Assembly: GCA_964017185.1 (NCBI GenBank) | Contig: OZ024883.1 | Span: 40,478,395 to 40,542,394 of the forward strand | DNA: 64,000 nucleotides | DNA from: Rugalucina vietnamica | Taxonomy: Eukaryota; Mollusca; Bivalvia; Lucinida; Lucinidae | Direction of reading: 5' to 3' | In this document: positions 1 through 64,000 of the stretch, in pieces | Layout of the letters: each line of letters starts with the position of its first letter | Numbering within the stretch: the first letter of the stretch is position 1 | The notes under the pieces: generated by a model | Database searches by the model: none | What the model saw: the letters and a program-made list of their open reading frames with translations, nothing else | Told to the model about the DNA's origin: nothing | Made by a program: the position numbers and the translations under genes

Positions 1-90
1 AACACCGGTGGTAGAGGTGGTCGTCTTACAATTACCTACTCTGTCCTACGAAAATACCATCACCAATGAAAGCTGAGTGCCTTGTTTTCC
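1..90 (+). other. possible partial exon of the VWC/ShKT gene at the window edge
   Basis: The first bases read T-G-G-R-G-G-R-L-T-I before losing frame at a TGA. The pentapeptide G-R-L-T-I also occurs in exon 2 of the paralogous gene at 18190-18324, which sits just upstream of that gene's VWC exon, as this stretch does. No convincing donor follows, so it may be a degenerate exon or chance similarity. Confidence 0.25.
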
Positions 91-215
91 CTCAATCAAT
101 CAATCAATCAATCGTATCCTATCCTCAGTCACGTACAAGATATTAATTACTGCTGACTGCATAGTGCCATAGTCATTGATTCATTTTATTAACAAAAGCG
201 ATTTAATATTTACAG

Positions 216-3200
216 ATACCTGTTATTTCTTGAACACAACTTTCAACAAGGGAGATCACTGGAAGGATACCTGTAAATATGACTGTGAATGTATTGATAC
301 CGACATGAACCAGGCTCTGTGTACAGACATGTAAGTATTCATGGTGTACATAGTAAATATGACTGTGAATGTATTGATACCGACATGAACCAGGCTCTGT
401 GTACAGACATGTAAGTATTCATGGTGTACATAGTAAATATGACTGTGAATGTATTGATACCGACATGAACCAGGCGCTGTGTACAGACATGTAAGTATTC
501 ATGGTGTACATAGTAAATATGACTGTGAATGTATTGATGCCGACATGAACCAGGCTCTGTGTACAGACATGTAAGTATTCATGGTGTACATAGTAAATAT
601 GACTGTGAATGTATTGATACCGACATGAACCAGGCGCTGTGTACAGACATGTAAGTATTCATGGTGTACATAGTAAATATGACTATAAATATGACATGTG
701 AATGTATTGATACCGACATGAACCAGGCGCTGTGTACAGACATGTAAGTATTCTTGGTGTACATAGTAAATATGACTATAAATATGACATGTGAATGTAT
801 TGATACCGACATGAACCAGGCTCTGTGTACAGACATGTAAGTATTCATGGTGTACATAGTAAATATGACTGTGAATGTATTGATACCGACATGAACCAGG
901 CGCTGTGTACAGACATGCAAGTATTCATGGTGTACGTAGTAAATATGACTGTGGATATATTGATACCGACATGAACCAGGCTCTGTGTACAGACATGTAA
1001 GTATTCATGGTGTACATAGTAAATATGACTGTGAATGTATTGATACCGACATGAACCAGGCGCTGTGTACAGACATGTATTTCAACAATACGATACATTT
1101 ATGGTGTACATATTAAATATGACTGTGAATGTATTGATACCGATATGAACCAGGCGCTGTGCACAGACATGTAAGTATTTCAACAATACAATACATTCAT
1201 GGTGTACATATTAAATATGACTGTGAATGTATTGATACCGACATGAACCAGGCGCTGTGTACAGACATGTAAGTATTTCTACAATACAATACATTCATGG
1301 TGTACATATTAAATATGACTGTGAATGTATTGATACCGATATGAACCAGGCGCTGTGCACAGACATGTAAGTATTCATGGTGTACATAGTAAATATGACT
1401 GTGAATGTATTGATGCCGACATGAACCAGGCTCTGTGTACAGACATGTAAGTATTCATGGTGTACATAGTAAATATGACTGTGAATGTATTGATACCGAC
1501 ATGAACCAGGCGCTGTGTACAGACATGTAAGTATTCATGGTGTACATAGTAAATATGACTGTGAATGTATTGATGCCGACATGAACCAGGCTCTGTGTAC
1601 AGACATGTAAGTATTCATGGTGTACATGGTAAATATGACTGTGAATGTATAGATACCGACATGAACCAGGCGCTGTGTACAGACATGTATTTCAACAATA
1701 CGATACATTTATGGTGTACATATTAAATATGACTGTGAATGTATTGATACCGATATGAACCAGGCGCTGTGCACAGACATGTAAGTATTTCAACAATACA
1801 ATACATTCATGGTGTACATATTAAATATGACTGTGAATGTATTGATACCGACATGAACCAGGCGCTGTGTACAGACATGTAAGTATTTCTACAATACAAT
1901 ACATTCATGGTGTACATATTAAATATGACTGTGAATGTATTGATACCGATATGAACCAGGCGCTGTGCACAGACATGTAAGTATTCATGGTGTACATAGT
2001 AAATATGACTGTGAATGTATTGATGCCGACATGAACCAGGCTCTGTGTACAGACATGTAAGTATTCATGGTGTACATAGTAAATATGACTGTGAATGTAT
2101 TGATACCGACATGAACCAGGCGCTGTGTACAGACATGTAAGTATTCATGGTGTACATAGTAAATATGACTGTGAATGTATTGATGCCGACATGAACCAGG
2201 CTCTGTGTACAGACATGTAAGTATTCATGGTGTACATGGTAAATATGACTGTGAATGTATAGATACCGACATGAACCAGGCTCTGTGTACAGACATGTAA
2301 GTATTCATGGTGTACATAGTAAATATGACTGTGAATGTATTGATACCGACATGAACCAGGCTCTGTGTACAGACATGTAAGTATTCATGGTGTACATAGT
2401 AAATATGACTGTGAATGTATTGATACCGACATGAACCAGGCGCTGTGTACAGACATGTAAGTATTTCTACAATACAATACATTCATGGTGTACATAGTAA
2501 ATATGATTGTGAATGTATTGATACATGTTTTCTGATCAATTAAACCCTTATGTTTTCAGTTGCCCACATTACACAACTGTTCCTGTCAATTGTCAAATTG
2601 TTATGAAGCCAGGACAGTGTTGTGCTTCCCTGGAATGCAACGGCACAGGTACGAATGAATCGAAACTTTGACAATCGAATCGTATTTACTATAATTTATC
2701 AGCCCCAGCTCTCCAATGTATGCTTGTAAAGCTGCATGTAAGTCAGAATATTTAGGGCCAAGATCTGACAAAAGGGGTCTTCAGGTCGAAAATTCAAAAT
2801 TAAGATATTTATAACATGTGAAAGACCAAGTTTTCCTGAGCATTTTCTGAAAATTCGAAGAGATTCTATTCTCAAATAGCACAGATATGAGCGTTGAAAT
2901 GTGTGTAATTGATGCATTCTTCACATGACGTCATGAAAATTGTTGATGACGTCTCGACGTTAATGACATTAACGTCTTTATATCACTGTAATTAAAAGAA
3001 TCCAGGTCTAACATTCTCAAAATTCTATGAGTTTCTCGAAGTTCAACATCGTTTGATAAAACATGCATAGCAAAGGGCGCACCTGGATTTTTAAATGAGG
3101 GTAGTTCTTGTGGCGCAACGGTTGCTATGGCAACATACATGATACAAATAGCTTTGTTTCATAAGAAATGTATGTGTCTCATATTGTGTTTCAATTTTAA

Positions 3201-5420
3201 AGCAGGTTGACATAAATATCGGAATCAGCAAAAGATTCCCACTCCAAAAACCCGAGGTGGGAAAAAACCAAACTAACAATCCTATACCATGAAAACATAT
3301 TGTAAGCCGAATGAGCAGCTATTTTTCCAATAGGTGTCCACTCAGTAGGAGCATACAAAATGCCTCAAATTTAGGTGGTTTTTAAATTCTAATAGCAAAA
3401 AATGTACTTGAATGCCCGAAGACCCCTTTTGTCAGATCCGCACTCTTATGATTTTAAATTAATGCCTGTGTATAATCCAATGTATTTAATATAAATCAAC
3501 TAAGACTGGTATGTTCTCTAAATAATATGGTCATCCTCCAAACGATTCTGAGAGTAGTACTTTGTCTATAATTGAACACATTTCTGGTAAATGCACGTCT
3601 TATTTAACTCATTTAAGCCTGGCGTCCCTTTTATGGGACATAGGCAAACAGAATAGTCCCAGATGTGACGCCGCAGAACGCGGCGTCCCATCTGGGGCTA
3701 TTCTGTTTGCACAGAGAAATTTAATCGAAAAACTGAATAAAATTTATAAATAACTCCTGCTGCCCCTAAAAATGAAAGTGGACTCGCTCAAATGATAGTA
3801 TTGGGAAAATCCATTCGTCAAATATGGGTTAAAATCTCAGTCGTTTTATATTTCAGCTCCAAACATAACTGACAATGGCAGCGGTGACGGAGGTGAGTGA
3901 ACTTTTACTCATTAACTCATTTAGTGTATATCATTATTTCTACAACATTTCAACTTCGGCGCCGTACGTAGCAGGGGTTGGTAACTCAAAGCCATCTTAA
4001 GCTTAAGATCAACTTACTACCAACTTAAGTATGGTGAATAACTGAAAATGACCTTAAGTTACGTTGACAACTTATACTTAACAAGATCGTAACTTTACGA
4101 TCAACTCAAGCCCAACTTAGCGTCGTCTTATCTTACGAAGTGCTTCTTTTATTTGAAAACGTTACGATAGCTTTGAGTAACTGGAATAGCAAAGTTCGTA
4201 AATTTTAAGATGGACATCTTAAGACTATCGTACGCATGTCATAAGTAGGGGAACTTACGAACTTAGTTACTAACCCCAGATACGCTGCTTGTGCCTCGAG
4301 GCAAAGCTCTTAACCGACTAATTGACTACCTGATTACTGCTATAACCGCTCAAAATAGTCAGAGCCTTTCACGGAAAAGCGGTTTAGTCATGTCACCCCA
4401 ACATATAAAACTTTGGTGTTACTTAGGTTGATATATGTTGAAGCCACCACATCCCATCGTTGGTTCGAAGGCCCATGACACGGAGGCGACGTCCTGATAC
4501 GACAATAGTTGTTGACTGGAACGGTATAGCAACAAATCAAACAAACAAGAAAAAATAACGAGCATTAAAAAACCGATAAACAGGAATGGGAGGAAAGATT
4601 ACGATTATATTTAATTCTGCTCAGTCAAAAATGGCCCATAACCGAATGATGCTTCAGACAAAAGTTGAATGCAAAGGGCTTAGTGGCCTTAGAGAAAAAA
4701 ATGTTTGAAAGTGTAGATGCACACACCAAAGGACGGACGGACGCCGGCTCAAGTCCCGTCCAATGAGCTCCCACGAATTTCGTTTCAGAGGACTGTGCTG
4801 ATAACAACCCCAACTGTGATTATTATCCCGACAGCGCCTGCCAAGTCCCCTATGGACCATGGGCAAAAGCAAACTGTGCTCTAAGATGTGATTATTGCCC
4901 AGGTAAAGAACAATTTTATTCGTTTATATATACATATAGATACCCAGATTTGACACGTGGACACACGTGCTCTTAAGATGTGAAAACTGTTCGTGGAAAT
5001 AGACACATCGCTGTGTTTAGATGCGGGGTGTACAAGCACGTGTTAACTATGTTCTGCGATATAATTTACTTTCAAAAGCAAGTCCGGATTCTTGATTATT
5101 CTTATAAATTAATCCAATATTCTCTTGCTTAGTATGTATATAGCAAGCATGCATATCGTACCAGATCAGAACAGTTGATACACAGGGATTTAAAGCATCA
5201 CATGTCAATGCAAACCACATTCATTGTTTAAAGGTTCACCCGTTCACATTCAGTTAATTTTCTTACAGGACAAGCACCACCATGCAATGACAGACTGTCC
5301 TACTGCAATAAGTACGACCTTGACGACGCATGTACAAACTACTTGGGCTGGGCCAGACACAACTGTGTAAAATCGTGCAATATGTGCAGACTGCCCGGCT
5401 GGAATACCCTTAAGGATTAA
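216..5420 (+). CDS. secreted VWC + two ShKT domain protein, 3' part (5 visible exons)
   Basis: Proposed exons are 216-330, 2560-2648, 3857-3892, 4789-4902 and 5269-5420 (stop TAA 5418-5420). All have GT/AG borders and the phases join without conflict. The first two make a VWC-like module: C-Y-F-L-N, G-D-H-W, then C..C.C, a C-T-D-I-C junction codon split by the intron, and C-C-A-S-L-E-C. A 12-codon Gly/Asn/Ser linker exon follows. The next two exons each encode one six-cysteine ShKT domain, and the protein ends P-G-W-N-T-L-K-D. VWC and ShKT modules are typical of extracellular matrix, shell or byssus and venom-type secreted proteins, so an extracellular role is inferred; I do not recognise the exact protein. 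The 5' exons lie before the window. A paralogue with the same order and the same P-G-W-N-T end lies at 17329-23868. Confidence 0.8.
273..2524 (+). repeat. tandem array of about 26 copies of an exon 3' half plus splice donor (80-bp core unit)
   Basis: An 80-bp unit starting AAATATGACTGTGAATG repeats head to tail. Each unit holds the last ~58 nt of the VWC exon (Y-D-C-E-C-I-D-T-D-M-N-Q-A-L-C-T-D), the donor GTAAGT, and about 20 nt of intron. Some units are 95-100 bp because of an inserted TTCAACAATACAATACATT segment, and two carry an extra TATAAATATGACATG stretch. A higher-order duplication of about 610 bp is visible: the variant donor ACATGTATTTC recurs at about 1075 and 1685. Only the first copy has the complete exon and an upstream acceptor (AG at 214-215). 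Confidence 0.93.
2757..3446. mobile_element. intronic inverted-repeat element with a Naiad 3' tail inside
   Basis: Left end GATCTGACAAAAGGGGTCTT (about 2762) is matched inverted by AAGACCCCTTTTGTCAGATC at about 3420-3440, giving 20-bp or longer terminal inverted repeats about 690 bp apart. The stretch 3228-3350 inside it matches, on the minus strand, the 3' tail of the Naiad element at 52.7-52.9 kb. No transposase frame is seen, so it is non-autonomous. Confidence 0.55.
3603..3834. mobile_element. MITE family C copy 1
   Basis: The ends TTTAACTCATTTAAG and the inverse of CATATATGGGTTAAAA-like sequence form imperfect terminal inverted repeats. An internal palindrome around 3650-3712 contains GCAAACAGAATAG and its inverse flanking CATCTGGGGC-type arms. 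The second copy lies inverted at 19823-20040. This copy ends 22 nt before the acceptor of the exon at 3857. Confidence 0.7.
3974..4277. mobile_element. small inverted-repeat (MITE-like) element in an intron
   Basis: GGGGTTGGTAACT at 3974 is mirrored by AGTTACTAACCCC ending at 4277, so about 300 bp is bounded by inverted repeats. The interior is full of short self-complementary CTTAAG/TAAGTT motifs. It lies in the intron 3893-4788 of the VWC/ShKT gene. No coding sequence is seen. Confidence 0.55.
4318..4555. repeat. SINE-like remnant
   Basis: The stretch ends in TTGTTGACTGGAACGGTATAGCAACAAATCAAACAAACAA, close to the 3' ends of the SINEs at 39745-39959 and 49.7-49.9 kb. Its first half (GATTACTG..TAACCGCTCA..GTCTGAGCCTTTC-like) is shared with about 45845-45960. 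It is degenerate and has no clear tRNA-like head. Confidence 0.45.
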
Positions 5421-5800
5421 ACCACCTATCTCATATTATAGTCAAGCCAATCCCAGCGTACACATGAGGTCATAGTAACGTCACATATACGTCATGATGA
5501 CGTCGGGTCAGTCATGATGTCACGTCAAACGTCAGGATGACACCATGTTACTGTCATGATGTCACATCACACGGCATGATGACGTAACATCAATATTATG
5601 ACGCAATATCAATATCTTGTGGCGTATTTATGACGCCATGTGTTTGTTAGGATACGCTAGGCCGTCATCTCAGGGTTGAAGTTTTCCATTTTGCCATAAT
5701 TTCTCAAATCAGTGTGAAAAATATTTATCAGTGTACAAGTATCCTATCTGTCGTTGTATTAAACAGGTTTATAGATATTTTGGTGAATAAACATGTTATT
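5421..5800 (+). other. 3' UTR with repeated CATGATGACGT motifs and polyadenylation signals
   Basis: After the stop at 5420 the sequence carries many short repeats of the types GTCATGATGACGTC, GTCATGATGTCACGTC and CATGATGACGTAACATC (about 5465-5610), each with a TGACGT/TGACATC core. ATTAAA at 5758 and AATAAA at 5786-5791 are plausible polyadenylation signals. Confidence 0.6.
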
Positions 5801-6019
5801 TGTCAATGCAACTGTTGATTTTCTTTTTTATCCAATGTCCAAAGAATTTTGCTGTTGTGATATGCCTCAGTTACAACGTAAGCCACAAATACCAACAGTC
5901 CTTGAAGAAAATGGGGAATCAAAATAACACACCTATCTGAACATGTTGGTGGGTTCAACTTGGTTGCTCTAATGCTTTACTTCCACTGCCTAAAGTTGAT
6001 GCCGTAAGTAATACACTTG

Positions 6020-9000
6020 ATAGTTCGTCTCTAACTAATGAGAAAGACCATCATTATTTCTTGAATAGTGCTGATGTTTGTTGGTGAGTTCTTTGATGGC
6101 TGACTAGGCCAATTCTGGCTCTAAACTGTCGGTTGCAAGTAGAGCAAGTCAATGTCATAGAGTCTGATGGTGGCACATTTGTTTTGGCTTTGCGCTCTCT
6201 TCGCTTTCTTTCAGCTTCACAGATTCTCTTCTTTTCATAAAGAGCTGCTCCTTTGTTGATGAGACCTCGCCACTTTGATCGCTCCTGTGCAGTCTGTTCC
6301 CAGGACCCCATTGGTATTTCGAAATCCTTCAGAGAGGTTTTGAGGGTGTCTTTGTAGCGTTTCTTCTGGCCACCTTGAGAGCGCTTTCCCTCCTGTAGTT
6401 CTCCATAGAAAACTTTCTTTGGAAGTCGCGCATCAGGCATTCTTATAACATGGCCAGTCCATCTTAGCTGTGCTAGCTTTAAGACTGTATGCATGCTTTG
6501 CATCCCTGCTTTCGTCAGGACCTCTGTGTCTGGAATCTTGTCCTGCCACTTGATTTTTAACAACTTTCTCAAACAGCTTAAGTGGAAATGGTTTAGTCTC
6601 TTTGCATGGCGTTGGTATACTGTCCAGGTCTCACATGCATACAAGGGGGTTGGCAGTACCACAGCCTTGTAGACTTTCAGCTTGGTGTCAAGCTTGATTC
6701 CATTTCGCTCCCAGACATTTGCACGGAGTCGTCCGAATGCCACACTAGCCTTTGCAATTCTGGCAGTGATCTCATCATCAATATGCACTGTTCTGGAGAG
6801 AGTGCTTCCCAGGTAGGTGAACTTGTCAACAACTTTCAGTTTTTGCCCATTCACAGTGATGGTTGGTTCATTATATGGCTTTCCGGGCGCTGGTTGGTGT
6901 ACAACCTCTGTCTTTTTTGTGCTGATTGTGAGATCATAGTTATCACATGACTGTGAGACTTGATCCATGGCTCTTTGCATTTTTGCCTCTGTGCTGGCAT
7001 TCTTATCCATATCATCTGCATAGAGGAGCTCATCTAGCACATCAGTCTGGACCTTAGTTTTGGCTTGCAACCTTCTGAGGTTGAATATGTTGCCATCAAA
7101 ACGGTACCTGATTGGAAAACCAGTGTCACTGTCCTGAAAAGCATCCATAAGCATGGCAGAAAACATCATGCTGAACAGTGTTGGTGCCAGAACACAGCCT
7201 TGTTTGACCCCATTTGTTACTTCAAATGGTTCAGAGAACTCTCCATCATTTTGCACACGTGCCTGCATGCCATCATGAAACTGCCGCACCATTGCTATGA
7301 ATCTGGGTGGACAGCCAAACTTGGCCATGATTTTCCAGAGTCCATCACGACTAACAGTGTCAAAAGCTTTGGTGAGGTCAACAAACGTCATGTATAGATC
7401 TACATTCTGTTCTTGGCATTTCTCCTGAAGCTGTCTTGCTGTGAATATCATGTCTATTGTCCCTCTGTCTTTTCTGAATCCACATTGACTTTCTGGGATA
7501 AGTCCCGTCTGATCAAGATGAACATTCAGACGATTCAACAGAATTTTTGCAAGTATCTTCCCAGCAATTGATAGGAGGGAGATGCCTCTGTGATTGTCAC
7601 AGACTTGAGGATTTCCTTTCCGCTTGTATAGGTGGATTATGGATGCATCCTTAAATTCTTGTGGGATAGCCTCCTTTCTCCGCATACAGTGAAACAACTC
7701 TGTCAGTTTCTCTGCCATGGGTAGCCCCCCAGCCTTGTAAACTTCAGCAGGAATTGCATCTGCACCTGGGGCTTTGCCAGATGATAGTTGTTGAACTGCT
7801 TTTCTTGTTTCCGTAACGGTAGGAAATTCATCTAACAGAACATTGCACTCTATCTGTGGAAGTCTGTCGATTGCATCCTCATTGATGCTTGATGGTCGAT
7901 TAAGCACACTATTGAAGTGTTCTGCCCACCTCTCCAAGATAGCTTCTTTATCTGTGAGAAGAGTGTTTCCATCTGCACTGAGCAATGTGGTGGCTCCAGA
8001 ACTCTTTGGACCATAAATGGTTTTCAGTGCATCATGAAATTTCTTCATGTCCTTTCTATCCGCAAAAGACTGAATTTCTTCTGTTTTCTTCCTCAGCCAG
8101 GAATCTTGCATGTCCCTAAGCTTGGTCTGGACTGTCTTACAAATGTTGCTGTAGGCTGCTTTCTTTGATACTGAGCTAGTATCATCTTGATGTGCCTTGT
8201 GCAATCGGTGCTTTTCTTCAAGAAGCCTCTGAATTTCGTCATCATTCTCATCAAACCAGTCTTGATGTTTGCGAGATGGATGGCCTAAGGTGCTTGCAGC
8301 TGAAGAAAGAACTGTTTTATGGAAAACTGTCCAGTTTTCTTCTGGGTCCTCTGAACTGAGATTCATTGCATCCAGTTGGTTGCAAATGTCTGTTAAGAAA
8401 TCTTGTCTCATGCTGTCTTTATTCAGCTTTGAGACATCCAGTCTCTTAGGAGCTTTCTTGCCTTGAGGTCGCCTCGCAGGCTGTATTCTTAGGTTGAGTT
8501 TGCTGACAACCAGTCTATGATCTGTCCAGCAGTCTGCACCACACATAGTCTTTGTCACTTTAACATCCTGCCTGTCTGTTCTCCGCACAATGACATAGTC
8601 TATGAGATGCCAGTGTTTGGAACGGGGATGCATCCAGGATGTTTTGTTCCTATTAGGTAGACGGAAGACTGTGTTGGTGATTAGAAGGTCATGTTCAGCA
8701 CACTTCCTGAGAAGCAAGAGACCATTGCTGTTGCACTTTCCAACCCCTTCTGGACCTATAACTCCTTCCCAGGTCTGGTGGTCTGTACCCACTCTGGCAT
8801 TAAAGTCGCCAAGAAGGATAAGCTTGTCTGTGCGGGGTGTTGCAGAAATAACATTGTCTAGGTCATCATAGAACTTGTCCTTGACCTCATCTGGATTGGT
8901 CATTGTGGGTGCATAAGCACTGACAATAGTTGCATGTTTATTGCCTGACAGAGGAAGTCTCAATGTCATTAGACGGTCATTAATGCCTTTTGGCAACCCT

Positions 9001-9600
9001 GACAGCTTACCAACAAGTTCTGTTTTGATGGCAAAGCCAACTCCTGCTTCACGCCTCTCTTCACTTTTGCGTCCACTCCAGAAGAAGTTGTATCCAGCAC
9101 CAACTTCTTTGATCTCCCCAACATCTGCGAACCGAGTCTCACTCAATGCAGCTATCTGTATATCATACCTCCCAAGTTCTCTGCCCACAAGGGCCGTTCT
9201 ACGCTGTGGTCTATCTGACCCAGCATTGTCCATTAAAGTACGCACATTCCATGCGCCAATCCGTAAGGGAATTACTCTAGCTTTTTTCTTTGTATTTCGA
9301 CCGCTTAAGGGGATCCCCGCTGATCGCGGTTAACCAGCCAGGGGGTTTGAAGCAGGCAATTGTTTAGGGCACCTTTTCTAGCCCCTTCCCCATGCTACGG
9401 GGGTGAGCAGTGCGGTCCTAAATAGGTCTGCTCAGTCGCTCAGCCGACTGCCGAATTCTGCTTACTGCTTCTCCTCACAGAAAGCGACCATTAGAACTGA
9501 GCCGCCTGTGTGCAGGTCTGCAACTACAGCTCCCAGTGTGTCCTACACCTGCTGCTTCGCCACTCGCCCATCGCCACAGGACTTTGTAGGTATGTGGGTG
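6020..9600 (-). mobile_element. LINE-A copy 1: APE-type non-LTR retrotransposon, near full length
   Basis: A complete endonuclease plus reverse transcriptase frame (6054-9245) is followed by only about 35 bp of 3' UTR, ending at about 6020 in GACGAACTATCA without a poly(A) tail. The 5' side contains a conserved-looking non-coding stretch (about 9330-9560). A second copy at 61.1-62.8 kb is nearly identical over their shared 1.7 kb, which points to recent activity. The 5' boundary is uncertain. Confidence 0.85.
6054..9245 (-). CDS. LINE-A endonuclease / reverse transcriptase polyprotein
   Basis: A single frame of about 1,063 codons. The N-terminus is an APE-type endonuclease (exonuclease-endonuclease-phosphatase fold): L-S-E-T-R-F near residue 34, L-L-G-D-F-N-A-R-V near 144, and T-D-H-R-L-V near 242. 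The middle is a reverse transcriptase: G-K-A-P-G-A-D near 490, G-F-R-K-D-R-G-T near 590, F-V-D-L-T-K-A-F-D (motif A), G-V-K-Q-G-C-V-L-A-P (motif B), and L-L-Y-A-D-D-M (motif C, both catalytic Asp present). The C-terminus has a C-x2-C-x12-H-x3-H finger. The open frame continues upstream to 9329 (includes G-A-W-N-V-R-T, the usual start of this endonuclease) but with no ATG. The first in-frame ATG is at 9233, so the true start or 5' end may be altered. It looks catalytically intact. Clade is not fixed: the very short 3' UTR is RTE-like. Confidence 0.88.
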   Translation of the reverse strand: MRTLMDNAGSDRPQRRTALVGRELGRYDIQIAALSETRFADVGEIKEVGAGYNFFWSGRKSEERREAGVGFAIKTELVGKLSGLPKGINDRLMTLRLPLSGNKHATIVSAYAPTMTNPDEVKDKFYDDLDNVISATPRTDKLILLGDFNARVGTDHQTWEGVIGPEGVGKCNSNGLLLLRKCAEHDLLITNTVFRLPNRNKTSWMHPRSKHWHLIDYVIVRRTDRQDVKVTKTMCGADCWTDHRLVVSKLNLRIQPARRPQGKKAPKRLDVSKLNKDSMRQDFLTDICNQLDAMNLSSEDPEENWTVFHKTVLSSAASTLGHPSRKHQDWFDENDDEIQRLLEEKHRLHKAHQDDTSSVSKKAAYSNICKTVQTKLRDMQDSWLRKKTEEIQSFADRKDMKKFHDALKTIYGPKSSGATTLLSADGNTLLTDKEAILERWAEHFNSVLNRPSSINEDAIDRLPQIECNVLLDEFPTVTETRKAVQQLSSGKAPGADAIPAEVYKAGGLPMAEKLTELFHCMRRKEAIPQEFKDASIIHLYKRKGNPQVCDNHRGISLLSIAGKILAKILLNRLNVHLDQTGLIPESQCGFRKDRGTIDMIFTARQLQEKCQEQNVDLYMTFVDLTKAFDTVSRDGLWKIMAKFGCPPRFIAMVRQFHDGMQARVQNDGEFSEPFEVTNGVKQGCVLAPTLFSMMFSAMLMDAFQDSDTGFPIRYRFDGNIFNLRRLQAKTKVQTDVLDELLYADDMDKNASTEAKMQRAMDQVSQSCDNYDLTISTKKTEVVHQPAPGKPYNEPTITVNGQKLKVVDKFTYLGSTLSRTVHIDDEITARIAKASVAFGRLRANVWERNGIKLDTKLKVYKAVVLPTPLYACETWTVYQRHAKRLNHFHLSCLRKLLKIKWQDKIPDTEVLTKAGMQSMHTVLKLAQLRWTGHVIRMPDARLPKKVFYGELQEGKRSQGGQKKRYKDTLKTSLKDFEIPMGSWEQTAQERSKWRGLINKGAALYEKKRICEAERKRRERKAKTNVPPSDSMTLTCSTCNRQFRARIGLVSHQRTHQQTSALFKK

Positions 9601-10149
9601 CAAGTGTGATGAAATTGTTGTGTATGCAAGTGCTTGTGTGTTGAGAAATAAGATGACATGCGCTATGAAATTGGATTATAGTGAGGAAGAGGTGCGTAAC
9701 GTCAACCTCACTCTCTAGTCCTCGCCCAGCTGCGCCCAGAGGCAAGACACAGGTCAAGACGTCTGGAGTTGGGTTTGGATGCAGTGGATGACCGTAACAT
9801 CTTTAGTGCCTTGTCACGCTCTGCATGTTCCACAACATGTTGCTGTATCGCTTTCTGAACCGTTGAATCAGGTGATTTCTTCCGCTCCATCTACCGAAAC
9901 AGTCTTTGCATATCTGGACTAGGCATATCCAGACACACAGGTTTGATTTTGGAGTTTCCTTCTCCTAGATGAATTGCTGGCCACAGCTGAAGAGCTCCAT
10001 CTACCCTTCCTTAGGTTTTGTTTAGAGACCTGTAAACTCCTAGGAGGACTGTCAACCAAGACTAATGAGTTCCCCCTGCCCAGCTAGATTTTTGTGTAGA
10101 GAACTAGCTTAACTCCTAGATGAGTTGCCTTCCAAGGCTAACGAGCCCC

Positions 10150-11320
10150 ATCTGCACCGCATGACAACAGGTAGTACTGATTACATGTTACAGTAGCAGT
10201 TAAACTGACCTGACCTTAAAGACAAAAGAAACGCAGCCCTTGGTTAATCTCAGGTAACGGCTGATTCAAATTATGACCTGTGACTTTATTTCGATTAATT
10301 GACTTCTTACTTTCTTACCTACACATTACTTTCTGTGTAAATGTCATGGTGGCATATTCTAGCGTGTGCCCGCGGCCGGTGTTTTGGGCAACAATATTAA
10401 AAATATAGAATTTTTTTCTACCAAAACATTTCAATTGTATCTTATATTAAAAAAAAATTATGTATATTGCATGGGCAGGTTTTCAAAATGTGAGTTGAGT
10501 AATTGCTTCTCAAATGTTTATTTATGTGCTTTAGTTAATTGTTTTTACCTAATCAGAATCAAGCTTTTGTTACTTTATTGTTAATGTTATACTATTTCAT
10601 TTCATTATTATTTATATGTGATTCATATGCTACTATGTGGTGGCCCATAATTGGAAATAAATTTTATTCTATTCTATTCTATCAATGATTAATAGTTATT
10701 GTCATAACCTCAAAATTCAATTTTCACGAAATTTCACAATTTTTGTATCCTCTATTGACAAGCATAAACGCAGCTCTTGCATATCTCGGGGATATAATTC
10801 TTTCAAAGCACAAGTCTAGACAAGAGCCTGACATAATAATTTTGTTGAGCTGCATGCTGTTGACGTGCATCAAGCATTTTGACTTCCGCACATATGAGGT
10901 CACTTTATGGATATTTGCGACAATCTCAAAATCATTATTTTAAGTGAAAAATGAACTTGTGAGTACTGAACTTTGATACAACACTTTCGGGAGTCTTTCA
11001 TGGGAATGCGTACTGAGATTCGCCAAGATACTTTTATGTACGTACGCAAGGTGCCAAAAAGAAATTTAATAATCCCGACATTGTTGAGTGATTTAAACTG
11101 ATCCACGCTTTTCTCTAATATGCTCATTGCTCTTAAAGGATCTCAGTTTTAATTTTTATTTGCTATTACTGCAGCTTGTGTTGTGCCGTGTGGCGGCCCT
11201 AAAATGTCTCCCCGTACACCATCCATAGTGCAGATTACATTTTCCTTTTGGTAATTTGAGATCAGCGAAGATATTCTGAGAAATCAGAAATTCATCGGTT
11301 TACATTCATTCTCTAACCAA
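10150..11320. other. intergenic, AT-rich, no gene seen
   Basis: No coding pattern or RNA gene was found. About 11095-11155 carries the repeat TAATATGCTCA..GCTCTTAAAGGATCTCAG, which also occurs at about 12830-12875, 19315-19350 and, more diverged, 27030-27065. Confidence 0.5.
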
Positions 11321-11336
11321 CGTTTAATGTATTTGG

Positions 11337-11621
11337 TGGCGGCCCCCGTGGCCGAGCGGTTAAGAGCGCTGTTTCTTAATCACTTGATCATCTCACCGCT
11401 GTGTCTGGTGTGGGTTCGAGCCCCGCTCTGGCCACATGTGAGACAAGCCAAGTTCTGCTTGCGGGTGTGTCAGGTGGTTTTTCTCGGGGTTCTCCCGTTT
11501 TCGCCCCACCTACTGATTGGCCCGTCTCATATGAGCTGAAATAATCTTGAAAAGGACGTAAAACTGAATTTAAAAAAAAAAGAAAAAAGAAATAATAATA
11601 ATAATAATAATAATAATGTAA
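11337..11621 (+). mobile_element. tRNA-derived SINE with target-site duplication
   Basis: The head reads CCCGTGGCCGAGCGGTTAAG (A box) and GGGTTCGAGCCCC (B box), resembling a tRNA-Leu/Ser gene but not foldable as a proper tRNA. A conserved SINE body follows (CAGGTGGTTTTTCTCGGGGT, TCTCCCGTTTTC), then an A-rich and (AAT)n tail. An 11-bp direct repeat AATGTATTTGG flanks it at 11326-11336 and 11622-11632, which fixes both ends and shows target-primed insertion. Confidence 0.9.
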
Positions 11622-11703
11622 AATGTATTTGGCACCATTTGGATAATACTAATCTTTGTGTTGACTACCCTCTTGAAAGTTGCAAATTTAAAGTAATTCT
11701 ATA

Positions 11704-12743
11704 CTCATCAAAAGAAGGTTTGCACCATTTAGATTTTTTCATATTTTAAGTGACATTTATCTAACATATTTTAAACCTAGTTTTTTTTTGAATTTGCACA
11801 GTCTGAAAAAGTTTGATTATGTGTGTGATAAGACCAAAAATTGTTGCGGAAACGATTTTAGGAAAAATTGAAAATTCCCATTTTCTGTAAATGCTGAAAA
11901 TTGTAAACTTTGATGATCGAAAAAATTCCACAAAAAATGCCACAGCATTAAGAACACATTTTTGTTTCCAAATTTACACACAAGAGCTCCAAAGCTAATG
12001 ATTATGCCTAAAAACAATTGAAAAAATCTCAAAATTTTAGTAAAAATTCATTTTTTGACAAAATTGCAATTTTTGAGAAAAAATGATAAATATTGGAAAA
12101 AATGAGTAAAATCGAAAATCATTTCAATTTTGGATCGCTATGAGATGTTTTGACACCAAAACCTGCCGCCAATTTTCTTGCTGTTAAAGGCAATCTCATG
12201 TCAAAGATGTTGCATGAGTACTTTTTTGATATGCAGCTTTTTAAAAATTCTGAATTTGGATGGGTTGAAAACCAGTACCTTCAGTTAAACATTAATGGGT
12301 GCTGCATGCTGTGTTTGAAAGAAAAACAACTCATTTTATTGGAGAGATGAGTTACTAAGCTTTATCTTAGAATTTAAACAAAATCTCAAAAATCGTTATT
12401 TTTGGTCAAAAATAGTGTTTTTGTCAAAAAAATCAATTTTTAGTTTTTTGCTTTAAATGATTGCTTTCAGTATGTCGAATGAGGATGTGAAACGAATTTG
12501 CGTTTGGAAGCCCAGAAATAAAGATGTGGGCTTTTTGCTGCATCCCAAATTTTGATGTTTTCAAAAACATGCATTTTTGCACATTTTCATTTATTCTTTT
12601 TAAGAAGAAATATTGATTTGACATTCAGGAAGTCCAGCCCTTTAAGATGGTATTAAGTTTTAAAAGTTTATTTGACAAATATCTATACAAGACATTTTTA
12701 AAATGAGAAAAATATTAACTGGTGCAAAACTTCTTTTGATGAG
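11704..12743. mobile_element. 1.04-kb non-autonomous inverted-repeat transposon with TA target site
   Basis: The ends CTCATCAAAAGAAGGTTTGC and, inverted, GCAAAACTTCTTTTGATGAG form terminal inverted repeats of about 27 bp ending GCACCA-, flanked by TA on both sides (11702-11703, 12744-12745). A TA duplication is typical of Tc1/mariner-type elements. The interior is AT-rich with short frames that do not resemble a transposase. Confidence 0.8.
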
Positions 12744-12749
12744 TATATT

Positions 12750-13950
12750 TAGTTCCATTTGGCCAAATCTAAAGGGTCACTGATGAGGCTTGAGTAGCTG
12801 AAACCGCGGTATGACCCACCCGATTCTGGTTAATATGTTCACTCCTCTTAAAGGATCTCAGTTTTAATTTTCATTCATTGCAAGCAAGCAAGTTCATTTA
12901 TTAAGAAAATCTCGTAAATATTCAAAATGTCATTCCGTTTATGTTTGTGTAGATCTCAAAAGACACTTGCAAACACTTCAACAACATGGAAACCACAATA
13001 AAAATCACGTCGGGTTCTTGTCTAGATACGACAAAGAGTATGCCGATCAATGGAGGATACAGAAAATAGAGAAAACTTTTGAAAACTGCACTTCTGGGTT
13101 ATGATCTTTGAGGTCATAAAATAAGGGTAAGCTGTCGGCATACCATTATGAAATTTACAGAGAATGTTAGTGAGAAGTCGCAACTGATAATTTGAATCGG
13201 CCGTTTCCGAGTTACATGATATTAACCAAGTGCTGCGTTTCTTTTGTCTTTTAGTGTACTAATCACACTGTCCCTGGGCTAGTCCCTTAGAGACATGTTA
13301 CCAGCCCAGCTAGAGAATATATCTTTAACCACTAGGTGCCAAATTATATTCTTGAAACAGTAAAAGTGAAATAATGACAAAAAATTCATGAAGGAAAAGT
13401 GCCGGATTTTGCAAAAACTGCTGTTCTCGGTTTAGATGCTTTTGATGACAAACATTGTAAAGTTGATAGTTTCATTCGATTTATATACGGGCGTAATTGA
13501 GTCCTCCGTCAAACCATCCATCATTAGTATTCATTTTAAATTGACCATTCAAATCAGCACATTAGCTAACGGTCCATGAGGGTTGGACAACAAGGGGTTA
13601 GACAAACAAACCAACACGTGCTTTTTACAGGTAAATATAGGTGCAAAAACACAATGTTTCTCTAAGGAAATAGGGGTGGGCGTGGTTATACCTTGCTGGC
13701 GGAGGAGTCAATTCAAGCTCAGTTTTATAGGTTCTACATAGGGTACTCGTATTAAGTTAAAACTGCACGATAGTTGCTTGGAAGTCTCATTACTGATTTT
13801 TGATGATTGATGATAGTACCAGGAACCAACAAAGAGCAAATATATCATTTAATTAAATTTCCTGATTTGCAACTTGCGTGCTTGCTAAGCAACAGCAGAA
13901 CAAGCCAAAATATACCTGTTCTGAGCTCAACAGTGTTTTAATCTAAAAGA
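12750..13950. other. intergenic, no gene seen
   Basis: About 12795-12880 carries the CCGCGGTATGACCCA..AAAGGATCTCAG repeat shared with 19270-19360 and 26995-27075. Nothing else recognisable was found on either strand. Confidence 0.45.
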
Positions 13951-13976
13951 TGAGAAAATCAAATAAATTCAAACAC

Positions 13977-14225
13977 ATCAGGAATGTATACCCCCTTATA
14001 CCCCACTTTTATATAGCAAAACTAGGGTATGCAGGGGTATACCTACTGTTGAACAATGTTCTTATTTATGCTCCAAAACATAGATTGTGGGTACTCGTTA
14101 GAACCGCCTCGCCGAGATACCCACAATCTGCGTTTTGAGCAAAAATAAGAAAAATATCTAAAATTTTCTGCTGAAAATTTTCAATTTTTACAACTTAAGA
14201 GAAATCTCTATATTACATGCGTCCA
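13977..14225 (-). mobile_element. MITE family B copy (inverse orientation)
   Basis: The copy begins CATCAGGAATGTATAC and contains TACCCCACTTTTATATAGC and the family's hairpin core AACATAGATTGTGGGTACTC..GTTAGAACCGCC with its inverse. The central hairpin is partly deleted on one arm. It lies 3' of the beta-lactamase-like gene. Confidence 0.7.
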
Positions 14226-14752
14226 AGGTCATCCATCTTGCCCTTTTTTGGTTGCCTAGCCACCGCAGAACTGGATTCGTAGCAAACCTCTGAAGGAACG
14301 ATTGCATAGCATAATCTTCAAATTTGGTTGATGGTATATGAGAATTACACAACTGTTAAGAATAAAGTTGCATTGAATAATTGTCATTAATTCTTGAATG
14401 ACCCTTGTACACGGTGAGTATGCGTGATCAAAACGCCTTGTCCGGCTCCTGCGTGATTCGGAAACGGCGCCTACGTGATTTTTGTTTACTTTTTTCTGAC
14501 CCTGACATTACAAAGTTGAAATCTGAGCGGGAAAGTAAACCAGAAGTATGTAGGGGTTATCAAACTATGCAGGTATTACAAATATCGATTATCAAACTAT
14601 GCAGGTATTACAAATATTCACATTCATAAATCCTTCAGAATAAAACTGTCAATAACTGGAATATATATTGTTTTAAATGCACATCCTTATTTTGTATACA
14701 ATGACATCACTTTAAGTGCAAAAAGGTCCATGTTTTAATTTGGAACTGGTGT

Positions 14753-16045
14753 TTATTCGGCAGTAATCCTTGATACGTATCTGTCAAGATTTTTATATAA
14801 TGCACTCTGTAAACTTAAAAATCTAGGGTCATCAGCCCGACTGTAGACTGACATGTAGTTAGTTAGGTAGGCTATACCTAGTTTATTTGAAGGGTCTGCA
14901 ATTACAATTTGTCCACCATATCCAACACCTCCGAAACATTCTTCACCATAAGGGTTTTTCAATATAGGCACACCCCTCCCCCAACGAGGGTTTATCGATG
15001 GAAAAATCTGGCATTCTCCTGTAGTCATTTGGGTGGACAACTGTTTGATTACGCCTGGCGACAGTAACTGTTTCCCTTTGTGATTGCCTCCACTTACTAG
15101 GACGCCAAACAATTTAGCTAAACCTCTTGCTGTCCCTGTTCCCATCGATGATGACATAGTTATTTCCCTTAGTTCTGGATTGTTGTAGCATAGTGGGCAA
15201 TCAACTAACTCTCTAAACACCTCCGTTGACCGTTTGGTAAGATTACTTCGAAGATCGAAGAGTATTTTGATATATCGTACATTGGAAATTATGTCCCAAA
15301 GAGTCCTTAGTGATGAAAATTTATGAAGTCTAGCTGTTCGATAATATTGTTTACGAGGCAGATTCATATATAAATCAATGTCGAATGGTTTAACAACTTC
15401 TTCTTGGAATATTTTAGCAGTGTCCCTTCCCTGTGGGTCTATTTTCTGTATAAGTCTATCAAGGTACAAGCCATATGTGTATATATGATAACCATGTTTC
15501 TGTCCAGCTGGCCAAGATGTTTCTTGGCTTTCCAGAATTGTCTCTATCATTCTTGGGTTTGTTTTCAAATCACGTAAATTAATCTGCTTATCCAATGCAG
15601 GCAGTCCTGCTTGATGACTGAGAAGCATTTCTATCGTTATGTTTTCCTTATTTTTCTGTCCAAACCCTGGCCAAAATTTTGCTACTGGGTCATCATATCG
15701 GGCGAAGCCGCGATCCACCATTATTCCCATTAATATGCCCATTAGGCTCTTTGTAATAGAAAACGCAATAGTCACGGTTTCATTTCGCCATCTTCGCTTG
15801 GCTTCCCTGTCTGCATACCCTGCCCACATGTCAATAATCGGTTTCCCGTCATAGAAGACCGCAAAAGCAGCCCCCATTTCTTTGCCGCTTTCCATATTTT
15901 TCCTGAACGTTTCAGCTACTTCCATGAATTCCGGTTGAAAATTTCCCTCCACGATTGGGGGTAAATTGGGCTCGAACATCGTCGGAACATAAACGAAGGC
16001 AATAGAAGTGAAGGCAACCGCAACTGCCAGTTTTAATGCGCTCAT
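14753..16045 (-). CDS. beta-lactamase-like serine hydrolase (LACTB/EstB-type), single exon
   Basis: The frame is 430 codons with a hydrophobic N-terminal segment (residues 4-21) that could be a signal peptide or membrane anchor. The serine beta-lactamase fold is recognisable: catalytic S96-x-x-K99 in A-F-S-I-T-K, the L-L-S-H-Q-A-G-L-P block near 141-149, a Tyr candidate at 186 in H-G-Y-H-I-Y-T-Y-G, and a C-terminal G-G-V-G-Y-G-G-Q plus A-D-P-S-N block standing for the third active-site strand. Animal members of this family (such as the nematode lact genes) act as esterases or peptidases; the substrate is unknown here. The start ATG at 16045 has A at -3. AATAAA overlaps the stop codon. The lack of introns is unlike the neighbouring genes and could reflect a retrocopy, or simply a one-exon gene. 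All key residues appear intact. Confidence 0.88.
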   Translation of the reverse strand: MSALKLAVAVAFTSIAFVYVPTMFEPNLPPIVEGNFQPEFMEVAETFRKNMESGKEMGAAFAVFYDGKPIIDMWAGYADREAKRRWRNETVTIAFSITKSLMGILMGIMVDRGFARYDDPVAKFWPGFGQKNKENITIEMLLSHQAGLPALDKQINLRDLKTNPRMIETILESQETSWPAGQKHGYHIYTYGLYLDRLIQKIDPQGRDTAKIFQEEVVKPFDIDLYMNLPRKQYYRTARLHKFSSLRTLWDIISNVRYIKILFDLRSNLTKRSTEVFRELVDCPLCYNNPELREITMSSSMGTGTARGLAKLFGVLVSGGNHKGKQLLSPGVIKQLSTQMTTGECQIFPSINPRWGRGVPILKNPYGEECFGGVGYGGQIVIADPSNKLGIAYLTNYMSVYSRADDPRFLSLQSALYKNLDRYVSRITAE

Positions 16046-16260
16046 TTTTAATAATCACAATCTTTTCCAGGTTTTTATCAAATGTAAACAAACCGGTGAA
16101 AATGGGTATAACTCTGTTCTGTAGCATTTATCTACAGATGCAACTGCAAGATATTTATAACTACAACTGCACCATTTTTATAAACCATCGCCTGGAATTA
16201 TCATGCAGTAACGAACATTTTCAATATCAAAGACACAGGCCCACACCAAAGCTAGATACT

Positions 16261-16295
<35 letters not shown>

Positions 16296-16300
16296 TTTTC
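16261..16300. repeat. (TTTA)n microsatellite
   Basis: About nine uninterrupted TTTA units. It directly precedes a SINE-like head at about 16313. Confidence 0.9.
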
Positions 16301-16312
16301 AATTAAACATCG

Positions 16313-16445
16313 GTGGAGCGCACTGGCGCAGGGGTAAAGTGTCGGACACCGGTCCCGGAGGTCCCAGTATCGATCCTCAGTCGGGTCGCCGTTCGTTGTG
16401 GCCTAGAGCAAGTCACAGTTCCACAGTTCCTGAGGTAATGATCAG
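16313..16445 (+). mobile_element. tRNA-derived SINE head / remnant
   Basis: The stretch GGAGCGCACTGGCGCAGGGG followed by TAAAGTGTCGGAC and a B-box-like TATCGATCC resembles the promoter half of tRNA-derived SINEs, and GGCCTAGAGCAAGTCAC resembles the body of the SINE at 39745. The 3' end is not clear. Confidence 0.5.
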
Positions 16446-16997
16446 AAATTGATCGACTTCGTATACAACATACCAGGGCACCTGTTCTGATGATTGTATA
16501 AACCGATTCACTAGTGCGACCATATCGAGTGCACACATTTGCACCATTTGATTGCTACTCGCCTATCTTAATAACCGGATGTGCCAGTTTTCGGGGTTTT
16601 ACTTCAAGTCTGAAAGACAGGATCATCAGTTCCGTCTTCTATAACCTGTGACTACACCGATAACTGCACCTTGCAGTCGTCCGATGCACTGCAGGATGGG
16701 AGACCGTCACGTAAATTTATCAAAACGCCTCCATTGTCTTATCTTGAACCTACTCATCCCATCGGAGTGCTAAAAGATCTTTTACAAGAATATCAATTTT
16801 CTACATCGATCATGTAAAAAGTTTAAAGACCTTAACTGCCAGAATTCTGACTAATTTGACAAGTGTTTTGGTCGTCGCTACTGGGATGTCTTTGATTTTT
16901 AGACTCAAGTACTTGCTTTTGAGACTTGGTTTGGCCGGAAACGGCGAAGAGAGATTTTCTCATTTAAGTGTACAAACCATCCCTTATCACTAAATAT

Positions 16998-17232
16998 GAG
17001 CCGCGACGCGAGAAACCCGGTCTTTGGGGTTTCCGACCAGGTCTGACACAAACCGATCTGTACAGCCACAGAAAAGAGCTAGAATCTTCAAATGTCGGGT
17101 ATAAGTAGATGGGGCGTTGCACTATCCGTGTAGCGAAAACAAAGGCGCTGATCAGCTTCGCAGCTACTGCAAAGCTGATCTGCGCCTTTGTTTTAGCCCA
17201 GACAAACTTTCGGTTTTCTCATTACGCGGCTC
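16998..17232 (-). mobile_element. MITE family A copy 1
   Basis: 235 bp starting GAGCCGCGACGCGAGAAA and ending TTTTCTCATTACGCGGCTC (inverted repeats), flanked on both sides by ATAT. An inner hairpin has arms GCGAAAACAAAGGCGCTGAT and AGCTGATCTGCGCCTTTG. It ends 97 bp before the start codon of the VWC/ShKT gene 2. Confidence 0.9.
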
Positions 17233-17328
17233 ATATTGTACACATTGACATTGATATGCACCATTCTATAAAAACTCAAAATGGCATTCATATTCATTAA
17301 ACAACATATAATCATTTTGTTCATACAC

Positions 17329-17661
17329 ATGAAAATGAACACCGTGATGCTTGGTTTGGCGACAATCTTGGGCCTACTCATGGCTGCTAGGTCACAGATA
17401 AGTATGTGCGAATATTCTGATATTTTGAGCCACCTCGTGGGAAAAACAACAATGTGGTTTTTGAACAGGTCTGACACCAACCGAGGTGCACAAGCACAGA
17501 AGCAGGCTAGAAGCTTGAAATTTTGGAGTTAAGTAGAGGAGGAAATGTACTATCCATGTAGCGAAATAAAGGCGCTGATCAGCTTCGCAGTTACTGCCAA
17601 ACTGATCTGTGTCTTTGTTTTCGCATATGCAGATTGTTGGTTTTCCCATGAGGCGGCTCAT

Positions 17662-17692
<31 letters not shown>

Positions 17693-20600
17693 CGGAAGCA
17701 ATAGGAAAGAGGTGTGCGATGTCAACCTATAAAAGAGCCATGTTCACACCTCAAGAATAGATCTTGCATAATACTCAGGGTGACGCAGTATGAATAGATA
17801 GATAGATGGGTCTACACTATGAGAGGTGCCTAAGAATCATAATTGCTACATTCTCATGATTCATAAATGCGTATATTTAGCAAAAAAAGATTCCCAAAAC
17901 AAACAAGAGAATCGTTGTCTTAATTCAACCCAGAACATATGAGTCGCCGCATGGGAAAACCAACAATCTGCATAGGCGAAAACAAAGGCGCAGATCAGCT
18001 TCGCAGTAACTACGAAGCTGATCAGCGCCTTTGTTTTCGCTACACAGATAGTGCAATTCCTCTGCTTTCTAAATCCAAAATTTCCAGCCTCTATTCATCT
18101 TCTTTGACTGTACAGCCTGGTTTGTGTCGGACCCGGTAGAAACCCAAATTGTTGGTTTTCTCATGCACAGGCTCATATCGCAATTACAGCTGCATCCATG
18201 CATAGTACATACGTTCCTTGGGAGAGTGATGCACCACCAACGGTCGGACCTGGCCGACTCACCATCATACAGCCAATTGACGATACCAGATTTAAAATGA
18301 CTGGTGTTCCCTCGCCAGTTCCCGGTATATATGACATTTATTTTATATTTTATAATATATTAAAGATAGCCCAAGTGTAATTTCTTACAAGTGTAACGGG
18401 ATAGTCTCCCTTGTAGAATACGTTGGTGCAACGTATTAGCGGCATATTAGCGGGTAGTAATATGCAAATTAGAAACTCGAAACTTTGTGATTAGAGTGTT
18501 AGGTATATAGCGCAGTAAACCACCCTTGGTGGATGAGCGACGGGGTTTTCTGTGGCTTGGCTCGGCTACACGTTACATTTGGTGGCAGCGGTGGGATGAT
18601 GACAACCGCCAGACCGGGGTTGCCTTACCCATGTAGTCCCCAGGCCAAGACTCGGGACGAGTCTTCTCGGAGGGGGAAGTAATGTAACGGGATAGTCTCC
18701 CTTGTAGAATACGTTGGTGCAACGTATTAGCGGCATATTAGCGGGTAGTAATATGCAAATTAGAAACTCGAAACTTTGTGATTAGAGTAAGTGTTAGGTA
18801 TATAGCGCAGTAAACCACCAAAGGTGGATGAGCATGCTTTTCCACCGACGGGGTTTGCTGTGGCTCGACTCGGCTACACGTTACACAAGTTTAAGGTTTA
18901 CGATCACGATAACTTGCCCATGCATTATATAATCATACAGAGATTTTTTTTTTTTTTTTTTGCTGTAAAAAATTGAAAATTTCATCAGATTTTTTTTTTA
19001 CATTTTTCTTATTGTTACTCAAAACATAGTTTGTGGGTACATGTTAGAACCGCCTTGCGGAGGCGGTTCTAACGAGTACCCACAATCTATGTTTTGGAGC
19101 AAGAATAAGAAAAATAGGTATATCCCTGCAAACCCCAGTTTTTCTATATAAAAGTGGGGTTTCAGACGTATTTATTTCACGTACATGTTTTCCTGATGAT
19201 TTAAAGTTTTATTGCACCCCAAATGATATATAAAGCTTCTTATATGCGTATTGTACTGGGTCACTGAAGAAGCTTAAATAGCCGAAACCGCGGTACGGCC
19301 CTTCCCTTTTCTCATTAATATGCTCACTGCTCTTAAAGGATCTCAGTTATATTTTTTTTGCAAAAGTTTTTAATGTGTATTTTAATCGTGCTTTAGAGGG
19401 TCACTTCGTAGACTGGCTGTATAGCTTGACCATGTTTTTTTTTTTTTTTTTTTTTGAGACCTCCAAACAAACCACTTAGTGTTTACTTGCCCCCAAGTAT
19501 TTGGGTATCCAACATTTCAGTATCCCACATTTGCTTACCTTTGCAGATAAATGCTATTTTCATAAAGTGACATTCGCCAAAGGACAACACTGGAATGAAA
19601 CGTGTCGGTTTGCCTGTACGTGTGAACCCGAAAACAAACCAAGCTATTTGCCATGATATGTGAGTATAACTATTACAAAGCTAACAGTTATTGTGACGTT
19701 GTTGGCCAACCTTTAGCTGAAGGCTAATTACATGCAAGAGAGGAAATTTGGTTAGTCTAATCCTCTGTCTCGATATTAACTCTAGCCGGGATTTGCACAT
19801 CAGAAAATATCAGCTACTCTAGTTTTTAACCCATATATGACGAATGGACTTACCCATCATTATCATTTGGGTGAGTCCACTTTCATTTTTAGGGACTTCA
19901 GGTGGGATTTTGACTTTTTATTCCATTTTCGGTGAAATTCCTCCAAGCAAACAGTATAGCCCCAGATGGCGGCGTCACATCTGGGGCTATTCTGTTTGCC
20001 TATGTCCCATAAAAAGGACACCAGGCTTAAATGAGTTTAAATGTTTCAAAAGCTGTTCGCTGCACTAGTCTAATATTTTCACTCAATGAACATTTTCTTC
20101 TGAACAATATCACCATGTTCTGTTATTCGACATATGATATTGTCGCGTTCAAAATTATTGTGATATTAAACAGACAAATAAATAAGCGTTTTGTTACAGC
20201 TGCGTACACCATACAAACATCCCTGCCAACTGCAAGCTTGTAACACATCCGGGTGATTGTTGCCCATCCCTGGAATGCGCAAAAATATTATCAACGGGTA
20301 AGGCCATCTAAGTATAAAAACTACCCAAACACCCAACGCCCATCCCAAAACTAAATTTTAAAGTATGCATAACACAGTTCCAAATACTTATAATAACTCC
20401 CTAAATGTGCTCGAATTTCAATTTTAAGGCTTTTGGATTACCTCCTTGGTACATGCAAAAGTTTTATTCAAGATCATGTTTGTGTATAAACTTTTGAGTA
20501 GACGATTACATTTGGAGTGGCGTGGTATATACAAGGATGATCCAATAAAGAATTTGACTTTCTATTTCATGAACCCTATTGTGTCACCGATTATTTATCG

Positions 20601-21034
20601 GTTTGTATGTAAACAATACCACGTGATCGTCAGTAGTTTAAACCTTTCTCTTTCCAATTTCAGCCTACAATTCCTCTGTTTTAGGTAAGTATTAAACTAT
20701 TTGAGCCGCGTCATGAGAAAACCGGATTTTTGCCTATGCGAAAACAAAGGCGCAGATCAGCTTCGCAGTAACTGCGAAGCTGATCAGCGCCTTTGTTTTC
20801 GCGACACGGATAGTACAATTCCTCTTCTTCCTAAATCCGAAATTTCAAGCTTCTAGCCATCTTCTGTTGCTGCACAGGCCGGTTTGTGTCGGACCTGGTC
20901 GGAATATATACATATATATTCATTCTGCTCAAAACATAGGTTGTGGGTATACGTTAGGCATTTCTAACGAGTACCCACAATGTCCGTTTTGGATCAAAAT
21001 AAAAAAAAAAAAAATAGGTATAACCCAGCAAACC

Positions 21035-21091
<57 letters not shown>

Positions 21092-23868
21092 GAAGTGGGG
21101 TTTAAGGGGGTGTACATTTCATGTTTTCCTGATGATGATTGTGGGTATTTTCTCGAAGACTCATGGTCAATTAAGATTATTTTGTTCCACAACCATGGTT
21201 TGTAGAAGCACAGAAGTCGCCATTTTTGCATGTAAAGTAGAGTTCTTTTAAATGTAAAAATATCCCATTTTTGTCAAAACTGCGTTGGTGAAAAACTAAA
21301 ATCTTCATTCTGCTGTTGGTCAGTTTCACTACAAAGCGCGAAACAAGTAGAGTGTATTTATAAACTTTCTTTTGCATCTCTATATATATCATCCATTTTT
21401 TAGCTTACTGCCGCGATGTCCCTAGCAGTCACTGTAATCTTTATCCAGAATCTAAGTGTGGGGGTTTGTACCTGGATTGGGCGAGAAATAATTGCCCACT
21501 TAAATGTGGATTGTGCACAGGTAATTTTTGTTCGTTCGTTCTTTTGTTCGTTCTTTCTATTGTTATACAACCACGTTAAACAGGCAATGTCAATTCGGCT
21601 ATCTTGACCAAACTCAAAATTGTGGTCGAGATGTCAGTAGAATGTATCACATACTTGCAACTCCATAGCATTATGAAAAGATCCCCATGTAATATACAGA
21701 TTTTTCCCAAATTGTAAAAATTGAAAATTTTCAGTAGAAAATTGTTGATATTTTTCTTATTTTTGCCCAAAACATAGATTGTGGGTACATGTTAGAACCG
21801 CCTCGCCGAGGCGGTTCTAACGAGTACCCACAATCTATGTTTTGCAGTAAAAATAAGAAAAATAGGTATACCCCTCCATACCCCAGTTTTGCTATATAAA
21901 AGTGGGGTATAAGGGGTATTCATGTCACGGACATGTTTTCCTGATGGTCTATTTGATTGGTGAAAAACTGCTATTTATGGTATAAGCATGAAGCGTGTCA
22001 CAAATGAAGAGGACACCATGACAAACGACTTTAGATAGGGAGGCATTGTGAAAAAAATATACTTCCGGTTTGAATTAAGATTGCGGATTTGGTCGAGAAT
22101 TTCAATTTTTTAAACATACAGGATGGACAAAATCTCAGGATCTTTGGTAGAAAATCATTGCATTTAACACGATTTTCATCATAAACAAAATCAAAATGGA
22201 TGTCAAACTTTTTGTTTCAATATAATTCAACTTCCAGTTAAATCCAAGATGGCGGACCAGAATTTCTTTATTTTGGTCAATTTCACGAAATCGCTTATCT
22301 ACATCACACAGTATCGGACAAGTTTTTGTCTTAAATTATATGAAAAAAGTATTACTGACAGTATTGCCCAAAACACCAGTCCGGGTCCACACCTGAGTTT
22401 GCCCTTTCTCAAGCATTCAAAAAACATTTTTCGCCCATTATGTAAAGTATAGCAGCTCTGTGTCGCTTTTTAAAACTTGGGTTTGGTTGCGATTTCTTAA
22501 ATATCATTTTTGAATTTTGCGTTAAATCTGATTTAGTCATATAATAGGACTGACTTGTAACCGATTAAAATATCGAGACCTCTAAAAAGATTCAAGTATT
22601 TTAATAAGGGTTGCGTTTCTAAAGTGTCTCAGTATATTTTCAGTCTCTCACTAGTCTTTTGAGAATGGTTTATAGTACATATATTGTATACTGTTTATAT
22701 CATTGTATCATATATAATGTTTATCATATTAATATGATACAGAAATGAACAAATAAACTGTATACGGGCAAGCCAAGAGGCAGAATATTTCTGTATATTT
22801 GTATCTAGTTTTGAGAAGTATATCTTTCCTGTTTTAGCACAATGCCACGACATCCCAAGCATGAATTGTAATTATTATTCGGACGCTCTCTGCAGTGGTG
22901 TGTACCTGCCGTGGGCGCGAAAGAACTGTCCACTAAGATGTGGCTTGTGTCCAGGTATTCATTTATTTTTGCTTGTCCATTCGTTCGTTCATTCGTTTGT
23001 TGCTTATAATCCTTGCATTGTTTATAGTCGCTCCCCGTGACCAACATTGTCTCGAATACATGTATAGATCCTGGACGATCGTAATAGACTTTCGTCACAA
23101 ATTTACTGTTATAAATGAGCCGCGACGCGAGAAAACCGGTGTTCGGGGTTTCCGACCAGGTCCGACACAAACCGGCCTGTACAAGCTCAGAAAAGAGTTA
23201 GAAGCTTGAAATTTCGGATTTAAGTAGAAGAGGAATTGTACTATCCGAGTAGCGAAAACAAAGGCGCTGATCAGCTTCGCGGTTACCGCGAAGCTGATCT
23301 GCGCCTTTGTTTTCGCCTAGGCAAAAATCCGGTTTTCTCACGATGCGGCTCAAATATGAATGACACACATGTTCTTATTGGTCAAATGCATTTATTTCAT
23401 TCATATGTATAACGGTTAATCCGTGACGTAAGTCTAAGTACAATCGTCCGGGATCTTTTTTATACATGTTAACTTAGACGGAAAAATTCCATCGGTGTTC
23501 CGTTAGACCTCTCCACACTACGGAAGTAGTGCGAGGTCACGAAGTGTATCGGAGTGCAGGTTAGCCAGCAGCTCTAATGTTAACTCATCGGAACACGGAA
23601 CCAAACTGACCTTTGGCACGACGTATTTACAAAATGGGATTGTAGTTTGTTCATCGACATTAAACATTTGAGGTCAAGCTGGGACCGTCAGTAATTTTTG
23701 TTCTTTCTTGTTTTAGGACAAACACAGCCCTGTGAAGATAAACTCTCATATTGCCGTTTCTTTGACATTCCCGGAGATTGTGCGAGAAAAGAGGGATGGG
23801 CTCGGCATAACTGTCGAGCCACGTGCAACTTGTGCAAAGAACCCGGATGGAATACCATGATTGGATAA
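17329..23868 (+). CDS. secreted VWC + three ShKT domain protein (complete, 8 exons, one frame-breaking indel)
   Basis: Proposed exons are 17329-17401, 18190-18324, 19547-19659, 20200-20297, 20664-20684, 21404-21520, 22838-22954 and 23717-23868 (TAA). All have GT/AG borders; phases match throughout. Exon 1 encodes a signal peptide (M-K-M-N-T-V then a hydrophobic run and A-A-R-S-Q). An in-frame ATG at 17281 is a possible earlier start. Exons 3 and 4 form the VWC module (C-Y-F, G-Q-H-W, then C-C-P-S-L-E-C), exon 5 is a short linker, and exons 6-8 each hold a six-cysteine ShKT domain. The C-terminus is E-P-G-W-N-T-M-I-G. It is a tandem paralogue of the gene at 216-5420, with one more ShKT unit. 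Exon 3 is 2 nt shorter than its counterpart and as written reaches TGA before its donor, so this copy is a pseudogene or contains a sequence error. AATAAA at about 23968 is the likely polyadenylation signal. Confidence 0.78.
17427..17659 (-). mobile_element. MITE family A copy 2
   Basis: 233 bp with ends GAGCCACCTCGTGGGAAAAA and TTTTCCCATGAGGCGGCTC. It carries the GGCGCTGATCAGCTTCGCAG hairpin core, diverged. It starts 25 nt after the proposed donor of the signal-peptide exon (GTATGT at 17402). It is followed by a (TTTA)n tract at 17660-17692. Confidence 0.85.
17941..18174 (+). mobile_element. MITE family A copy 3
   Basis: 234 bp flanked by ATAT on both sides, with ends GAGTCGCCGCATGGGAAAAC and TTTTCTCATGCACAGGCTC. 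Its internal order is reversed relative to copy 2. It stops 15 nt before the exon at 18190, so the intron between the first two exons of gene 2 has inverted MITEs at both ends. Confidence 0.9.
18392..18577 (+). repeat. TRIM 5' LTR
   Basis: Starts TGTAAC and ends GTTACA. It lacks the short insertions AGTA and GCATGCTTTTCCACC seen in the other LTR. Confidence 0.9.
18683..18885 (+). repeat. TRIM 3' LTR
   Basis: Same ends as the 5' LTR, about 17 bp longer because of small insertions. The few differences between the LTRs imply a moderately recent insertion. Confidence 0.9.
18902..19198 (+). mobile_element. MITE family B copy
   Basis: Starts near ATCACGATAACTTGCCCATG and ends GTACATGTTTTCCTGATG, imperfect inverted repeats of each other. 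The core is a near-perfect hairpin around 19023-19097 (CATAGTTTGTGGGTAC..GTTAGAACCGCC and inverse). Confidence 0.8.
19823..20040. mobile_element. MITE family C copy 2
   Basis: Inverse orientation to the copy at 3603-3834. Begins TTTTAACCCATATATGACG, has the GCAAACAGTATAGCCCCAGA palindrome centre, and ends AGGCTTAAATGAGTTTAA. Both copies sit in equivalent VWC/ShKT genes. Confidence 0.75.
20703..20905 (+). mobile_element. MITE family A copy 4, 3' truncated
   Basis: Begins GAGCCGCGTCATGAGAAAAC after ATTT and has the complete inner hairpin at about 20738-20802. It breaks off after GTCGGACCTGGTCGGAA into an AT-rich stretch and a family B fragment. It starts 18 nt after the donor at 20685. Confidence 0.85.
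20925..21134 (+). mobile_element. MITE family B copy, 5' truncated, with long poly(T)
   Basis: Has the AACATAGGTTGTGGGTATAC hairpin core, a roughly 50-nt T run at 21039-21088 in place of the usual TTTTGCTATATAAA region, and the end CATGTTTTCCTGATG. Confidence 0.7.
21669..21946 (+). mobile_element. MITE family B copy, complete
   Basis: 278 bp from CATTATGAAAAGATCCCCAT to CGGACATGTTTTCCTGATG with a nearly perfect hairpin core at about 21773-21842. It lies in an intron of gene 2. Confidence 0.85.
23117..23351 (-). mobile_element. MITE family A copy 5, best preserved
   Basis: 235 bp between AAAT direct repeats. The ends GAGCCGCGACGCGAGAAAAC and TTTTCTCACGATGCGGCTC are inverted. The inner hairpin at about 23253-23317 pairs GCGAAAACAAAGGCGCTGAT with its inverse almost perfectly. 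Confidence 0.92.
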
Positions 23869-23869
23869 T

Positions 23870-23924
23870 TCGAGCCACGTGCAACATGTGCAAAGAACCC
23901 GGATGGAATACCATGATTGGTTAA
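23870..23924 (+). repeat. tandem duplication of the gene's last coding 50 bp, in the 3' UTR
   Basis: The sequence from CGAGCCACGTGCAAC through GGAATACCATGATTGG and its stop codon is repeated immediately downstream of the stop of gene 2, with only a couple of changes (TTG to ATG, GGATAA to GGTTAA). It lies outside the reading frame, so it is part of the 3' UTR. Confidence 0.9.
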
Positions 23925-24904
23925 CAATCTATTGTGGTTACCATGGAAACCATGTATATTAAATAGAAATAAACCTAAATGATTTGTTTTTGGGTGGTCA
24001 CTAACATATCCAGAGAGTATGAACCCACCCAATCTGTGTCTATGCGTGCTAAGTACGATTTAGATGGTTTCTTTTACCATTGTAATCACGAACGCAGATA
24101 ATATAATATCTAGAAAACAGTAACGTTAGGTCGTTTCATCAAATGTTTTATGACATCATCTTTTCCTAAGTTCAATCTGAGCCAAATGTACTATGAGATA
24201 TCACGTCTTAGGATGAAACATGCTTAGGATGAAACATGCTAATAATATAGACTCACTAGTGCAATCAAAGTAATAATTAAATGTGTTTTAGATAAGATAA
24301 ATGATATTATTTATCAAACTTTTGCTGATAAAGTTCACGTGAACATAGATTGTACTACATAACATGTAAATTAGCGATACGAGATCGAATCCCTATAGCG
24401 TCAAGTACGTTTTTTTTTTTCCAAATAATTTATTAATTTACATTATCTATATTTTATTGATATTTTCTAGTTCTTACTTTTTTCAACGGATCATTCTGCA
24501 AATCTAAAGGATAACTCATCATCAAGTTCATCACCAAAAGGTACAAGTAGGCAATGATCGGGAAAAAACGCAATCATCAAGTGCTATGCAATTTTTATTC
24601 TATTTTGTTCAAGCTCTGCTAACGATAAATAAAACCGTTATATTTAGTTAATTGTATATATAGGTCTTTTAAAGATAAATTATATGACATGGATCTACTT
24701 CTAGCTCGTGTAAATTCTCGAAATTGCAGCACAATGGTCTGGCTTTCGTTGCCTGATGAGAGTTCATTACCCCTAAATTGCGCAATATAGCCCATACTAT
24801 TTCCCTTTCCAAAGGATCAAAAAAAGTAACAAGTAGGCAAAGATCAGGAAAAGGCGCAATCAGAAACCTTTATCAGGAATCAGAACCTTTATATTTTATT
24901 TGTA

Positions 24905-27900
24905 CTGCTCTGTAGTCAATGTCGAATGGGAATCTCGTGCGATTTTTTTGACGATTTATGACGACCTATATAAAACTTATCTATGGGGTACATATATAAC
25001 ATTAAACCTGTTCGTCGACTTACAGCCGCGTCAGAGTCGATTTATGACGTCATCAATATGGCGGCTATCTGACTATATATGAATTATTCGTATTTCCATC
25101 AAAATCTATTGAAAACATCGCATTATTGCCTTTTTGCGAAGAAAAAGTATGAAATGCATCTGATCATACATACGATAGACGAATTAAGTCGATGGGTTAA
25201 ATGATATTGCTTTATCTAGTCATACGTTCGTTCGTGCATACGTTGGACATACGTTTTTCTTCAAAAAACGCCCACAACTTAAAGACCCCGGGAGCTAATT
25301 TTATGCACCCCAGGACAATTTTTCATGGTTGCCGAATCATTCCTTGGGACCCCAGAAATACGAAGAATTTTTGTCCTCAAAGATAAACTCTATTGCGCTA
25401 TGAAAAAAATGCATGGTTTCCATGGCAACCGTTAACGAGATTCTTGAGCATGGGTGTGTACATACAAAATGGATCATATCTCCATTGTTACTTATCCTAG
25501 ACTACTGTACTTGGTCTCATTGTAAAGCATAGACATAGCCCTATATGTTTATGGTAAGTTATGCAAATCATCTAATTTGCATATTCATTAATTTTAATGA
25601 AAATATGACAAATGACAAAAAGTCGTTAAAAATCCATAAATGCACTAATTTCAGACCCAAACTGCCATTGTGACACTTTGTTATTGAACCAGTAATATCA
25701 TATGACAAATTTATCGATGAACTGGCCCTATATGAAAATTACCTCATTTGCATATTCATGAAATTAATAAAATGTCAAAAAAGTGAGGAAAAACGAGGGA
25801 AAAACTATAACAATTGCAAGTTATTGCATATGTTATATGGCCTAACTCGCATCTGTGGGACAAATTCTCAAGGCTGTTAGTGTTGTCAGAGGGACCACCT
25901 TAATGCCATCTAATATTGTCCTCATCAACAAAATCATTTGCATGATGTAAAATTGCTTTGTTTTACACCACCTCTCATGCGATTCTAAAGAATAGGGCGT
26001 ACTTACAAAAAATACTCATATTCCACCAATAGAATGCTCTAGAATACTATAATTAGTCTGATAGTGATGCATGAACTGAACAATTTAACCTTTATACCTC
26101 ATTTTAAAGCACTGAATTCACTTATTCATGAAAATTAACAAAATAAAAAAAAATATAAATAAAATAAAGACATTAAAAATGGAGAAGAATTGTGGAACAA
26201 TAGGGGATATATGTACCAAAATCGCTTGTACCAGAGCTGATTATCAACCCAGCATGCTGAAAGAGGTATTCAATGAATGCTATGACAATGTACTATGGTC
26301 CTGAAGTAATATATCAGAATAATCTGATTTCCAATATCATGAATTTTAATGAAAACTAAAGAATTTTAGAGAAAAGACAATGAAAAAAATGGGTTAACCT
26401 ACAAAATGACTTGTATAAAGGCAATCAAAAGTCCTATAGTGCTGAAAATGGCATCAAATTGTATACGTAGAAGAGCTATAATTGGCATCAAATGATTGCT
26501 AGGACAATGTTCTGTAACGATATAATTAGCTATTTTTTGTTGTATGGATATTACTGAGATCTTCATAAATAAGAGAAAAACAGGTACATCAAAGAAAATC
26601 GTTCATATCTCAGCTGACAATATCATTAGAATGCTGAAAATGGTTCCATTAGAATGATGGGAGAATGCACTAATGCCATGCAGTACGATAGCTTAACCAC
26701 ATATTATTAAATTTTCTGAAAGTTACATAAAGTTTCGAAAAATATGAAAATGGAAGGCTGTGCATCACCAAAATTAATTAAATCTTGCTTGCCAGAAAGC
26801 ATGATTTATACATCCGAGCACATGATAATAAAACATTGCCCTAGCAATAGATTGATGCCATTTTGAGTTCTCCACGGCTATTGGCAGCCAGCTGAGATAT
26901 AAGCAATATTGTTGGTGTACCCCTTCATGTTGCATTGATGGTGCTATTATATATTAAGATCTCATTAATATCAATATATCTACAAGAAAAATAGCTGGAA
27001 ACCGCGGTATGACCCATATTTCTCATTTATATGTTAACTACTCTTCAAAGCTCTCAATTCTACTCTTTTTCATACTTTATATATCGGATTATATGGTTAC
27101 AGAACATTGTCCTAGCAATCATTTATTACAAATTATAGCTCCCTAGGTCTTTCAGTAACCCGGTTACGTGCGTTTTTCAACGCATACCCTTAATTGTTCT
27201 GTATATTTTCTCTAAATTCAAAACGTTTTGTTAATATTCTTAAAACTAAAACACAAATGACCCATACTTTATAGTACAGGATGGTATAATAATGCCCTAG
27301 ACACCATGATTTGATGTCATTTTTCAGCACCATATGCCTTTTGACTGCCGAGATACAAGTCATTTTGTAGGCTAAATTGTTTAGAGCATTCTATTGGTGG
27401 GATATAAGTATTTTAGGACGAACATCATATTCTTTAGAATCGCATGAGGAGTGGTGTGGAAACTATGTAATTTTACATCATGGAAATGTTGTTTCATTGC
27501 TGATGACAATATTTGATGGCATTAAGGTTGTCCCTCTGAAAACACTGACAGTCTTGAGAATTCGTCCCAGGGATGCAAGATAGATTGGATCTTATAACCT
27601 ATCCAGTACTGATACCTTGCAATGGATATAATTTTTCTCTTGTTTTTCCTCACTTTTTGGCAATTTTACTAATATTCATGAATATACAAATGAAATAATT
27701 TTCATATAGGACTAGGTTATCAATAAATTCGCCATATGATATCACTGGTTAAATAACCAAGTGTCATAACGACAGCTTGGGCCTGAAATTACTTCATTTA
27801 TGGATTTTTAAAGATTTTTTCTGCCATTTTGCATGTTTTCATGAAAATTAATGAATATGCTAATTAGAAAGTTTGCATTACTTACCATAAAAAGAATGGG

Positions 27901-28556
27901 CTATGTCTAAGCTTTAAAATGAGACCATTTTCAATAATCTAATATAAGTGACAGTGGAGATATGATCAATTTTGTATGTATACCCCAAGAATCACGTTAA
28001 CGGTTACCATGGAAACCGTTTCATAGTTTCATAGTGCATTTGATTTTATCTTTGGGGACATTTTTGTTTTTGCATTTCTGGGATGCCAGTAAATGATTGG
28101 CACCCATAAAAATGTTTTGGGGATGCAAGGTAGGTCAAATTAGCTCCCGTTGTACTATGTATAATTTGGCACTTTGTATGCAGATTTTGTCGTGACGTGG
28201 CTCATATCTTTAGTGCTATGCTCCTTGTGAGAGATACTTTTGTGCTAAAATAGCTTTTATAAATAAAATTGGTAAAATCCATCCATTTAAAAACAGCGAG
28301 AAGCTGGAAATCATTTTTATCTGACAAGCATAGTATGAAAATGATTGTTTAAAATGCATATTATGAATGCGCTGGTCGCCATTTTGATGACGTCATACTT
28401 CAGCCCAGACGCGGGTCTCAGGGCGACGAACTGGTTTAAATTGTTGCATATGCCCCAAAGTTTGATTTAAGGTAGGTCGTCACAAATCGTCATGAAATTC
28501 CCACGGGACGATTTTTTGTGCCCATTCGACATTGACTACTGTGACTAGTCTTGGTC
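24905..28556. mobile_element. 3.6-kb foldback element with arms of about 1.7 kb
   Basis: The left end GTAGTCAATGTCGAATGGG (24912) matches inverted CCCATTCGACATTGACTACT (28520). Inner pairs confirm the palindrome over its length: TGACGTCATCAATATGGCG (25048) with CGCCATTTTGATGACGTCA (28377); TCCATGGCAACCGTTAACG (25418) with CGTTAACGGTTACCATGGA (27995); AGGACAATGTTCTGTAACG (26494) with GGTTACAGAACATTGTCC (27095). The centre is near 26.75 kb. The arms are diverged and carry many small gaps. No transposase frame is seen. Confidence 0.85.
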
Positions 28557-28658
28557 ATAAGATAAGTCATGTAGTATGTATGACAGCTACGTGAATCGAC
28601 ATACAATTTTCAATAGCAAGATATCGCAGGCCTAGGCAATGCCATGTCAATAATATAA

Positions 28659-28898
28659 GAGCCTGTGCGTGAGAAAACCAACAATTTGGGTTCCGACCAG
28701 GTCCGACAAAAACTGGCCTGTACAGCCACAGAAGCAGGCTAGAAGCTGGAAATTTTGGATTTAGAAAGAAGAGGAATCGTACTATCTGTATAGCGAAAAC
28801 AAAGGCGCTAATCTGCTTCGCAGTTATTCGAAGCAGATCTGCGATCTGCGCCTTTGTTTTCGCCTATGCAGATTGTTGGTTTTCCCATGCGGCGGCTC
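28659..28898 (-). mobile_element. MITE family A copy 6
   Basis: 240 bp between ATAA direct repeats. Ends GAGCCTGTGCGTGAGAAAAC and TTTTCCCATGCGGCGGCTC. It lies upstream of the cysteine-rich gene 3. Confidence 0.88.
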
Positions 28899-30015
28899 AT
28901 AAGTTCTTTGATTAGCTTTTGGCCTGACATCACATGATTCGGGTGATGCAATGATTATAACCTGATTGAAAATGTAAATAATTGAAATATAAAATGAATC
29001 GATTATTGATTTTGTAACAGGAGAATTATAGCTTAGATTAGAACCCAAAAATTTAAACACTGTGTGACAGCAGACTGGGCGAGGATTCTGGGTCCCGTAA
29101 AATGCTGAGTTGTATCTCTATGTCTGTCTGTCTGTCTGTCGTGTACATCGTCTTTGTTTTGTCGATACTAGACACATAGCTACAGGTTATGTGTATTATA
29201 GCCGGTGGTACACTTTTATTTGACACCTTAAAATTATTAACTCGATGTGAAGCAAACAAAAAAGGAAAAGCGGTGTAAATGCATCCAAGGGTATTTTGCT
29301 TGAATAAAGTCAGTTGTATTCTTACGCAAAAAGAACATCCGCAACAGGTTCAAGAGAACTCGTTAATACATCAATAATAGATTGCTTCGCAATAGGCCTA
29401 GATTCTTAATCGGTTGCATCACAAATCAAAGACAATCGATTTGAAGCCTCTTAATTAGAATATGCACGACACCTATGGGGTTGCCATGACATGAAAATAT
29501 TGTGTTCACATGATTGTCAAACATTAATACGCAAGCTATAATAATGTTCAGTTACCAAGTTCAAAAGGTCTCCGACAGTATGTCAAATGGATGCTTGGAA
29601 GATTTGCATCTTAAACGTTTTTATTAAAAGGTAAGAAAGGAACATGCATTTTATCTTGTTGCAGATATTGCTTAATTATTGAGATTTTGTTACTTCGTGG
29701 AGTTTAAAATTTTCTTGGAATAATTAAAAAGAAATAAACTGAAGGACAGACGAAACGCAGTGCCGCGTATTCAATATTAGCTAGTTCGTTTTTGTTGACT
29801 CTATGACGTATATTTAAGTAATTCAATTTAATGATCTTTACCGTGGGATATCAGTGGTCAGCTCAGAAAGAAAAGATCAAACTAAAGAAAGAAGAAGAAG
29901 AAAAAAAAAGATCATGGACAACAGACCCTACGTTTCCCTCGTAAAATATAATGTGCATTATTCCAGCGGTTCAGTATAATATATTATTAGTCTACCAAAA
30001 TCTTTGTTTTAACAG

Positions 30016-30150
30016 ATGATCTACAGTGTATTATTGTTCCTGATTGTGAAAATCATAACAACAGATCGTGCATTATGCGGTAGGTAGATCTATACTTTCA
30101 AATTGTAAGAAAATTACAAAAAAAAATGACAAATTGTGGTGACACGAGTA

Positions 30151-30229
<79 letters not shown>

Positions 30230-30458
30230 CATTAAAATAACCACACTTACACATACATGTACATGTTCGAGAGGCATCGTTTAAAGGACCTATAATTGCA
30301 GTATCAAAATAGAAAGGAACAAGTAATATAAGCAGGAAAGCAATTATCAGAAATATAATTAGAACGCAATATCAAAACGGGAAATACCATGAATACCACT
30401 ATTTGTAAAATTCTTCTTCAATATTTCGGCCAAAGGCCTTTTTCAAGAAAACAAAAAC

Positions 30459-30556
<98 letters not shown>

Positions 30557-31605
30557 TCTGTATAGCTCTATACTATAGAGTAACTTGTTTATAATGAACA
30601 AAAATTGGAGGGAATCATTTTCTAGCAAGCTGCTCCTGAAATGCGTGAATAAACTTTCGGTACAGTCACAGTAAACAAGGGACTTTATAATGCCTGCCAA
30701 GATGTAAAGAATTACAAGATTCATTTTTTTCTTGAAAAAGGACTTTGGCCGAAGTATTGAAGTAGAGTAATTTTACAAATAGTGGTAGTCCTTTTCGCTA
30801 AAAGGAATATGTTTTATTAAAACGGGAAATAGCTATCTTCAAACAAAATGCTATCACCTTTAATATCACCGAAAGGCGGCCAATTATCCACCTGAAAAAT
30901 AGATTTGAAGGCACAGGTCAATGTTTAAACAGTATCAGAGATGGACAAACACTAGATTATAAGGAAACACAATCAGCACAAACATTACGAAAACTTTCCC
31001 ATTCAATATACAGAGGATTTTTTCAGAAGAAAACAATGAAAATTTAATTGGAAAAATAAATGATTTTTAAGTATTTTTGCTCAAAACATACATTGTGGGT
31101 ACACGTTAGGACCACCTCGCCGATTAACCACAATGCATGTTTTGGACCAAAATTAAGTAAAATAGGTGTACCCCTGCATAAGCCAATTTTACTATATGGG
31201 GGTTTAGAGGGGTATACAGGTCAACCTCATCATAACGCTATCTTTGGGGTCCATAGAAACAGACCGTGTTATAAGTGAACTGTGTTATAATGAGGTTACT
31301 TTCTAAAGACATATAGTTAAATAATTAATTTGGGAGCCATAACATGGCCGTGTTATAGTGAACACCCCATTATAATGAGGCGTGTTGTAATGAGGTTGAA
31401 GTGTACTTGTCAGGGACATGTTTTCCTGATGATATTATTTTCCGCATAGCTGGTAACGGAGAGGCATGTACTGGGGATTCTGACTGTACATTAGCCAATC
31501 AGTACTGCTATGGTCTTGGTGCTTTCACGGACAACACGTGCCCGAAAGGTTATTGTGATTGCAGGGACACACATCTCTGGGATAGCGCGGGAGCTAAATG
31601 CAGTA

Positions 31606-31668
<63 letters not shown>

Positions 31669-31752
31669 CTTTTACAGACAACACGTGCCCGAAAGGTTAT
31701 TGTGATTGCAGGGACACACATCTCTGGGATAGCGCGGGAGCTAAATGCAGTA

Positions 31753-31807
<55 letters not shown>

Positions 31808-31894
31808 CTTTTACAGACAACACGTGCCAGAAAGGGTATTGTGATTGCAGGGACACACATCTCTGGGACAGCGCGGGAGCTAAATGCAGTAAGA

Positions 31895-31975
<81 letters not shown>

Positions 31976-33013
31976 ACTATGGTCTATGTCTATTCACAGA
32001 CAACATCTGGCTGAAAGGATATTGTAATTGTACGGATACACTTCTCTGGGACAGTTCGGGCGCCAAATGCAGTAAAAAATAACCTTTCTCCCTCATTAAA
32101 ATAATTGAGCCGCGTCATAAGAAAACCAACATTTTGCATATGCGAAATAAAAGAAGCAGATCAGTTTCACAGTAACTGCGAGGCTGATTTGCATATTTGT
32201 TTTCGCTACAAGGATAGTGCAGTTCCTCTTCTTTCTAAATCCAAAATTTCCAGCCTATAGCTATCTTCTGGGCTTGTACAGCTTGATTTGAGTCAGACCT
32301 GTTCGGAAACCACATTGTTTGTTTTCTCATGTCGCGGTCCAATTATACGTTTCAGAAACAAAGAAAACAAACGGGCAAGCGTGTGTCGACGCTGACGACA
32401 AATGCGTAACCGGCACGTGCGCTAGTGGCACGTGCACATGCCCAAGTGCAACAACGTACAACGAAAATTTGGCAGACTGTTTGACAAATGGAGCAAAGTT
32501 ATTGGATGAAACTTGTAGCTCTACAGAGTGTTATGGTACAACTGGTAAGGCTGTATCATTTGAAAACTTGCTCATACAATATACACTAATTTTCAGATGA
32601 AAAATTGAAAAATGGAAAAAAAATGATTTTTTAATATTTTTGCTCAAAACATTGATTGTGGGTACACGTTAGAACCGCCTCGGTGAGGCGGTTCTAACGA
32701 GTCCCCACAATCTATGTTTTGGAGCAAAAATAAGAAAACTAGGTATACCTCTCCAGTTTTTCTATATAAAAGTTGGGTTCAAGGGGGGGGGGGGGCACTT
32801 TTCATGGACATGTTTTCCTGACGTTATAACATTACGACAATAGTCTACAGATTTTTTCCCTTTGAAAATGAAAATTTCAGCAGAATTTTTTTTTTTTTTT
32901 TTTTTTTTTATTTATTTATTTATTTTATTTATTTTTTTTTTTTAATTTTATTTTATCCGATTCTCATTAGGCAATTCTTATTTATTTATATATTTATTTA
33001 TTTATTTATTTGT

Positions 33014-33064
<51 letters not shown>

Positions 33065-35059
33065 TTTCAGGGACAGTCGCGTGTTCAACAACATGTCAAT
33101 GTGAAACGGGATATATTCGAGAAAATTATGTGTGTCGAAAACGTAAGTTTATTTAGGCAGAAGTTATTTTAGTAGACTCGTGTCCCTACTTATGTGACTT
33201 CAATGAGCTGTGCGTATAGTCTAAAAGTGCGTTGTAAGGGGCTATTCATTCCATGAACATGTTTGAATGATCAAATCAGTTACATAATCTGATATTTGCT
33301 TTCGTTACGAAAACTTGCCCATTTAATAAACAGAGATTTTTGAGCTTCAAAACTTGAAAATTTTCAGCTGAAAAATTTTGACATTTTTCTTATTTTTGCT
33401 CAAAACATAGATTGTGGGTACACGTTAGAACCGCCTCGGCGATGCGGTTCTAACGAGTACCCACAATTTATGTTTTGGAGCTAAGATAAGAAAAATAGGT
33501 ATACCCCTGCATATCCCAGTTTTGCTACTTTTCATGGACATGTTTTCATGATGTAACTTTTCAGCACATGTAGGCGAAACCTGTATAGCTGCTGATGCCA
33601 ATCCCCCTGGAGTGGAGTGTGCCTCTATGATGTCCGCGGACTCATCCTTGGCTACCGAAACCTGCCAGTCGGGCTCGTGTGGCTGCCCCTCGGGCTCAAC
33701 CTATGTACAGAAGGCTTTTATGGGCACGACACATGTGTTTTGTGTGGGTATGTATGACATAAAATTTTATTAGTTTTCGTTTCATTGTTCGTACATATTT
33801 TCAAAAATAGTAGAAATTATGAAAATCTATTCAATCCAAAAATGTAGAAAATAATGCTCAAATCATCAGAATAAAATGTCCGTTTCATATATACCACACT
33901 TTTATACAGTAAAACTGAGTTATACAGGGGTATACCTATTATTCTTATTTTTGCTCTAAAGCATAGATTGTGGGTACTCGTTAGAACCGCCTCGGCGAGG
34001 CGGTTTTAACGTGTACCCACAACCTATGTTTTGATTATTAAAAATATGAAAATCAACTCTGATGAAATTTTCAATTCTTACAGCTGAAACAATTCTGGTA
34101 TTTTGCAAGGGAAAGTTTTCGCGATGCAAACAGTTTCTTTTCTTCTTCTCCCTAGTTATGGTGTTGAAGTGTTATGGTGAGGGTAACCTGGTATAGTGAT
34201 TGGTCACAGAAGGAAGACGTAACTTCTATCCTCTCCAAAACATTTTAGCACTGTAGAAGTTGCCAAAATATTAAATTATATTTTTATAGATAGACTAAGG
34301 TTGTTAGTACAAAAACAACTGCGCTTTGTCAGCTGAAAGTCTTCTAAATGACACAGGTGCAATTGCTTTATTTATTTTAGTAAATATCAAAAAGATTGAA
34401 AACATCAAAATTTTCACTCGTGCCGCGCACTCCTGAAAATACTGATGTTTTCATCAGTCTATTCACCGCAAAAAAAGTAAATATCCTCTATCCATTCCAG
34501 TTGATTACAGTGGCACACAGAAACCAGACGGTGCGTCATGTGACTCCCACAACTCATGCCAGTCACATCTCTGCCTCACGTGCCCCGGGGATAATGCTAA
34601 AACTTGCCATAGAGGTAATACACGTTTACACATCAGTTTTATATTCGTAATTACGATTTTTGGAAGTCTAAAGCTAAACGTTCTGATTGGTTTTTTTTGT
34701 TTTTATAGGGTATTGCAATTCTGAATCTTCCTTCGAGTTATTGGACTATAAAATGACACACTTTAGCTCAGCTTTCTTCCTATTGCTAGCTTAGGATAGA
34801 TGAATGAATCAATTTTGAAATTCCAAATTTATTCTTTCTCTGATTTGCAATATAAACAACAAATCATAAATAAGCATACTCGAGTTCATGGTAGTAGAAC
34901 ATTTTAAGTTACATAATGAGAACTACATGTATTTGTAGCTGTATGGCTGAAACAATGTTTTCTTTTCCAGAATCTTTAGCCAGTAAACTGAAAGAGTCGG
35001 TGTTTTTATTATTGGTTACTTTTGCTTTTGCTGTTTTAAATATATTGTCAACGATTTAA
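30016..35059 (+). CDS. secreted cysteine-rich (EB/EGF-like) protein with probable GPI anchor
   Basis: Proposed exons are 30016-30079 (signal peptide, M-I-Y-S-V-L-L-F-L), 31450-31602, mini-exons 31678-31749, 31817-31888 and 32000-32071, then 32356-32544, 33071-33142, 33565-33747, 34501-34614 and 34971-35059 (TAA). Every intron is phase 1 and all borders are GT/AG, so any internal exon can be skipped without a frameshift. Cysteine spacing such as G-E-A-C..D-S-D-C, C-P-K-G-Y-C-D-C and G-T-C-A-S-G-T-C-T-C resembles EB modules and EGF-like repeats of extracellular proteins. The last exon encodes a short polar stretch, a 15-20 residue hydrophobic segment and the stop, as in a GPI-attachment signal; a type I membrane tail is the alternative. 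The exact protein is not recognised and its function is unknown. Confidence 0.78.
30155..30224. repeat. (GA)n microsatellite
   Basis: Uninterrupted GA dinucleotides over about 70 bp in the first intron of gene 3. Confidence 0.95.
30460..30555. repeat. (CA)n(CAA)n compound microsatellite
   Basis: CA repeats pass directly into CAA repeats. Confidence 0.95.
30983..31431 (+). mobile_element. MITE family B copy interrupted by another MITE
   Basis: Starts CATTACGAAAACTTTCCCAT and ends GGGACATGTTTTCCTGATG. Its 3' part is split by the pogo/Tigger-like element at 31217-31403. It ends 18 nt before the exon at 31450. Confidence 0.8.
31217..31403. mobile_element. pogo/Tigger-like MITE nested in a family B MITE
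   Basis: 187 bp between TA dinucleotides, ends CAGGTCAACCTCATCATAAC and inverted CACTTCAACCTCATTACAAC. The interior repeats TATAATGAGG-type motifs. A relative lies at about 57341-57534. TA duplication and this end type fit Tc1/mariner-pogo derivatives; the superfamily is an inference. Confidence 0.75.
31603..31978 (+). repeat. tandemly duplicated 72-nt mini-exons separated by (CT)n tracts
   Basis: The last 72 nt of the exon 31450-31602 (ACAACACGTGCCCG..AAATGCA) recur at 31678-31749, 31817-31888 and, diverged, 32000-32071. Each copy is followed by GTAA and preceded by a CT run plus an acceptor (TACTTTTACAG in the first two, TCTATTCACAG in the third). CT tracts occupy about 31608-31665, 31757-31804 and 31895-31976. 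Confidence 0.92.
32107..32340 (+). mobile_element. MITE family A copy 7
   Basis: 234 bp between AATT direct repeats. The inner hairpin is worn. It ends exactly 15 nt before the exon at 32356, the same spacing as copy 3 before the exon at 18190. Confidence 0.85.
32557..32823 (+). mobile_element. MITE family B copy
   Basis: Starts CATTTGAAAACTTGCTCAT 12 nt after the donor at 32545 and ends GGACATGTTTTCCTGACG. The core hairpin at 32648-32721 is nearly perfect. A 13-nt G run lies at about 32784-32796. Confidence 0.82.
32885..33066. repeat. poly(T) and (TTTA)n tract up to a splice acceptor
   Basis: T-rich then TTTA repeats run into TTTATTTCAG, the acceptor of the exon at 33071. The microsatellite itself provides the polypyrimidine tract. 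Confidence 0.9.
33303..33553 (+). mobile_element. MITE family B copy
   Basis: Starts CGTTACGAAAACTTGCCCAT and ends GGACATGTTTTCATGATG, 11 nt before the exon at 33565. The TATAAAAGTGGGG segment of the family is deleted. Confidence 0.82.
33864..34126 (-). mobile_element. MITE family B copy (inverse orientation)
   Basis: Starts CATCAGAATAAAATGTCCG and ends inverted to CATCGCGAAAACTTTCCC. Hairpin core at about 33962-34033. Confidence 0.8.
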
Positions 35060-35800
35060 GAAAAAAAGAAACAGCTATGACAATTAAAATACTTGGTGGA
35101 TACATATATATATATACTTGAACGCAAAAGAAACGCAACAATTTGCATCCTCGTTTTCTCCTGCATGCCCATGTAAGGATATTTCTGAAAGTATATTTTA
35201 TGTCCCTACACAATGAAACAACGCGATCTTTCTGTCACTTGTGCAATTTATTGAGGGCTACATAATGCCATTAAGAGATTTCGATTATTGATAAACAGCC
35301 GATTACGTCAAAACTTAAACACGTCACACACACGGAATGAACATCGACTAAGGCATAAAATTTCCATATTTGCGTTTGTTGTCCTATTTGTTTTTGAAAA
35401 ACAAACATCGGTTTGAAATTTCATTTACGCATACAATGTAAGGTATTGTATCTCTGTGACTTTTAAAAATGGGTTACCTTGAACTTGGTTGTGGCGTTTT
35501 CTCGGCAACCATAAGCCATGTAGCGTTCTGAATTTCATGTTGTATATATTCAAGGCTAAGCACTAGACTTGTCAATCGTAATATCACTAAAAGAAATTTT
35601 TGAGTCAATCAGAAGAAATCTGCATTTTATATGTGTTGCGAAACTTTTGCGTTTAAGAATATGTTTGTAAGTCATTCCTGTTCCATTCCACGAACTCACC
35701 AAATAGAAACGGGTTGGTTTATAGTGAACCGTTTGATACTCGGGGACATTCTTCGGCTGTACTATGCAAAACCAAGTTAAAAGAATAAAAATAAAGATTT
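35060..35800. other. intergenic, no gene seen
   Basis: Lies between the stop of gene 3 and MITE A copy 8. Only a short TATATA run was noticed; the 3' UTR and polyadenylation site of gene 3 must fall here. Confidence 0.5.
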
Positions 35801-36020
35801 GAGCCGCCTCGTGGGAAAACCAACATTGTGGTTTCCGACCAGGTCCGACACAAACCGACCTGTACAGTTACAGAAAAGAGCTAGAATCTTCGAATAAAGT
35901 TCGGATTTAAGTAGAAGAGGAACTGTACTATCCGAGTAGGCGCTGATCAGCTTCGCAGTTGCTGATCTGCGCCTTTGTTTTTGGCCTAGGCAGATTGTTG
36001 GTTTTCTCATGAGGCGGCTC
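35801..36020 (-). mobile_element. MITE family A copy 8
   Basis: 220 bp, ends GAGCCGCCTCGTGGGAAAAC and TTTTCTCATGAGGCGGCTC, flanked by ATTT and ATTA. The inner hairpin is mostly deleted (about 35938-35975). Confidence 0.85.
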
Positions 36021-36382
36021 ATTATATGAGGGCTTTGTAGTGACAAAATCCATTTTGTGAACAAAACTTGTACCAGCTGAGTGAAAACTGTCTAGATCGT
36101 CTTACTACCGCATTCGATAAGTTTAAATAAGTATTCTGAGCAAATCTTAAACTAAAAAGACTATGGTAAAAAGACTATGGTAGTTGTAGTTGTGGGTGTG
36201 TAGAAAATTCTCTTTATAAAGAGTACACATCTAAAAACACACTTTGCATCTTAAAATATTTCGCCCAGCACCTGTAGCGTACTGTCGTCCGGAACCACCC
36301 TATGTGGTAACGAACATCCCTTAGAGTGAAATAACCAAACATGTGTTTAAGACTGTGGATGATAATATGGAAAAGATACAGG

Positions 36383-36387
<5 letters not shown>

Positions 36388-36418
<31 letters not shown>

Positions 36419-36590
36419 TAATAATAATAATAATGCACTAGTCCTCCAATGCCTGGAGAATAGCGGGAACTTTTACTTTTGTCCATGAAACACCTGCTAA
36501 AACCCTAGCATTGCGGAGATTGACAGGCATTCACTGTGCGTAATAGTAATTATTATTATTATTATTATTATTACTATTATTATTATTCGC
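36388..36590. repeat. inverted (AAT)n / (ATT)n microsatellites
   Basis: An (AAT)n tract at 36388-36434 and an (ATT)n tract at 36547-36588 flank about 110 bp, so the region can fold back on itself. No further element ends were recognised. Confidence 0.75.
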
Positions 36591-36834
36591 AACATGTACA
36601 TGTATGTCTATTGGCATGATACCTCTAAAGATTGGTCTACATAAAATCAGTATTATAAAACCACGGGAATATAAAATACACGAAGTAATCACTGACGTCA
36701 GTAGATATTAAAATTGAATATTTGATAATAAGGAGACTTTCATTAAGCCGTTCCCCTCGTACTTGACAAGAACGTGTTTTCCAGATCCTCGTACTGATAT
36801 CACCAGAATACACTACGAAAACAACGCTCCTCAT

Positions 36835-37145
36835 GGTGGTTATCATGATTTATTTATTTGTGCTTGATGACTAGTTAGAGATTCACCACGAGGACTGAAC
36901 AACTAAACTAAATGTTGTGAACCACTGCAGAAGATGACGGTGAGGTTAGGATCCTGTAAAATTGATTTAAGCCCCCAGTAGTTTTATATTACTGATCGTT
37001 CCAAGGCGATACTTCTGTTATGGTTCTATTTGTTTTATGTTTTGGAGTCGAATTTTTGTGCTATTTGAACTTTATATACGCTTTCATAGCTTTAGTTTAG
37101 TTCGAGTTACTGAGTGGCCGCCTATTGAGAAATAGCTCCAATAAA
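36835..37145 (+). mobile_element. detached Naiad 3' UTR copy
   Basis: Closely matches, in inverse orientation, the 3' UTR of the Naiad element (about 52840-53145): TATCATGATTTATTT, CTAGTTAGAGATTCACCACG, AATGTTGTGAACCACTGCAG and GTGGCCGCCTATTG recur in the same order. No coding part remains, so it is a severely 5'-truncated insertion. It may preserve regulatory RNA structure of the 3' UTR. Confidence 0.85.
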
Positions 37146-38320
37146 GAATGGGACGTTTTGAATTATTTCCATGTATATAAATTTTGCTTATTGAGAGTAA
37201 ACTGTTATTGTCGCTCAAAATAATACAACCTCAATTCACCTCTAAAATTCAAGTGACATCTAGACAACAATCTGCCGTGCCTAGCAACGAGAAAATGTTA
37301 GTAAACAGCCCATGGCCACATATGTAATATGTACATAAATTTGGTTGCCATGGCAAATGGTTGCAAAAACTCAACTAAAGACTGTAGACTAGTTTATACA
37401 GTGCATTGGTGGCTTTATGCGCGGAAAATATCACATATATGCAGCTAAAACTTAAATCAGGGTGAGCTTTTTTGAGCTTTTTTGCAAGAAAAGCTGGGTT
37501 TTGTTTGCGAAAAAGTACAATGGAATTGGGGGTAGGGGTGGGAAATATTTGACTGAGTATTTATAAATGACATAAGACATAATAAATTGTTATTAACCTC
37601 GAAACTGTCAGTTATAATGCAAATATTGCAAATAAATTACAAGCGAGACAATTGACCTCTTAGATGTTGCCTAGCAACCGTAAAACTCAGAAAATGCTTT
37701 GTCAGAATTCATAGAGTAGAATGGTTGCTAGGCAACCATCCTTCTATCACTAGCGCTAGATCCAAATTGACTGTAGGAAAATCTTTCAAAGATGATGTTT
37801 AACACAGACAACACTCAACTATGATCAGTTATCTTTTTTTAAAATGTGTAGCATAGCTCTATCTTAATAGGCTATATTAGTTCAAATGACAAATCGTGGC
37901 CATAGATACAGCACGAGTAGTTCTTAATTAACCATAGAAACCAAAGGCCTTGAACAAATCTCATAAAATGTGCTCTATATATGGGTCATTATCAAAAAAT
38001 GGAGCAATCCTTGTCCTTGATGGTTTTCTCGCAAGCGCGATGTCCGAGGTTTGCTTTTTCCATGTATAATATTAGTTTCCGCGGTGCTTTACTAGAACCA
38101 CACGCGATTTCACGTTTCCGAGTACGTTATTTGCAAAAAAGAGATGCTAGAAGTGCTATTTTATCGATTTTTACCGTGTCCCAGGGTCAGGGTAAGTAGT
38201 TTTATTTGTTTCCATTGCAAAAGAAGCTTGACAGAAATCACATTTTCTGTGACCATCTATTGCATAGAATGTTATTAAAGTCAAATTCAAAAATCTTATG
38301 ATATATAAATTGCTATTTAA
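37146..38320. other. intergenic, no clear gene
   Basis: A 72-codon frame at 37981-38199 ends at a good donor (CAGG|GTAAGT at 38191) but has no family resemblance and is not called. Nothing else was recognised. Confidence 0.4.
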
Positions 38321-39347
38321 GGGTGGGGGCACATATATAGTGTTGTCCCTGGAAAACGTATCAGTGCTGTCACAGCTATTGAAAATCGATTTTTGACCAG
38401 AGTTACAAATCATTTTCCCGGATCAAAACAATCGCGTTTTGTAGACGACACCAAGCTGAACAAGTTACGGTAAAAAACTTTTGAACACATCGCATTACTC
38501 CGTTGCTATACCATAAAGACATGTCAGAATTGGAGTGGGAATTTTACAAGCATCAGTCCTATCACGCGCATTTTGCCGCTTATTGTAAATATCACATACA
38601 TTTTAAAACCATGACTGAATTTCAACTTAGGAGCAGTAAGAATAGACATGCAAAGTTTTCATCCTGCATTCTGTTGTTAGTCACTAGAATTAAATTTCTG
38701 TGTGAAACTCAGTACTGTCACGGATCAGTGCTGTCACGGTCGTGACAGTAATGATGTGACAGCACTGAGTTGACTTCTGTCAGCAGGTGTGGCTTCAGGT
38801 AATTTCCTAGGCTGACAAGAGTTAGGTCGCCTTTCACCAGAGGGTCTCAGCTACTAACGCCAGCAGCAGCCAGAAGTGGCCAATTCATATCGCTTTGAAA
38901 ATCGTTGGAGGTGTGTGACTGTGTGTGGGTGATACAAAACTACAAATTCAAAATGCTTCGTCGACCACGGTAAACAAATAGCCCCGGGGGTGGTACTCCC
39001 ATAATGATATTTAGACAGTTTGTGTATGTCGCGCGATAAATGCCATTTTTGGCGGTCCATTCCAAATTAGATTACCCCTTTTCAGTAAAAAAAAAAGACA
39101 TTTTAAGCCCCAACTTTATACGGAAAAATCGCTTTTTTTGTTTAAAACGCCATCCCTTTCTTAGAGGAGTGGGAGGGGCAACTCGGGGTAATGCAAGTAC
39201 GGGTGTGCCGTAAAACCTACCAAATGCATACACCTCGAAAAAAGGGACCCGGTAATATACACACTAGGGGTCTATGGTACATGAAAATACGAAAATTTTA
39301 ACCTTTTCTGACGCATGTGTCTTTCAGTGTGTTTGTATGTTGCATAC

Positions 39348-39533
39348 CATTACGAAAATGTGTTACCCATGCAATATACAGAGATTTTTTAGCTTTAAAA
39401 ATTGAAGAAAAAAATATATCTGATTGTCAAATTTTAGAAACAAAAAGCAGTAACATTGTATACCTCATTTTACCCTGTATACGTCACTACATAAAAGTGG
39501 GATTTAATGGGATATATGTGAAAGCAAATGTGC
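39348..39533 (+). mobile_element. MITE family B copy, internally deleted
   Basis: Starts CATTACGAAAATGTGTTACC and keeps AATATACAGAGATTTTTTAG and ATAAAAGTGGG, but lacks the core hairpin and a clear right end. Confidence 0.55.
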
Positions 39534-39744
39534 AGCTCAGCTGCAAGTTAACCTAAAGTTGAGGCCCATCCAAGGAGGTATTAGATCCAAGCTCACTAAA
39601 AGAAAAATGACCTTTCTCCCTAGCTCCCTAAAAATCTTTTCCTTGCTCCCAGCTTCCTTAAACCAAGAGTGTTCTCTTCTAGTAATCCTCAATTCCCTTT
39701 AATTGTTTTCCAGTTTTCCCAAGCTCCCTGAAAACAATATGGCC

Positions 39745-39959
39745 GTGGGGAGCGCGGTGGCGTAGTGGTATAGCGTCGGACTCCGAATCGAGAGGTCCTG
39801 GGTACGATCACCACAGGCGTCACCGTGATGTGTCCTTGGGCAAGACACATTAATTCCCTACAGTATTGGTTAAACTCAGGAAGCGTTGGCTCCGTCCCGA
39901 CATGACTAAAACATTGTTGACTGGGACGTTAAGCCCCAACAGAAACACAAACAAACAAA
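39745..39959 (+). mobile_element. tRNA-derived SINE
   Basis: The head GAGCGCGGTGGCGTAGTGGT..GTCGGACTCCG with GGGTACGATC (A and B boxes) is followed by the body CCTTGGGCAAGACACATTAA and GACATGACTAAAACATTG, ending GACGTTAAGCCCCAACAGAAACACAAACAAACAA. ATGGCC flanks it on both sides (39739-39744, 39960-39965). Confidence 0.85.
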
Positions 39960-41009
39960 ATGGCCCTGCTACCCAGCTCCCTAAAATCCGTGATAGGGTC
40001 CTAAATTTAATGCGGTCTTTTGTCGTGAACTATCCTGGTTGTCTCAGACCTGATCGAAAGCCCCAAAGACACATTTTCTCGTGCTGCTGCTTAAGATGAA
40101 CAGCGCTTCTACTGCGCTTTACGTGTTACATCGCGTTTGGTTTGCGTTTGAGCATTGGATCTACGCAAAAGGTGTCCCTGGTTAAAGCAACAGCAAAGGC
40201 TTCGTTGGTTGCTACCTTAAGTGAGTCACTGCCCCTAAGCTCATCGGTAAATGGTCAGAAATTAATCATTTCCGTACACATTGGAATGAAAAAGGCGAGA
40301 TCGGATAATTATCAGTGCTGTCACGACAACTTCAGTGCTGTCACGATATCAGTGCTGTCACGGTCATAATTATTTAAAATACTTAAAACGCATCATATAA
40401 AAGTAATTGCTTTTGGTATGTTATGATACTATACTGAAATAGTAAACGTTTAGCAGAACTTATTTTTGGTTTAATCCCACAAGATAATGTCTACAAAAAT
40501 AAAGTGTTTCAGAAACAGAACAAATCACTGTATGTGCATTTTCATTGAAGATCTCTTCCCCGTTAATTCATTGAAAGTATTTAAGGTTTGTGTGAACTAT
40601 TGTTCGTGACAAGTTATATATGCCCCCACTTACAGATTGGGGAAGTCTTATCAAATGAGCGTTTTACGCAAGAAAGTTTGTTCGTGACAGCACTGATATT
40701 TTTTCAAGGGTACCATACAATTAATTAATGCTGGTGCACTATTTGTTCAGTTAATAAATTTTATATTTTATTTCTATATTCTATATGCTCCTGTTAATAA
40801 AACTATCCCATTAAAAAAGAAAAAATGGACAACTAATTTTTTTCGTTTTGCCTTTCTGGATTGCTCCATTTTTTGATAATGACCCATATAGATCCGATGT
40901 GTATCTAGAAAATGAAAGTAGTAAACTTGAGTCAGTCAATAGAAATAGGAGAAAAGTCCCATTCATTATTGGATCACCCTCGAATAAGTACCTAAATGTG
41001 ATTTTAGTT

Positions 41010-41100
41010 CTTTCCCAACCCGGCCCTAGTTTTTGCAGTGGGAATTTCTTTCTGACTGCACTTTTCCTGATCATTGCCTACTTGTACCTCTTTTCAAGTA
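41010..41100 (+). mobile_element. Naiad 3' tail fragment
   Basis: GCAGTGGGAATTTCTTTCTG..TTTTCCTGATCATTGCCTAC..TGTACCTCTTTT matches the extreme 3' end of the Naiad element at 52.71-52.78 kb, inverted. Confidence 0.75.
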
Positions 41101-41225
41101 AATGTCGTCCACCCCTTCCGGTAGCGCCTCAGTTTTAAAGAACAACACAAATAAAGTCATGAACGGGAGGAATGGTTTTATTTAAAGTATTCCAAATATT
41201 TTCACAGTTTGGTATAATTTTCAGT

Positions 41226-41672
41226 CTAATTTTCAATTTTATAAACAATCCTGTCGTGTAAAGCATCTGTGGCTGATCGAATCTCCAAAACTGGAGAGTG
41301 CTTGCTATACCCATCACCGCTCGGCATCAGTATCAGTCGCCGATCGCCCACAGTTCCCATAAGTGGCTGACGCGAACGTCCTCGGCCACTCCATTTCGGC
41401 CTGCTCTTATTCGGCCCAGCCAGAACTGGCTCGACAGAATGAAAGTCCTTTATTGCAGTATCGAGGTTACCATTCTTTTTGTATAGTCTGTAATTCTTTG
41501 ATGGTGTTGAAACTTTCTTTGCATCTGCAAGCAGTTTTTCCAACGCGACCAATCCTTTCGCCGCTTTATTTAATGCCCTTTTCGTTATACTCTCGCCGTA
41601 TGTGGTGATTCTGTGTCCAGGATTATTGTTAACTACTAGCTGTTGGTTTGGATCATTGTGTTCGTTTCTCGA
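41226..41672 (-). CDS. probable last exon of an unrecognised protein
   Basis: On the minus strand TTTTCCAG at about 41680-41673 is a good acceptor, followed by an open frame of about 148 codons to the stop at 41226. AATAAA (41182-41177) lies 45 nt downstream, as in a real terminal exon. The product is basic and hydrophilic, with A-L-N-K-A-A-K-G-L-V-A-L-E-K-L-L as a likely amphipathic helix, then S-R-P-K-W-S-G-R-G-R-S-R and an I-R-S-A-T-D-A-L-H-D-R-I end. I do not recognise the family. Upstream exons, which would lie beyond 41700, were not identified. It could also be a transposon-derived C-terminus. Confidence 0.45.
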   Translation of the reverse strand, partial: SRNEHNDPNQQLVVNNNPGHRITTYGESITKRALNKAAKGLVALEKLLADAKKVSTPSKNYRLYKKNGNLDTAIKDFHSVEPVLAGPNKSRPKWSGRGRSRQPLMGTVGDRRLILMPSGDGYSKHSPVLEIRSATDALHDRIVYKIEN

Positions 41673-41764
41673 CTGGAAAAGAGACGGATAAGACCTATTT
41701 TATGAAGTATTTCAAGCAATTTTGGAACCGATGACAGTGCCCAGCAGGCACATGACGTCGTCAT

Positions 41765-42262
41765 GTGCCCGCTGGGTGGTTTCCTGTATGTGAAAACAGT
41801 GATTTCATGTACATGTATGTGATAACAGTGGTTTCCTGTATTTGAAAACAGTGATTTCATGTACTTGTATGTGATAACAGTGGTTTCCTGTATGTGAAAA
41901 CAGTGGTTTCATGTACATGTATGTGATAACAGTGGTTTCCTGTATGTGAAAACAGTGATTTCATGTACATGCATGTGATAACAGTGGTTTCCTGTATTTG
42001 AAAACAGTGATTTCATGTACATGCATGTGATAACAGTGGTTTCCTGTATTTGAAAACAGTGATTTCATGTACATGCATGTGATAACAGTGGTTTCCTGTA
42101 TTTGAAAACAGTGATTTCATGTACATGCATGTGATAACAGTGGTTTCCTGTATTTGAAAACAGTGATTTCATGTACATGCATGTGATAACAGTGGTTTCC
42201 TGTATTTGAAAACAGTGATTTCATGTACATGCATGTGATAACAGTGGTTTCCTGTATGTGAT
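41765..42262. repeat. 52-bp minisatellite, about 9 copies
   Basis: The unit TGATAACAGTGGTTTCCTGT-ATTTGAAAACAGTGATTTCA-TGTACATGCATG repeats with a 52-bp period; early copies differ slightly (GTATGTG for GTATTTG). Confidence 0.95.
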
Positions 42263-42777
42263 CTTTGAAGCAAGGGCAATGCAATTCCAAATTGTTTCGA
42301 TCATTACTCTGGTCATTCAAATATATTTATGCACTAAATGAAGTTTCAAACTGCCTACTGGCAATGATTATAGATTCGTAGATATATCCATTACATTTTT
42401 AAAGGGTAGTCTTACATTCCCTGGCGTAATTGTTTGGAACAGTTTTCCCGCAACCGTCATTAGACATATTTGTTAAGAGCTGCATTAAATGCTTTGTTGG
42501 ATCATATTGGTAACAAATCATATATGTAACACATTTGTTACGTACATGATCACATTCGAAACAGGTAAAGTGTGTTACAAATGTGTTTGTCCGAAATAGG
42601 GGTTGACATGGGAAGCATATATGTAACAGGTTTAGCTGTCTATTTGTATTCAAACAATTAACAGCAATAGCAACATCATTATATTCTTTACACTATTGAT
42701 TTTATTCTCGATTGCAAAACAATAGTTAGCACATTAAGCTAATCGCTCTCGAGACTCACTCCAACTTGAATCAACCT

Positions 42778-42779
<2 letters not shown>

Positions 42780-42834
<55 letters not shown>
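42780..42834. repeat. (AG)n microsatellite
   Basis: Uninterrupted AG dinucleotides. Confidence 0.95.
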
Positions 42835-42838
<4 letters not shown>

Positions 42839-43334
42839 GGATCCTCACCGAGGAAACCGCTTGGTTGAAGCGAAGGTAAAATACCAACGCTCTTCGCTCA
42901 GACTAAATGCCTGAGCGGAACTTATCTCAACGTTCAGTTGAAGATCCCTTTTCCGTCATTTTGCTGTAGTGCAGTAGAGATAACTAGGCCTCGGATATAA
43001 ACTCATTGGCACTGGAATCCCTTTCAGCGAAAAGCCAGAAAAGTTTGTTACTCCTTGGAAAATAACCAAGTTAAAATTTCTTTGTCGAAGCAAGCTAAAG
43101 AGGACAAAAAAATATCATTTGAGGACGGTGTAGAAGTTTATCTATTGTTTACCAATAAACAACGTTATTACGGGTGCTAGGAATGTGTATTTCTGTTTCC
43201 AAAAATTAAAAATTATAATAATAGATTAAAAGGCATTCATACTCGATGCAGCCATTGCACGGAACACATATTATATGAAAACTTTCTAATAAGCTGTTAT
43301 AAAGGGGATTGTAACATATAATCTCTTTAGGCCC

Positions 43335-43425
43335 AAAACATAGCCGAGTGGTTATAGACGCCTTTTCGCTGTTTCAAATTAAGCAAAACTGGCAGGCGTT
43401 CGAATCTCACCAACGTAATAAGTAG
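43335..43425 (+). other. tRNA-like sequence (SINE head or tRNA pseudogene)
   Basis: CATAGCCGAGTGGTTATAGA resembles an A box and GGCGTTCGAATCTC a B box about 50 nt later, as in Leu/Ser tRNAs. The arms do not pair into a full cloverleaf, so it is not called as a functional tRNA. Confidence 0.4.
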
Positions 43426-43684
43426 CATTTGATCATATTTTTGTTTCATTCTATGCAGTTTACTTTAATAGTCTTTTGAAACGTTCATTGCCTTACACTA
43501 ACTAGTTAAATTTTAAAGCATTTTTACATAAGCTCACAACGATTGCAGATTTTATTATTTTGCCGCAGTGTGTGGATCTGTTATGAGTTTGGTTTAAACT
43601 GAGTCCAAAACGTCCGTTGTAAATGCAAGTTGTATATTTATTACATAATCCATGTACCCTGGCATATATTCTAAACATATTGAA

Positions 43685-43797
43685 GAAAAAAGTTGGAAAT
43701 ACCCAGTTTTTTTCCCATCCCTCGGTTTATGGAGTGGGAATTTCTTTATGATTGCCCCATTTCCTGGTCATTGCCTATTTGTACTTTTTTTCTAGTA
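43685..43797 (+). mobile_element. Naiad 3' tail fragment
   Basis: TTTTTTTCCCATCCCTCGGT..ATGGAGTGGGAATTTCTTTA..CATTGCCTATTTGTACTTTT matches the Naiad 3' end. Confidence 0.75.
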
Positions 43798-43852
43798 GCA
43801 TGATTAATGGCTGAAAACGGTGCCGTTTATGTAATTTCAGCAACTGTTTTTA

Positions 43853-45560
43853 GCTCACCTGAGCCGAAGGCTCACAAGGTGAGCTAATAGGATAGCCATG
43901 ATCCGGCGTCCGTCCGTCCGTCGTTCGTCGTCCGTCGTCGTCCACAATTTCAAAGATCTTCTTCTCTGAAACCGCTTGGCCAATCTAGTTGAAAATTTAT
44001 GTGGAGCCTCCTTGGGTAGTGGCATTTCAAGTTTGATCGCGAAATCCAGGTCACATGACCAAGATGGCCGCCACGCCCATATATGGTAAAAACCACTCAA
44101 AAATCTTCTCCTCCAGAACCGGTGGGCTGATTTCCAGGAAACTTGGTATGTAGCATTGGGGATGTCAGCCCATCATAGTTTGATAAAATGATGACCCTTG
44201 GATGACCTTGACCTATTTTACAGCAAGGTCAAATTTGGAAACATAGGCTTTTACATGGGAAAAAGTGAAAACTATGGATTTTTGGAAAACTCTTGCAGCC
44301 TGAGGCCTGAAAAGTGGTAGATGCAAACAACTTATGGAGTAGATGAAGGTATGTGATTAATGTAGGTCAAGGTCATCTCTTGACCTTGGCCAGTCTGTCG
44401 TCCATACACACTTTTCAAAGATCTTCTTCTCTGAAACTGCTTGGCCAATCAAAGTGAAATTTTATGTGAAGCATCCATGGGTAGGGGAGACGAAAGTTTG
44501 ATTGCAAAATCTAGGTCACATGACCAAGATGGCAGCCAAGCCCATATATGGTAAAAACAACTCAAAAATCTTCTTCTCCAGAACCGGCTGGCCGATTTTC
44601 ATGAAACTTGGTATGTAGTATTTGGGACTCCAGCCCATCATAGTTTGATCAAATGATGGCCATTGGATGACCTTGACCTATTTTACGGCAATGTCAATTT
44701 TGGAAACATAGGCTTTTACATGGGAAAAAGTGAAAACTTTGGATTTTTTGAAAACTGTTGCTGCCTGAGGCCTGAAAAGTGGTAGATGCAAACAACTAAT
44801 GGAGTAGATGAAGGTATGTAATTAATTTAGGTCGAGGTCATCTCTTGACCTTGGCCTGTCTGTCGTCCATACACACTTTTCAAAGATCTTCTTCTCTGAA
44901 ACTGCTTGGCCAATCAAAGTGAAATTTTATGTGGAGCATCCATGGGTAGGGGAGATGAAAGTTTGATCGCGAAATCTAGGTCACATGACCAAGATGGCCG
45001 CCACGCCCATATATGGTAAAAACCACTCAAAAATCTTCTTCTCCAGAACCGGCAGGCGGATTTTCATGAAACTTGGTATGTAGTATTTGGAACTCCAGCC
45101 CATCATAGTTTGATCAAATGATGACCCTAGGTTGACCTTGACCTATTTTACGGCAATTCCAATTTTGGAAACATAGGCTTGTACATGGGAAAAGTGAAAA
45201 CTATGGATTTTTTTGAAAACTGTCGCAGCCAGAGACCTGCAAACAACTAATGGAGTAAATGAAGGTATGTGATTAATTTAGGTCAAGGTCATCTCTTGAC
45301 CTTGGCCAGTCTGTCGTCCATACACACTTTTCAAAGATCTTCTTCTCTGAAACTGCTTGGCCAATCAAAGTGAAATTTTAGGGGGAACGAAAGTGTGATC
45401 GGGTGATCGCGAAATTTGGGTCACATGACCAAGATGGCCGCCATGCTCAACTATGGTAAAAACCACTCAAAAATCTTCTTCTCCAGAACCGGCTGGCCGA
45501 TTTACGCGAAACTTGGTATGTAGCATTTGGGACTCCAGCTCATCATAGTATGTTGAAATG
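43853..45560. repeat. dispersed mollusc-type repeat: hairpin head plus four tandem units of about 460 bp
   Basis: TTAGCTCACCTGAGCCGAAG..GGCTCACAAGGTGAGCTAA forms a strong hairpin at the left end, followed by CGTCCGTCCGTCG. Four units each begin near CAAAGATCTTCTTCTCTGAA (43953, 44413, 44881, 45330) and contain GGTCACATGACCAAGATGGC and AAACTTGGTATGTAG. No coding sequence. It ends in a CCCACC-rich simple repeat at about 45570-45600. Confidence 0.88.
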
Positions 45561-45839
45561 ATGTGCGGCCCCACCCACCCCCACCCACCCCCACGCACCC
45601 GTTAAAGTCAATATCAATCTATCAGACATTTTGTGAGGCTCCAAGCAGAATAAACTACTCCAGTACAGGAATTACACAACCCAACAACATCAACAATGGA
45701 AAAGTTGTACAAACTAACTGTGGTACAGCATTGATGGACAGTACAGCAAAGGGTTACCGCGTGTGAATGTGGGCTTTAGGCCATTGGGGCCATGAAAAAT
45801 AAGAGAATTGCTTGTACATACAGGCAAAGCGTATCAATA

Positions 45840-45960
45840 CTGGCGACTGATCATCTGATTACTGGTTAACCGCTCAGAAGGTCTGAGCCTTTCTAGGAAA
45901 AGTTTTTCAAGTCCAGTCAAACTATCAGTGCATATATTAGCCTAAGTCGAGCATATTTTT
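45840..45960. repeat. repeat shared with 4318-4440
   Basis: GATTACTGGTTAACCGCTCA and TCTGAGCCTTTCTAGGAAAAG match the intronic SINE-like remnant at about 4335-4385. Confidence 0.45.
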
Positions 45961-46013
45961 GGATATCATGGACGTCCTTATGTAGTAGGCGTAAAGGAGC
46001 AATCCATCATGAA

Positions 46014-46218
46014 GAAAACGAATCTGTAAAGCTGAAAGAAAGTGCATTGAGCGCCAAGCCAGAGTAAATGGATCATTACCAATTTCTTCAACATTGACTT
46101 GCTCTAATTGCAACCGATAGTTTAGAGCTAAAATAGGCCTAGTCAGCCATCAAAGAATTCATCGACACACATAAATGATCAAGAAATATAGATATTTCTC
46201 ACTAGTATGAGACGAACG
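46014..46218 (+). mobile_element. LINE-A 3' end remnant
   Basis: Matches the last coding 150 bp and the 3' UTR of LINE-A in sense orientation: AAGCTGAAAGAAAGTGCATT, ACATTGACTTGCTCTAATTG, GGCCTAGTCAGCCATCAAAG, and AGACGAACGACCA at the end. It has many substitutions and small indels, so it is an old copy compared with those at 6 kb and 61 kb. Confidence 0.85.
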
Positions 46219-46720
46219 ACCATGTTGGGAATAAGTCAAACATGACCATAGCTGCTGACTGGGGAGGAAATCAAACAGATCAGTCCCGAAAACTTTCCAC
46301 ACGGAAGACTGCAAGCCAAAAACAAAAATATGTTATATGTGAAGATACCACGATAACTGCCTGTCCACATCTATAGCCACTGGTTGCTGCTACAAGATGA
46401 CATCGATCTCCATACTGAAGGAAATATTTCAAATTTTAAAGCTTTCTAGTACCAGAATGTGGAAACAATTGCTTGAAGTACTGATCGATACCAAATTTCA
46501 GGGGCACATGATCCGCACATCTAAGAATTGTTCCACAATACAGTACTGAACGTCTGGGGATTTCTTTGTTTTAGCCGTTTCTTTGTCAACCATTATGTGC
46601 AACAATGCTGATTTCCCCGTTTTGTTGTCAATTGAAAGGGAAGTAGAATGATGCAATATTTAACGCAACGTACTAGGCTTTTGGCATTTACACCTGTGTA
46701 ATGCATGACTGCATCGTCTA

Positions 46721-46769
46721 TTTTTTTTTTTTTTTTTTTTCATTTTTTTTTTTTTTTTTTTTTTTTTTT
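46721..46769. repeat. poly(T) tract
   Basis: Two T runs of about 20 nt separated by CA and C. Confidence 0.9.
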
Positions 46770-47234
46770 CATTTCGTAGGTATTCCAACTATTCTGATTC
46801 CGTTTATTGGCACAAAGAATCATTTTAGTTTTTACGATTTCTTGTAAAGTTAGGAAAGATAAAAGTCCGAACTCAATTGTGACGGTGACCCAACGACCGC
46901 AACCCATTTCTAACCCACCCATTTTTGTACACAGGTACCAGTTGATGGAAATCCTACCTTCAACCTCTCACCCCAACCCTGTTGTACCCCACCTATCTCT
47001 AAATGTACATATAAATAAAAGGGATTAGCATTTTTTCACCTTAATATAGATTTGGTGTCCAACATAAAACGCCCCATCTGATCAGAAACAGAATAGTTTA
47101 CTGGCGAAATGTCAAATTGACAATACCTCACCAGGATGGTAGATGAATAGGTCAATGGCAGATTTATAGAATTTTAAAAAGAGATTTGTGGACAATTCTA
47201 AAAAAGAAGCGGAATGTATTATGTTAAGGTAAAA

Positions 47235-47400
47235 GTACTCAATGATCAGGACAAGACGCAATCGGAAAGAGATTCCCACTCCAAAAACCAAGGTGGGGAA
47301 AACTAAAATAACAACCAGGTAATTATGAAATGAAAACATATCGTAAGCCGAATTAGCAGCTATTTTGTCCAATAGGTGGCCACTCAGTTGCCACTTAGTT
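47235..47400 (-). mobile_element. Naiad 3' tail fragment
   Basis: GATTCCCACTCCAAAAACCA, CGTAAGCCGAATTAGCAGCT and CAATAGGTGGCCACTCAGTT match the 3' UTR end of the Naiad element in the same orientation. Confidence 0.8.
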
Positions 47401-50400
47401 GCCTAAATTTAACTAAAAATATGAAAACGTACATTAGGCGCATACAACACAAATATTCAACGCCATGAGTCATTTTAGTAAATTCACACTTGTACTGCCT
47501 TGCTGTGTTGAAGAGTGTTGGTTCAGCAGGCAAGATGATGTGGTCCGAGCCTCAGTCGGAGCAAAAGTTGATAAACCAGTAACACTTTTAAACATATTAC
47601 ACTATCCCAACCCACCCCTAACCTACTCCAGGGGTATGTGGTAGCCTAGTAGTAGAGCAACAGGTCCTGGATTTAAAGCATTTCTTCTCAATGTAGTGTC
47701 CTCAAGCAAGACACTAAGCTTCTCAGATTCCTAGGTTATAATCAGAAAATATTGCCTCTATCACAACGTGAATGAAAAAATGTTGAATGGAACATCAAGC
47801 CATGACCAAACCGAACCGAACCTACAACATTTCCACACTATTATCGTTTGCCCTCCCTACTATACCCATATCTAATCCAACTGTACCGACCTCTACTATA
47901 GTATCTACACATACCCAACAGTTTTGAAACGCCACCATGTGACTGCCTTACCACTTGTCCTATCCTACCCTACCTCATCTCACCATGTTCTACCATATGT
48001 CTGCCTACATACTATATCCATACCTTTGAAATATTTATGCGTAAAATGTAGGGAACAGATATATGAATTTCCAGCATTGTGTTTATAGACAAAGCTTAAA
48101 TGCAAATTGATAGTGGTCAGTAAATACGTAATGGATGTAAAATTCTAAGATTAAACATAAATTCTCCTATCCAAATGTAGACGGCCATCAACTGCTTACT
48201 CGAATACTCTAAATGTACCTGATTTTCGATAGCCATCTAGGATTTTGGCAGCCATTTTGATTTTGTTTATTTTCTCTTGTTGCATATTGGTGAAATATCA
48301 AGGGTTTATACTATAGATGTATATGTAAGAATTTCTATCAAAACCCCCTAAGGTCGTCCACCTTGAATTTTGGTGGCCATCTTGAATTTGGTGGCCATCT
48401 TGAATTGCTCAAGGATTTTTTATCAGGATATTCATATGTAGTTATGTCTGTGGAAATATATTCTGTAAATGATATTCTCTAGGCTTCATGACGAAATGTA
48501 TTGAAGAAATTCACTTTTTTTTTGCAAATGTGTAATTACGTGTAAATAGTGTATGTACATTTGAAAATGCATGTCTTGAAATTGAACTATCTATTCAGTG
48601 GTGCCTCTTATTTGTTTGTTTTAATAAATGGAAAGTAATTCAGCCATGAAAGTCTTTTAGACCAAGATTTTTGACAATTCTAATAAAACATTGGCATATT
48701 ACACTGAAAAAATCCTAAATTGCACTTACTGACCTTTTGACCGCCTGTACTTTGTTTCAGACAAACATGCTTGATTATCTGACATATTCAAACCTTCAAT
48801 GTACTGTCTAATTGTTAATAAACCAAATTTTATCATTCAAACCACTTTCATTGGCCTTGATTTTACTTGTATTTTCAGCTGGGGTATGTTTTCTTAATTT
48901 TTGCACTCACTGAACTTTGACCTAGTTTCTGACCTTGAAAAGCAAATCTAGACTTGGCATCCACCCCTATGACTTCAGGCATGCATCAATGAATATGTTT
49001 ACAACATCAAATTGCTTCTACTCAATTTTGCCATTTAAAGTGAAAATAAGCCTCAAATGTATGAATGGATGGCTGCCTATCGCTGCTCCAGCCAGAGTAC
49101 AAGAGTACATCAGTTGTCATAGCAACGAGAAAATTTCTCAGGCATGTGAGAATTATTAACAGGTGTTTCGCATGAAGTTCTAGAGAAGTCAGTTTTGCAT
49201 GTTAGGAGACAGACACTCTGAGGTTTAGAAGGTAAGTTTTATTTATTTTTTTTGCATTAATTATTAAGCTCATTTCTCAATCTTATTAAAGGCAGTTGCG
49301 TAAATATAATTGATTTTATATAATATAATTCAATGTTTTATTTCCTTTAGCCATCACACTTCGTTGCAACAAAGAGGTTTTAGTTTTAACATGTATTTCT
49401 TAAACAGCTATTCCTTTATGAGCTAAAATGCACGCGTTAAAATGTTGCATAAATGAGGCTAGTTTATGTTTTTGTCATGGTGCTGTATTTATTCGTTTGT
49501 TTTCAGAGGACCAGTCGTCTAAGTTATCCAGCACAGAGAAAACGAAAAATGAAGAGTTTAATTTCTTGCCTAAACCGAGATAGAGTTGTACACCATACAC
49601 TGAGATACAAACGTCGTTTTCATGGGGATATCTCAAAATAAAATATCAATCTTCCTTACATGTGTATCCGTTTTGAATTGTCGATCAGGCTGACGCTAAC
49701 CAGGAGCTGCACATTCACAGGTTGATGGATGGTTAGAAACCCGGGCAAGCCTCCCAGAACCTGACTAACGGTGCTCTGTGTAAATTTCTTTCTCTATAGG
49801 TTTAATACCCTGGAAACGGCGGACAGCCCGACATGACTAAAATTGTTGACAGGGATGTTAAACCACAACACAACCCGCTGACTGAAAGAAATATACTTAA
49901 GGTAAAGGACCATAAAAATGCTGATCCATAGATTTTTTTTTATTTTTTAATATTTTATATAAAACATTTATATCTATCGATTCGTGCAATTAAAAACATG
50001 ATTACCAGGTTGGTTTTCCTGCAAATCGTTCCCCTAAAATGGCTAAAAATGCCTTTATTTGTACGTGACGTAATGGGAAAGTAATAAAAACGCGTCGCTT
50101 TTTGCACATGAGCGCCGTTTACAAGAGAACTAATCCATAGAATTTTTTTAAAAACTAAATATAGTCTCGTTTTTATATTTTGAGTCAAAAAGTAAAATAA
50201 AAGTCCTTGACTACCAGGTTGGTTTCGGCGGAATTTGTCAACGAATGAAGACAGGTAAGCTAAAAATCCTAATTTTCCGTAAGTGACGTTGACGTCATTA
50301 AAAATGCTGGTTCATTACCCACTTGTTTTCCAGCAATCATTCTTATATAGTTCCTTCTCTCGTTTCAATATGTCAGAGATGTTCCGGGATATCAAAAAGT

Positions 50401-50640
50401 TGAGGCATCCAGACGCAGGAAGCATAAATTCAAATCTGTTCATCGGTACCAGCACCATTCCAATAACGTGTTGATGCTCTCGACATGGATGATAGCCTTG
50501 TTGAACCGCATTTTTTAATTTCACATTTGTGTAAAATAGGTACCAACAAGGCACATTTTGGAAGTGTGACATTTGTGTATGTTAAATTTCGATGGCGGGG
50601 TGGAGGCGGTGAAATTAATACTAAAATTTCAAAAGTCTTC
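47400..50640. other. intergenic with SINE remnants; no confident gene
   Basis: About 47635-47830 and 49690-49880 resemble degraded SINEs (CAAGCAAGACACTAAGCTTC; CCGACATGACTAAAATTGTT, GTTAAACCACAACA). A possible terminal exon starts after TTTTCAG at 49506 and reaches AATAAA at about 49638, and a possible exon (M-S-E-M-F-R-D-I-K-K) ends near 50445; both are too weak to call. About 48355-48410 holds a duplicated GGTGGCCATCTTGAATT. Confidence 0.4.
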
Positions 50641-50922
50641 AAGATTGCTCCAAGGCTATACTTCTGTTGTGGTTCTAACTGTTTGGTGTTTTGGAGTCGA
50701 ATTTTTGTGCTGTTTGAGCCCTATGTACGTTTTCATATTTTAGTTCAGTTCGGGTAACTGAGTGGCCGCCTATTGGGGAATAGCTGCTCGCTCGGCTTAC
50801 GACATGTTTTCATGGTATAAGTACCCAAGTGTCATTTTAGTTTTTCCCACCCCTCGGTTTATGGAGTGGGAATTTCTTTCTGATTGTGCCATTTCCTGAT
50901 CATTGCCTATTTGTACTTTTTG
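50640..50922 (+). mobile_element. detached Naiad 3' UTR copy
   Basis: GCTCCAAGGCTATACTTCTG through GTGGCCGCCTATTGGGGAAT, GCTCGGCTTACGACATGTTT and the end CATTGCCTATTTGTACTTTT follow the order of the Naiad 3' UTR. Confidence 0.82.
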
Positions 50923-50924
50923 TG

Positions 50925-52215
50925 CCCCAAACTTTGAAAAGTTGGAAGGGCATATTGATTTCGGCTTGTCTGTCTGTGTGTCTGTGTGTCTGTCTGTGTG
51001 TGTGTTAACTTTTGAATGGTGAATGCTAGGGTTTTGAAATTTCATATGCACATTCCTCATGAAAAAATAGTTGACCCGTATTTTTTTTTCATGTCCGAGT
51101 TACGCCCCTTTTCTGAGTTATGTCCCTTTGAAAACAAAAGTTGAAAATCTTGTGTGCAAGATATCTCAAAAAATATTTAAGCTAGAGCCTTCATATTTGG
51201 TACACTTGTTGTAGATGAACTGATTAACTTTTGAGAACCGACACATGTTTACAAAAATACAGAATTTTGAAATTTTGATTGATTTTTCCACTTTTCGGTG
51301 ACTTTTGAGAACTTTCCGTCAATTTTTAACACAATAACAGAATTTTGAAATTTTGATTGATTTTTCAACTTTTCGGTGAAATTTAAAACTTTTGAACATA
51401 TACACATTCCTCATGATAAAATAGTTGACCCGTATTTTTTTTGTATGGCCAAGTTATGCCCCTTTTTTGAGTTATGTCCCTTTGAAGACAAAATTTGAAA
51501 ATCTTGTGTGCAAGATATCTCAAAAAGTATTTAAGCTAGAGCCTTCATATTTGGTACACTTGTTGGGGCTGAGAAGTAGATGACCTGATAAACTTTTGAG
51601 AACTTTCTGTCAAATTTTCAACAAAAATACGGAATTTTGAAATTTTGATTGATTTTTCCACTTTTCGGTGAAATTTAAAACTTTGAACGGTGAATGCTAG
51701 GGTTTTGAAATTTCATATACACATTCCTTATGATAAAATAGTTGAACCGTATTTTTTGTATGGCCAAGTTATGCCCCTTTTGTGAGTTATGTCCCTTTGA
51801 AAACAAAATTTGAAAATCTTGTGTGCAAGATATCTCAAAAAGTATTTAAGCTAGAGCCTTCATAGTTGGTACACTTGTTGGGGCTGAGAAGTAGATGAAC
51901 TGATTAACTTTTGAGAACTTTCCGTCACATGTTTACAAAAATACAGAATTTTGAAATTTTGATTGATTTTTCCACTTTTCGGTGAAATTTAAAACCTTTG
52001 AACGGTCAGTTATAGGGTTTTGAAATTTCATATACAGATTCCTCATGAAAAAATAGTTGGCCTGTATTTCTTTGAAAAGAAATTTTGAAAATCTTGTGTG
52101 CAAGATATCTCAAAACGTATTTGAGCTAGCTAGCTAGAGCCTTCATATTTGGTATGCTGGTTGGGGCTGAGAAGAAGATCACCTGATTAACGTTTGAGGA
52201 CTCTCTGTCAAATTT
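50925..52215. repeat. diverged tandem repeat of about 270-350 bp, four units
   Basis: GAAAATCTTGTGTGCAAGAT recurs at about 51143, 51496, 51811 and 52086, each followed by ATCTCAAAA.GTATTTAAGC, AGAGCCTTCATATTTGGTA and TTTTGAGAAC. A CTGTCTGTGTG simple repeat is at 50968-51003. No coding sequence. Confidence 0.85.
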
Positions 52216-52711
52216 TGACAAAATTACTCAATTTTTAAATTTTTACTTCATTTCTAACTCGCATGCAAAAAAGCTTACATTCTGTTTCTGTTTAAATTTG
52301 ACTGCATTCGAATGAAATAAATGAATCATACAAACTGCCAGTTTAGGCACAAGCATAGTGTTTTACAAATATGCATTTCTAGTTTCTGTTTCTGGCGGTA
52401 CGAATTTATATAACTGGTATTAATTTTTTTTTCAGATGTGTAGAATTGACACAAATCGGTACTAAATCTTCTAACACACGAAAACACGTTCTTGAACCAT
52501 ATTTTTTATATTTCGCAAAGTTCTTATGTGAATTATTGGTACCAAATCCTCCCAGCCGGCGAAGAATTAGTAACGAATTTGTATGTAACGGATTTAATTC
52601 CATTTCACACGCATGTGAGATAGGCGCATATAATCAAATTTCATGTACTATGCAGAAAAGGAATGCCAAAAAAGGCCCTGGGCAAAGAGCAGCTGATATC
52701 ATTGTGAAAAG

Positions 52712-53326
52712 GTACAAGTAGACAAAGATCAGGAAAAGGCGCAATCAGAAAAAGATTCCCACTCCAAAAACCGAGGTGGGAAAAAACCAAACTAACAATC
52801 AGGTACTTATACCATGAAACATATCGTAAGCCGAATGAGCAGCTATTTTCCCAATAGGTGGCCACTCAGTTACCTTAACTTAACTAAAAATATGAAAACA
52901 TACATAAGGCGCCAACAGCACAAAAAATTTTAAACACCAAGACATAAAACAAAAAGAACCACTACAGAAGTATCGACTTGGAACGATCAGTAACACAAAG
53001 TTACTGGCGGGCTTAAACCGGTTTTACAGGTACCTAACCTCACCCTCAGCTTCTGCAGTGGTTCACAACATTTAGTTAGTTCTTCGGTCCTCGTGGTGAA
53101 TCTCTAACTAGTCAATGAATCATCAAGAACAAACAAATAAATCATGATAAACATCCTGATGAATCAAAAACCAGGACTCACAGATTGAGTAAGCTGCCCG
53201 ACGATGGAGATCCCTGGGCGCCGAATAACCTACTAACTCCGGAGCAAAAGAAAAACACCAGTTGGACCCCGGTGGGCCAAGCAACAGACAAGAAGCTCCG
53301 GCCCCAACCAACTAAAATGAATAGCT
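52712..53326 (-). promoter_or_regulatory. Naiad 3' UTR (expected place of a SECIS element)
   Basis: The stretch from the TAA to the element end is strongly conserved in the detached copies at 36.8 kb and 50.6 kb. It contains several possible stems, such as CCGGAGC (53294-53300) with GCTCCGG (53237-53243), and ATGA or GTGA starts, but I could not assemble a convincing SECIS core (TGA..AA..GA) by eye. Confidence 0.35.
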
Positions 53327-56300
53327 TTAAGTCGGGGCCATCATAGAGTCTGACGCCCGACCCACCGGCGTGCAATTAAAGAAGGCAGCATAGTCATCAA
53401 CCATGATTGGGTTAAAAACTAAGCATGCAGACTGTCGCATAACATTCAAGTTATAACCTATACGTCTGTAACGTGATATGATTTTTCCGAACTGAAGAGA
53501 AAAATCATTTATTCCTTTAAGTTTCTTTAATTTGTAAACCAAGTCACCATAAAATTCAGGTTCCGAAAGGCCCTCACTTAAAAGTGTCTTTAACCCAACA
53601 TTATATTTGGAAATCAATTCATAGTGTCTACGATAAAATTTAGAAAAGGTTTTTCGAAGTTTATGATACCGATAGCCCTGTTGGAGAAGTTTTGCCGTTA
53701 AACATTTATTTCGAGCGTTGAAGTCTGTAACATGATTTCAGACTCTAGCAAACCTAATAAGTTGCGAAATGTATACACCATAAGAAGCACGACGAGGAAC
53801 GTCACCATCCAAAAAAGGAAAATTTACTATATCAAAATCAAAGTCATCGCGCTTATCATAAATTTTAGAAGAAACAAATCCATTTGCAACAGAAAGATGT
53901 AGATCTAAAAAGGGGGCTTCGGTATCTGAGATATTAGCTTTGTTCAACTGAAGTTCAGGTGGATAAATTTGATTGACCATACCTTCAAAATAAGGGTTGT
54001 CAATGTTCAAAAGGTCATCGAGGTACCTAGATGTGGAATTAAAAGCCTCGATAACATCAGCTTGATTATCATGGTTAAGAGAATCCATGAAATCTCTTTC
54101 GTAGCAGTATAAAAATAAATCAGCTACGAGAGGTGCGCAATTTGTACCCATCGGAATTCCAACAATTTGTCTGTATAACTTGGTCCCAAATCTAATATAA
54201 ATATTATCAAGGAGATAGGATAAGGCGTCGCACACATTCTGACATGACCAAAGGGTATACCGACTTTGGTCAGAGGAAGTGAAAAAAGCCTTTCTGTCAT
54301 TACATGCCAAATAAAGTGAACCATAGTTTTTTAATGCCCTTTTGAAGGTCCACTCTATCAAATCCAGAAGTTTTTCTTTAATTAGATTATGTGGTAATGT
54401 TGTATACAGAGTAGAAAAATCATATGTGGACAAGCTTGTCGCACGGAACCCTCTACCCTTCAACTTACTGAGCACCTCACCAGAATTTTTTATTGACCAA
54501 AACCAATTTTTATTTGAAGTTTCATACACTGTCTCACAGTATCTTATAACATGAGATTTGATAGCAGTAAGACAAGAAGTTAATAATTTAGAAAGTTCAG
54601 TGGTAGTACAAGAGCTAGAATTTGCAATAAATCTAGCTTTGTATGGTCTTTTGTGAAGCTTAGGTAACCAATACATCGTAGGAAGTTTGTCTTGGCCTTC
54701 ATTGACACAAACAGAAAACTTAACAGGTAAATCGTTTAAGTGGGCATTTACTACAGACACCTCATCAGTATCTGTCTCCAGATAAGCCCTGGTACCATCA
54801 AGCTCCTGTTTTAAGGTGTTAACGTAGTGAAGTCTACAAACGACAACAACATTGTTTGCGGCTTTATCTGCCGGAACCAAGACATACTTTCTATGAAATT
54901 CTTGGATACCCTGCTTCAAATGCCTAAATGACGATTTGGGTTTAGGAGGTAAAAGATTAGTATTTTGTGAATAAAACTTAATACGTTTATCCACGATAGT
55001 GAAGATACTTCTTTTCCATTCTTTAAGAGCATTATCCTCAACACCCTCTCGTTTACACCATCGATTACCGAAATCATTTAATGCAGATGCAATCTCCTCT
55101 CTACATTTGTCGAAATTAATGTAGGAAGGGAATCTATATTTCGGACCTTTAGAAACAATTTTGCGAATTCTAGAATCCGAAATTATTTTTAAATTTCCAG
55201 TAACTATATGTCCAGCTGGTTGATAAACATATTTTGAATCTTTACAATCTCAAGACTTAGGAGTATTAGCATGGATATCAAGATCAGAAACAAGTTTATT
55301 GAAATTAAAAATAGTATTTCTGATTGGTTTGTTATATTTGTAACAAATAATAGGAGGTTCTGAATTTTGGAAGTAGGTAGGTATAGACTGTATCACTGAT
55401 TTATCCTGGAATATGCTTGGTAAATCAATAAAGTCAATTCCTTTATTGATGAAAGGAATTTTAATAAAACTTCTAATGTGATTAGATTCGGAATCGATAA
55501 ATGGACGAAGAGCATGCTGAGTATAACATCTTGTTAACAGTGCAGCGTCATACATTTGATGATTTCTATCGTAAAATCTATTAGCCTCTGTGTCCAGGGA
55601 ACGTAATGCAGCAATAGGTAGAGAACTAAGATAAGACAGCATTGGATGTCGACCGTGAATCCTTAGTTTAACAGCTAAATCATTAAGGGAAATGTTCAAT
55701 TTCAATGCAGCGCACCGTTTACGTTTGTCATTACCCCTTTTCCGTATACCATGAGATCTAGATTTACGTTTACGAGACTCTGAAAGTGTAAGTACATCAA
55801 AATCGGGCATTTTGGAAATATTGCCTTCATGATAAATGTTGTCGTTGAATCCCAGTGGAAAGGGTGTTTGCAGTAATTTTATCCATTTAAGTTCAGTTTC
55901 AAATCGTTTAATATTTTTGAATCTAACTGAAGAATTTTCATCATATGAGATTTTCTCCACTGGTTGAACTTTAACATCATTGGGAGAATGACCAGTGCGC
56001 TTAAAATGCTGGTACAGAAAGGTATCATTATTTTTGGGCTTTCTGATTCTACGATAGTGCTCACCAAATCGTTTTTGCAAAGTTCGACAAGTTTGTCCAA
56101 CATATTGCATCCTACAATTGTTTGTATTTCAAGTAAGAACATATACAAGATCCATTGATTTTCAGTCTAAATCAGAATCATTAACCACTGAAAATGTCCT
56201 ACCATTCACAGATGAAGTGATAGTAGTCTTAGAGCATAAATGATTGCAACAGTTGCACTTCTTGGCATTGCACTTAGAAATACTAGGGTACATTCCAGGT

Positions 56301-56587
56301 CTCTTGAACGGATTAATATATTTACGTAAAATTGGTGATTTGAGTGGAGATAACCTAATCTGAAGATTATTACGAAACATATTAGAATTAGAAGCTCCGT
56401 GTAGATTAACAGTAGATGCCGAAAATAAATTAAGAGGTGTCACCCTAACAGTAGGTAATAAATTTTGAAAATTGTTAGTTGAATGAGGAATCCGTACAGT
56501 AGACGCGGCATGCAACCTAAGGGGAGTTAATGTAATTCCTAATCTTTTTGTGATAGTCATAGTTGGGAGTATTGTGTTGATACACAT
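53327..56587 (-). CDS. Naiad GIY-YIG endonuclease / reverse transcriptase with four in-frame TGA codons (candidate selenoprotein)
   Basis: From ATG at 56587 to TAA at 53327 the frame is 1,086 codons with no frameshift, TAA or TAG. It is interrupted only by TGA at codons 142 (56162-56164), 153 (56129-56131), 446 (55250-55252) and 950 (53738-53740). Order: Cys motif C-N-A-K-K-C-N-C-C-N-H near 110; GIY-YIG domain (L-V-Y-V-L-T..Y-V-G-Q-T, R-F-G-E-H, F-E-T-E-L near 150-240); the CxC linker, here TGA-Asp-Cys followed by Y-Q-P-A-G-H; reverse transcriptase with P-A-D-K-A-A, D-F-S-T-L-Y (motif A), G-I-P-M-G-T-N-C-A-P-L (motif B) and R-Y-L-D-D-L-L (motif C). The TGAs fall where relatives have Cys: before and after the V-Y-V-L-T strand, the first Cys of CxC, and R-V-Cys after motif E. 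Naiads of clams are known to encode several selenocysteines. Another TGA lies four codons before the ATG. No SECIS element could be confirmed by eye. Confidence 0.85.
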
Positions 56588-56599
56588 TTGTATTTGTCA

Positions 56600-57119
56600 A
56601 TTTGTATCACATAAGTGTAAAGCTGCCATCCTATCAAAGGAACCCATGGAGAAATTAAGAGATGATAATAAGGGTAGAGATGATGCCTCTAAACTGTATG
56701 TCAGAGAGGACCTTACTAAGAAAAGAGGCACTATCCTGTACAAAGCCAGGCAGCTTAAGAAAGCGAGTCTTATCAAGGACGCATTTTCTCGCGACGGTAT
56801 CATAACAATTCGTATGGCTACATCAAAGCCATCTGGACATGATATGTACTATCGGATTACCAGTGAGGATGAACTTAAAGCGTTCTGTAATGATAAGAAG
56901 TTAGACGTTAATGATGAGTGCCTGCCAAAAAAGACTGTAAAGCCTAAAACACTTGTGTTTTCTATGTCAGCTGGTGGCAGTGCCGCCCATGGTTCTGCTG
57001 CCCATCATGCTGGCACCCCTATGGACTCACAGGAAGAATCAGACCTCAACCCGGATGCGCAGGCATTCCAGCCTGCTAACAACTCTGATGTTGGAACTGT
57101 AAACGAACCCGCTTCATAA
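56600..57119 (+). pseudogene. LINE ORF1 C-terminal remnant, cut by the Naiad insertion
   Basis: About 173 codons: H-K-C-K-A-A-I-L-S-K, a Lys-rich coiled stretch, L-Y-K-A-R-Q-L-K-K, then R-D-G-I-I-T-I-R-M..Y-R-I-T-S-E-D-E-L and a Ser/Ala/His-rich tail ending N-E-P-A-S and TAA. The block R-D-G-I-I-x-I-R followed by I-T-S-E-D-E-L is typical of the end of ORF1 proteins of CR1/L2-like LINEs in invertebrates (inference). The 5' part was not found on the other side of the Naiad element, and it is unclear whether it belonged to LINE-B, whose ORF2 begins 3 kb further on. Confidence 0.55.
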
Positions 57120-57340
57120 ACATTTTGATATATTGAAATGTAAAAAAAACTCTCCGAAAAGTGTATACTTGTATATAAGAAACAAACATACATATGGAAT
57201 CATATAGTTTATTAAAACTCATGACATTCGACAGAAATCACAGTCAGTTTAAGCTAACATTTTCATGATGACCCTTACATGCAATAACCTAGTGCAAAAT
57301 CAGAATTTCTAGTGTCTGATGAATGCTTCCTGATTGTATG

Positions 57341-57534
57341 CAGTTCAACCTCATTATAAAACGCCTCATTACAGTGCAGTTCTCAATGCAACATTGTCAT
57401 TTTATGGCTCCAAAATGATTATCTTGCTATATTGACTGTTGTAAATAACCGCATTATTATACAGCCTTATTTTTTACAGTAGCATGGTCGGGTTTTACAT
57501 ATCCTGTAATTGGCATTATAATGAGGTTGACCTC
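57341..57534. mobile_element. pogo/Tigger-like MITE
   Basis: Begins CAGTTCAACCTCATTATAAA and ends GGCATTATAATGAGGTTGACCTC (inverse). It is a relative of the element at 31217-31403. The exact ends and the TA duplication are not clear. Confidence 0.6.
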
Positions 57535-60120
57535 TTCATACAGTATAAAATACTACTATCTATAGCCATTATGAAACAATGAAATTCATACCATATGATA
57601 CTCAATAAGAGCTATAATCAGTACCAATGAAATTTCATTCCAAGAAATGATTTTCCAATATCTAAATTGCCTATTGCTTTATTTTATATAAGTAGGAAAG
57701 ATTTAGAAAACAGCAAAAAATCACAAAACCAATAGCCACCAGATAGTAGATGCCTCATTTCTTTTAAAACTTGCATGTGTATCATAACTAGGTACTGATA
57801 TATGTATATATGATTATCTAGAAATGACACCAGAATATGGTTACTGATATGCATTAGTATACTTTTGCAATTAAAAGCAAATCTCCCTACATCTAGTATT
57901 ATTCAAATTCAGAGACAGTTACAGTCTTGACACTTATAAAACTTTTTATATGTTTACTATCATATGATAAATACTGCAATTTGCAAACACCTATTCTTCA
58001 TGATGATAGAATGTTTTGCCATTTCTCTATACATTTACATGTTATAAATCAATCTTTAGTGAGAATATCTGTGTTAAATAGGATTTTCATGCTCACGTTG
58101 GCAAAAACACAAAATTTCCCATAGACACCTAAACTCGAAAATTCTAAATCACCAGAAAAATAATAGGTGCTAAGCTGGTTTTATTCTGAAAATCAGTATA
58201 AAAACTCCACTGCATAGTTTACTAAAAACAGCATTAATTAATGATGAGCATGAAAGTTGTACTGCTCAATTTACATCATAAAAATAGCACTTCAAACAAT
58301 GACATGGCTCATGTGACCAAATAAAAATATCTCTGAATGAGCATGTTAATAGTACAAATGTTTGACCCTTGTGAGCATGAAAATTGAGACTATCCTAATT
58401 GTTAGAATAGTATGGTTGGAATGAAATGAGCATGACAAATATTGTACCACTAACTGTAAACTTTTACTACCATGAAAATATGATACTGTTCCGTGACAAT
58501 ACAATGGCTTGAATTTGCTTCAATTGAATAAGCATGACAATTTTACCACTACCTATAAAAATGCCAAAGAAAGCACCTAAATCAATATACTGATTGAACT
58601 TAAAAGTGAGACTATTACTAAATTATTAATGTTGTGTTGTCAAAGCAGCAAAATTCAATGGCCTGATTTATGAGCATGAAAATTGTTGTGCTTATTCTAT
58701 CTATTGCTATATCTTTAATTCTCTTATACGGAGTAAGAGTGTAAACTCAGACTACTCTAATTGTCATGATAGCATTACCTGAATTGTATGAGCATGAAGA
58801 TTGTTCTACTAGCTATGTTTATGTTATTGAAATAGCACTTTTAAATCATTGACTTGTATAATTTGTCTTTAATGAGCATCAAACAATGACTGTTTATTGT
58901 ATTATGTTGTTGAAGTAGCAAAAATAAATGACCCGATAATCTGAGCATGGAAATTGTTCTGAATGTTATGAAATTCTGAATACATGACTTTACTGAATAG
59001 CTCAACTCAAGTGAATATTATACCGGAGGTAATGTTATTATTGTCACTATTGTGTTAGCATTTTCGTTAATGACCTAATTCTTTTGAGCATAAAAATATT
59101 TTTTCCCAATTGCTTCAGTTATTGAGAGAAAAAATCAATGGGTTCAAATTTGTAAGCATGCAAATTTCTGTGTTTGTTATCACTGTTATAAGATTGTGAG
59201 CTAAATGAGCATGAAAATTGTACAGCTACTAAAGAAATATTTACAAAATAGCACTTTTAACAAATGACTAATGAGCATAAATATATTTCTGCTTGTTATA
59301 TAATATTACTGAAATAGTATAAGTCATTGAAATAGTATCGAATCTATTATTGAAATAGCATTTATATTCATGACTTGACCTTTTGTTGAAAAGTTAAACT
59401 AGCAGAATGTAAGAAATAAGAAAGCACAAGTATTCTACTCATTAATTTTAAAAAAGTAGAATCATTTTATACTGTGTTCTTTTGATCCACATTGAATCTC
59501 CTATTTTATCCAAATATGACATTTCTCCATATAATCCATATATGACACACATTTCCGAATAATCCATGTATAAGAAACACATTTCCGAATATTTTACATA
59601 TCTATGTATTTGAAATATATGATGTAAAAGTAATCATAGCCATATCACAAGGCAATATCCACCCATAATGCACCATCAAAAAGAGAAACACGACCGAACA
59701 CTGCTCTCCACCACTCTTTTTGTTGATTCACAGGTCTTGTGATGTCTGATGTCTAAGATCGGAGCCTGAAAAAATAAATAACGAGTCTAAAATCTTAAAG
59801 TTTCATCTCCTCCTTGACTTTATTTTATAAAAACATGCTACTGAATCTGATTGTGATTTTGTGCCACTTATTATTACATGCAAGGATTACTTGCACTTCC
59901 TTAGTATCATGTTTTGACTTTGTTTTCTTTTGTTCTTTTGCTTGTACATGTATCTTGTAGTTATGTATATCTTTCTATTTATCTTTATTGTACTGACAGA
60001 TAATACTTGTGCTCCTTTCCAACTGACTCATTCTCATGCCAAAATGCTAAGTATCAACAGAACTTCTGAAATACTATCTGGTCACCATTCAAAACTTATC
60101 CATTACCTATTTAACATTCA
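57535..60120. repeat. AT-rich intergenic stretch with a recurring GAGCATGAAAATTG motif
   Basis: Between about 58240 and 59290 the motif GAGCATGAAAATTGT or close variants recurs at least a dozen times at irregular intervals of 53-146 bp (for example 58243, 58373, 58671, 58788, 58942, 59205). It is often preceded by AATGAC..TAAT and followed by CT-rich short stretches. It looks like a heavily decayed tandem repeat. No gene was found in this 2.5 kb. Confidence 0.55.
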
Positions 60121-61108
60121 ATGACATCGACAAGGCGCGATAATACAACACTCAATGGTGACCATGTGATCATAAGAAAACGTAAAAATATTAGTCAGTC
60201 AAATGTCTCAACCTCTTCAATAAATGCTTCTCAAACTGCAGCAGAGGTTACACATAATAACCCTCAACTAAATAACCTATCTAGCATGAAAATTGCCCAT
60301 CTGAACATAAATGGATTAAGAAACAAGGTTGATTTACTTAGTGTTGAGCTATCTGAATATGATATAATCTGTGTTTCAGAGACCAAATTGAATAATCTTG
60401 TTGAAACAGCAAAACTTAAAATTGATGGCTTTCATGATCCAATTCGCAGAGACAGGCAGTATAACAATGGTGGTGGACTGCTTGTTTATATTAAAAACAA
60501 CATCCACTTTAAACGGCGCCCTGATATTGAAAATCAATACATTGAAAATATGTGGATCCAAGTCTGCACTCTAAACAAACAATTTTTGATGGGCTTATTT
60601 TACAGGCCACCTGGAAGCACTGTGGACTACTGGGAATCATTTGAAAGCTGCCTTGAAACAGCATCAGATCAAAATCTTGACATGATAATAATGGGAGACT
60701 TCAACCATGACTTAATGATTCAAAACAATTTAACCAAACTAGAAAGAATAATATGTAAATTCGATATTGAAAATGTGTTTACTGAGCCAACTAGAATTAC
60801 AGATACTACCCAAACATGCCTTGATCTCGTCCTAACAAACCATACCTCAATAATTGAAAACACTGATATACTGGCCCCCTTTTGTAGTGACCATTGCACC
60901 ATTACTGCAGACATCACATTCAAAACCTACAAAGAAAAAACATACAAAACAAAATTCTGGAAATATGAAGAAGCAGATAATGAAGCTATAGAAAACAAAG
61001 AGAATCGCACTGATTGGTCATATATCAATAACTGTAATAATATAGATGAAATAAATGAAATTTTTGCTAAATTTATAATTGACACTGCTAATCAATTTAT
61101 TCCCAGTG
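60121..61108 (+). CDS. LINE-B ORF2, endonuclease part
   Basis: Starts at ATG 60121 with a polar N-terminal stretch of about 55 residues, then an APE-type endonuclease: I-A-H-L-N-I-N-G-L-R-N-K near 58, V-S-E-T-K-L near 89, I-M-G-D-F-N-H-D near 190, and C-S-D-H-C-T-I near 255. This is the L-N-I-N-G-L-R/S-E-T-K type found in CR1/L2/Jockey-like LINEs and differs from the A-W-N-V-R-T type of LINE-A. The frame is then cut by the LINE-A insertion, and 15 meaningless codons precede a stop at 61155. Confidence 0.85.
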
Positions 61109-61109
61109 T

Positions 61110-62814
61110 GATAGTTCGTCTCTCACTAATGAGAAAGACCATCATTATTTCTTGAATAGTGCTGATGTGTGTTGGTGAGTTCTTTAATGGCTGACTAGGC
61201 CAATTCTGGCTCTAAACTGTCGGTTGCAAGTAGAGCAAGTCAATGTCATAGAGTCTGATGGTGGCACATTTGTTTTGGCTTTGCGCTCTCTTCGCTTTCT
61301 TTCAGCTTCACAGATTCTCTTCTTTTCATAAAGAGCTGCTCCTTTGTTGATGAGACCTCGCCACTTTGATCGCTCCTGTGCAGTCTGTTCCCAGGACCCC
61401 ATTGGTATTTCGAAATCCTTCAGAGAGGCTTTGAGGGTGTCTTTGTAGCATTTCTTCTGGCCACCTTGAGAGCGCTTTCCCTCCTGTAGTTCTCCATAGA
61501 AAACTTTCTTTGGAAGTCGCGCATCAGGCATTCTTATAACATGGCCAGTCCATCTTAGCTGTGCTAGCTTTAAGACTGTATGCATGCTTTGCATCCCTGC
61601 TTTCGTCAGGACCTCTGTGTCTGGAATCTTGTCCTGCCACTTGATTTTTAACAACTTTCTCAAACAGCTTAAGTGGAAATGGTTAAGTCTTTTTGCATGG
61701 CGTTGGTATACTGTCCAGGTCTCACATGCATACAAGAGGATTGGCAGTACCACAGCCTTGTAGACTTTCAGCTTGGTGTCAAGCTTGATTCCATTTCGCT
61801 CCCAGACATTTGCACGGAGTCGTCCGAATGCCATACTAGCCTTTGCAATTCTGGCAGTGATCTCATCATCAATATGCACTGCTCTGGAGAGAGTGCTTCC
61901 CAGGTAGGTGAACTTGTCAACAACTTTCAGTTTTTGCCCATTCACAGTGATGGTTGGTTCATTATATGGCTTTCCGGGCGCTGGTTGGTGTACAACCTCT
62001 GTCTTTTTTGTGCTGATTGTGAGATCATAGTTATCACATGACTGTGAGACTTGATCCATGGCTCTTTGCATTTTTGCCTCTGTGCTGGCATTCTTATCCA
62101 TATCATCTGCATAGAGGAGCTCATCTAGCACATCAGTCTGGACCTTAGTTTTGGATTGCAACCTTCTGAGGTTGAATATGTTGCCATCAAAACGGTACCT
62201 GATTGGAAAACCAGTGTCACTGTCCTGAAAAGCATCCATAAGCATGGCAGAAAACATCATGCTGAACAGTGTTGGTGCCAGAACACAGCCTTGTTTGACC
62301 CCATTTGTTACTTCAAATGGTTCAGAGAACTCTCCATCATTTTGCACACGTGCCTGCATGCCATCATGAAACTGCCGCACCATTGCTATGAATCTGGGTG
62401 GACAGCCAAACTTGGCCATGATTTTCCAGAGTACATCACGACTAACAGTGTCAAAAGCTTTGGTGAGGTCAACAAACGTCATGTATAGATCTACATTCTG
62501 TTCTTGGCATTTCTCCTGAAGCTGTCTTGCTGTGAAGATCATGTCTATTGTCCCTCTGTCTTTTCTGAATCCACATTGACTTTCTGGGATAAGTCCCGTC
62601 TGATCAAGATGAACATTCAGACGATTCAACAGAATTTTTGCAAGTATCTTCCCAGCAATTGATAGGAGGGAGATGCCTCTGTGATTGTCACAGACTTGAG
62701 GATTTCCTTTCCGCTTGTATAGGTGGATTATGGATGCATCCTTAAATTCTTGTGGGATAGCCTCCTTTCTCCACATACAGTGAAACAACTCTGTCAGTTT
62801 CTCTGCCATGGGTA
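61110..62814 (-). mobile_element. LINE-A copy 2, 5'-truncated, nested in LINE-B
   Basis: Shares the 3' end GACGAACTATCA with copy 1 and matches it nearly base for base. It breaks off at the point equivalent to about 7717-7722 of copy 1 (CTCTGCCATGGGTA), inside the reverse transcriptase. It therefore lost the endonuclease and about half the element, the usual outcome of incomplete reverse transcription. No target duplication is visible beyond one or two bases. Confidence 0.9.
61184..62814 (-). pseudogene. truncated LINE-A reverse transcriptase
   Basis: The frame starts inside the reverse transcriptase (L-P-M-A-E-K-L-T-E-L) and contains motifs A (T-K-A-F-D), B (K-Q-G-C-V-L-A-P) and C (Y-A-D-D-M). 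It ends at 61184, where a CAA codon of copy 1 has become TAA within the C-terminal finger, just after V-S-H. A handful of substitutions separate it from copy 1. The codons upstream of 62814 are antisense LINE-B sequence. Confidence 0.88.
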
Positions 62815-64000
62815 AACTATACAAAGCGCCCCACTGACAAGCCATGGATGAATAATAACATAAGGAAGCAAATTAGACAAAGAGATAGACTCTTCAAAAA
62901 AGCTAAACTTAAAAAATCAGTTAACTACTTAAATAACTATAAAGATAAACGTAATGAGGTAATCACATCAATTCGAGAAGCTAAAGCAAACTATTTACAA
63001 AAATTAAAAGATACACTTTCAGATTCAAAAACCCCACCTAAACAATGGTATAAAATTGCTAATGAAATTTCAAGTCTTAAGAATAAAAGAAATCCCCCAC
63101 CACCCTTAAGAAATAATAATAATACAGTAGATATACACCCTTTCAATAAAGCCCAAACTCTAAATAAACATTTTGCTAACATTTCAAAGGTAGATAATCC
63201 TCCGCCCCTACCCGAGGAAGAACCAACCCCCCCATATGCTCTTGAAAGTATAACTGTTACTGAAAAAGATGTAAAAGACCAACTGCATGCATTAAAAACT
63301 TCCAAACCTGGTGGTCCGGATGAAATTTCTCCAAAACTTATAAAAGCACTAGGCAACTCATTGGCAAAACCCTTAATGCTACTTTTCAATAAATCACTTT
63401 CACTAGGACAGGTACCCCCAGACTGGAAAATGGCCAACATTTCAGCTATTTTCAAAGGCAAAGGTGACTCCTCAGATCCAACAAATTATAGACCTATTTC
63501 CATAACTAGTTGTATTGGTAAAATGCTTGAAAAAATAATTTTTAAATATCTGTATAATTACCTGGAAACCAATCAACTAATCACAAATTTTCAAAGTGGC
63601 TTTCGTCCAAAAGATTCCACAGTCAATCAACTCCTGGAAATATATCATAAAATAATAGAAAATTTAGACAAACAGAAAGAAATCAAATTCATATTTAGCG
63701 ACATAAGTAAAGCATTTGACAAGGTTTGGCATGACGGTCTCCTATTTAAGCTTAAAAAATATGGCATTACTAACAACTTATTATCTTGGTTCAAAAGCTA
63801 CTTGTCAAACAGAAAACAGCGTGTGATAACTGAGGGCTTTAAATCTAATTGGGAAAACACATTAGCTGGAGTTCCACAAGGCTCAGTGCTGGGTCCCTAC
63901 TTATTTCTTATTTATATCAATGACATTGTGAAAGATATTAATTGTAACATTCGACTCTTCGCTGAGGATACATCATTATTCACTGTTTTCGAAAACAACA
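62815..64000 (+). CDS. LINE-B ORF2, reverse transcriptase part (runs off the window)
   Basis: Open for about 395 codons to the window end: N-Y-T-K-R-P-T-D-K-P-W-M, then K-P-G-G-P-D-E-I-S-P-K, N-Y-R-P-I-S-I-T-S, G-F-R-P-K-D-S-T, S-D-I-S-K-A-F-D-K-V-W-H (motif A) and G-V-P-Q-G-S-V-L-G-P (motif B). Motif C reads F-A-E-D-T-S-L instead of the usual F-A-D-D: the first catalytic Asp is Glu (GAG at 63964-63966). That change should cripple polymerisation. The frame is otherwise clean, so the element is young or was recently disabled. Confidence 0.85.

Follow-up and report, generated by a model that had tools for sequence, protein, structure and literature searches.

A high-copy Naiad-type Penelope-like element in the clam Rugalucina vietnamica, with in-frame UGA codons at cysteine positions and a SECIS element that straddles its stop codon

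Penelope-like elements (PLEs) are known to copy themselves by target-primed reverse transcription. Among them, Naiads with selenocysteines have reportedly been described in clams and spiders by Craig, Yushenova, Rodriguez and Arkhipova in 2021 (Mol Biol Evol 38:5005-5020). A CCHH zinc motif belongs to the Naiad endonuclease. Truncation at the 5′ end, as seen in the element presented here, is common to the canonical Penelope/Poseidon elements. The canonical elements have their endonuclease at the C-terminus, and one of them, PAc of Anolis, has a hammerhead ribozyme, as stated in an excerpt of its description (PMC11167929). The SECIS of the fowlpox glutathione peroxidase lies in the coding region, while its cellular counterparts have theirs in the 3′ untranslated region, again according to an excerpt (PMC8310308).

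The DNA analysed here is a stretch of 64 kb (contig OZ024883.1, 40478395-40542394), which we name the window. Its minus strand very probably holds a young, high-copy Naiad-type PLE, that is, one with an N-terminal endonuclease, whose transposase reads as a selenoprotein with putative selenocysteine (Sec) insertion. Naiad selenoproteins are of a kind already known; what is fresh is a layout in which the stop codon sits inside the SECIS, and a Cys-to-UGA change specific to one copy. Among the papers that our search covered, none joined Penelope-like elements and selenocysteine, and we make no claim that this layout is unpublished.

An earlier note on this DNA had described, at 53327-56587 of the minus strand, a frame of 1086 codons followed by TAA, with TGA at codons 142, 153, 446 and 950 and no earlier TAA or TAG; translation gives just this. 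The element and its native frame have other limits:

52707..56583, minus strand: copy of the Naiad element, 3,877 nt long where the full unit has 4,228 nt, with 351 nt of 5′ sequence missing and the 3′ end intact
53327..56560, minus strand: native frame, which runs from Met10 to the TAA and has 1077 codons when TGA is taken as Sec
56585..56587, minus strand: junction ATG (Met1 of the earlier reading), outside the element
52707..53326, minus strand: 3′ untranslated region, its 3′ end common to the copies

Copies were sought in the host assembly (1.09 Gb, 47 contigs), where a 1.5-kb query gave 2571 first-look candidates, 40 of them scored. The 39 sister copies considered below comprise every full-length match, the window copy apart, within these 40 and, having been chosen by likeness to 54000-55500, they favour young copies. 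Twenty-one of the 39 start at the base equal to 56583 in this same-genome comparison, and the sequence upstream of it, common to sisters and absent from the window, is shown over 70 nt for all 21 and over 215 nt for six. At the other end, 32 of the 39 finish within 3 nt of the base equal to 52707, the very point where six further fragments inside the window also end. Two sister copies, L016 and L017, stand head to tail with a spacer of 351 nt between them, which sets the unit length at 4,228 nt. Finally, the window copy has apparently split a plus-strand frame, 52383-52709 joining 56601-57119. Shared ends, tandem pair and apparently split frame indicate that the family has recently been mobile; the window copy itself is 5′-truncated. 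A repeat of the element's 3′ part was searched for inside the window, upstream of the frame, with no convincing result, and no DNA relatives were found among viral, genome, plasmid and phage contig collections. Two close protein homologues, P0299 and P0316, come from contigs filed as Candidatus Thiodiazotropha; because these bacteria are symbionts of lucinid clams, host contamination is the likely origin of both, which would point to a bivalve.

The 5′ boundary changes the reading of the frame. With TGA taken as Sec it remains open up to 56848 and takes in a fifth TGA at 56599, which we rejected as a part of the element since it falls outside the boundary at 56583; what is open upstream of that point reads as flank. 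The start codon claimed earlier, Met1, is not native and arises at the truncation junction. In each of six full-length copies that were translated, an in-frame TAA is followed by Met10 (56560) as the first ATG, which makes Met10 the native start. The earlier note had also argued from the missing frameshifts and TAA or TAG codons. This argument is weak alone, because the family is very young: the mean pairwise difference among 17 full-length copies is 0.32% (range 0.03-0.57%). One further in-frame stop each is found in three of the 39 sister copies (L018, L033 and L047).

The order of domains supports the proposed Naiad identity:

55832..56158, minus strand: GIY-YIG endonuclease fold (about aa 144-252)
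55244..55252, minus strand: CxC linker motif, here Sec-Asp-Cys (aa 446-448) with Sec putative, from the alignment
53378..55249, minus strand: telomerase-like reverse transcriptase (RT) region after TGA446, with motifs DFSTLYT, GIPMGTN and YLDD, and purifying selection over aa 447-1070

The endonuclease is N-terminal to the RT, as in Naiads, and Cys makes up 99% of each of the aligned columns 446 and 448, so that TGA446 is indeed the first Cys of the CxC linker (TGA-Asp-Cys), as had been proposed. In the candidate zinc motif of the endonuclease the first position is UGA153 and the second Cys is at 158, with a gap two residues longer, and the His residues are present. A Pfam search with the whole frame gave nothing above cut-off. 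When a model of the whole protein was submitted to Foldseek the top 17 matches were telomerases (best E 9.6e-12, TM 0.28 by query and 0.43 by target). No hammerhead ribozyme family scored up to E 10 in 50500-58500, and none at gathering level in the window, in a scan that covered the window copy, hence the element less the 351-nt 5′ part missing there.

The four in-frame TGA codons do not all have the same standing:

56162..56164, minus strand: TGA142 (native 133), putative Sec at a conserved Cys that precedes the GIY-YIG core; TGA in 23/23 sisters reaching the site
56129..56131, minus strand: TGA153 (native 144), first Cys of the endonuclease Cys pair, putative Sec; TGA in 24/24 sisters reaching the site
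55250..55252, minus strand: TGA446 (native 437), putative Sec for the first Cys in the CxC linker; TGA in 39/39 sisters
53738..53740, minus strand: TGA950 (native 941), private TGC-to-TGA change at a Cys column; TGC in 39/39 sisters

Codons were counted on the best blastn piece per copy only, and a copy that falls short of a site does not enter the count for that site, which concerns 16 copies at 142, 15 at 153, and one at Met1082/Met1083 and the stop. Comparison of the sisters, proposed earlier as a check, upholds the TGA at 142, 153 and 446 and denies that of 950 the rank of a family trait: conservation of UGA among same-genome copies is seen at the first three sites and not at the fourth. 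The family trait would be three selenocysteines (142, 153, 446), TGA950 being private to the window copy. That all four would fall on Cys columns had been anticipated, and they do. The alignment comprises 120 listed homologues (the best 120 of 218 matches), 103 of which were treated as more distant relatives, a group that includes P0010, actually 86% identical. Among those covering each site, Cys is found in 42/43 at column 142, 45/45 at 153, 100/101 at 446 and 79/96 at 950, where one relative has Arg; this is Cys in 82-100% of them. A threshold of 82% Cys was fixed once the four sites had been seen. Given the window's codons, the probability that four TGAs out of four lie by chance on columns reaching it is 3e-5 if TGA arises only from codons one step away, and 1.2e-8 if it arises from any codon.

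Along with these codons the gene carries the RNA structure that their reading as Sec would demand:

53285..53352, minus strand: SECIS element (Rfam SECIS_1), 39.0 bits for a gathering threshold of 35, E 3.2e-5
53267..53371, minus strand: SECIS with its long outer stem, a 101-nt hairpin at 53270-53370, −56.2 kcal/mol, z −7.0
53327..53329, minus strand: TAA stop codon, inside the SECIS; TAA in 37/38 sisters reaching the site, GAA in one

The SECIS that the earlier note proposed to look for is present, on the sense strand, while the region suggested for its search, 53326-52700, would miss it, as it extends from 53352 to 53285 and starts inside the reading frame. It is the only gathering-level match of any Rfam family in the 64-kb window. 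The energy of the hairpin ranks 9 against 2556 windows, and the 68-nt SECIS part has a fold z of −4.4. The fold displays an AUGA core, an 11-bp helix, an AAA bulge below a small apical stem, and the long outer stem. Its 5′ arm is the coding sequence for TPVGRASDSMMAPT, with the conserved C-terminus ...DSMMAPT, the AUGA core being the ATG ATG of Met1082-Met1083; the TAA (53329-53327) overlaps the apical AAA motif, and the 3′ arm is untranslated. Met1082 is kept in 42/42 and Met1083 in 40/42 of the homologues reaching the C-terminus, many of these being near-identical copies, as expected if the AUGA core must stay. The 107 nt of the SECIS region have only 14 substitutions in 38 copies, too few for a pairing test. 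The whole has the arrangement of a eukaryotic selenoprotein gene, in which the SECIS follows the UGAs on the sense strand and in-frame UGAs align with the Cys residues of homologues.

Could the UGAs be read through in a generic way, as Trp or Arg, or the RT be translated from an internal start, with the SECIS no more than decoration? We hold this improbable. The protein homologues are taken first. Searches with aa 154-445 (best 120 of 1216 matches) and aa 447-949 (best 120 of 2888) were made, and 343 homologous proteins, drawn from the listed matches, were mapped on the window. Seventy-four of the 343 end exactly before site 446, at aa 445 (identity 59-100%), and for 52 the start is Met160, the first such residue past TGA153; these ends and starts imply a stop at 446, and at or near 153, the codon behind a protein end being itself invisible in protein data. 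Site 584 tells a similar story. It is TGT in the window copy and in 39/39 sisters, and Cys in 147/166 proteins; 14 of the 343, of a sister subfamily (e.g. P0313, with 4545 members), start at 586, two residues past it. Because these ORFs begin right after it, as after a stop, we infer that 584 is another Sec site in the sister subfamily.

Trp at a TGA position in sister copies had been named beforehand as a result that would speak against Sec. Nine of the ten close database proteins reading through 446 do have Trp, the tenth having Ser (P0236), but the DNA of the same-genome sisters is TGA, and the residue of the more distant relatives at 446 is Cys, not Trp. At 584, Trp is present in 13 of 64 close proteins and Arg in one (P0282). 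This Trp looks like an artefact of the genetic code used. Eighteen proteins have Trp at 446 or 584, and their unrelated flanks contain 3.93% Trp (16/407 residues) against 1.48% (64/4338) in the other 223 close proteins (Fisher P 0.001), and the window's own ORFs contain 3.68% with table 4 and 1.48% with table 11. On these modest numbers most of the Trp at both sites likely reflects gene calling with TGA=Trp, and we rejected it as the true residue there in general. Some proteins fit such a call poorly: P0145, P0184 and P0188 have their start at Met160 although they continue across 446; besides, none of the listed close-group proteins reads through 142 or 153. Three of the 18 (P0145, P0188 and P0263) are A-to-G hypermutated, so that their Trp may be a real TGG.

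The variation among copies bears on the same question. TGA in 39/39 copies proves little alone, the sisters being near-identical: only 0.28 TGA losses are expected among 141 variant events. By contrast, 59 of the 141 distinct variants are synonymous versus 34 expected, a value reached in 0/2000 simulations. New stops are not clearly depleted overall (1 TAA/TAG vs 5.3 expected, 2 new TGAs vs 1.9; P 0.06 together). The signal is strong in aa 447-1070, where 38/67 variants are synonymous vs 17.5 expected (P < 1/4000) and there are no new stops; as this excess is found among copies that all carry UGA446, it points to an RT translated, and useful, downstream of that codon. Before TGA446 the synonymous bias is not significant (4 vs 3.8 in aa 11-153, 15 vs 11.3 in aa 154-445), and for this reason the RT may be translated separately from an internal start. 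A SECIS of gathering strength beside the stop codon would then be a coincidence.

Plain decay, where the TGAs would be nonsense mutations in a dead copy, for example from CGA, is very improbable. It finds its best case in TGA950, a C-to-A change at 53738 that is one of seven differences private to the window copy and could be a simple nonsense mutation. The copy is also 5′-truncated. Of the close proteins that align on either side of site 950, 86 in all, 30 have Cys there, 50 Ser, 6 another residue and none Arg (one Arg in a looser count), and no protein match ends at 949 among those listed. Either this TGA is a Cys-to-UGA change confined to a single copy, or it is a nonsense mutation of the ordinary sort. 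For the three other sites decay accounts badly: they are TGA in every sister reaching them, and homologues with identities as low as 59% have a stop at 446. Nor does decay sit well with four Cys columns and a SECIS. That CGA decay is not the cause, as the earlier note maintained, is borne out by the sister codons, which in 39 copies are TGA, or TGC at 950, and never CGA. As for a reassigned code, or a general reading of stops in the host, it is hardly conceivable, with no support for it found in the window, whose other long frames (1063, 553, 430 and 344 aa) are open under the normal code.

Keeping to the selenoprotein, we may outline how the element would work. Host ribosomes, steered by the SECIS, would read UGA142, UGA153 and UGA446 as selenocysteine, giving the endonuclease, the Sec-x-Cys linker and the telomerase-like RT in one chain. 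The endonuclease would nick the target, where the RT would copy its own RNA by target-primed reverse transcription, and this copying would leave 5′-truncated and head-to-tail copies. At aa 153 and again at 446, Sec would take the place of one Cys of a pair, and may there bind a metal or alter redox behaviour; Sec insertion, this redox or metal role, and activity are what we infer from sequence. In the window copy the fourth Cys codon has changed from TGC to TGA (950) and, given the SECIS, could in principle still be read as Sec. Once present, the SECIS would make Cys-to-UGA changes nearly harmless, allowing them to build up and to shift among subfamilies.

We venture one further conjecture, rather doubtful as it stands: the SECIS would be at once licence and brake. 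Joined as it is to the stop codon, it would have to be melted by each ribosome completing the RT, and full-length synthesis would thereby be self-limiting; and, given its presence, Cys codons would drift almost freely to UGA, which would explain the three fixed Sec sites, 584 in the sister subfamily, and the new 950. A transposase with several selenocysteines would make a mobile element dependent on the selenium pathway of its host. The family combines very many copies that hardly differ, three UGAs fixed among them, a mixture of Cys and putative Sec across relatives, and a stop codon lying within the SECIS. Two questions thereby become directly testable: does the passage from Cys to Sec bring such elements a new function, or is it a nearly neutral drift that sets in when a SECIS is there, and do termination and Sec insertion disturb each other if a single RNA structure serves both?

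How does this element compare with known systems? Like the clam and spider Naiads, as these were reportedly described in 2021, it has its GIY-YIG endonuclease at the N-terminus, a CxC linker followed by a telomerase-like RT, several UGAs in frame, a high copy number and a host among the invertebrates. With canonical Penelope/Poseidon elements it shares, judging from the excerpt on PAc (PMC11167929), an RT with a GIY-YIG endonuclease and tandem copies. It departs from them in the N-terminal place of its endonuclease, and from PAc in that no score was obtained with any hammerhead family. With the fowlpox glutathione peroxidase, as the excerpt of PMC8310308 presents it, it has in common a SECIS that overlaps coding sequence. 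The fowlpox gene, however, is that of a virus and ours that of a retroelement, and here the SECIS straddles the stop, with a coding 5′ arm, the TAA in the apical motif, and an untranslated 3′ arm.

Differences of the A-to-G type mark out a small group of the Naiad homologues. Among the 244 close homologues with 15 or more differences from their nearest relative, this type makes up a median share of 0.13; in nine (P0263, P0145, P0266, P0342, P0268, P0185, P0188, P0311 and P0338) it accounts for at least half. P0263 is a case in point, with 104 A-to-G changes among 114 differences and none of the reverse type. It looks as though Naiad RNA was edited by ADAR prior to reverse transcription, yielding these A-to-G-rich homologues.

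The selenocysteine repertoire may also vary. In a sister subfamily that includes P0313, P0317 and P0335, the open reading frames begin two residues after site 584, which suggests an additional Sec site at this position; it is Cys (TGT) in the R. vietnamica copies. Two further homologues, P0299 and P0316, are Naiad pieces closely similar to the window copy. The contigs that carry them are filed under Candidatus Thiodiazotropha, and host DNA has probably contaminated these symbiont assemblies.

The window's Naiad copy seems to split a plus-strand reading frame (52383-52709 and 56601-57119), as read from its peptide, ...GQRAADIIVK / FVSHKCKAAILSK..., across the insertion. This frame bears a resemblance to an ORF1-type protein from another retroelement; Pfam gave no match on its right half. 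The 17 bases at 56584-56600 have no clear assignment to either the element or the split frame. Elsewhere in the window, six short, heavily 5'-truncated fragments have the Naiad 3' end in common:

50722-50921, plus strand
47226-47389, minus strand
43708-43789, plus strand
41029-41089, plus strand
24829-24866, minus strand
24536-24576, minus strand

Three further frames stem from non-LTR retrotransposons and encode an endonuclease domain, an RT domain or both:

6054-9245, minus strand
60121-61155, plus strand
61184-62845, minus strand

The stretches 6018-6317 and 61109-61408 are 99% alike. The window of this animal genome also carries an intact serine beta-lactamase-like frame of 430 aa (14753-16045, minus strand; Pfam PF00144, 180 bits), which we take to be LACTB-type.

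Among the sister copies, L028 has GAA in place of the stop codon, so that its frame would extend into the SECIS. Two others, L016 and L017, lie in tandem, head-to-tail, separated by a 351-nt 5' segment, and the 3' end of a third, L045, is followed by the same 60 nt. Penelope-like elements are known to occur in tandem.
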